Shown: piece after piece, positions 1-32,928 of the stretch
Layout of the letters: the number at the start of each line of letters is the position of its first letter
How positions within the stretch are numbered: position 1 is the stretch's first letter
Source: Minisyncoccota bacterium
Lineage (GTDB): Bacteria > Patescibacteriota > Minisyncoccia > Phycocordibacterales > JABAAK01
Reading direction: 5' to 3'
Assembly (NCBI GenBank): GCA_958295675.1
Contig: OY282360.1
Span: forward strand, 325,466 to 358,393
Length of the DNA: 32,928 nucleotides
Notes under the pieces: model-generated
What the model saw: only the letters and a program-made list of their open reading frames with translations
The model's database searches: none
Told to the model about the DNA's origin: nothing
Made by a program: the position numbers and the translations under genes

Positions 1-2
1 AT

Positions 3-3000
3 GCAACTGATACCGTAACTCTGAAGGCCATAATGATTGATACCAACTCCGGCAACGCGCCGACATTGAAGGTGAAATATGGCACCGGCAGTGAGACATC
101 CCTGTCCGCGACCAGCACCGGCGGCACAGCAACAGTATCAGGATTTGGTCCGGGCGGGGCAACGAGCGGTGATACGACCAATTACACATTTTCTATTACA
201 GGATTTACAATGGAAGTGTCAAGAAGCGGGGGTACAGACGGTAAATTGTATAGATGTACCACATTTAGCGGTCCGAGTGTTACTGCCTCTGACATCTCTG
301 GTAGTGGGTGTAAAGACATTGGAGATTTGTCTGGAACCTCCGTTGAGACTGATGCCGTCCTTACCACCTCGGAATTTACAAACGTGCAGACCAGCGGCGG
401 TATCGTACTCGTGAAAACAAATGCAAGCGGCACGCCGGAAGCCCAACAGTTCTTCCCGGCGTTGCTTAACGCTAAAATATATACCTACACCGACACCATC
501 GCGAGCGGAGACAACGGTATTTTGGCGACGAAGATAACGGGGATTACCGACGCAGCGGGGAATAGCGGAACAGACGAAAGTGCATTCACAAATTTTCCAA
601 GAAACAACTTTCCTAGCCTCAACTACATCGCCGACACCACCGCGCCGACCGCGTCTGTAACGGTTGGGAATATCTCATACACCGGTGCAAACACCGTCAG
701 TAGTGTGAAGTATTTGAATGCGGGTGATCAGGTCTCGGTACCGGTTGTTTTTGCGAATGGTCCCATGAAAGCCGGCACTGCGATATCAGCATTCAAAAAT
801 GACAGTGATGACTCAACAGTAGCAACATCTAGTAATCCACTTGCTGATAATGATTCAGGTTTCAATGCTACATATGCAGTGAGTGCAGGACACAATATCG
901 CCGAGGATGACTTGCAATTTGATCTCACCAATGAAAGTTCAATAACTGACATTGCCGGCAACGCGTTGAGTACATTCACCATAGTGGACATTGACGATGT
1001 GGTGATTGACACCACGCCGCCTGATCTGGGTGTGGGCACGGTCGGTCTCCGTTCTACGGACGACAGCTGTGCTGACTTTGACGCCACCCCCGGCTGTGAC
1101 TTCGGTACCAATAGTGATGATGTGACTAATAACTATCAGAACTTAGAATTAAAGGTTGATCTTGGCACGGCGGACACGGTGAAACTGCACATCTACGAAG
1201 ATGATGGTGACAATGACAAATCAGATGACCTCACAGCACTTGACTCAGACGGCGACTACGACACGCTCACCGCGACCACGGTCAACACCGATGTGGACTA
1301 TGACTCCGGTGCCTCAGCGAATGCCGTGACCACCAAGTCCCTCTACATCCGCGCGGAGGACCGGGCGAATAACACCACTAACAGTGATACCTTTACGTTG
1401 ACCATTGACCGGCAGGCACCTTCTACGCCGACTGCCCCTGATCTGCATGCGGACACGGACTCATCCGGCGGGGACGGGACAAATGCTGACGACCTGACCA
1501 ATCACGCGACTGTAGTGTTTGACGTTACCGCGCATACCCGCGCGAGCCAGTGTCGGTTCGTGTATCAGGGCACGTATGCCGCAGCATCCGGCAATGCCTG
1601 TGTGCCGGCATCCGCGGATCACGATCATGACAGCGACGGTACCCCTACCGCGTACACCAACGCCGACCTCTACACCAACGCCACGGAACAGGAGGAGACC
1701 TTCAAGACCCGTGAGTACGACATCGCCGGCAACCATACCGACTCATCGGCAACCACCGTGCACTTTGACCGCAGTATCAGTGAAGCGCTCTTTGATTTGA
1801 AAAAAGGTTCGGACAGTGGGTACAGCGAAACGGACAATATTACCAATAAAAGCGCACCGACCGTCATGCTCAGCAGTTTGGAATCAAGCACCGCACCGAC
1901 GAGCGGCACGGGACAGGCGCGTGTTGAGGTGTACGCGTGGACACCTGCCTCAAGCTCCGACACCTCATTTTTGGACAGCAGCGGTGACGGACAGACCGCT
2001 GAGCTCGGCACCGCGCTGAGAACCATCGTGAACGCCACATCTGCCTCAATGGATCAGACCTTCGGCTTACAGTCAGACGGCGTGTACCGTATCGTTACCA
2101 AGCACACGGACGATGCCGGTAATGTGGCGTGGACATCAGCGCCGGCGACCAAGCTCGCGTACGATGCATCTGCTTCCTCGGGCTACGGCTTTGACGCGTC
2201 AACCGCGACCAATGTCATTGTTATTGACACCCAGAAGCCCGCGGCACCCGCGGCACCTGACATGACTCCCGTACTGGACACCTTCGGCGCAAACGGCAAC
2301 CTCGCGCGTGACGGAACGAACACCGACGACATCACCAGGAATCAGGACCTCGCGTTTCTGGTTGACTCATCGGTCCGTGACTTTGATGATGCAGCTGACC
2401 TCACCGGCGCGGCGCTCGCACGGGAACGCCACCACATCGCGCTGTGGGAGTGGGACACCGAGACCTTTGCATCCGGCACGACCGAGACCGCGGCGAGCGG
2501 ACAGAGTATCACGATTAACGGCGGTAGCAGAACGCACGCGCAGCCGGCACTCACCAGCACCGACGGCACCGCGACCAGCAACATCGCGGCAGCGACCGCT
2601 ATCACCAACGCCGGTTTTTCAGACAGCACCAGAAAGGGATCACTCTTCACCCACCGCTTTGCCGGTGCGGCAGTAAACACCACCGATGACTACTACATCG
2701 CCGCGAAACAGGTTGACGCCGCGGGGAACACCTCCGACTACGGCGATGCTACAACAGTGACTATTGACCGCGACCCGCCCCGCTCCCCGAGACAGGAGAT
2801 TCGGCTGCACCGGGCGACCGACACCGGCACCTCGGACACCGACGGCAGAACGACGAGCAGAACACCTATCTTTGCCGTGAAGTTCCCGAGAGAGAGCGCG
2901 GGTTCCGGTCCGGATCGGCAGGACGAGCATGCCCGCCACGGTGCCGACTACTATGAGATATGGTGGGATCCGGACGCAACGGACGGCATCAACGAAGCGG

Positions 3001-6000
3001 ATTTCGAGTACCCGTCCCGTTCCGGTCATGATGATCAGGCGTCCTACGGATGGATTGACCCGACAGTCACCGCCACGGCCAACAGCATCATTCCCGGCGC
3101 GACCGGCTACACCGCGTCTCTTTTGGACAACTATCAGGGAGCAACCGCTCTACTGGACGGTGTCTCCGTGCGGGTGCAGATGCAGAGCGCGCCGAATATC
3201 AATCAGGAGTACGCGTACCGGGTCGTCGCCGTTGACTATGCGGGTAACAGCAACTTAAGTTTACAAAACACCGTGTCCATTCCGACCGTTCTGCCGCCCA
3301 CACCGTCAAATCCGATACTGGCGGACGCGACCAACAGCGGTCTGAACAGTGACACGATTACCAACAACACCACGGTAACGGTGAACACCGCCTACGCGAA
3401 CCGAAGCGGCGCAGGCACCGAAGAGACCGCGGAGCGGCAGGGACAGGCGGCGCAGAATGTGCAGACCCTGCGGTTCACCGTCACCCCGCCGTCTGACAGT
3501 TCCCTGACCGCGCAGACCGTGGATCGCTCGCACAGCACCGTGGCGCCGACCGCATTGGCAGCCGCGGTGACTGACAACGGCTTCACCCTGCCGCTGGGAC
3601 ATGAGACCGGCGGTACCAACCAGAACTTCACGACCGGGTATACCTACGCCGGTGATTTTAATCTTCTGAGTATCTTCGGCGTCTCAGCCGACCATCTGCC
3701 GGACGGGGACTATACCTTCAGTGTCATCGCGCTGAATGCGGGGAATGAGCGGAGTAAACCGACAGTAACACCGCTCACCGTGACGCTTGATACCACCGAC
3801 CCGACGATCGGCACCGTGACGGACGGGACGACTGAGGGGAATGAGGTGGACGGTACCCGTCACGTAAAGGCAGGAGACACCGTGACCGTGCGGGTACCGC
3901 TCGTTGATGCGCATCAGCCGGCAACCGCGCCGACGGTACAGTTCCGCTTCGGTGACAGTGAGACCGATCGGAGTGCTACGGCAGGGGCGGTAATCCAAAC
4001 CCCTTCTGTTGACGGAACATTCAGGAACGACGGTACATATGAAAATAGGGTATGGCCAGCAGCATATCCTGCTAATACCCTTTCAATACAGCGCCAGTCC
4101 GGTGCGCAACATCGGATAACGGTGAGTATGGACCGGCAAAATGGTGCGGAGAATAGGATATATCTGTGTTCCTACCTTGCCGCAGCGGATGTATCCGGTC
4201 GCCTCACCGATATAATCGACGGTAATGGCGAGTATTGCAGCAACATTGGTGGTATCGGCAGCGGACCGAGCGGTACGATTGACTTCACGGTTACGCCGTC
4301 AATGATTGCGAACGGTGGTATTGTACTCGGAATATATAACAACCCTGCCAGTACAGTATATTATTGGAAGTGGTTTCCGATTGTTTCGCCAACCAGCGAC
4401 TCCCAAACCTACCCCTACACCTACGACATCCAGAGCGGAGACACCGGTGAGTTGAAATACAGGATTGCGGATGTAACGGACGGTGCGGCGAACAGTATAG
4501 ATGATCAGGACAGCTTCACCACGCTCAGCACGACTGTTGCCGACACCACTGCTCCGGACATCACCCTTATCCGTGACCGCGCGCATGACGCGAGTGATAA
4601 AGATGATACCGAGTACATCGCCACTGCCACTGACGCGAACTTCAGCCGGATAATGTCTAATGACAACACTACGGCAGGGAGCTGTACGAACGCGGCAACG
4701 CTGACCGGCTACACCGACTATGTGAACCCAAGCGCGAGTCCGCCGGTAACCGCAACGGCAATCACCGCGAATAACGCAAACGGACGATGTTTCATTGCTG
4801 TTGACCACGCGGGCAACCAGGCCGCCGACCATGCGGGCGACAGTGACAGTACTATCATTGTGGGTATCGGTAACTTTGAGGTGGTGGATGAGGACGACAC
4901 CGGCTCTGACAGTGATGACGAGATCACCTCGGACGACACACCGCGATTCGCCGGCACCACGGCACCGAATACGCCGGTGCGGATTGTGCTCACGGAAAAA
5001 ACGGAGGGAGTAGGGGAGACAGCACACGGACCTGCGACTACAGCAACACAGACGGCAGCTGGTGCGATACGCTTCGTAGACGGTGATACCGAGCAAACTG
5101 TGCTGCAACGATTCTTCCGATCTGTGGCACCCGGAGCGACCGTAACCTATGATGAAGCGACGAACACAGCAACCGTGACGAATGCGCCGAATATCGTGGG
5201 TGTTTCTAATCTCAAATATGCATATTACAGAACACCAGGTGATGGTAGCAATTCCGGTAGTATTACATTTTCTGCTATTACCATTTCTCTTGCAGCAGAC
5301 GGTCTGACCATGAACTTTGGTGGTGATGGTCTTGAAAGTTACATAACAAATTCACAATCAGGTCTGTCAACACAAGCGTCATTCTTTATCGGAACCATAA
5401 CCGTTATAGACGAATCAGTGTCAGTCACTTCGGACGCGTCCGGACAGTTCACCACACCTGCTATTGCAGCACTGACGGACGGCACGCACGCGCTGAAAGG
5501 GTACATCACGATCAACAGCGCGCGGTCAGGTCCATTCGCACTCGGCGATCTCGTGATTGACACCGAAGTGCCGGAACTCGCCTTCACGGACGATGTGAAC
5601 GAGGGACCGGTACAGAGCGACACGGTTGTGGTTACCATGACACCGAGCGGGGATACCTTTAACGGCTTTGCCTACTCGGACGATCGTAGCTGCGGCAGCG
5701 GCGACACCTACACCGGCAGCAGCACAACGCTCACCATTACCACTGAAGATGAAAACGGCAAGTATGTCTGCGCGAAAGCGACGGACACCGCGGGAAACAT
5801 CGGCTACTCACCGCCGTCAAGCACTACTGTGAATGTGCAGTATACGGTGAACATTGATGTTACTCCTCCGGTCGTGCAGGTCTTCAGAATCGGCAGTGGC
5901 GCCACCTCACAGTTTGTGGTCAGCGCGCAGGATGACAATGCACTCACCGCTATTTACAAAGACAATACCGCAAGCAGCTCCTGTACGACATCCGCATACT

Positions 6001-8951
6001 CGAATCCGCCCCTGGTTCCCGGCAGTTGGACATCCTACGACAATGCCATGCCCACAGCACTGACGGCTAACGATTCAAACGGACTCTGTGTGATATTTGC
6101 TGATGCGGCAGGGAACAAGGTAGCACAGCACATCACTGACGGCGGCACCTATCCGCTCGGTGTGGATGATTTCACCATCGTTACCGCTGACGACAGCGGT
6201 GGCAATGACGCGGATCGTGTGACAAACGACAGCACACCGCGCTTCACCGGCACCTCAGTACCGGGATCAGTCGGGCGGGTGGTGATTACCACCTCCTCCG
6301 CACCCGCGATTACGGCACCAAGCCCCAATCGTGTTATACATTCAAGTGGCTTTTCAGCGTGGACGGTTGCAACCACCTCGTTAGCGGCACAGACCGCCTC
6401 CGCGCAGTCGCTGACACTGACGCATAATGATAATAATCATGTTCGTCTGTGTCCGTACGATGCCGCCACATTTCCTGCCGCCCCTGCCAATATGCCGACC
6501 GGCCCGGCGGTAGCAGCGTATACGAATTGTGTACAGGTGTATACCAGCACAGTGGCTACTATTAACCCAAGTAGATCACGCACCTATTCGGTAACCCTCA
6601 ATCAGCAGATGGTGGATGCCGGTGCGGTGGTGGTGTATATATACCGTATTCACGCTGATGCACGCTTTGCTATAACAGGTGTTGCACACTTCGTACCATT
6701 ACTTATACCCGTTAATACAACCATCCCCATCACCGCCTCCGACTATGACCGGACGATGACCAATAAATTCACCACCGCGGCATCGTCGTCAATTCCGGAC
6801 GGCACCTACACGCCGAAAGGATACATTGACCTGACAGACAACAGTATTGACGATCCGGTCGGACCGTTTGACCTGCCGCAGATAACCATTGACACCGTGA
6901 GTCCGTCTCTCTCCGCTGATGATATATTTTTCACGGTAACTGGTAGTTCTAACGGTCACTTCAAATCCGGCGATACCGTACAGTTGCGGGGAGCGCAGGC
7001 GCTAGTGAGCGGCACTCCACCATATACCAATCTGTTCCAACTTCAGATGCTGGGACCAACAAGCAATGTGCGTCTGAATGAACAGGTGTATGACCCTGTA
7101 GTATCATTCGCGGGTCAATCGTTCACCGGCTGTACCGGCACGAGCAGTTCACCGTTTACCATTACCTGTACCGGCGATTCTTTCACACTCAGCAGTGACG
7201 CTGAGGAGGGTGTCGCATCGCTTGAAATCGTGACTGAAGACCTTGCCGGCAATGAGCTGCGTTATTCGGACTCACAATACTACAACACTGGTGCGGCAAG
7301 AGGGTACGATAATCCTTCAAGCATCATCATAGACAAAACAGCACCGACCTACACGCTTTCAATAGACAAGAGCATCGCTAAAGCGGAAGACACGGTGAGT
7401 ATAACCGTAGACGCTGAGGATGTAAACGGCGTATTGATCGGCACCACCCCCGCGGTAATCAGTGAAACAAACCCGCTTGTCGTCACCTTTGACGGAACAC
7501 AGTATAGTTTCAACACACTACCGGGATCATTCACCCATACCTTCTCCGCGACCGCCGCGACCGGACCGCGCACCATAACCGTCCCGACACTCTACGACCC
7601 GGCAGGCAACACCCTCGCGGGATTCAGCAGGGAGATGACCTTCCTGGACACCGGGGTGCCGAGTATTCGCGGATTCCAGTTTAATATCGCCGGTGGCATG
7701 CTTGCGGTATCAGCCGTCGCCGACAGGAACAACGACCCCTCACTGACCACCGATGAGACCATACGGTTCAGCTTTGCCGGCGCATGTGCCGAGTTCCCGG
7801 GATCACCGGACTTCACCGGAGATCCGCAGGAGGACAGTCAGCGGTACAATTTCAGCATCACCATCCCGGACGGTGTGTACGCGGCGAATACATGTCAGCT
7901 GATCGTCACCGATCAGGCAGGCAACGCATCCAGCGCGACCGATGAGAACGCTATCTTCCGGGTGCAGATTGACTCCACTGCCCGCAGACGCGGAGGCGGC
8001 GGAGGCGGAGGCGGTATCGGACTCGCCCGTTTCAGAGATTCACTCAATACTGATGAAGAAACAGGCGTTGCCGATGCACCGGCACCGGAAATCTCAGTTA
8101 TTCCACAGCGACCGACCTACACCCAGGGTGATCGGAATCCCGCCATCCGTGCCTTACAGGCGATACTCAACAGTAAAGGATTTACCGTCGCAGAGAGCGG
8201 ACCCGGCTCAGCAGGGCAGGAAACCGACTACTTCGGACCGGCAACGGAACGCGCGGTACGGGCATTCCAGGAAGCGAATGCGATACCCGTAACCGGTCTG
8301 CTTGACCATACAACACAGGTAGCACTCCTGCCGGAAGCGGACAGTGCCACAAAAACACAAATCATCGCGGCACTCAGAGAGGAGATAGCCCGGGTCACCG
8401 CGCGTATTAATGAACTACTCGCTCAGCAGGGAGCGCCGGCACCGGAAGAAACACCGCCCGCACCTCCTGCAGCACCACCGACAGCACCCGCGGCACAAGC
8501 ACCGACACCGTCACCGCTATCGTTGCCGACACCATTGCGAAGAACACACAGCGCGCCGCAATTCTTTTCCACGGACAGCGGTTCAGCAGCACCTCCCGCA
8601 GCACCCGCGCCTCCTGCAGCACCCGCAGCACCGCCTGCGCCTCCTGTAGCACCTCCGACAGCACCCGCGGCACAAGCACCGACACCGTCACCGCTAGCAC
8701 TGCCGACACCGAAGCGAAGAACACTCGGCGCGCCGCAATTCTCACCCACAGACAGCGCACCGACACCGCCCGCAGCACCGACACCGCCCGCGCCTCCTGC
8801 AGCAGCACCTGCACCTCCTACACCTCCTGTAGCAGCACCGACACCGCCTGCGGACGACAGGGAAGAGAGAGCAGCGCCGCCGCAACCGTTCTACAATGAA
8901 GATGCGACACAGCAGCGCAACCGCAGAACATTCAACCCGGGTGCCTTCTGA
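3..8951 (+). CDS. Giant Ig-like/cadherin-like surface protein with peptidoglycan-binding domain (5' end outside window)
   Basis: The reading frame is open to the left edge, and the residues before the first ATG (position 33) align with the interior of the second giant protein, so this gene is cut by the window rather than starting at 33. The visible 2982 residues are a chain of bacterial Ig-like modules, each closing with an 'AGN' loop and linked by 'DTTAP'-type joints. Asp-rich loops such as DDGDNDKSDD (near 1200) resemble calcium sites. Near the C terminus come a run of nine glycines (about 7993-8020), a PG_binding_1 domain (8139-8333, with FGPATERAVRAFQ), a short coiled coil (8346-8432) and a Pro/Ala-rich tail (8433-8850) containing two copies of a 'LPTPxRRT..APQF' block. 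No LPXTG motif or C-terminal membrane segment is present, so attachment to the wall through the PG-binding domain is an inference. The likely role is a cell-surface adhesin or stalk; the ligand is unknown. Confidence 0.9.
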   Translation, partial: ATDTVTLKAIMIDTNSGNAPTLKVKYGTGSETSLSATSTGGTATVSGFGPGGATSGDTTNYTFSITGFTMEVSRSGGTDGKLYRCTTFSGPSVTASDISGSGCKDIGDLSGTSVETDAVLTTSEFTNVQTSGGIVLVKTNASGTPEAQQFFPALLNAKIYTYTDTIASGDNGILATKITGITDAAGNSGTDESAFTNFPRNNFPSLNYIADTTAPTASVTVGNISYTGANTVSSVKYLNAGDQVSVPVVFANGPMKAGTAISAFKNDSDDSTVATSSNPLADNDSGFNATYAVSAGHNIAEDDLQFDLTNESSITDIAGNALSTFTIVDIDDVVIDTTPPDLGVGTVGLRSTDDSCADFDATPGCDFGTNSDDVTNNYQNLELKVDLGTADTVKLHIYEDDGDNDKSDDLTALDSDGDYDTLTATTVNTDVDYDSGASANAVTTKSLYIRAEDRANNTTNSDTFTLTIDRQAPSTPTAPDLHADTDSSGGDGTNADDLTNHATVVFDVTAHTRASQCRFVYQGTYAAASGNACVPASADHDHDSDGTPTAYTNADLYTNATEQEETFKTREYDIAGNHTDSSATTVHFDRSISEALFDLKKGSDSGYSETDNITNKSAPTVMLSSLESSTAPTSGTGQARVEVYAWTPASSSDTSFLDSSGDGQTAELGTALRTIVNATSASMDQTFGLQSDGVYRIVTKHTDDAGNVAWTSAPATKLAYDASASSGYGFDASTATNVIVIDTQKPAAPAAPDMTPVLDTFGANGNLARDGTNTDDITRNQDLAFLVDSSVRDFDDAADLTGAALARERHHIALWEWDTETFASGTTETAASGQSITINGGSRTHAQPALTSTDGTATSNIAAATAITNAGFSDSTRKGSLFTHRFAGAAVNTTDDYYIAAKQVDAAGNTSDYGDATTVTIDRDPPRSPRQEIRLHRATDTGTSDTDGRTTSRTPIFAVKFPRESAGSGPDRQDEHARHGADYYEIWWDPDATDGINEADFEYPSRSGHDDQASYGWIDPTVTATANSIIPGATGYTASLLDNYQGATALLDGVSVRVQMQSAPNINQEYAYRVVAVDYAGNSNLSLQNTVSIPTVLPPTPSNPILADATNSGLNSDTITNNTTVTVNTAYANRSGAGTEETAERQGQAAQNVQTLRFTVTPPSDSSLTAQTVDRSHSTVAPTALAAAVTDNGFTLPLGHETGGTNQNFTTGYTYAGDFNLLSIFGVSADHLPDGDYTFSVIALNAGNERSKPTVTPLTVTLDTTDPTIGTVTDGTTEGNEVDGTRHVKAGDTVTVRVPLVDAHQPATAPTVQFRFGDSETDRSATAGAVIQTPSVDGTFRNDGTYENRVWPAAYPANTLSIQRQSGAQHRITVSMDRQNGAENRIYLCSYLAAADVSGRLTDIIDGNGEYCSNIGGIGSGPSGTIDFTVTPSMIANGGIVLGIYNNPASTVYYWKWFPIVSPTSDSQTYPYTYDIQSGDTGELKYRIADVTDGAANSIDDQDSFTTLSTTVADTTAPDITLIRDRAHDASDKDDTEYIATATDANFSRIMSNDNTTAGSCTNAATLTGYTDYVNPSASPPVTATAITANNANGRCFIAVDHAGNQAADHAGDSDSTIIVGIGNFEVVDEDDTGSDSDDEITSDDTPRFAGTTAPNTPVRIVLTEKTEGVGETAHGPATTATQTAAGAIRFVDGDTEQTVLQRFFRSVAPGATVTYDEATNTATVTNAPNIVGVSNLKYAYYRTPGDGSNSGSITFSAITISLAADGLTMNFGGDGLESYITNSQSGLSTQASFFIGTITVIDESVSVTSDASGQFTTPAIAALTDGTHALKGYITINSARSGPFALGDLVIDTEVPELAFTDDVNEGPVQSDTVVVTMTPSGDTFNGFAYSDDRSCGSGDTYTGSSTTLTITTEDENGKYVCAKATDTAGNIGYSPPSSTTVNVQYTVNIDVTPPVVQVFRIGSGATSQFVVSAQDDNALTAIYKDNTASSSCTTSAYSNPPLVPGSWTSYDNAMPTALTANDSNGLCVIFADAAGNKVAQHITDGGTYPLGVDDFTIVTADDSGGNDADRVTNDSTPRFTGTSVPGSVGRVVITTSSAPAITAPSPNRVIHSSGFSAWTVATTSLAAQTASAQSLTLTHNDNNHVRLCPYDAATFPAAPANMPTGPAVAAYTNCVQVYTSTVATINPSRSRTYSVTLNQQMVDAGAVVVYIYRIHADARFAITGVAHFVPLLIPVNTTIPITASDYDRTMTNKFTTAASSSIPDGTYTPKGYIDLTDNSIDDPVGPFDLPQITIDTVSPSLSADDIFFTVTGSSNGHFKSGDTVQLRGAQALVSGTPPYTNLFQLQMLGPTSNVRLNEQVYDPVVSFAGQSFTGCTGTSSSPFTITCTGDSFTLSSDAEEGVASLEIVTEDLAGNELRYSDSQYYNTGAARGYDNPSSIIIDKTAPTYTLSIDKSIAKAEDTVSITVDAEDVNGVLIGTTPAVISETNPLVVTFDGTQYSFNTLPGSFTHTFSATAATGPRTITVPTLYDPAGNTLAGFSREMTFLDTGVPSIRGFQFNIAGGMLAVSAVADRNNDPSLTTDETIRFSFAGACAEFPGSPDFTGDPQEDSQRYNFSITIPDGVYAANTCQLIVTDQAGNASSATDENAIFRVQIDSTARRRGGGGGGGGIGLARFRDSLNTDEETGVADAPAPEISVIPQRPTYTQGDRNPAIRALQAILNSKGFTVAESGPGSAGQETDYFGPATERAVRAFQEANAIPVTGLLDHTTQVALLPEADSATKTQIIAALREEIARVTARINELLAQQGAPAPEETPPAPPAAPPTAPAAQAPTPSPLSLPTPLRRTHSAPQFFSTDSGSAAPPAAPAPPAAPAAPPAPPVAPPTAPAAQAPTPSPLALPTPKRRTLGAPQFSPTDSAPTPPAAPTPPAPPAAAPAPPTPPVAAPTPPADDREERAAPPQPFYNEDATQQRNRRTFNPGAF
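91..478 (+). other. Variable module site 1, type A (two-cysteine) in giant gene 1
   Basis: Encodes a type A segment: 'LYRC', a second Cys 18 residues later, then an 'F-x(5)-GGIVLV' strand. It sits between conserved flanks 'VKYGTG' and 'YTDTIASGDNG'. The matching site in giant gene 2 is also type A but highly diverged. Confidence 0.7.
3991..4406 (+). other. Variable module site 2, type A in giant gene 1
   Basis: Segment between the conserved 'TDRSATAGAV' and 'YPYTYDIQSGDTG'. It carries the type A signature: 'IYLC', then Cys, then 'VTPSMIANGGIVLGIYNN'. The same position in giant gene 2 holds an unrelated type B segment. Confidence 0.8.
4997..5414 (+). other. Variable module site 3, type B in giant gene 1
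   Basis: Type B segment with 'TVLQRFFRSVAPGATVTYDE' and a closing 'ASFFIGTITVID'. Flanks are 'VRIVLTE' and 'SVSVTSD'. The copy in giant gene 2 is also type B and shares its first half, but the second half has diverged. Confidence 0.7.
6274..6731 (+). other. Variable module site 4, type A in giant gene 1
   Basis: Type A segment with 'VRLCPYDAA', a second Cys about 26 residues on, and 'TLNQQMVDAGAVVVYIYR'. It lies between 'TGTSVPGSVG' and 'ITASDYDRTMTN'. Giant gene 2 has type B here. Confidence 0.8.
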
Positions 8952-8995
8952 TACGGAAAAAGCAGCAGAACAGTAGAAAATTATAAAAAAAGGGC

Positions 8996-9031
8996 AGAGC
9001 AGGGAAGAGAGACACCTCTCTTCCTTGCTCT
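8996..9031 (+). terminator. Hairpin after giant gene 1
   Basis: A 15-bp stem (8997-9011 with 9016-9030) and 4-nt loop, 45 bases after the stop. The clearest T-run is on the opposite strand (A-tract at 8984-8991). On the + strand the hairpin is followed only by TTGTCGTA, so it may be a weak or two-way terminator. Confidence 0.6.
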
Positions 9032-9155
9032 TGTCGTATAAAAATAAAACAAAAGGAGCAGTAAAAAATCCTGAAAGCGGAAAGGAGTGCGTGCGGTCAG
9101 CGTTCAATTAAATAAAAAAGTTATCAACACGGATAAAAATAAACAAGCGCAGTAT

Positions 9156-9165
9156 CAAGTATACT
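9156..9165 (+). promoter_or_regulatory. Possible -10 element for giant gene 2
   Basis: TATACT at 9160-9165, 41 bases before the ATG. No convincing -35 hexamer lies 16-18 bases upstream, so this is a weak call. The intergenic stretch 9032-9205 holds nothing else recognisable. Confidence 0.3.
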
Positions 9166-9205
9166 GAAATTATTACTATTAAAAAGGGTTAATACATTTT
9201 TTTGT

Positions 9206-12200
9206 ATGCATATAAGTCAAAGTATATTCTTGTCACGGTTTGTGGCAGTGTTTGTCTCAATGGCAATGATTTTTTCTGTAACGATGATTCCTGTTTCTTC
9301 CGCGCAGGTGCCTCCTGAGACACCGGCGGCAAATGACGGACAGCAGGGAACCGAAGATGATTCTTCGGAAGAGCAAACAGGCGAAACACAGTTGCCGGAC
9401 GATGAAGATACTTCAAACACCCAACCCGAAACACCGGCAGAGGATGACGCGACCCTCTCGGCACTGACCCTTTCGGACGATATGTCGTTCAACGAACCGT
9501 TTGACGCAGCGACAACCGCCTACACCGCGGATGTGGCGAATACTATTGAAACAGTAACGGTCAGCGCGACACCTGTAAACAGCAATGCGACTGTTGTCTA
9601 CACCGACACCACAGATGCCGACACAGACACGGTGGGACAGCAGGTCACGCTCACAGAAGGAGAGAACACCGTAACGATAATAGTCACGGCACAGGACGGA
9701 GTAACCGTGCAGACCTATACCCTAACGATCACCAGAGCGGCGGAAGAGCCGAGTGAACCAGAGGATGACGATACACAACCTGCAAATGAGCCGGCAGACG
9801 ACGAAGAGGAACCTGTAGAGGAAAATGAGGAATCAGAAGAGGAAGAAGAACCTGTAGAGGAAGAGGAGGAATCAAACGAAGATGGAGAGGAAGAAAGTGA
9901 AGAGGAAGAGGAGACACCGACACCGACGGTCTCCCTCAGCGGTCTCACGGTCTCGGACACCGACCTTAACGAAACCTTTGATCCTGCCGTAACAAGTTAC
10001 ACCGCGGATGTAGCGAATACTATTGAAAATGTGACAGTCACACCTGCTGCAGACGATACAATGACCGTGGCATTTACTGACACCACGGATACCGACACGG
10101 AAGAAGAGGGACACCAGGTCGTGCTCACGGAAGGGGAGAACACTGTAACGATAACGGTAACCGCAGAGGACGGAGTAACGGTGCAGACCTATACGCTAAC
10201 CATCACCAGAGCGGCTGAAGAGCCAAGTGAACCCGAGGATGACAATACGCAACCTGCAAATGAGCCGGCAGACGACGAAGAAGAACCTGTAGAGGAAGAG
10301 GAAGAATCAAGCGAAGAGGAAGAGGAAGAAAGTGAAGAGGAAAACGAAGAACAGGAAACACCGGCAGAGGATGATGCGACCCTCTCAGCACTGACCCTTT
10401 CGGACGATAGGTCGTTCAACGAACCGTTTGACGCGACGACAACCGCCTACACCGCGGATGTTGCGCATGATGTCGCGGAGGTAACCGTCAGCGCGACAGC
10501 AACCAATAGCGATGCGACTGTTGTCTACGATCCGACCGATGCCGACACAGATACAGTGGGACATCAGGTCATGCTCACGGAAGGAGAGAACACCGTAACG
10601 ATAACGGTCACCACACAGGATGGGGTAACCATGCAAACCTATATGCTAACCATCACCAGAACGGCTGAAGAGCCGAGTGAACCCGAGGATGATGATACGC
10701 AACCTGCTAATGAGCCGGCGGACGACGAAGAGGAACCTGTAGAGGAAGAGGAGGAATCAGAAGAAGAGGAAGAATCAAACGAAGATGGAGAGGAAGAAAG
10801 TGAAGAGGAAAACGAAGAACAGGAAGCAACGCCGACGGTAGCACTCAGCGGTCTCACGGTCTCAGACACCAATCTTAACGAACCATTTGATCCTGCCGTT
10901 ACAACCTACACCGCCGATGTGGCGAATACTATTGAAAATGTGACGGTTACACCGACCGCAGACGATACAATGACCGTGGCATTCACCGACACCACGGATG
11001 CCGACACAGAAGAGGATGGACAGCAGGTCAATCTCACGGAAGGAGAAAACACCGTAACGATAACGGTAACCGCAGAGGACGGGGTAACGGTGCAAACCTA
11101 TACGCTCACCATCACTAGAGCGGTGGAAGAGGAAGAGCCAAGTGAACCCGAGGACGACGATGCCGCAGAGCCGGCGGACGACGAAGAGGAAGAAACACCG
11201 GAGCCAGTTATGGAAAGCGTACCGGAGCCGACCGTTGAAGTAGTGGCACCGCCACAACCACAGGCACAACGGCAGCAGGCGCAGCTTCCCGATGACGACA
11301 CCTCGGACACGCAGGCAGCACCGACATCCGCATTCACCACCTTTAAGATTAAGTCAGACACGACACATGACACTGGTGTGTCGCAAACAGATAATATAAC
11401 AAAGAAAGCCAACCCAACATTTGTAGTTGAGCATACCACCTCATTCGGTCCGCCTGACGGTACCAGCGACCATTATCTTACCCTGCGAAAAAAAAATAGT
11501 GCGTGTCCCGCAGCAGTGCCGACGGCAGCTACTAATGGAACACTTAATTCGGCCGGATGGAGTTCGTCAATCAATAAATTTCTCACCGCAGGAACTTCAT
11601 ATACCAGCATAGAACTCGCTTTTCTTACTAATTTTTCCGCCGGAACTCGCTGTATATTGGCACATTATACCCAAGGATCGGCATACACACCTGTAACAGC
11701 AACATACAAGATGCTGGAAATCACCATAGACACCACCGCCCCATCAGCACCGACACTCGCCCTCCACGACCCGTCCGCAACTCCCGCCGATGACTCAACC
11801 CCGACATTCCGTCTCACCGTGGAGAACGGTGCTGCAGTGTCGCTGTATAAAGCAGCATCCTGTGCGGGCACCGCGGTAGCAACAGGCACCGCCAGTAGCA
11901 CAAGCATTGATCTCACCTCTTCTGCAGTTGCTAACGGCTCCTACACTTTCTCCGCAAAACAGGAAGATAAAGCGGGCAACGCAAGTGCCTGTTCCACCGG
12001 TGTCGCGTATGAATACCAACAACCGACATCAGCAGCTCCAAGCAGCATAAACCTCCAAGATGCCTCCGACACCGGAACGGATGACGACAACATCACTGCT
12101 GACCACACTGCGCCGGTCATAGAGTTCACTATAGTATCGGGCGCGACCATTACCGCCCGCTACCGCAAATCAGGAGGGACATACACTGACATAGTAGCGG

Positions 12201-15200
12201 GGAAAATCACCGCGTCCGGAACGGCGGGTACCGTCACACTGCCGGACCTCACGGGAGCGACCCGTGACGGTGACTACAATGTGGAGATAACGCAGACGGA
12301 AAGCGGGAAAGCCGCAACTGCCGCCACATATACCTTCACACTGGACACGACGGCACCATCTATCACCACTGTCGATTTGAGCACTGCGGCGCCGTTTAAC
12401 TCGGGTGATCGGTATATAAACAATGCTGAGAAAGCAGGCACAGGTACTTTAGTTGGTCCCACTGCTGTGACTGATGCTAATCATGCCAGTGTCACATCGA
12501 GTTTTGCCGTTATCAGGTCAGGTGCGGCATGTGATAGTTCCACTAGTGGTTTTGATATACGGGCAAACACCACCGCTGCGGATGCCGCAGCGGATGGTGC
12601 ATATAAGATTTGCTTCCGCGCGACTGACCCAGCAGGGAATATTGGATATGCTGCGAGTACTGAGATATTTACCCGCGACACCACTGCGCCGACTTTTGCT
12701 ATCTCCACGACAAGCAGTCAAGAAAACGGAGCAACATACAGCGATGATGTGTATCTGAACGCTGCTGACACGGTAACGCTGAATGTGACGATGACCGATG
12801 CCAATGTAAACGCACCGACCTTGAATGTGCAATACGGCAGCGGCACCGGTGCTGCTGTACCTAATCCTGTCGGTACAAAAACGGCAACAACGATTACTAT
12901 CGGTACGCTCGGCGCGAGAGCAGGATTTGCGAAAGATAATAGCACCCTCACCGCTTCACAAGTTACCAACAACAATAGAGAGTACATTAGGTTTACTATT
13001 ACTCCAGTGTCCGGCTTTGCTCTTCCCGTAGGTACGATGTATGTGTGTCCGGTGTCTGCTCTCGCCGATACCACACCGGCAGCCACTGGCTGTACATCCT
13101 TAGGTAATACGCCCTTGCTCCAAACTAATCCTCTAGATGAAGATTTTGAGGTAACAAGTGCGAATATGGCAGAGATAAACGGCGGCGTGGTCTTTATGAT
13201 TGTTTCGGGTGGTGCGAGAGTAGTTAGACAGGTTGTGCCGGTTACTATCACTACCACAAACAGCTATGCCTACACCGACACCATCGCGAGCGGGGACAAC
13301 GGTATTTTAAAAACAAAGATAACGGGGATTACTGACGCGGCGGGGAATGCGGCGACCGATCAGGCATCGTTCGCGAACTACGACATTGACGGCACAAGCG
13401 GGGACAACTACATCGCCGACACCACCGCGCCGACCGCGTCTGTAACGGTTGGGAATATCTCATACACCGGTGCAAACACCGTCAGTAGTGTGAAGTACCT
13501 GAACGCGGGTGATGAGGTCTCGGTACCGGTTGTTTTTGCGAACGGTCCCATGAAAGCTAATAACGATGTGGCATCAGCATTCAAAGATGACAGTGATGAC
13601 TCAACAGTAGTAACATATGGTAATGCAATTGCTGATAATGATTCAGGTATTGATGTTATATACACAGTGAGTGCAGGACACAATATCGCCGAGGATGACT
13701 TGCAATTTGATCTCACCAATGAAAGTTCAATAACTGACATTGCCGGCAACGCGTTGAGTGCATTTACCATAGTTGACATTGACGATGTGGTGATTGACAC
13801 CACACCGCCCGCGCTGGATGTGGACACGGTCGGACTTCGTTCTGCGGACGACAGCTGTGCTGACTTTGACGGCACCTCCGGCTGTGACTTCGGTACCAAT
13901 AGCGATGATATTACTAACAACTATGAAAACTTGGAGCTTGAAGTGGATCTTGACACGGCGGACACGGTGAAACTGCACATCTATTTAGATGATGGTGACA
14001 ATGACAAATCAGATGACCTCACAGCGCTTGACTCAGACGGCGACTACGATACGCTCACGGCGACCACGGTCAACACCGATGTGGACTATGACTCCGGTGC
14101 CTCAGCAAATGCCGTTACTACCAAGAAACTCTACATCCGAGCGGAAGACCGGGCGAATAACACCGCCAACAGTGACACCTTCACGTTGACCATTGACCGA
14201 CAGGCACCCACCGCGCCCACCGCCCCTGATCTGCATGCGGACACGGACTCATCCGGCGGGGACGGTACGACCTCAGACGATCTGACCAATCACGCGACCG
14301 TAGTGTTTGATGTTGCAACGCATACCCGAACAACCCAGTGTCGTTTCGTGTACGAGGGTGCCTATGCCGCAGCGGCAGCCAATGCCTGTGTGCCGGCATC
14401 CACGGATCACGATCACGACAGCGACGGTACCCCTACCGCGTACGCGAACGCCGACCTCTACACCAACGCCACGGAACAGGAGGAGACCTTCAAGACCCGT
14501 GAGTACGACATCGCCGGCAACCATACCGACTCATCGGCAACTACCGTGCACTTTGACCGCAGTATCAGTGAAGCCCTCTTTGATTTAAAACCAGGTTCGG
14601 ACAGCGGGTACAGCAACACGGACAATATTACCAATGACAACGCCCCGACTATTACACTCAGCAGTTTGGAATCAAGCACCGCACCGACGAGCGGCACGGG
14701 ACAGGCGCGCGTTGAGGTGTACGCGTGGACCCCTGCCTCAAGCTCCGACACCTCATTTTTGGACAGCAGCGGTGACGGACAGACCGCTGAGCTCGGCACC
14801 GCGCTGAGAACCATCGTAAACGCGACCTCGGCCTCAATGGATCAGACCTTCGGCTCACAGTCAGACGGTGTGTACCGTATCGTCACCAAGCACACGGACG
14901 ATGCCGGTAATGTGGCGTGGACATCAGCGCCGGCAACCAAGCTCGCGTACGATGCGACCGCATCCTCGGGCTACGGCTTTGACGCGTCAACCGCGACCAA
15001 TGTGCTTATCATTGACACCCAGAAGCCCGCGGCACCCGCGGCACCTGACATGACTCCCGTACTGGACACCTTCGGCGCAAACGGCAACCTCGCGCGTGAC
15101 GGAACGAACACCGACGACATCACCAGGAATCAGGACCTCGCGTTTCTGGTTGACTCATCGGTCCGTGACTTTAACGATGCAGCTGACCTCACCGGCGCGG

Positions 15201-18200
15201 CGCTCGCACGGGAACGCCACCACATCGCGCTGTGGGAGTGGGACACCGAGACCTTTGCATCCGGCACGACCGAGACCGCGGCGAGCGGACAGAGTATCAC
15301 GATTAACGGCGGTAGCAGAACGCACACGCAGCCGGCGCTCACCAGCACCGACGGCACCGCGACCAGCAACATCGCGGGTACGACGGCTATCACCAACGCC
15401 GGTTTTGCAGACAGCACCAGAAAGGGATCACTCTTCACCCACCGCTTTGCCGGTGCGGCAGTAAACACCACCGATGACTACTACATCGCCGCGAAGCAGG
15501 TTGACGCCGCGGGGAACACCTCCGACTACGGTGATGCTACAACAGTGACCATTGACCGCGACCCGCCCCGCTCCCCGAGACAGGAGATTCGGCTGCACCG
15601 GGCGACCGACACCGGCACCTCGGACACCGACGGCAGAACGACGAGCAGAACGCCTATCTTTGCCGTGAAGTTCCCGAGAGAGAGCGCGGGTTCCGGTCCG
15701 GATCGGCAGGATGAGCATGCCCGCCACGGTGCCGACTACTATGAGATATGGTGGGATCCGGACGCAACGGACGGTATCAACGAAGCGGATTTCGAGTACC
15801 CGTCCCGTCCCGGCAATGATGATCAGGCGTCCTACGGCTGGATTGACCCGACAGTCACCGCCACGGCCAACAGCATCATTCCCGGCGCGACCGGCTACAC
15901 CGCGTCGCTGCTGGACAACTATCAGGGATCAACCGCTCTACTGGACGGTGTCTCCGTGCGGGTGCAGATGCAGAGCGCGCCGAATATCAATCAGGAGTAC
16001 GCGTACCGCGTCGTCGCCGTTGACTATGCGGGTAACAGCAACCTCAGTTTACAAAACACCGTGTCCATTCCGACCGTCCTGCCGCCCACACCGTCAAATC
16101 CGATACTGGCGGACGCGACCAACAGCGGTCTGAACAGTGACACGATTACCAACAACACCACGGTAACGGTGAACACCGCCTACGCGAACCGAAGCGGCGC
16201 AGGCACCGAAGAGACCGCGGAGCGGCAGGGACAGGCGGCACAGAATGTGCAGACCCTGCGGTTCACCGTCACCCCGCCGACTGACAGCACCCTGACCGCG
16301 AAGACCGTGGATCGTTCGCACAGCACCGTGGCGCCGACCGCATTGGCAGCCGCGGTGACTGACAACGGCTTTACCTTACCGTTAGGACATGAGACCGGCG
16401 GTACCAACCAGAACTTCACGACAGGGTATACCTACGCCGGCGATTTTAATCTTGCGTCCATCTTCGGCGTCTCAGCCGACCATCTGCCGGACGGGGACTA
16501 TACCTTCAGTGTCATCGCGCTCAACGCGGGGAATGAGCGGAGCAAACCGACGGTAACACCGCTCACCGTGACGCTTGATACCACCGACCCGACTATCGGC
16601 ACCGTGACGGACGGGACGACTGAGGGGAATGTGGTAGACGGCACCCGGCACCTCAAGGCAGGAGACACCGTGACCGTGCAGGTACCGCTCATTGATGCGC
16701 ACCAGCCGGCGACCGCGCCGACGGTGCACTTCCGCTTCGGTGACAGTGAGACCGATCGGAGTGCCACGGCGGGGGCGGTGGTAACGACGGCGACGAGGAG
16801 AGTAGGGCTTCAATCTGGCGGACCAACTATAGCAGTTCAAATTGCGGCTGGGGGTGTTCAGATAGATCCCACTGCAGCATCGGCACAATCAGTCCTGGGG
16901 TCCTATTTCAGAGCATTTGATCCAGATGCTGTTGTCACGGCATCAGCAGGCAATCTCAGTGTAACTTCTTCGGTCATTGCGGGTGCGACATTGCATGATA
17001 TAAAAATAATACACAATTACACTGATAGTGGCGCTTTCTGGGATTCAGATGATGTTCCAACAACATTTAGCAGTGTCACGCAGAACGGTAATGTGCTAAC
17101 CGCGACATACGAGAGTATTTTTGACGATCTTGTTGCTAGGACACTCGTGGGTAATTCGAATATCACTTCATTCTTGACTGGTAGCATAACTTTACCGATA
17201 CCACCGACCTACCCCTACACCTACGACATCCAGAGCGGAGACACCGGTGAGTTGAAGTATAAAATTACGAATGTGACGGACGGCGCGGCGAACAGCATAG
17301 ATGATCAGGACAGTTTCACGACACTCAGCACTACTGTTGCCGACACGACTGCTCCGGACATCACCCTCATCCGAGACCGCGCGCATGACGCGAGTGATAA
17401 AGATGATACCGAGTACATTGCTACTGCTCTTGACGCGAACTTCAATCGTATTGTTTCCAAAGACAGCGTCGGAACGGGGAGCTGTACGAACGCGGCAACG
17501 CTGACCGGCTACACCGACTATGTGAATCCGAGCGCGAGTCCGCCGGTAACCGCTACGGCAATCACCGCGAACAACGCAAACGGACGATGTTTCATTGCCG
17601 TTGACCACGCGGGTAACCAAGCCGCCGACCATGCGGGCGACAGCGACAGTACTATCATCGTCGGTATCGGTAATTTTGAGGTGGTGGATGAGGATGACAC
17701 CGGCTCTGACAGTGATGACGAGATCACCTCGGACGACACACCGCGATTCGCCGGCACCACGGCGCCGAATACGCCGGTGCGGATTGTGCTCACGGAAAGC
17801 ACGGAGCAGATAGGACAAACAGCAGGAAGCGGTACAACGGTAACATCACAGACCGCCGCGGGCGGGATACGCGTGGTAAGCGGTGATACTGCAGAAAAAG
17901 TACTGCAAAGATTCTTCCGATCTGTGGTACCCGGGGCGACCGTTACCTATGATGAAACGACGGGTACGGCAACAGTAACCAACGCACCGAATATCGTGGG
18001 TGTTTCTGATATCACACATCTGTCTTACTTCATACCGGGTAGTACTAACGCTAGTTCTAGTGGGCTTACTTACAGTGCTGCTCTTACAGCAGACGGTCTC
18101 ACCCTTACTTTTCTTTCAAATGGAGCTGATTTTGAAAGCGTTGTAACAACTGCGCTGTCACTACTGACAACACGGGCATACTTCCTTGCCGGGGAAATAA

Positions 18201-21200
18201 TCACTATAGATGCATCAGTGTCAGTCACTTCGGATAGTGCTGGACAGTTCACCACACCTGCCGCGCCAGCGTTTGATGACGGTACGCACGCGCTGAAAGG
18301 GTACATCACCATCAACAGCGCGCGGTCAGGTCCGTTCGCGCTCGGCGATCTCGTGATTGACACCGAAGCGCCGGAACTCGCCTTCACGGACGATGTGAAC
18401 GAGGGACCGGTACAGAGCGACACGGTTGTGGTTACCATGACACCGAGCGGGGATACCTTTAACGGCTTTGCCTACTCGGACGATCGTAACTGCGGCAGCG
18501 GCGACACCTACACCGGCAGCAGCACAACGCTCACCATTACTACTGAGGATGAAAACGGCAAGTATGTCTGCGCGAAAGCGACGGACACCGCGGGAAACAT
18601 CGGCTACTCACCGCCGTCAAGCACTACTGTGAATGTGCAGTATACGGTGAACATTGATGTTACTCCTCCGGTCGTGCAGGTCTTCAGGATCGGCAGCGGC
18701 GCAACCTCGCAGTTTGTCGTTACTGCGCAGGATACCAATGCACTCACCGCTATTTACAAAGACAATACCGCTTCTAGTGCATGTACGACAGCCGCGTATC
18801 CGAATCCGCCCGCAGCTCCCGCCAGTTGGACATCCTACGACAATGCCATGCCCACAGCACTGACGGCTGACGACTCAAACGGACTCTGTGTGATATTTGC
18901 TGATGCAGCAGGGAACAAGGTAGCACAGCACATTACTGACGGCGGCACCTATCCGCTCGGCGTGGATGATTTCACCATCGTTACCGCTGACGACAGCGGT
19001 GGCAATGACGCGGATCGTGTGACAAACGACAGCACACCGCGCTTCACCGGTACCTCGGTACCCGGCTCAGTCGGTACTATTGTCATTGACAGGGAAGTGG
19101 GAGAGACGACAACAGCCAGTACCACTATTTCAGATCAGACGGGAGCCACCACCCCAGCACCCTCTGCTCTAGTGAGCGGAGATGACGCGCAGTCAGTATT
19201 AAGTCGTTTCTTCCAAAGGGTTGACCCTTCAGCAACAGTCACGGTAAGCGGTGATTCAATTACCGTCACGTCATCCGTCATCACCGGTTTCACAGATCTG
19301 AAATTTGCTTCATATACCACTTCCGACGGTGTGAAGAGTAGTTCCGATGTTCCTGTAACAACAGCTTCGACCATATCCGCAACTGGCGCGACTAGCACCG
19401 GCGGAAGCAATCTGGGAACCATCATAACAGCACAGCCACTGGGAACGATATCACACTTCCTGGTCGGTACTGTTGAACAGAAGATTGCCGAAATCACCGC
19501 CTCCGACTATGACCGGACGATGACCAACACATTCACCACCGCGGCAGCAGCATCAATTCCGGACGGCACCTACACACCGAAGGGATACATTGACCTGACA
19601 GACAACAATATTGACGATCCGGTCGGACCGTTTGACTTGCCGCAGATAACCATTGACACGGTAGTTCCATTCGTTACCGCTGATGCTACATTTTTCACGG
19701 TGAGGGTGCCCGGATCTGATAACTACTTCAAGCCAGGCGATACGGTATTCTTTCAAGGAACTGAACGACAGGTATACGGCACCCCGCCATATACCAATGT
19801 GTTCCTGCCGAGACCGTCAAGCAGTGTGCATTTGAACGAACAGGTGTATGACCCGGTAGTATCATTCGCGGGACAGTCATTCACCGGCTGTACCGGCAGC
19901 AGTAGCTCACCGTTTACCATTACCTGTACCGGCACTTCCTTCACACTCAGCAGTGACGCTGAAGAGGGTGTCGCATCGCTTGAAATCGTGACCGAAGACC
20001 TTGCCGGCAATGAGTGGCGTTATTCGGACTCACAATACTACAACACTGGTGCGGCAAGAGGGTACGATAATCCTTCAAGTATCATCATAGACAAAACAGC
20101 ACCGACCTACACGCTTTCAATAGACAAGAGCATCGCCAAAGCGGAAGACACGGTGAGCATAACTGTGGATGCAGAGGATGTAAACGGCGTATTAATAGGC
20201 ACCACCCCCGCGGTGATCAGTGAAACAAACCCGCTTGTCGTCACCTTTGACGGAACACAGTATAGTTTCAACACACTACCGGGATCATTCACCCATACCT
20301 TCTCCGCGACCGCCGCGACCGGACCGCGCACCATAACCGTCCCGACACTCTACGACCCGGCAGGCAACATCCTCGCGGGATTCAGCAGGGAAATGACCTT
20401 CCTGGATACCGGGGTGCCGAGTATTCGCGGATTCCATTTCAGCACTGCTGCCGGCATGCTTGCGGTATCAGCCGTCGCCGACAGGAACAACGATCCCTCA
20501 CTGACCACCGATGAGACCATACGGTTCAGCTTTGCCGGCGCGTGTGCTGAGTTCCCGGGATCACCGGACTTCACCGGAGACCCGCAGGAGGACAGTCAGC
20601 GGTACAACTTCAGCATTACTATCCCGGACGGTGTGTACGCGGCGAATACATGTCAGCTGATCGTCACCGATCAGGCAGGCAACGCATCCAGCGCGACCGA
20701 TGAGAACGCTATCTTCCGGGTGCAGATTGACTCCACTGCCCGCAGACGCGGAGGCGGCGGAGGCGGAGGCGGTATCGGACTCGCCCGTTTCAGAGATTCA
20801 CTCAATACTGATGAGGAAACAGGCGTTGCCGATGCACCGGCACCGGAGATTTCAGTCACTCCACAACGACCGACCTACACCCAGGGTGATCGGAATCCTG
20901 CCATTCGCGCTCTACAGGCAATACTCAACAGTAAAGGATTTACCGTCGCAGAGAGCGGACCCGGCTCAGCAGGACAGGAAACTGACTACTTCGGACCGGC
21001 AACGGAACGCGCGGTACGGGCATTCCAGGAAGCGAATAGTATACCAGTCACCGGTCTGCTTGACCATGCGACACAGGTAGCACTATTACCAGAAGCGGAC
21101 AGTGCCACAAAAACACAAATCATCGCGGCACTCAGAGAGGAGATAGCCCGGGTAACCGCGCGTATCAACGAGTTACTCGCTCAGCAGGGAGCGGAAGAAA

Positions 21201-21562
21201 CACCTGCAGCACCGCCCGCAGAAGCACCGACACCACCCGCACCTCCTGTAGCACAACCCGCGGCAGAAGCACCGACCGGCGTACCGGCACCGCTAGCACT
21301 GCCGGCACCGAAGCGAAGAACACTCGGCGCGCCGCAATTCTTTTCCACGGACAGCGGTTCAGCGGCACCTCCCGCAGCACCCGCAGCGCCGACACCTCCC
21401 GCACCTCCTGTAGCACCACCTGCACCACCCGCACCTCCTGTAGCAGCACCGACACCGCCTGCGGACGACAGGGAAGAGAGAACAGCACCGCCGCAGCCGT
21501 TCTACAATGAAGATGCGACACAGCAGCGCAACCGCAGAACATTCAACCCGGGTGCCTTCTGA
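9206..21562 (+). CDS. Giant secreted Ig-like/cadherin-like surface protein, complete, 4118 residues
   Basis: The N terminus is a clear signal peptide: hydrophobic residues 12-30, then SSA before Q34. Next come four cadherin-like beta-sandwich domains (PF12733-like; roughly residues 81-177, 243-334, 391-485, 545-638, each with 'LTLSD/LTVSD...TAYTADVA...EGENTVTI...YTLTITR'). Glu/Asp-rich linkers of about 30-60 residues separate them. Residues 700-3840 are Ig-like modules with 'AGN' and 'DTTAP' signatures. The C-terminal order is a nine-Gly run (about 3850), PG_binding_1 domain (3897-3960), coiled coil (3966-3995), Pro/Ala tail, and a polar end finishing NPGAF. From residue 1186 on it is a near-copy of the upstream giant gene, except at four exchange sites. 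There is no strong Shine-Dalgarno: AAGGG lies 17 nt upstream of the ATG. A surface adhesin role is inferred from domain content; the ligand is unknown. Confidence 0.93.
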   Translation: MHISQSIFLSRFVAVFVSMAMIFSVTMIPVSSAQVPPETPAANDGQQGTEDDSSEEQTGETQLPDDEDTSNTQPETPAEDDATLSALTLSDDMSFNEPFDAATTAYTADVANTIETVTVSATPVNSNATVVYTDTTDADTDTVGQQVTLTEGENTVTIIVTAQDGVTVQTYTLTITRAAEEPSEPEDDDTQPANEPADDEEEPVEENEESEEEEEPVEEEEESNEDGEEESEEEEETPTPTVSLSGLTVSDTDLNETFDPAVTSYTADVANTIENVTVTPAADDTMTVAFTDTTDTDTEEEGHQVVLTEGENTVTITVTAEDGVTVQTYTLTITRAAEEPSEPEDDNTQPANEPADDEEEPVEEEEESSEEEEEESEEENEEQETPAEDDATLSALTLSDDRSFNEPFDATTTAYTADVAHDVAEVTVSATATNSDATVVYDPTDADTDTVGHQVMLTEGENTVTITVTTQDGVTMQTYMLTITRTAEEPSEPEDDDTQPANEPADDEEEPVEEEEESEEEEESNEDGEEESEEENEEQEATPTVALSGLTVSDTNLNEPFDPAVTTYTADVANTIENVTVTPTADDTMTVAFTDTTDADTEEDGQQVNLTEGENTVTITVTAEDGVTVQTYTLTITRAVEEEEPSEPEDDDAAEPADDEEEETPEPVMESVPEPTVEVVAPPQPQAQRQQAQLPDDDTSDTQAAPTSAFTTFKIKSDTTHDTGVSQTDNITKKANPTFVVEHTTSFGPPDGTSDHYLTLRKKNSACPAAVPTAATNGTLNSAGWSSSINKFLTAGTSYTSIELAFLTNFSAGTRCILAHYTQGSAYTPVTATYKMLEITIDTTAPSAPTLALHDPSATPADDSTPTFRLTVENGAAVSLYKAASCAGTAVATGTASSTSIDLTSSAVANGSYTFSAKQEDKAGNASACSTGVAYEYQQPTSAAPSSINLQDASDTGTDDDNITADHTAPVIEFTIVSGATITARYRKSGGTYTDIVAGKITASGTAGTVTLPDLTGATRDGDYNVEITQTESGKAATAATYTFTLDTTAPSITTVDLSTAAPFNSGDRYINNAEKAGTGTLVGPTAVTDANHASVTSSFAVIRSGAACDSSTSGFDIRANTTAADAAADGAYKICFRATDPAGNIGYAASTEIFTRDTTAPTFAISTTSSQENGATYSDDVYLNAADTVTLNVTMTDANVNAPTLNVQYGSGTGAAVPNPVGTKTATTITIGTLGARAGFAKDNSTLTASQVTNNNREYIRFTITPVSGFALPVGTMYVCPVSALADTTPAATGCTSLGNTPLLQTNPLDEDFEVTSANMAEINGGVVFMIVSGGARVVRQVVPVTITTTNSYAYTDTIASGDNGILKTKITGITDAAGNAATDQASFANYDIDGTSGDNYIADTTAPTASVTVGNISYTGANTVSSVKYLNAGDEVSVPVVFANGPMKANNDVASAFKDDSDDSTVVTYGNAIADNDSGIDVIYTVSAGHNIAEDDLQFDLTNESSITDIAGNALSAFTIVDIDDVVIDTTPPALDVDTVGLRSADDSCADFDGTSGCDFGTNSDDITNNYENLELEVDLDTADTVKLHIYLDDGDNDKSDDLTALDSDGDYDTLTATTVNTDVDYDSGASANAVTTKKLYIRAEDRANNTANSDTFTLTIDRQAPTAPTAPDLHADTDSSGGDGTTSDDLTNHATVVFDVATHTRTTQCRFVYEGAYAAAAANACVPASTDHDHDSDGTPTAYANADLYTNATEQEETFKTREYDIAGNHTDSSATTVHFDRSISEALFDLKPGSDSGYSNTDNITNDNAPTITLSSLESSTAPTSGTGQARVEVYAWTPASSSDTSFLDSSGDGQTAELGTALRTIVNATSASMDQTFGSQSDGVYRIVTKHTDDAGNVAWTSAPATKLAYDATASSGYGFDASTATNVLIIDTQKPAAPAAPDMTPVLDTFGANGNLARDGTNTDDITRNQDLAFLVDSSVRDFNDAADLTGAALARERHHIALWEWDTETFASGTTETAASGQSITINGGSRTHTQPALTSTDGTATSNIAGTTAITNAGFADSTRKGSLFTHRFAGAAVNTTDDYYIAAKQVDAAGNTSDYGDATTVTIDRDPPRSPRQEIRLHRATDTGTSDTDGRTTSRTPIFAVKFPRESAGSGPDRQDEHARHGADYYEIWWDPDATDGINEADFEYPSRPGNDDQASYGWIDPTVTATANSIIPGATGYTASLLDNYQGSTALLDGVSVRVQMQSAPNINQEYAYRVVAVDYAGNSNLSLQNTVSIPTVLPPTPSNPILADATNSGLNSDTITNNTTVTVNTAYANRSGAGTEETAERQGQAAQNVQTLRFTVTPPTDSTLTAKTVDRSHSTVAPTALAAAVTDNGFTLPLGHETGGTNQNFTTGYTYAGDFNLASIFGVSADHLPDGDYTFSVIALNAGNERSKPTVTPLTVTLDTTDPTIGTVTDGTTEGNVVDGTRHLKAGDTVTVQVPLIDAHQPATAPTVHFRFGDSETDRSATAGAVVTTATRRVGLQSGGPTIAVQIAAGGVQIDPTAASAQSVLGSYFRAFDPDAVVTASAGNLSVTSSVIAGATLHDIKIIHNYTDSGAFWDSDDVPTTFSSVTQNGNVLTATYESIFDDLVARTLVGNSNITSFLTGSITLPIPPTYPYTYDIQSGDTGELKYKITNVTDGAANSIDDQDSFTTLSTTVADTTAPDITLIRDRAHDASDKDDTEYIATALDANFNRIVSKDSVGTGSCTNAATLTGYTDYVNPSASPPVTATAITANNANGRCFIAVDHAGNQAADHAGDSDSTIIVGIGNFEVVDEDDTGSDSDDEITSDDTPRFAGTTAPNTPVRIVLTESTEQIGQTAGSGTTVTSQTAAGGIRVVSGDTAEKVLQRFFRSVVPGATVTYDETTGTATVTNAPNIVGVSDITHLSYFIPGSTNASSSGLTYSAALTADGLTLTFLSNGADFESVVTTALSLLTTRAYFLAGEIITIDASVSVTSDSAGQFTTPAAPAFDDGTHALKGYITINSARSGPFALGDLVIDTEAPELAFTDDVNEGPVQSDTVVVTMTPSGDTFNGFAYSDDRNCGSGDTYTGSSTTLTITTEDENGKYVCAKATDTAGNIGYSPPSSTTVNVQYTVNIDVTPPVVQVFRIGSGATSQFVVTAQDTNALTAIYKDNTASSACTTAAYPNPPAAPASWTSYDNAMPTALTADDSNGLCVIFADAAGNKVAQHITDGGTYPLGVDDFTIVTADDSGGNDADRVTNDSTPRFTGTSVPGSVGTIVIDREVGETTTASTTISDQTGATTPAPSALVSGDDAQSVLSRFFQRVDPSATVTVSGDSITVTSSVITGFTDLKFASYTTSDGVKSSSDVPVTTASTISATGATSTGGSNLGTIITAQPLGTISHFLVGTVEQKIAEITASDYDRTMTNTFTTAAAASIPDGTYTPKGYIDLTDNNIDDPVGPFDLPQITIDTVVPFVTADATFFTVRVPGSDNYFKPGDTVFFQGTERQVYGTPPYTNVFLPRPSSSVHLNEQVYDPVVSFAGQSFTGCTGSSSSPFTITCTGTSFTLSSDAEEGVASLEIVTEDLAGNEWRYSDSQYYNTGAARGYDNPSSIIIDKTAPTYTLSIDKSIAKAEDTVSITVDAEDVNGVLIGTTPAVISETNPLVVTFDGTQYSFNTLPGSFTHTFSATAATGPRTITVPTLYDPAGNILAGFSREMTFLDTGVPSIRGFHFSTAAGMLAVSAVADRNNDPSLTTDETIRFSFAGACAEFPGSPDFTGDPQEDSQRYNFSITIPDGVYAANTCQLIVTDQAGNASSATDENAIFRVQIDSTARRRGGGGGGGGIGLARFRDSLNTDEETGVADAPAPEISVTPQRPTYTQGDRNPAIRALQAILNSKGFTVAESGPGSAGQETDYFGPATERAVRAFQEANSIPVTGLLDHATQVALLPEADSATKTQIIAALREEIARVTARINELLAQQGAEETPAAPPAEAPTPPAPPVAQPAAEAPTGVPAPLALPAPKRRTLGAPQFFSTDSGSAAPPAAPAAPTPPAPPVAPPAPPAPPVAAPTPPADDREERTAPPQPFYNEDATQQRNRRTFNPGAF
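12845..13265 (+). other. Variable module site 1, type A in giant gene 2
   Basis: Type A segment with 'MYVC', a second Cys 16 residues on, and 'ANMAEINGGVVFMIVSGG'. It has the same conserved flanks as 91-478 but little sequence identity to it beyond the type A signature. Confidence 0.7.
16780..17208 (+). other. Variable module site 2, type B ('VLxRFF'-like) in giant gene 2
   Basis: Segment between the same flanks as 3991-4406, but of type B: 'SAQSVLGSYFRAFDPDAVVT', then 'VTSSVIAG', then a closing 'ITSFLTGSITL' strand. It has no cysteine pair. Confidence 0.8.
17797..18213 (+). other. Variable module site 3, type B in giant gene 2
   Basis: Counterpart of 4997-5414: 'KVLQRFFRSVVPGATVTYDE' is conserved, while the part after 'NAPNIVGVSD' differs from gene 1. 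Confidence 0.7.
19074..19494 (+). other. Variable module site 4, type B in giant gene 2
   Basis: Type B segment: 'DAQSVLSRFFQRVDPSATVT', 'ITVTSSVITGFTDLKFASYT', closing 'ISHFLVGTVEQKI'. It resembles the site 2 type B segment of the same gene more than anything at site 4 of giant gene 1. Confidence 0.8.
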
Positions 21563-21624
21563 TCGTGCAACGAATGCAATGGGAATAACACGACAGGAGC
21601 ACCCGCCAAAATCATAAAAAGGGC

Positions 21625-21662
21625 AGAGCAGGGAAGAGAGAGACACCTCTCTTCCCTGCTCT
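21625..21662 (+). terminator. Hairpin after giant gene 2
   Basis: A perfect 16-bp stem (21625-21640 with 21647-21662) and 6-nt loop. It is the same element as after giant gene 1, with an A-tract on the left and no strong T-run on the right. Confidence 0.65.
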
Positions 21663-21701
21663 TGTCGTACGATGTGTGGTGATCAGTGCATGATAATAAG
21701 G

Positions 21702-21707
21702 TATAAT
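21702..21707 (+). promoter_or_regulatory. -10 element for first LRV gene
   Basis: Consensus TATAAT, 41 bases before the ATG at 21749. No good -35 is visible. The element is duplicated with the gene (22633-22638). Confidence 0.5.
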
Positions 21708-21748
21708 AACATTTGGATGTTCTTTTAACTCACACCGAGGAGGTTGCC

Positions 21749-22414
21749 ATGCGTGCACATTATTTGAGCAAATCACCGGAAACCCTGACCAGACTTGCTG
21801 CGGATGAGGATGAGAGCATACGACGGGAAGTCGCCTTACACCCAAACACGCCTCAGGAGGTGCTTGCGCGCCTTGCCGGAGACACGGATGAGTATGTGCG
21901 GATGAATGTTGGTAGTAATAAAAATACACCTCCTGAAATCCTCACCCTGCTTGCAAAAGATCAAGATTGGATTGTGCGGTTGGCTGTCGCCGATAATCCG
22001 AACACGCCTCAGGAGGTGCTTATACGCCTTGCCGGAGACACGAATGAGCGTGTGCGCCAGAATGTTGCCAAGCATAAAAATACACCTCCTGAAACCCTCA
22101 CCCTGCTTGCAAAAGATCAGGATAAGGTTGTGCAATGGGCTGTTGTGCGATGGGCTGTTGCCGCAAACAGGAACACACCGAAAGAAGTTCTCACCGAGCT
22201 TGCCAAAGACAAGGATGTAGGTGTGCGAATAATTGTCGCCATGAATCCAAACACACCTGTAGAAGTGCTTGAAATGCTTGCCAAGGATAAAAACGCAAAT
22301 GTGCGAGTGTTTCTCATCACGAATAAAAATCTACCGCTGGAAATCTTCAGACAGCTTGCCGAGGAGGATCAAGACGAATCTGTGCGGCGGGTTGCTGCCA
22401 AGATAAAGCGGTGA
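21749..22414 (+). CDS. Leucine-rich-repeat-variant (LRV) protein A1
   Basis: 221 residues made almost wholly of eight repeats of about 24-26 residues with the LRV pattern 'NTPxEVLxxLAxDxDxxVRxxVAxxP' (PF01816-like, right-handed alpha/3-10 solenoid). The start is set by GAGGAGG at 21737-21743, five bases before the ATG; an in-frame ATG at 21713 is upstream of this site and close to the -10, so it is rejected. There is no signal peptide or membrane segment, so the product is probably cytoplasmic. Repeat 5 has a 5-residue duplication from a 15-bp direct repeat (22128-22157). The Azotobacter LRV protein carries an N-terminal cysteine cluster for an Fe-S centre, but this protein has no cysteine. 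A binding or scaffold role is likely from fold; the partner is unknown. Its own promoter-like -10 and terminator make it a single-gene unit. Confidence 0.88.
   Translation: MRAHYLSKSPETLTRLAADEDESIRREVALHPNTPQEVLARLAGDTDEYVRMNVGSNKNTPPEILTLLAKDQDWIVRLAVADNPNTPQEVLIRLAGDTNERVRQNVAKHKNTPPETLTLLAKDQDKVVQWAVVRWAVAANRNTPKEVLTELAKDKDVGVRIIVAMNPNTPVEVLEMLAKDKNANVRVFLITNKNLPLEIFRQLAEEDQDESVRRVAAKIKR
22128..22157 (+). repeat. 15-bp tandem microduplication inside LRV gene A1
   Basis: Two adjacent 15-base units that differ at one base, adding five residues to repeat 5. The same event is present in A2 (23059-23088), so it predates the gene duplication. Confidence 0.8.
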
Positions 22415-22421
22415 ACCATCT

Positions 22422-22462
22422 ACACTCCGAACATATCACACATGTTCGGAGTGTATTTTTTA
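22422..22462 (+). terminator. Terminator of LRV gene A1
   Basis: Perfect 13-bp stem (22422-22434 with 22442-22454), 7-nt loop, then ATTTTTTAT. It begins 8 bases after the stop codon. Confidence 0.9.
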
Positions 22463-22536
22463 TATATTTTTCTTTGTATGATATACTATTACAGGAAGTT
22501 TTTTAACCAACAAACTGACTGAAAGGAGAGTCACTG

Positions 22537-22659
22537 ATGAACTTCTTAAAAAGAGTCCAGGTGCCGCCGGAGCTCACGGATCAGAACGCATCTCCGGATG
22601 TCCTCGCACAGTATGAATACATAACAATAAGGTATAATAACATTTGGATGTTCTTTTAA
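22537..22659 (+). pseudogene. Truncated N-terminal remnant of LRV gene C
   Basis: ATG at 22537 opens a 40-codon frame starting MNFLKR and running to 'SPDVLAQY'. It matches the first 26 residues of the intact gene at 23471, together with the upstream intergenic sequence and AAAGGAG site. After position 22612 the similarity stops and the frame runs through ten unrelated bases into the promoter region of LRV gene A2, ending at TAA 22657. This is the breakpoint of a tandem duplication that copied A plus the start of C. It may still be translated as a 40-residue peptide, but no function is expected. Confidence 0.8.
22633..22638 (+). promoter_or_regulatory. -10 element for LRV gene A2
   Basis: TATAAT carried over by the duplication. 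The sequence upstream of it now comes from the truncated C gene, so any -35 differs from that of A1. Confidence 0.45.
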
Positions 22660-22679
22660 CTCACACCGAGGAGGTTGCC

Positions 22680-23345
22680 ATGCGTGGATATTATTTGCGC
22701 AAATCACCGGAAACCCTGACCAAACTTGCTGCGGATCCGGATGAGAGCATACGGAAGGAAGTTGCCTTACACCCGAACACGCCTCAGGAGGTGCTTGCGC
22801 GCCTTGCCGGAGACACGGATGAGTATGTGCGGATGAATGTTGGCAAGAATGAAAATACACTTCCTGAAACCCTCACCTTGCTTGCAAAAGATCAAGATTG
22901 GATTGTGCGGGGGGCTGTCGCCGATAATCCGAACACGCCTCAGGAGGTGCTTGCGCGCCTTGCCGGAGACACGAGTGAGTATGTGCGGAGGAATGTTGCC
23001 CGGCATGAAAATACACTTCCTGAAACCCTCACCCGGCTTGCAAAAGATCAGGATGAGGTTGTGCGATGGGATGTTGTGCGATGGAATGTTGCCGCAAACA
23101 GGAACACACCGAAAGAAGTTCTCACTAAGCTTGCCAAAGACAAGGATGTAGGTGTGCGAATAGCTCTCGCCATGAATCCAAACGCACCTGTAGAAGTGCT
23201 TAAAATGCTTGCCGAGGATAAAAACGCAACTGTGCGAATGTGTCTCCTTGAGAATAAAAAACTACCGCTGGAAACCTTCAGACAGCTTGCCGAGGAGGAT
23301 CAAGACGAATCTGTGCGGCGGCTTGCTGCCAAGATAGAGCGGTGA
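22680..23345 (+). CDS. Leucine-rich-repeat-variant (LRV) protein A2
   Basis: 221 residues, a tandem duplicate of the gene at 21749 (offset 931 bases) with many substitutions, mostly at variable repeat positions. It has eight LRV repeats of 24-26 residues, including the same 5-residue duplication in repeat 5. The start is fixed by GAGGAGG at 22668-22674, five bases before the ATG; an in-frame ATG at 22644 is ignored for the same reason as in A1. It has no signal peptide. Substitutions relative to A1 include changes of charge (K to E, Q to R) in the solenoid faces, which would suit binding to a different partner, but that is inference. The gene is followed by its own terminator. Confidence 0.88.
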   Translation: MRGYYLRKSPETLTKLAADPDESIRKEVALHPNTPQEVLARLAGDTDEYVRMNVGKNENTLPETLTLLAKDQDWIVRGAVADNPNTPQEVLARLAGDTSEYVRRNVARHENTLPETLTRLAKDQDEVVRWDVVRWNVAANRNTPKEVLTKLAKDKDVGVRIALAMNPNAPVEVLKMLAEDKNATVRMCLLENKKLPLETFRQLAEEDQDESVRRLAAKIER

Positions 23346-23352
23346 ACCATCT

Positions 23353-23393
23353 ACACTCCGAACATATCACACATGTTCGGAGTGTATTTTTTA
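23353..23393 (+). terminator. Terminator of LRV gene A2
   Basis: Same 13-bp stem as after A1 (23353-23365 with 23373-23385), followed by a T-rich run. Confidence 0.9.
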
Positions 23394-23412
23394 TATATTT
23401 TTCTTTGTGTGG

Positions 23413-23418
23413 TATACT
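23413..23418 (+). promoter_or_regulatory. -10 element for LRV gene C
   Basis: TATACT, 52 bases before the ATG. The upstream region is T-rich with no clear -35. The equivalent before the truncated copy also reads TATACT (22483-22488). Confidence 0.45.
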
Positions 23419-23470
23419 ATTACAGGAAGTTTTTGACCAACAAACTGACTGAAAGGAGAGAGAGTCACTG

Positions 23471-24277
23471 ATGAACTTCTTAAAAAGATTCCGGTTGCCG
23501 ACGGATTTCATAGATCAGAACACATCTCCGGATGTCCTCGCACAGTATGTGTACCACCGCAGCGTGAGGGTTCGGCAGTATCTCGCCGGACATGAGTGGG
23601 TTTCTGCTGAGATTCTGGATAAGCTTGCCAGTGATCAGAAAGTCAGTGTGCGACGCAATGTCGCAGTGAATCCAAACACAGCACCACGAACTCTTGAACG
23701 ACTTGCTGAGGATCAGAAGACCGGTGTGCGACGCAATGTGGCATTGAATCCGAATACTCCTCCGCACATTCTCGGCAAGATTGCCTGGGATAAAAATCTG
23801 CGTGTTCGGTACGCTCTCGCCAAAAATCCAAACGCAGCACCACGAACTCTTGAACGACTTGCCGAGGATAACAATCGCTTTGTAAGGAGCATGGTTGCGT
23901 TGAACCCGAACATATCTTTGGAAGTCCAGATGCGACTTGCCAAAGATAGGAAAGGAATTGTGCGAACATCTCTCGCCGTAAATGAAAACACCTTTCCGAC
24001 GGTCCTTCAGAATCTTGCCTACGATAAAGATGATGTTGTGCGAATGCGCGTCGCCCGACACTCAAACACACCTGTAGTTGTGCTTGAGTATCTTGCTAAT
24101 GACAGCAATGTGAATGTACGGTTTATGGTTGCTTGTAACCAGAACACACCGGTGGCATGTCTCATTCTTCTCAGCACAGATGAGAGTGTTGATGTGCAGA
24201 AACAAGTTGCCATAAACATAAACACACCACAGGACATTCGCTCGAAACTGATTGAGGAGTTAGAAATAAACCCGTAA
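23471..24277 (+). CDS. Leucine-rich-repeat-variant (LRV) protein C
   Basis: 268 residues. After an N-terminal cap of about 45 residues (MNFLKRFRLP...), roughly nine LRV repeats follow with the pattern 'NPNTAPRTLERLAEDxxxxVRxxVA'. Two repeats are internally near-identical (from about residue 76 and from about residue 122), pointing to repeat duplication within the gene. The Shine-Dalgarno AAGGAG lies at 23453-23458, 12 bases from the ATG; the truncated copy upstream has only 8 because it lacks a 4-base AGAG insertion, which may lower translation here. No signal peptide is present, so a cytoplasmic product is likely. A single-gene unit with its own terminator. Function unknown beyond a probable binding solenoid. 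Confidence 0.88.
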   Translation: MNFLKRFRLPTDFIDQNTSPDVLAQYVYHRSVRVRQYLAGHEWVSAEILDKLASDQKVSVRRNVAVNPNTAPRTLERLAEDQKTGVRRNVALNPNTPPHILGKIAWDKNLRVRYALAKNPNAAPRTLERLAEDNNRFVRSMVALNPNISLEVQMRLAKDRKGIVRTSLAVNENTFPTVLQNLAYDKDDVVRMRVARHSNTPVVVLEYLANDSNVNVRFMVACNQNTPVACLILLSTDESVDVQKQVAININTPQDIRSKLIEELEINP

Positions 24278-24284
24278 CAGGACC

Positions 24285-24323
24285 AAGATCCGAACATGCA
24301 CATGTTCGGATCTTACTTTTTTA
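24285..24323 (+). terminator. Terminator of LRV gene C
   Basis: Fourteen complementary bases on each side (24285-24298 with 24301-24314), which in practice form a stem of 12-13 bp with a small loop, then ACTTTTTT. It shares the CCGAACAT core with the A1 and A2 terminators. Confidence 0.9.
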
Positions 24324-24720
24324 CATATTAGTTAATTATTTGTGGGAAGAAATAAAAGGAAAGAGTGGGGGAGAGGACAAAGTTAATGAAAGTAAAAATT
24401 ATGCCACTATATTTTACTAAAAAGCATATTATTATATAATATATAAAGATTGACAAAAAGTAATAATATTATATTCAAGAATATTGACATAATAATATTT
24501 ATATACATAATATAATTTATGAATTTTTAGGTAGGGTATGTATAAAGTACTAACAACCTTGTACACCTTGACTTCTGAAATTGAATTAGCATCATTATAT
24601 ACCCCTTTATGTATGCTTATACCTCTCTATTCTCATTCATGATTGACTCTTTCTCCTCAGGTCGACTACAAAGATAAAAATTGTCAGCATTCCCTGTACG
24701 CCAACATATAGTATTTTATT
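24324..24720. other. AT-rich intergenic region without a supported gene
   Basis: No coding frame is supported. The stretch 24410-24530 is extremely AT-rich and holds two TTGACA boxes 34 bases apart (24450-24455, 24484-24489). The second is followed at 18 bases by TAATAT. A bulged inverted repeat (GGGTAT..ATAA at 24535-24546 with TTATATACCC at 24596-24605) lies downstream. It could be a promoter for an unrecognised short RNA, but no clear terminator is seen. Confidence 0.5.
24484..24513 (+). promoter_or_regulatory. Promoter-like sequence in AT-rich region
   Basis: TTGACA, 18-base spacer, TAATAT. It lies about 290 bases before the next gene, and such matches are expected by chance in AT-rich DNA. 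Confidence 0.3.
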
Positions 24721-24749
24721 TTGACGAATTTTACGAAAAATATTATATT
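24721..24749 (+). promoter_or_regulatory. Promoter of short LRV gene
   Basis: TTGACG at 24721-24726, 17-base spacer, TATATT at 24744-24749. The predicted start near 24756 gives a leader of about 50 nt. Confidence 0.6.
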
Positions 24750-24805
24750 ATTCTTCAGGGAGAAAGATTCTCTCTTGTTCCAAACCAAAGAGAAAGGAGT
24801 GTCTC

Positions 24806-25201
24806 ATGAGTACTTTGCTGAAAGTGTTTCTAATGGTGTTTGTTTCTGCGCGAAAGGACTATGCGACACATTCAGCATCTTTAGAAGATCTCTGGCGGCT
24901 TGCCAGGGACAAAGATGTGCGTGTACGGCGAGAGGTCGCCAAGAATTCAAACATCGCAGACCGATATATGCTTGCATATCTTGCCCGAGATAGGGATAAA
25001 GATGTGCGATGGTTCGTCGCTCTGCATAAGAATACACCGCCAAAATCACTTGCATTGCTTGCCAGAGACCCATGTCGTATTGTGCGAGCGGCGGTTGCCA
25101 TGAATCCAAACACGCCAATAGAATATCTGAAGTTGCTTGCCGGAGACGAGGATGGAGGGATACGGTGGATTGTTACTCATAAACTGGACATGACGGCCTA
25201 A
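24806..25201 (+). CDS. Short leucine-rich-repeat-variant (LRV) protein
   Basis: 131 residues with about four LRV repeats ('NTPPKSLALLARDPCRIVRAAVAMNP' type) after a 25-residue N terminus. Start chosen because AAAGGAG (24793-24799) lies six bases before this ATG. The N terminus contains a short hydrophobic patch (LLKVFLMVFVSA) not seen in the other LRV proteins; it is short for a signal peptide and may simply be the solenoid cap. Repeat sequences are close to those of the three larger paralogs downstream (for example 'NTPPKSLALLA'), so this could be a shortened relative. It has its own promoter and terminator. Function unknown. Confidence 0.82.
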   Translation: MSTLLKVFLMVFVSARKDYATHSASLEDLWRLARDKDVRVRREVAKNSNIADRYMLAYLARDRDKDVRWFVALHKNTPPKSLALLARDPCRIVRAAVAMNPNTPIEYLKLLAGDEDGGIRWIVTHKLDMTA

Positions 25202-25209
25202 TCCAACTG

Positions 25210-25245
25210 AACCCAGAACATACCATGTGTTCTGGGTTTATTTTT
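25210..25245 (+). terminator. Terminator of short LRV gene
   Basis: 11-bp stem (25210-25220 with 25228-25238), 7-nt loop, then TATTTTTG. The T-run runs straight into the TTGACA of the next promoter. Confidence 0.9.
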
Positions 25246-25272
25246 GACAAATACGACACATATCTTTATACT
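25244..25272 (+). promoter_or_regulatory. Promoter of LRV gene D1
   Basis: TTGACA at 25244-25249, 17-base spacer, TATACT at 25267-25272: near-consensus. It overlaps the T-run of the preceding terminator. The leader is about 44 nt. Confidence 0.85.
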
Positions 25273-25322
25273 AATCATTAGAGGAAAGTTTCTTCTCACC
25301 TTGAGCCAAAGGAGGCAATTCA

Positions 25323-26273
25323 ATGGCAATAGAAAAGAAAGACAGTTTTTTGTTTCGGAGGTATCGTAACCTCATAAGGTCGAATGCATCACCGGAAACA
25401 CTCGCACAGTATGCCGAAGATGAGAATGATTTGATGCGGTGTTGTGTTGCCGAATATGTGGACACATCACCGGAAACACTCGCACATCTTGCTAAAGATG
25501 CAAATAGATATGTGCGACAGGCCGTTGCCGATCGTGAGGAAACACCGCCAAAATCACTTGCACTGCTTGCCGAAGATGTGTGGTGGATAGTGAGGATGAA
25601 GGTCACCTTACGGTCGAAAACACCGATAGAATCTCTCATCAAGCTTGCTGAGGATGAGGAGTGGTGGGTGCGGTTCAATGCTCTCTTTTTCGGTCACATC
25701 ATTATCGGTAACGGAAACAGATTACCGAAAAAGGTGCTTGCACGACTTGCTAAAGACGAGAATGAACTTGTGCGAGAGTTTGCTACTGATGCAGCTAATG
25801 CAGATGTTCAAGACCGGAGACTTGCCGCTGCAGATCAAAACACATCACCGATGCGGCTTGCGCAGCTTGCCGGAGATACGGATGTGCTTGTGCGGCTTAA
25901 TGTCGCCATAAACCCAAGGACATTACCGATAACCCGCGCATATCTTGCCGGAGATGCCGATAGATATGTGCAGATGTCTGTTGTTAGCCGTCCGGATACA
26001 CCACCGGAAGCATGCAGACGGTTTGTTGATGATCAAGATGATCACTTGCGGGTCCTCGCCGCCGTGCGCAATAAACACGATAATGTGTCGTTAGACACAA
26101 TCGTACACCTTGCCAGAGACACGAGCAGATATGTGCGACAAATCATTGCCGGGGGTGAGGACACACCGCCGGAAATCCTCGCATTGCTTCTCAAGGATGT
26201 AGATAAAAGTGTGTCAAGGATTGCCATCCAGAATCCAAACACACCACGAGAATTGCTCGCAATGGTGGTTTAG
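25323..26273 (+). CDS. Leucine-rich-repeat-variant (LRV) protein D1
   Basis: 316 residues with about ten LRV repeats, first of three tandem paralogs. The N terminus (FLFRRYRNLIRSNASPETLAQ) resembles gene C and may cap the solenoid. A Trp-rich pair of repeats ('EDVWWIVRMKV', 'EDEEWWVRFNA') is a family hallmark. The middle has an irregular insert (HIIIGNGNRLPKK and ATDAANADVQDRR) and the end carries 'PPEACRRF..DDQDDHLR' and 'DTSRYVRQIIA'. AAAGGAGG (25308-25315) is seven bases from the ATG. It ends AMVV, four residues longer than its paralogs. No signal peptide. The fold suggests binding of a protein or nucleic acid; no catalytic residues were recognised. Confidence 0.88.
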   Translation: MAIEKKDSFLFRRYRNLIRSNASPETLAQYAEDENDLMRCCVAEYVDTSPETLAHLAKDANRYVRQAVADREETPPKSLALLAEDVWWIVRMKVTLRSKTPIESLIKLAEDEEWWVRFNALFFGHIIIGNGNRLPKKVLARLAKDENELVREFATDAANADVQDRRLAAADQNTSPMRLAQLAGDTDVLVRLNVAINPRTLPITRAYLAGDADRYVQMSVVSRPDTPPEACRRFVDDQDDHLRVLAAVRNKHDNVSLDTIVHLARDTSRYVRQIIAGGEDTPPEILALLLKDVDKSVSRIAIQNPNTPRELLAMVV

Positions 26274-26291
26274 GATTGCGGTCAATGTACG

Positions 26292-26327
26292 AACCCAGAA
26301 CATACCATATGTTCTGGGTTTATTTTT
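26292..26327 (+). terminator. Terminator of LRV gene D1
   Basis: 12-bp stem (26292-26303 with 26309-26320), 5-nt loop, TATTTTT. Confidence 0.9.
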
Positions 26328-26354
26328 GACAAATACGACACATATCTTTATACT
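26326..26354 (+). promoter_or_regulatory. Promoter of LRV gene D2
   Basis: TTGACA at 26326-26331, 17-base spacer, TATACT at 26349-26354. Same cassette as before D1, overlapping the preceding terminator. Confidence 0.85.
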
Positions 26355-26405
26355 AATCATTAGAGGAAAGTTTCTTCTCACCTTGAGCCAAAGGAGGCAA
26401 ATTCA

Positions 26406-27329
26406 ATGGCAATGATAGAGCAAGGCATTTTTTTGGTGTCGAGGTATCGTAACCTCATGAGGTCAAATGCATCACCGGAAGTACTCGTACAGTCTGCCAA
26501 AGATAAGCATGATTTTATACGGCTTGGTACTGCCGGACATCCGAACATACTGCCGGAAACACTCGCACATCTTGCTAAAGATGCAAATAGATATGTGCGC
26601 AAAACCGTTGCCGATCGTGAGGAAACACCGCCGGAAGCACTTGCACTGCTTGCCGGAGATGTGTGGTGGATAGTGAGGATGAAGGTCGCCTCACGGTCGA
26701 AAACACCGATAGAATCTCTCATCAAGCTTGCTGAGGATGAGGAGTGGTGGGTGCGGCTCCATCTCGTTATCGGTAACAAAAACAGATTACCGAAAAAGGT
26801 GCTTGCACGACTTGCTAAAGACGAGAATGAACTTGTGCGAGAGTTTGCTACTGATGCAGCTAATGCAGATGTTAAAGAACGGAGATCTGCCGCTGCAGAT
26901 CAAAACACATCACCGATGCGGCTTGCGCAGCTTGCCGGAGATACGGATGTGCTTGTGCGGCTTAATGTCGCCATAAACCCAAGGACATTACCAATGACCC
27001 TCGCATATCTTGCCGGAGATGCCGATAGATATGTGCAGATGTCTGTTGTTAGCCGTCTGAAAACACCACCGGAAGCATGCAGACGGTTTGCTGAGGATCA
27101 AGATGATCACCTGCGGTACCTCGCCGCCTCACGCATTGAACGCGATAAAGTGTCGTTAGACACAATCGTACACTTTGCCAGAGACACGAGCAGATATGTG
27201 CGACAAATCATTGCCTCGGAGAGGCGCACACCGCCGGAAATCCTCGCATTGCTTCTCAAGGATGTGGATGAAAGTGTGTCAAGGATTGCCATCCAGAATC
27301 CAAACATACCACGAGAATTGCTCGCATAG
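26406..27329 (+). CDS. Leucine-rich-repeat-variant (LRV) protein D2
   Basis: 307 residues, close paralog of the genes at 25323 and 27465 (start-to-start offset 1083 bases from the first). AGGAGG at 26392-26397 is eight bases before the ATG. The repeat order is the same as in D1, including the two Trp-rich repeats, but the insert after them is shorter ('VRLHLVIGNKNRLPKK'). Differences cluster in repeats 1-4 and in the 'RIERDKVSLD' stretch, while repeats 5-7 are almost identical to D1. The stop falls right after 'PRELLA', earlier than in D1. No signal peptide. Own promoter and terminator. Function unknown. Confidence 0.88.
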   Translation: MAMIEQGIFLVSRYRNLMRSNASPEVLVQSAKDKHDFIRLGTAGHPNILPETLAHLAKDANRYVRKTVADREETPPEALALLAGDVWWIVRMKVASRSKTPIESLIKLAEDEEWWVRLHLVIGNKNRLPKKVLARLAKDENELVREFATDAANADVKERRSAAADQNTSPMRLAQLAGDTDVLVRLNVAINPRTLPMTLAYLAGDADRYVQMSVVSRLKTPPEACRRFAEDQDDHLRYLAASRIERDKVSLDTIVHFARDTSRYVRQIIASERRTPPEILALLLKDVDESVSRIAIQNPNIPRELLA

Positions 27330-27347
27330 GATTGCGGTCAATGTACG

Positions 27348-27384
27348 AACCCAGAACATACTATGTGTTCTGGGTTTATTTTTG
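27348..27384 (+). terminator. Terminator of LRV gene D2
   Basis: 11-bp stem (27348-27358 with 27366-27376), 7-nt loop, TATTTTTG. Confidence 0.9.
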
Positions 27385-27410
27385 ACAAATACGACACATG
27401 GCTTTACACT
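27382..27410 (+). promoter_or_regulatory. Promoter of LRV gene D3
   Basis: TTGACA at 27382-27387, 17-base spacer, TACACT at 27405-27410. One base of the -10 differs from the D1 and D2 promoters (TATACT), which predicts weaker expression. Confidence 0.8.
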
Positions 27411-27464
27411 AATCATTAGAGGAAAGTTTCTTCTCACCTTGAAAACCCGAAGGAGGGCAATTCA

Positions 27465-28385
27465 ATGGCAATGATAGAGAAAGACAGTTTTTTGTTCCGG
27501 AGGTATCGTAACCTCATGAGGTCAAATGCATCACCGGAAGTACTCGCAGAGTGTGCCGAAGATAAGAATGACATGATGCGGTGGCGTGCTGCCGGACATC
27601 CGAACATACTGCCGGAAACACTCGCACATCTTGCTAAAGATGCAAATAGATATGTGCGAAAAATCGTTGCCAGTCGTGAGGAAACACCGCCGGAATCACT
27701 TGCACTGCTTGCCGAAGATGTGTGGTGGATGGTGAGGCTGGAGGTCACCTTTCAGTCGAAAACACCGATAGAATCTCTCATCAAGCTTGCTGAGGATGAG
27801 GAGTGGTGGGTGCGGTACTATGTCGCTGTCGTCGATATCGAAGACAGATTACCAAAAGAGGTGCTTGCACGACTTGCTAAAGACGAGAATGAACATGTGC
27901 GAGAGTTTGTTACTGCTGGTCTAGGTAATGCAGATGTTAAAGAACGGAGACTTGCCGCCGGAGATCAAAACACATCACCGATGCGGCTTGCGCAGCTTGC
28001 CGGAGATACGGATGTGTTTGTGCGGCTTGATGTCGCAGTGAACCCAATGACATTACCGATAACCCTCGCATATCTTGCCGAAGATCCTGATAGATATGTG
28101 CGGATTTTGGTTGCTGGCCGTCAGGATACACCGCCGGAAGCATGCAGACGGTTTGCTGAGGATCAAGATGATCACCTGCGGTTCCTTGCCGCCTCACGCA
28201 ATAATGTGTCGTTAGACACAATCGTACACCTTGCCAGAGACACGAGCAGATATGTGCGACAAATCATTGCCGGGAGTAGGGGCACACCGCCGGAAATCCT
28301 CGCATTGCTTCTCAAGGATGTGGATGAAAGTGTGTCAAGGATTGCCATCCAAAATCCAAACACACCACGAGAATTGCTCGCATAG
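27465..28385 (+). CDS. Leucine-rich-repeat-variant (LRV) protein D3
   Basis: 306 residues, third tandem copy (offset 1059 bases from the second). AGGAGGG at 27451-27457 is seven bases before the ATG. It has about ten LRV repeats with the family's Trp-rich pair. Its own differences are 'VRYYVAVVDIEDRLPKE' in place of the insert after repeat 4, 'TAGLGNADVKERRLAAGDQ' in the middle, and a shorter 'SRNNVSLD' linker. The Shine-Dalgarno context differs slightly from the other two (AAAACCCGAAGGAGGG). No signal peptide; probably cytoplasmic. Own promoter and terminator. Function unknown. Confidence 0.88.
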   Translation: MAMIEKDSFLFRRYRNLMRSNASPEVLAECAEDKNDMMRWRAAGHPNILPETLAHLAKDANRYVRKIVASREETPPESLALLAEDVWWMVRLEVTFQSKTPIESLIKLAEDEEWWVRYYVAVVDIEDRLPKEVLARLAKDENEHVREFVTAGLGNADVKERRLAAGDQNTSPMRLAQLAGDTDVFVRLDVAVNPMTLPITLAYLAEDPDRYVRILVAGRQDTPPEACRRFAEDQDDHLRFLAASRNNVSLDTIVHLARDTSRYVRQIIAGSRGTPPEILALLLKDVDESVSRIAIQNPNTPRELLA

Positions 28386-28403
28386 GATTGCGGTCAATGT
28401 ACG

Positions 28404-28440
28404 AACCAGGAACATGTCATGTGTTCTTGGTTCTTTTTTA
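28404..28440 (+). terminator. Terminator of LRV gene D3
   Basis: 11-bp stem with one G-T pair (28404-28414 with 28422-28432), then TTCTTTTTTA. It keeps the GAACA/TGTTC core of the array but has diverged at the base. Confidence 0.85.
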
Positions 28441-28480
28441 GTTTAGTTTAGTATTGCCATAACCACCATATATAGAATAT

Positions 28481-28523
28481 AGAAAAAATAGCACAATGTC
28501 GCAAAAGGTATATTGTGCGACAT
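28481..28523 (-). terminator. Probable terminator of the LOG-family operon
   Basis: Perfect 8-bp inverted repeat (28496-28503 with 28516-28523), followed on the - strand after eight bases by TTTTTT (28482-28487). It lies 130 bases beyond the LOG stop codon. Nothing else is recognisable in 28441-28654. Confidence 0.45.
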
Positions 28524-28654
28524 ATAGAAAAATACTTCCCGCAGAGTTATTACGCATACGAGCAACGATTAATGTACAGTGACACGCTCTTCCCTGACAA
28601 GAATAAGAATACAATTATACATCTTTCAGAATATAGAGTATTGCAGCATTATTC

Positions 28655-29449
28655 TTACTTATTTTTTCTCAGGTTTGATAAACCAATTTTGCATGTACGA
28701 GGATTAGTTATTTCTAATGAATCAAAATACCATTCAGCTTCATCAACTGAATCAACCAGTGTGTATATCTTTGTATCCCTCGGCTTTATAGTCAGATATT
28801 CATTTTGTAGTTTTGTTTCAATAAATGAAATCAGCGGTGTCCAGTAATCTTTACCGTACAGTATGATCGGCACGAGATCACTGTGTCTTGTCTGCACGGT
28901 CGTTAACATCTCAAATAACTCATCCAGTGTGCCGAATCCGCCCGGGAAAAATATATACACTTCCGATGCGCATGAAAGCATAATTTTCCGTGAAAAAAAG
29001 AATGAATATTCCCGTGAATGTTTCAGAAACATATTTGCCCGCTGCTCTTTCGGCAGTGTTATGTTTATACCAACTGATTCACCGTCCGCGCGGAACGCGC
29101 CTTTGTTAGCGGCGCGCATGATACCGCCGCTTCCGCCGGTGATGACCGCAAACCCTTTTTTTGTCAGTCGTCCTGCTAAATCTTCGCACTCCTCATAAAA
29201 TCTTGGCGGCAGCCCTTCCCTTGCGGATCCAAAGAAAGAGACCGCTTTCGCGAAGTTTGCGATAAACATAAATCCGGTGAAAAATTCCCAAAATATATGC
29301 GCTGAAGTGATGAAAGAGCGTATCGGATTCGGTTTTGTGAGAATGATTTGCCGCGCCGGATTATTGAATATTTTTCTTTTTTTTCTTCGAAATCCCATAT
29401 TGATTTCAGTGTACCCTGATAAATGGACATGTATTACTGGTATGCGCAA
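28655..29449 (-). CDS. LOG-family Rossmann-fold protein (TIGR00730-like; possible cytokinin-type phosphoribohydrolase)
   Basis: 264 residues. It shows the family marks in order: FGSAR (73-77), GGSGGIM (105-111), a conserved SRK (153-155), and PGGFGTLDE (169-177), which is the LOG active-site motif. LOG enzymes cleave nucleoside 5'-monophosphates to release the base; the real substrate in bacteria is often unknown. An N-terminal extension of about 65 residues (FWEFFTGFMFIANFAKAV) precedes the fold. The longest frame begins at TTG 29449, two bases after the stop of the upstream gene and seven bases after AGGA, which favours translational coupling; ATG 29398 (MGFRRKK) is the alternative and has no good Shine-Dalgarno. 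Forms an operon with the Ada-like protein gene. Confidence 0.88.
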   Translation of the reverse strand: MRIPVIHVHLSGYTEINMGFRRKKRKIFNNPARQIILTKPNPIRSFITSAHIFWEFFTGFMFIANFAKAVSFFGSAREGLPPRFYEECEDLAGRLTKKGFAVITGGSGGIMRAANKGAFRADGESVGINITLPKEQRANMFLKHSREYSFFFSRKIMLSCASEVYIFFPGGFGTLDELFEMLTTVQTRHSDLVPIILYGKDYWTPLISFIETKLQNEYLTIKPRDTKIYTLVDSVDEAEWYFDSLEITNPRTCKIGLSNLRKNK

Positions 29450-29451
29450 AA

Positions 29452-29775
29452 CTATTTCCTACAGGAAGCCGAGATGGTATAGCCGTCCCCTTCTGCGTCC
29501 TTTGCGGAATCGTACCACACTATATTCTCTTTTTTGATTGATTTCATGCCGCTGTCACACCACCACGGATAATAGCGTTTCCCCCGTTTTGAGACATATA
29601 CTTCACTCGTTTTTGATATATCAATATCTATCTGGTTGAGAGTTACCGCGGTATCCGACACTGTGCCCTGTCCGTAGAACGAATACACGGCAAGACCGCC
29701 AAGAAAAAATGAGCCAATACAAGCCAAAATGACAAGTACGATGGTATGTATTTTGGAGTTGAAGGTATGTGCCAT
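29452..29775 (-). CDS. Membrane-anchored small protein with Ada-like metal-binding domain
   Basis: 107 residues from ATG 29775. One N-terminal membrane segment (about 10-32: [20 protein letters not shown]) is followed by a short linker and a C-terminal domain, '[35 protein letters not shown]...C'. This matches the pattern of Ada-type zinc-binding folds and of similar small Patescibacteria proteins, although only two Cys are seen (WWC and SASC). The domain is probably outside the membrane; its role is unknown. A longer frame from 29805 overlaps the L27 start and is less likely. No Shine-Dalgarno precedes the ATG, so the mRNA may be leaderless. The gene is divergent from rpmA with only 21 bases between the two start codons. 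Confidence 0.7.
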
Positions 29776-29786
29776 ATACGGTATAC
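29759..29786 (+). promoter_or_regulatory. rpmA promoter, probably giving a leaderless mRNA
   Basis: TTGAAG at 29759-29764, 16-base spacer, TATACT at 29781-29786. The -10 ends only ten bases before the ATG at 29797, so the predicted transcript would start within a few bases of the start codon. No Shine-Dalgarno is visible. It overlaps the 5' end of the divergent gene. Confidence 0.55.
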
Positions 29787-29796
29787 TGCAGATATT

Positions 29797-30078
29797 ATGG
29801 CACATAGGAAAGCGGGTGGCTCCGCAAAATCACTCCGTGACTCAAATCCGAAATATCTCGGCATTAAACAATCTGACGGACAAGCGGTCCGTGCAGGTAA
29901 TATTATCGTGCGGCAACGGGGTTTGCGTATGCTTCCCGGAAAGGATGTCAAGGTCGGCAAAGATCATACTATTTTTGCGAAAAAGGACGGTGTAGTCCGT
30001 TTTGTGAAAAAAAGGAAAACTAATTTTACCGGCAAAACAAAACAGCGAATATTTGTCAGTGTTGAGGTATCAGGATAG
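29797..30078 (+). CDS. rpmA: 50S ribosomal protein L27
   Basis: 93 residues, full length for the family. The N terminus [22 protein letters not shown] is the classic L27 start, reaching toward the peptidyl-transferase centre, and has no Firmicutes-type cleaved extension. Further family marks are '[15 protein letters not shown]', '[23 protein letters not shown]' and a basic '[19 protein letters not shown]' end. The start at 29797 is chosen from this conservation; an in-frame ATG at 29746 would add 17 non-conserved residues. The usual partner gene rplU (L21) is not next to it here. The last base of its stop codon is the first base of a possible GTG start of the downstream gene. Confidence 0.97.
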
Positions 30079-30081
30079 TGG

Positions 30082-30087
30082 TATACT
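30082..30087 (+). promoter_or_regulatory. Possible -10 element for the YbaK-like gene
   Basis: TATACT, eight bases before the ATG at 30096. The layout echoes the rpmA promoter. No -35 is found at the right distance (TTGAGG is only 14 bases upstream), so the gene may instead be co-transcribed with rpmA. Confidence 0.3.
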
Positions 30088-30095
30088 CCGTGCGT

Positions 30096-30566
30096 ATGCA
30101 TCCCATAGTTGCTGCTATTCGCTCGTTACTGGATGAACACGGTATCACATATACTTTCTTGGAGCATGCATCCGGAAAGACAAGTGAAGAAATGTGTGCT
30201 ATTCGCGGAGATTTTTCACTTTCAGAAGGCGCAAAAGCATTGATTGTGGCACTTGATAACGGCTTTGCGCAGATAGTTGTGCCGGGTGATAAAAAATTTT
30301 CAAGCAGTAAATTAAGGAAAATAGCAGAAACAAAAGAGGTGCGTTTTGCCACGGAAGAAGAACTTGCAGAGATAACAGATGGTGTACTGCCTGGCGCGGT
30401 GCCGCCGTTCGGTAATCTTTTTAATATTCCTGTGTATGCGGACACGCGTATTTTTGATAATAAACGAATAGTGTTTAATTGCGGTGAGCGGACAGCCAGT
30501 ATTGCTATGAATCCGGAAGATTATCGGACAGTTGTCCGACCAATTGTTGCTGATATTGCTGTATAG
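30096..30566 (+). CDS. YbaK/ProX-type aminoacyl-tRNA editing domain protein
   Basis: 156 residues from ATG 30096, a single-domain tRNA_edit protein (PF04073-like). Such proteins hydrolyse mischarged aminoacyl-tRNA, for example Cys- or Ala-tRNA(Pro), in the cytoplasm. The conserved lysine of the family sits in 'EGAKALIVAL' (K47), and the 'GAVPPFG' loop matches the family's G-x-x-x-PFG segment. The sequence around 'GDKKFSSSKLRKIAE' is also typical. An alternative GTG at 30078 overlaps the rpmA stop codon (TAGTG) and would add six residues; AGGA lies only two bases before it, so the ATG is preferred but not proven. Which tRNA it edits cannot be told from sequence. Confidence 0.9.
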   Translation: MHPIVAAIRSLLDEHGITYTFLEHASGKTSEEMCAIRGDFSLSEGAKALIVALDNGFAQIVVPGDKKFSSSKLRKIAETKEVRFATEEELAEITDGVLPGAVPPFGNLFNIPVYADTRIFDNKRIVFNCGERTASIAMNPEDYRTVVRPIVADIAV

Positions 30567-30587
30567 ATATACTGTATTGTATATTGA

Positions 30588-30622
30588 AGTATAAAAAACA
30601 AAACCTCCTTTGCAGGAGGTTT
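30588..30622 (-). terminator. Terminator of small membrane protein gene 1
   Basis: 8-bp stem (30601-30608 with 30615-30622) read on the - strand, followed by TTTTGTTTTTTATAC. The T-run is on the - strand, so it ends the gene at 30645-30965; it may also slow + strand transcription from the YbaK-like gene. Confidence 0.85.
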
Positions 30623-30644
30623 CAAGTGGTGTTCCCCATCGGTA

Positions 30645-30965
30645 TTAATGAAGAAATAAAGGAAACAAAATGTCAAAGAAAGTGAGGTAGATGATAAACC
30701 CTACCAACAGACCCACCATGACTTTCATTGACAGCATTTCATTTCGCAGAATACACCGGAATGTTGACAGAGTCGGTACGCTGATTCCGAGAATAAACGC
30801 AAACCAGTCATTGTTGCCAGTAAGGGCATACAATCCTGCCAAAGGAAAGAAAAAAGTGAGAAAGGACCAAACAGCAGCAGTTGGTATGAAATACACAACA
30901 TCATTTTGTTCCCTCTGCTGCCTAACATCCAATCGATCAGAAAGGTTTGCATTCATCACAGCCAT
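30645..30965 (-). CDS. Small membrane protein 1 (paralog of 31399-31728)
   Basis: 106 residues. A polar N terminus (about 22 residues, Arg/Gln/Asp-rich) is followed by three hydrophobic segments: about 24-48 (FIPTAAVWSFLTFFFPLAGLY), 52-66, and 80-104 (VMVGLLVGFIIYLTFFDILF). The C terminus PLFLH matches PLFLR of the downstream-coordinate paralog. Start chosen by AGGAG (- strand, 30974-30978), eight bases before the ATG. The leader, the C-terminal coding part and the terminator all have close copies around 31399-31860, so the two genes arose by duplication. Function not recognised; not matched to a known toxin or transporter family by eye. Confidence 0.8.
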   Translation of the reverse strand: MAVMNANLSDRLDVRQQREQNDVVYFIPTAAVWSFLTFFFPLAGLYALTGNNDWFAFILGISVPTLSTFRCILRNEMLSMKVMVGLLVGFIIYLTFFDILFPLFLH

Positions 30966-31065
30966 CGGTGTTTCTCCTGTTCAGTGAGAAGGTAAGGAAG
31001 AAATATCAGAACCCATACAGCCACTTTCAGTGGCGGAAGTGCCCAGTATTCCTCTTCAATAAGGT

Positions 31066-31094
31066 ATTAAATACTATTTTAGTTTAAATGTCAA
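31066..31094 (-). promoter_or_regulatory. Promoter of small membrane protein gene 1
   Basis: On the - strand: TTGACA (31094-31089), 17-base spacer, TTTAAT (31071-31066). It gives a leader of about 95 nt containing a GCCACT-GAA-AGTGGC hairpin. The -10 and spacing are repeated before the paralog. Confidence 0.55.
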
Positions 31095-31118
31095 TGTTCA
31101 GTGAAAAGTACCTGTCGG

Positions 31119-31174
31119 GTGTATAAAAAGTGAGAGGCACCACCTGCGAGAAGAACAGAATCGCAGGCGGTGCC
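31119..31174 (-). terminator. Terminator-like hairpin of the small structured RNA
   Basis: Stem 31174-31161 with 31149-31136 (14 pairs, one mismatch), 11-nt loop, then six to eight bases before TTTTTATAC on the - strand. The gap before the T-run is longer than ideal. Confidence 0.5.
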
Positions 31175-31290
31175 GTGATATATAAGGTAATGGCGGCGGC
31201 CATTGGGTATAGCAAGCAGGGCGGCGGCATGTGCCACAAACCCTACCAAAAGGAGCCATATAATCCAAAGCCAAAACCCACCATTACCTA
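31119..31290 (-). ncRNA. Candidate small rod-shaped structured RNA, about 170 nt
   Basis: On the - strand, a promoter TTGACA-N17-TACCAT (31324-31296) predicts a start at about 31289-31290. That is exactly the first base of AGGTAATGG (31289-31281), which pairs perfectly with CCATTACCT (31193-31185). Between the arms, further short helices stack into a rod: GGC/GCC, UUGG/CCAA, UAUA/UAUA, GUAGGG/CCCUGC and a GGC-ACAU-GCC tip. A strong 14-bp hairpin with one mismatch (31174-31136) and a T-rich stretch follow as a terminator. The overall shape recalls 6S RNA, but no conserved 6S sequence is recognised. No convincing coding frame with a ribosome site is present. Confidence 0.5.
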
Positions 31291-31295
31291 GATAT

Positions 31296-31324
31296 ATGGT
31301 ACACGATTTTAATTGTTATGTCAA
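31296..31324 (-). promoter_or_regulatory. Promoter of the small structured RNA
   Basis: On the - strand: TTGACA (31324-31319), 17-base spacer, TACCAT (31301-31296). The predicted start coincides with the terminal helix of the RNA. Confidence 0.6.
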
Positions 31325-31339
31325 GTAAACAAAAACTAT

Positions 31340-31376
31340 TGGAAATAAAAAGCAAAACCTCCCTTGCGGGAGGTTT
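31340..31376 (-). terminator. Terminator of small membrane protein gene 2
   Basis: 9-bp stem AAACCTCCC/GGGAGGTTT (31355-31363 with 31368-31376), TTGC loop, followed on the - strand by TTTTGCTTTTTATTT. A near-copy of the terminator at 30588-30622. Confidence 0.88.
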
Positions 31377-31398
31377 CGTGTTGTGTTCCCCATCGGTG

Positions 31399-31728
31399 TT
31401 AACGGAGAAACAAAGGAAGCAAAATGCCAAAGAAAGCAAGGTAGGCAAAAAACCCTACCAACAAACCTATCGTGACTTTTTCTGATGGCACTCTATCTTG
31501 CAGCAGCAAGAGGAATATTGACAGAAATGATACGATGAGTCCGAAGGTCAACGCGCACCATCTGTACAAATCCGCCAAGTCGTTGCTATCAAAGAAGAGT
31601 AATCCTGCAAACAAGTAGTAGGAGGAAAGGTAAGGCAAGACGGTAGAAGTTGGCAGGGTGTTGATCTCATCATCTTGCTCCTTTTCCGCATCCGATTGCT
31701 CAGGAAGGTTCACATCCTTTGTAGTCAT
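31399..31728 (-). CDS. Small membrane protein 2 (paralog of 30645-30965)
   Basis: 109 residues. An acidic N terminus (TTKDVNLPEQSDAEKEQDDE) is followed by three hydrophobic segments: about 29-47, 57-76 (WCALTFGLIVSFLSIFLLLL) and 84-106 (VTIGLLVGFFAYLAFFGILL). The last 26 residues are clearly homologous to those of the other small membrane protein, while the N termini differ in charge. AGGAG (- strand, 31737-31741) is eight bases before the ATG, in a leader shared with the paralog. It lies upstream of the small structured RNA and of the first paralog in the - strand direction, each with its own promoter and terminator. Function not recognised. Confidence 0.8.
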   Translation of the reverse strand: MTTKDVNLPEQSDAEKEQDDEINTLPTSTVLPYLSSYYLFAGLLFFDSNDLADLYRWCALTFGLIVSFLSIFLLLLQDRVPSEKVTIGLLVGFFAYLAFFGILLPLFLR

Positions 31729-31827
31729 TAGTGTTTCTCCTGTTTAATTTGGGTCAGAAAAGAAACAACAGAATCCTCACAGCCACTTTCAGTTGTGGAA
31801 GTTCATGGCATTCCTCTTCAGTAAAGT

Positions 31828-31856
31828 ATTAAATACTGTTTCAGTTTAAATAGCAA
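31828..31856 (-). promoter_or_regulatory. Promoter of small membrane protein gene 2
   Basis: On the - strand: TTGCTA (31856-31851), 17-base spacer, TTTAAT (31833-31828), at the same place in the leader as for the paralog. Confidence 0.5.
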
Positions 31857-32007
31857 GTAAACAGAAATTGCCAGAAAGAAAAATGGATTCATTGTTGAAG
31901 AAAAATAAAAAATAAATGTGACAACTTTTTCAGAGAAGATGCCGTATGGAAAGCATATGAGCGTGCGTTGTACTCGGTAGGTCTATATAAAAACAACAGC
32001 CGATAGA
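31857..32007. other. Intergenic stretch without a supported gene
   Basis: AT-rich, with a 6-base inverted repeat (31981-31986 with 32003-32008). A short open + strand frame (about 31918-31980, VTTFSEKMPYGKHMSVRCTR) has no start context and may be a gene remnant or chance. Confidence 0.4.
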
Positions 32008-32037
32008 CAAAAAAATCACCCCACCTAAGTGGGGTGA
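32008..32037 (-). terminator. Terminator of large structured RNA copy 1
   Basis: 9-bp stem TCACCCCAC/GTGGGGTGA with a 4-nt loop (32025-32028), then TTTTTTT on the - strand. Confidence 0.92.
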
Positions 32038-32477
32038 GAAGAAGATGGGAAGCCGATACCCGATGTTACCGACCTTTTTCCAGTGTTCGGGAAATGATTT
32101 TACGTACACGGTAGTAATGGGTGGCCATCTCGGCGCGCGGGATTCTTGGCGTGTATGCGTCGGAAGAATCCACTTAGTGCGGGCTGATGAGATCTAGCTC
32201 CCAAAACCATTACCGAATCCGTGAACCGCGATGGACGAAAAATCGTCACATGCGCAGTAGTCAACCTCACTCCTCACAATGGCCTATGGCAAAAACCACC
32301 GGAGAAGGAGGACACTTCAAGATTTCCGGGGAATTGCACCGCCGGTCCTCTCTGTCCGCACTGAAACGCTTTCTCTAAAGTACCTGAACACCCTCACAGG
32401 AAGAAATTACTCCCCTCCCGCTTAATGAGGATCCACCGCATCTTTATGGCATGCTTCGCCGTCACTTCCCATCTTCT
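32008..32477 (-). ncRNA. Candidate large structured RNA, copy 1 (complete), about 470 nt
   Basis: On the - strand a promoter at 32511-32484 predicts a start near 32477. The first 13 bases (32477-32465, AGAAGATGGGAAG) pair perfectly with 32052-32040, just before an intrinsic terminator, so the 5' and 3' ends are joined by a long helix. Internal elements include GACGA-UUUU-UCGUC (32247-32234), GGATTCTT/AAGAATCC (around 32172-32141) and a CCTC...GAGG stem (32311-32265). A second copy follows in tandem. Copies differ by substitutions and by indels of many sizes, including non-multiples of three, and no frame is kept in both, so a protein is unlikely. Motifs of RNase P RNA (GAGGAAAGTCC, ACAGAA) and tmRNA (tRNA-like ends) were looked for and not seen. 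Family unassigned. Confidence 0.7.
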
Positions 32478-32483
32478 GAATCT

Positions 32484-32511
32484 ATTGTAGCAAGATAGAG
32501 TAAAAAATCAA
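32484..32511 (-). promoter_or_regulatory. Promoter of large structured RNA copy 1
   Basis: On the - strand: TTGATT (32511-32506), 16-base spacer, TACAAT (32489-32484). It sits between the terminator of copy 2 and the start of copy 1. Confidence 0.65.
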
Positions 32512-32536
32512 TGGTGAAATGGAGGGTATCGCTCTG

Positions 32537-32566
32537 TAAAAAAATCACCCCACAGAGGTGGGGTGA
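32537..32566 (-). terminator. Terminator of large structured RNA copy 2
   Basis: 9-bp stem identical to that of copy 1, with a different loop (AGAG at 32554-32557 on the + strand), then TTTTTTT on the - strand. Confidence 0.92.
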
Positions 32567-32928
32567 GAAGAAGATGAGAAGCCGATACCTGATGTTACCG
32601 ACCTTTTCCAGTGCTTCGGAGTGGTTTTACGTACACGACCTTAAGTAATGGCTGGCCATCTCGGCGCGCGGGATTCTTGGCATGTATACGTCGGAAGAAT
32701 CCACTTAATGCGGGCTGATGAGATCTAGCTCCCAAAACCGGCAGGTCCGTGAACCGCGATGGACGAAAAATCGTCACATGCGCAGTAGCCAACCTCAATC
32801 CTTGTGAAAGGACGAGGACACATCGAGATTTCCAGGGAATTGCACCGCCGGTCCCCTCTATGACCACACTGAACGCTTTCTCTTACAGTACCTGACACCC
32901 TCACAGGAAGAAATTACTTTCCTCCCGC
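32537..32928 (-). ncRNA. Candidate large structured RNA, copy 2 (5' end outside window)
   Basis: About 390 bases align to copy 1 (offset about 529 at the terminator end), with long identical blocks such as 32688-32740 against 32159-32211. Its 3' helix strand reads CTTCTCATCTTCT (- strand, 32581-32569) and its partner should lie about 50 bases beyond the right window edge. It has its own terminator. The apical part of the CCTC...GAGG stem is much shorter here (32817-32793). Confidence 0.68.

Follow-up and report, generated by a model that had tools for sequence, protein, structure and literature searches.

Two giant tandem genes of a small-genome bacterium encode putative adhesins that share most of a long scaffold and differ from each other at fixed places by whole domains. 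At two of four such sites (sites 2 and 4), a domain of one type in the first protein corresponds to a domain of an apparently unrelated type in the second, between flanks of 91–96% nucleotide identity. The best explanation, to which we assign as a whole a probability of about 0.6, is that the pair are giant, secreted, cell-wall-associated putative adhesins with a long Ig-like stalk and split host domains, whose guest domains would have been replaced through recombination in the host domains from an unsampled donor, with the scaffold kept alike.

The window (the whole stretch of DNA analysed, 32,928 nucleotides, G000:C1:325466-358393) belongs to a genome consisting of one contig of 724,510 bases. 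Listed genomes of the same order span 0.3–1.0 Mb, the source itself measuring 0.72 Mb. This small size and the presence of ribosomal protein L27 suggest a patescibacterium. The two genes and their PG_binding_1 domains are located as follows:

3..8951, + strand: gene 1, 3' part (full gene G000:C1:322018-334416, 4132 aa; Big_13 and PG_binding_1)
9206..21562, + strand: gene 2, tandem paralogue, 4118 aa
8136..8327, + strand: PG_binding_1 domain of gene 1 (E 6.6e-13)
20894..21085, + strand: PG_binding_1 domain of gene 2 (E 2e-13)

The 5' part of gene 1 lies upstream of the window, which covers the last 2982 codons. Over the 118 bp that lead up to the start of each gene, the two copies are 97.5% identical, which indicates that the whole gene was duplicated, and the pair is accordingly read from its sequence as a tandem duplication of one giant gene. 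Both proteins contain Pfam matches above gathering score to Cadherin-like domains (four stretches), Big_13 (up to six) and, near the C terminus, PG_binding_1, and both have hydrophobic, signal-like N termini that are read as putative signal peptides. A search for Pfam families of RTX calcium-binding nonapeptide repeats at E<=0.1 (gene 1 as two overlapping pieces, and gene 2) returned none, and the protein pair is therefore not filed as an RTX adhesin.

A full-length codon alignment of both proteins was segmented by a two-state identity profile. The scaffold around sites 2–4 is 91–95% identical at the nucleotide level (blocks of at least 50 codons), with dS of 0.15–0.33, dN/dS of 0.12–0.21 and pS of 0.14–0.27, and both reading frames are intact over 12.4 kb. 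An earlier sequence-only reading of this DNA had described the whole scaffold as near-identical, which holds for these blocks but not to the left of site 1, where a long divergent block (gene-1 residues 655-1309, about 655 residues) ends with the site itself, nor for smaller divergent patches elsewhere outside the four sites, such as 6894-7061 / 19658-19819. Within the long block, residues 655-1179 have a dN of 0.52 and a saturated dS of 1.47, so divergence here and at site 1 extends beyond the guests. The corresponding part of gene 2 is:

11324..12844, + strand: gene-2 part of the long divergent block before site 1 (two-state profile, dN/dS)

According to the alignments, every module sits in a hairpin loop of a bacterial Ig-like domain and splits it, a point added by the present analysis; the arrangement, a split domain plus a guest domain, is the one in which RTX adhesins carry their ligand-binding heads. 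The host domains, and a related domain that lacks a guest, are:

3783..4559, + strand: split Ig-like host of site 2, gene 1, guest included (alignment with empty domains)
16571..17359, + strand: split Ig-like host of site 2, gene 2, guest included (alignment with empty domains)
4860..5582, + strand: region with the split Big_13 host of site 3, gene 1 (Big_13 34.7 bits whole, 47.3 bits with the guest removed)
6150..6872, + strand: region with the split Big_13 host of site 4, gene 1 (Big_13 34.1 bits over profile positions 8-49 whole, 43.7 bits over 8-78 with the guest removed)
633..1022, + strand: related Ig-like domain without a guest, gene 1 (host-domain alignment)

Removal of the guest, carried out for sites 3 and 4 of gene 1, lengthened the Big_13 match along the profile at both. 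The hosts of sites 1 and 2 are of another Ig-like type; for that of site 2, Pfam returns no match whether or not the guest is left in place. When joined, the halves of the site 1 and site 2 hosts can be aligned to domains lacking a guest in the same proteins, in the upstream gene and in a genome from a different genus of the same family (G006), and the insertion point falls between the '..APTLxVxYGxG' and 'YTYTxxIxSGDNG' strands. One protein of G006 has two filled host domains (type A) and an empty one, whilst in a third genus (G001) only short loops are read from the sequence at the guest position. The occurrence of filled, empty and short-loop host domains indicates that the module is a hairpin-loop guest that can be absent.

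The guests are about 125–155 residues long at the four sites:

90..479, + strand: site 1 guest, gene 1, type A-like (two-state profile, host alignment; weak family support)
12845..13264, + strand: site 1 guest, gene 2, type A-like (two-state profile, host alignment; weak family support)
3990..4406, + strand: site 2 guest, gene 1, type A (sharp borders; leave-one-out E 1.5e-4)
16778..17206, + strand: site 2 guest, gene 2, type B (sharp borders; leave-one-out E 4e-9)
5007..5477, + strand: site 3 guest, gene 1, type B (profile, substitution rates, model, leave-one-out)
17807..18277, + strand: site 3 guest, gene 2, type B (profile, substitution rates, leave-one-out)
6273..6728, + strand: site 4 guest, gene 1, type A (sharp borders; leave-one-out E 3e-3)
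19073..19492, + strand: site 4 guest, gene 2, type B (sharp borders; leave-one-out E 7e-18)

Between the genes, the guests have a gapped nucleotide identity of 38% at site 2 and 37% at site 4. At the four edges of these two sites, ungapped identity falls from the 150 nt outside to the 90 nt inside from 0.91 to 0.29, 0.91 to 0.26, 0.96 to 0.36 and 0.93 to 0.23, so that the two-state alignment shows sharp low-identity blocks at sites 2 and 4 rather than a smooth divergence profile. The edges of site 3 show a milder step (0.95 to 0.62 and 0.97 to 0.69, ungapped), and the left flank of site 1 is diverged rather than conserved, although most of the guest-free domain directly after it is scaffold-like in similarity. 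The sequence-only reading had proposed modules within matching flanks at all four sites, with types A/A, A/B, B/B and A/B (gene 1/gene 2) at sites 1 to 4: the borders are confirmed at sites 2 and 4 and in weaker form at site 3, but not at site 1, and the assignment stands in outline.

Type B, proposed as one family, proves to be solid, as leave-one-out profiles recover all four members (E 4e-9 to 6e-27); its members at different sites share 28–39% amino acid identity. Type A is looser. Four of six full-length modules are recovered by leave-one-out, both site-1 modules being missed, and type A cores alone place four of six, only two with E<0.01. A C..C...GG motif, which was defined after seeing the data, matches four of the six type A modules; when the four proteins are shuffled, it occurs 0.012 times per shuffle. 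The type A label of site 1 draws on this post hoc motif together with weak pairwise scores. Profiles of the two types show no similarity to each other, and types A and B are read from their sequences as unrelated.

Relatives of the guests are scarce. A type B profile matched one of 397 genomes of the order and one of 196 genomes of the phylum, in both cases the source genome itself; viral contigs yielded no relative of type B, and the site-2 guest of gene 2, searched alone, had no match in phages or plasmids. The first type A profile likewise found only the source genome in the order (1/397), as did a type A search of the phylum (1/196). A type A core profile, which already contained the G006 guests, matched five of 397 order genomes at E<=0.05, namely the source, G006 and three weak cases (E 0.005–0.03); the last three were not accepted, and the locus in one of them (G066) reads as an amidotransferase-like protein. 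A fifth core match in the source genome (C1:272844, E 0.0056) falls within a guest-free Ig-like stretch and was also set aside. The host-domain profile was found in four of 387 genomes (the source, G006, G001 and G163) and the scaffold alone in two of eight family genomes (the source, and G006 weakly), whilst scaffold searches of genome contigs (one of them with the G006 protein) and of viral contigs gave no match. Searches of the source genome with profiles A1 and A2 gave four matches each, all within the two giant genes, and profile searches of this genome found no spare guest copy.

Modelled alone, the type B guest of site 3 in gene 1 is confidently predicted to be an alpha/beta domain (pLDDT 80.3, pTM 0.77). 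Foldseek returned no match at E<=0.001 in PDB (573 at E<=10) or BFVD (582 at E<=10), and the best VIA-align Z is 3.6; this lack of matches does not show that the predicted fold is new. The type A model (236 residues) is of low confidence, with a mean pLDDT of 48, and its resemblance to a C2-like beta sandwich (best Z 9.7 over residues 86-211) was not adopted, the model being too weak to lean on. PDB sequence searches reached a best E of 0.02 for type A (antibody light chains) and 0.19 for type B, neither of which is trusted.

Replacement of guests is supported at sites 2 and 4 because types A and B differ outright, in agreement with the original suggestion that whole exposed domains were replaced at fixed places. 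The further suggestion of cassette shuffling, if taken as movement of modules among the sites of this genome, is not supported: amino acid identity between type B guests from different sites does not exceed 39%, and cross-site DNA matches beyond the shared flanks are limited to 13–23 nt, which is chance level. Together with the lack of spare copies, the low cross-site identity argues against recent shuffling within the genome. At site 2, type A is probably the ancestral state, since the gene-1 guest has the second guest of G006 as its nearest relative (22.9 bits), and the domain that houses this G006 guest is also the nearest of the G006 hosts (48%).

In the preferred reading, four Ig-like domains are each split by a guest that buds from a hairpin loop and, by analogy with split-domain adhesins, may serve as a putative ligand-binding head. 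At sites 2 and 4, one of the two genes would have exchanged its guest for one of the other, unrelated type, probably by homologous recombination or gene conversion with crossovers in the conserved host domains; the donor was presumably an unsampled allele from a different strain or species. The scaffold would be kept alike by purifying selection and by conversion between the two genes, and the outcome would be two stalks with different heads on one cell. Guest exchange is inferred here from the comparison of two paralogues. A bolder form of the proposal is possible but tentative: the Ig-like hosts might act as fixed sockets of a plug-in system, into which unrelated heads, including type B, whose fold found no assignment, are swapped as units between alleles in the population.

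The rival explanation that we consider unlikely, yet less so than the others, is an old duplication with a young scaffold, in which the guests and residues 655-1179 had already diverged or been replaced, later conversion homogenised most of the scaffold, the borders mark the points at which too little homology is left for conversion to continue, and recent exchange need not be invoked. The saturated block 655-1179, which is not a module, fits this history, as does the variation of scaffold dS between blocks. Synonymous scaffold differences are moreover clustered: their variance/mean is 1.87 versus 0.87, a level that none of 2000 permutations reached, and the longest stretch free of them spans 103 codons versus 46. 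Such clustering is what homogenisation by conversion, stretch by stretch, would be expected to leave, and uneven codon constraint could partly contribute. The claim that modules were replaced or diversified far faster than the scaffold is upheld as regards replacement at sites 2 and 4, but the contrast may stem from a homogenised scaffold no less than from fast change of the modules. Set against an old duplication are the 118 bp upstream of both genes and most of the guest-free domain after site 1, which are as similar as the scaffold, and the A/B pairs at sites 2 and 4 still demand replacement at some time. Base composition was also considered. GC3 is 0.37–0.50 in the modules and 0.65–0.70 in the scaffold blocks adjoining sites 2–4; a foreign origin of the modules was rejected on this count, as ordinary genes of the region mostly have 0.32–0.51 and the giant-gene scaffold is the unusual part, and a conversion-driven rise in GC is not clear either, the near-identical N-terminal parts of the pair having a GC3 of about 0.5.

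Point divergence speeded up by positive selection on exposed domains, without any replacement, could be entertained for site 3, where the guests are homologous (both type B, 59–60% amino acid identity) and dN/dS is 0.61, compared with 0.12–0.21 in scaffold blocks. However, synonymous change is raised there too: dS is 0.57, and pS of 0.40 (CI 0.32–0.49) exceeds that of all 190 overlapping 150-codon scaffold windows (maximum 0.33), so the common ancestor of the two site 3 guests probably predates that of the surrounding scaffold. Fast divergence alone is unlikely even at this site, and with types A and B unrelated we regard it as very improbable for the locus. Slimmer still is the chance that the assembly merged strain variants into a chimeric pair; a pair of nearly identical repeats of 12.4 kb is difficult for assembly, but the intact frames, the low scaffold dN/dS and the presence of type A guests at the corresponding host position in the independent genome G006 speak against it. 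Programmed diversification by retroelement mutagenesis, invertible segments or silent cassettes appears the least probable of all. The genome does contain one reverse transcriptase, but this single RVT_1 match is of retron type and about 300 kb away, which speaks against a diversity-generating retroelement; the module borders lack inverted repeats, no repeat of at least 16 nt, inverted or direct, brackets a module at both borders (searched in 3700-7000 and 16500-19700), and the genome has no further module copy.

How bacteria with tiny genomes attach to partner cells is poorly understood. By analogy, changed guests at these sites would probably alter the attachment target of the cell, and if the guests are binding heads, the borders of the modules probably delimit the parts that determine specificity in a giant adhesin of a tiny genome. 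Should the plug-in arrangement be true, a small-genome bacterium with few genes could switch attachment with its stalk unchanged. The locus also suggests a simple rule by which sequence alone could reveal such heads: in paralogues or relatives, look for an Ig-like domain that contains a guest in one copy but none, or a different one, in another.

Ligand-binding domains on split Ig-like domains of RTX adhesins were reportedly described by Graham et al. in Proteins in 2024. Judged by titles and abstracts, the open-licence papers searched contain no recognised description of guests being exchanged in split-domain adhesins. In the RTX adhesins AhLap (PMC12077191) and FrhA (PMC10865825), ligand-binding domains project from split Ig-like domains; the gene pair resembles these in being a giant repetitive surface protein with an Ig-like domain interrupted by a second domain. 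It differs from them in having no RTX repeats by Pfam, a C-terminal PG_binding_1 domain, four guest sites per protein and tandem genes with different guests at the same sites, and the putative ligand-binding role of its guests is assigned by likeness. Variants of Acinetobacter BAP (PMC4647330) are likewise giant Ig-like surface proteins with module differences, although there it is whole tandem repeats and the C-terminal region that vary, between strains, whereas here guests in fixed hosts differ between paralogues. A hypervariable gene of a gracilibacterium (PMC6851277) offers another variable surface-protein gene in a reduced-genome bacterium, but is described as containing a tripeptide repeat varying almost only at synonymous sites, whereas whole domains differ here. 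In archaea-attached Patescibacteria, proteins with Ig-like and peptidoglycan-binding domains are highly expressed (PMC10936435), which fits a putative attachment role of the gene pair.

Divergence between the tandem giant adhesin-like paralogues, gene 1 and gene 2, is also found outside the guest modules, for example in two stretches of the scaffold:

Gene 1 residues 655-1179, window 11324-12844 in gene 2: divergent Ig-like stalk block of about 525 residues.
Window 6894-7061 in gene 1, 19658-19819 in gene 2: divergent patch of about 55 residues, in the Ig-like domain past site 4.

The stalk block, which is not a guest domain, has diverged on par with the modules (dS 1.47), and the patch, where pS between the two genes is 0.54, is possibly a fifth variable loop, smaller than the other four. 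GC3 in the middle scaffold of both giant genes reaches 0.6-0.78, compared with 0.32-0.51 in the majority of ordinary genes of the region.

Two further genes lie on the same contig, OY282360.1, beyond the window:

Contig 317592-321794: 1400-aa protein with Big_13 and PG_binding_1, immediately 5' of gene 1.
Contig 24630-25562: retron-type reverse transcriptase (RT_II-A/St85-like, scoring below the NCBIfam cut-off).

The 1400-aa protein also carries guest-free host-like domains and may be a smaller protein related to the giant pair; the reverse transcriptase is the only one in this small genome.

Immediately 3' of the pair, window 21713-28385 encodes tandem families of LRV/HEAT-repeat proteins, with near-copies of 233 aa (two) and 306-316 aa (three). 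Upstream of the window, contig 279602-316048 holds a series of giant genes with a signal and GLUG-like repeats that have one N-terminal leader in common, and in one member (295997-298825) fn3 matches above the cut-off and Glug scores slightly below it.

Follow-up and report, generated by a model that had tools for sequence, protein, structure and literature searches.

A probable new family of large structured RNAs, present in five copies in a Minisyncoccota genome

Two adjacent RNA genes

At one end of the window, by which we mean the whole 32,928 nt stretch analysed here (bases 325466-358393 of the 724,510-base single contig of this Minisyncoccota genome), lie two neighbouring segments that a first-pass annotation described as a tandem pair of RNA genes of about 470 nt. 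This raises the question of whether they do encode structured RNAs and, if so, of what kind. Both genes are present, at 469 nt (copy A) and 464 nt (copy B, which runs from 32538 to 33001 on the minus strand, such that the window contains its 3' part), but they are not a pair alone, as the genome contains five copies in addition to truncated remnants. The features of the two genes are as follows.

32009..32477, minus strand: RNA copy A, complete, 469 nt; its 5' and 3' anatomy is alike in the five genomic copies
32506..32511, minus strand: -35 hexamer TTGATT of copy A, with a 16 nt spacer to the -10 hexamer
32484..32489, minus strand: -10 hexamer TACAAT of copy A, seen in the sequence and aligning with TATAAT/TATAGT of the other copies
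32465..32477, minus strand: 5' arm of the closing helix P1 of copy A, 13/13 complementary, with compensatory pairs in B and E
32326..32345, minus strand: hairpin with conserved CGGYGGTGYAATTCCCYG, near-invariant in the five copies
32140..32171, minus strand: hairpin with conserved CTTCCGACGYATAYAYGCCAAG, conserved among the five copies
32063..32078, minus strand: conserved AAAAGGTCGGTAACAT block, preceding the 3' arm of P1
32040..32052, minus strand: 3' arm of P1 of copy A, complementary to 32465-32477, with compensatory changes
32009..32037, minus strand: intrinsic terminator of copy A, stem-loop 32016-32037 and seven T
32538..32928, minus strand: RNA copy B, the 3' 391 nt of 464 nt; 5' end at 33001, outside the window
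32569..32581, minus strand: 3' arm of P1 of copy B; 5' arm outside the window
32538..32566, minus strand: intrinsic terminator of copy B, stem-loop 32545-32566 and seven T

Read on the minus strand, copy A starts with AGAAGATGGGAAG at a predicted start of 32477, with both hexamers at a fitting distance upstream; near its end is CTTCCCATCTTCT, followed by a GC-rich hairpin (CACCCCAC..GTGGGGTG) and seven T. Inspection of the sequence found every coordinate and element of the original description to be correct: the promoter hexamers, start site, perfect 13 bp helix and terminator assigned to the first copy are all there, and the second has indeed kept its terminator stem (32545-32566) with a loop differing from that of 32016-32037. 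Both stems are followed by T-runs, and copy B has a promoter-like TATAAT of its own upstream. Each of the five copies is preceded by promoter-like hexamers and ended by a terminator.

Five copies in three islands

The three copies beyond the pair in the window are denoted C, D and E, and all five, ranging in length from 453 to 483 nt, are located in the genome as follows.

357474-357942, minus strand: copy A
358003-358466, minus strand: copy B
589599-590066, minus strand: copy C
514857-515339, plus strand: copy D
about 514162-514614, plus strand: copy E

Copies A and C are 96% identical, flanks included, whilst A is 83% identical to B and 73% identical to D, with E more distant; A and C are a recent duplicate, and D and E are older paralogs. 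Either dosage or divergence of function, the two roles suggested in the first-pass annotation for adjacent copies, may apply. One of the truncated remnants is a 3' end of approximately 48 nt, downstream of an ORF in the island of D and E. The copies are housed in three islands. A and B lie between a YbaK-like editing gene and the gene for fructose-bisphosphate aldolase, C is near the 5S and 23S rRNA genes, and E and D are near uvrC, uvrA and thrS (named by eye from their translations). The 23S and 5S genes (about 592428-593500) are unlinked from the 16S gene (G000:565652-567114), around 25 kb away, an arrangement described for many CPR genomes (PMC8172020). Together with the size of the genome, this suggests that it belongs to the CPR.

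Elsewhere in the window are two giant ORFs (33-8951 and 9206-21562) of 2972 and 4118 aa, which have Ig-like domains and, towards the C terminus, a peptidoglycan-binding domain, with cadherin-like domains in the larger; these are probable surface proteins. A cluster of LRV/HEAT-repeat genes occupies 21713-28385; some of its members are apparent tandem paralogs, and all three that were searched match LRV.

A conserved fold and no conserved reading frame

Applied to the five copies, RNAalifold gave a consensus of 126 pairs in 18 helices, with 93.2% of the cells in the alignment paired. Two-sided compensatory changes are found at 25 of the 126 pairs, compared with 8.9 +/- 2.2 in shuffled alignments (none of 500 reached 25) and 1 to 5 when the structures were slid by 1 to 3 columns, these changes being drawn from paralogs of one genome that represent effectively three or four independent lines. 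As the family is known from this genome only, the covariation is entirely among paralogs, of which A, B and C are close; divergence among the copies reaches about 27% or more, yet the fold is kept. The closing helix is paired in all five copies, E being without one end pair, and shows compensation from A-U to G-C in E and from G-C to A-U in B. Three blocks, CGGYGGTGYAATTCCCYGRAAA, CTTCCGACGYATAYAYGCCAAG and AAAAGGTCGGTAACAT, are almost invariant. Minimum free energy z-scores relative to dinucleotide shuffles were -3.4 for A, -3.3 for B, -5.6 for D and -7.2 for E; since A folds well on its reverse strand too (z -2.9), the assignment of strand rests on the promoters and terminators and not on folding energy.

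In none of the copies is a protein frame conserved: all five have between 1 and 9 stops in each frame, and the longest open stretches differ from one copy to another. The first-pass annotation had named as evidence against an RNA gene homologues that keep a frame and not the helices, and the opposite pattern is what was found: the helices are maintained with compensation, and no frame is. Single copies do contain open frames of 95-120 codons, attributable to chance, which might suggest an untranslated leader or a short mRNA; however, the copies have no frame in common and each gene is closed by a terminator, making this explanation extremely improbable. With a compensated fold, promoter and terminator signals and no conserved frame, these loci match the general kind of large structured non-coding RNA genes.

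Comparison with known families and with RNase P

A search against Rfam 15 returned nothing at or above the gathering threshold, and with lax filters and E values up to 10, using the pair and single copies (A, D and E), there were chance matches only, one of which, to GadY, arose via the terminator. The OLE, ROOL and GOLLD models included in Rfam gave no match, either at gathering or with single copies at E up to 10. ARAGORN detected neither tRNA nor tmRNA, the latter defined by a tRNA-like domain and a tag frame, in the window. The original view that the genes match no named family is thereby upheld, as is that of a large structured RNA, given the fold with compensation and the lack of a frame; the likeness it drew to OLE, ROOL and GOLLD extends to size and style and to nothing beyond.

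The absence of RNase P and tmRNA signatures was likewise borne out, in the negative ARAGORN result and in the failure of RNase P models to match at E up to 10, yet RNase P warrants closer consideration. All seven of the family's other genomes contain a match to RF00010, at 85-145 bits, but none was found in this genome at E up to 10. Along with a few short motifs that are similar in A and C (GAGGAAAGT-like, and ACAGAGAGG..CCGGCGG), this could be taken to mean that the five copies are a highly derived RNase P RNA that has replaced the normal gene. Against this, searches of A, D and E with the laxest filters matched no RNase P model at E values up to 10. The look-alike motifs do not persist in D and E, the putative first strand of P4 sits in a local hairpin, and the similarity to RNase P RNAs of sister species is at the level of chance. 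Diverged or missed RNase P RNAs are, moreover, documented in CPR genomes, including some that escape the models and one 'absent' gene that had been hidden by false circularisation, an assembly error (PMC8172020). We therefore think it very unlikely that the copies are RNase P RNAs, and regard the missing rnpB as an observation separate from them. By synteny, the expected order of msrB, a DUF192-like gene, rnpB and murJ was not found at the ABC-F gene at approximately 158 kb, the only neighbour located; rnpB may have diverged, been interrupted or dropped out of the assembly.

Distribution

A blastn search of the family's seven other genomes with copy D gave no match. R1, a covariance model that represents the 3' domain with 167 positions, recovered exactly the five copies from the genome itself and had no credible match in 297 genomes of the order, 384 of the class or 380 of the phylum (overlapping samples that include the seven family members), though these large-sample searches used strict filters and very diverged relatives could be missed. 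The covariance-model search of related genomes that had been suggested from the sequence thus recovered the genome's own five copies only. A single match, in G435 (25 bits, E 0.0056; one of 384 genomes), is to an A-rich stretch of 75 nt and was attributed to chance.

Phage and plasmid records contained no match, and pattern scans of viral and genome contigs produced short coincidental matches only, in unrelated sequence. One exact 25 nt match recurs in 12 related viral contigs, and a 21 nt pattern match in three alphaproteobacterial genomes; since no other part of the RNA is present beside either, neither a viral origin nor an alphaproteobacterial relation was accepted. Another short pattern matched five further viral contigs, in which there was no credible RNA.

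We consider it very probable that these are real members of a new, lineage-restricted family of large, stable, structured non-coding RNAs, encoded by independent genes. On sequence comparison, it adds a new family to the large structured RNAs, a broad kind already known in bacteria, and across everything searched it is confined to one genome. A paralog family of five is unusual in a 0.72 Mb genome, because such genomes spare little non-coding space. That relatives are missing from sister species suggests the existence of lineage-specific large RNAs in small-genome bacteria, missed by comparative pipelines that depend on many genomes, whilst paralogs ranging from 96% to 73% identity and below constitute an internal covariation set with which structure and function can be tested together.

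The islands and their other contents

The genes flanking the A/B island abut in the sister species G002, where L049:11372 is the end of the editing gene and L049:11373 that of the aldolase gene; nothing lies between them, compared with around 3.4 kb here. The island may have been gained in this genome or lost in G002. In G001, another ORF follows the aldolase gene. Beyond RNAs B and A, the island contains the ORFs T1 and T1b and no fewer than two additional candidate structured RNAs (N1 and N2); a third candidate is in the E/D island.

31399..31728, minus strand: T1, small hydrophobic ORF of 109 aa, downstream of copy A in the same island
30645..30965, minus strand: T1b, paralog of T1, 106 aa, 40% identical, same island
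31130..31334, minus strand: N2, candidate structured RNA showing promoter-like hexamers, a closing helix and a GC-rich terminator stem of the GGCACC type
L009:3646-3925, minus strand: N1, structured RNA candidate with promoter-like hexamers, closing helix and GGCACC-type terminator stem
L011:2886-3065, plus strand: N3, structured RNA candidate preceding RNA E, with promoter-like hexamers, closing helix and GGCACC-related terminator stem

Searching the genome with pieces of the N candidates identified the three islands only, plus a 42 nt promoter piece before ftsZ. All three islands have small hydrophobic ORFs with two or three hydrophobic spans each (T1, T1b and T3 of 109, 106 and 109 aa; T2 and T2b of 100 and 85 aa). 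None of the four searched (T1, T1b, T3 and T2) passes a Pfam cut-off, and no relatives were found in viral contigs. Within paralog pairs, changes are spread equally across codon positions (37/34/38 and 23/20/23), so purifying selection on the ORFs is not evident and their partnership with the RNAs may not be real; with change that appears fast or relaxed, they are treated as candidate proteins only.

The islands might alternatively be selfish or accessory RNA cassettes, spread by segmental duplication within variable regions and having no function for the host. The abutting flanks in G002, the 96% identity of A and C extending into their flanks, the truncated remnants and the lack of any copy in the other genomes sampled are all consistent with this, whereas a profile search of selected ORFs recognised no recombinase or transposase gene in the islands. 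Furthermore, selection on the RNA is suggested by the fold, which compensatory change has maintained in the older copies D and E, and by the retention of promoters. An explanation in terms of a cassette is possible, if on the doubtful side.

A shared box and a candidate small RNA

The sequence TGTCARRGGATACAYCCC is found upstream of RNA B, RNA D, T2, T2b, T3 and a candidate small RNA, S1. It also precedes ftsZ, lemA-htpX (these genes being named by eye from their translations) and a gene for an LRV-repeat protein; its sites are at G000:450887, 605268(-) and 648370, as well as in the RNA islands. Allowing up to two mismatches, the genome has 19 matches to the box compared with six for the reversed pattern, although several of the box-bearing promoters are duplicates of one another and so do not count as independent evidence. 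Copies A and C are without a clear box. The distribution hints at a control common to the RNAs, the membrane ORFs and envelope genes.

S1 is around 137 nt long and lies upstream of copy C (L010:3626-3800, minus strand). Sixteen contiguous nucleotides of it are complementary, with one G-U pair, to one conserved site in B and D, a match equalled by only one and three of 200 shuffles respectively, which is suggestive of antisense pairing with these two copies. The large RNA could accordingly be pictured as a trans-acting regulator, itself controlled by S1. However, A, C and E have no such match, the site in B and D is the 3' strand of a hairpin, and a single S1-like gene was found; we judge such a role to be unlikely.

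A possible envelope-linked scaffold

The most likely mechanism, tentative as it is, would be for the RNA to act as a structural scaffold linked to the cell envelope, alone or with protein. Each copy would be transcribed alone, and the end-to-end helix would close the RNA into one compact molecule, on which the AAAAGGUCGGUAACAU block and the loops of the conserved hairpins may form contact surfaces. Its candidate partners in an envelope-linked particle would be the small hydrophobic proteins that the same islands encode. The link to the membrane is proposed because small hydrophobic ORFs are present in all the islands and the TGTCARRGGATACAYCCC box is common to RNAs, ORFs, ftsZ and lemA-htpX. 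A more extensive proposal, that the five large RNAs, together with small membrane proteins and additional structured RNAs, are co-regulated with ftsZ and lemA-htpX through the one box and form membrane-attached RNA particles as an RNA-based envelope system, would appear rather improbable on present indications.

Relation to known large RNAs

RNase P RNA (RF00010) is comparable in size range, likewise has a helix closing its ends and shares a few look-alike motifs, whereas the RNA described here matches none of its models at E up to 10, has no P4 core that could be seen and exists in five copies. The resemblance to ROOL and GOLLD is that of a large ornate RNA whose function is not known. RNAs of this type are able to form homo-oligomers, and ROOL and GOLLD belong to phages and prophages, where tRNA islands are often close by (PMC12286853); here, by contrast, there is no model match and no tRNA in the window, phage and plasmid records yielded no homologue, and viral contigs none that was credible. 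OLE, in one account, is about 600 nt long, comes from extremophilic or anaerobic species that are Gram-positive, and has OapC among the proteins it binds (PMC9723947). It too is a large structured non-coding RNA with small membrane proteins as partners, these being candidates only in the present case, and differs in that the RNA here has no covariance-model match to it, exists in five copies and is accompanied by unrelated ORFs. Hence the scaffold mechanism proposed above is alike in concept to that of OLE, with the RNA itself not a member of the OLE family. Few large structured RNAs are known in bacteria, and those that have been studied, OLE, ROOL and GOLLD, have provided unexpected RNA architectures.
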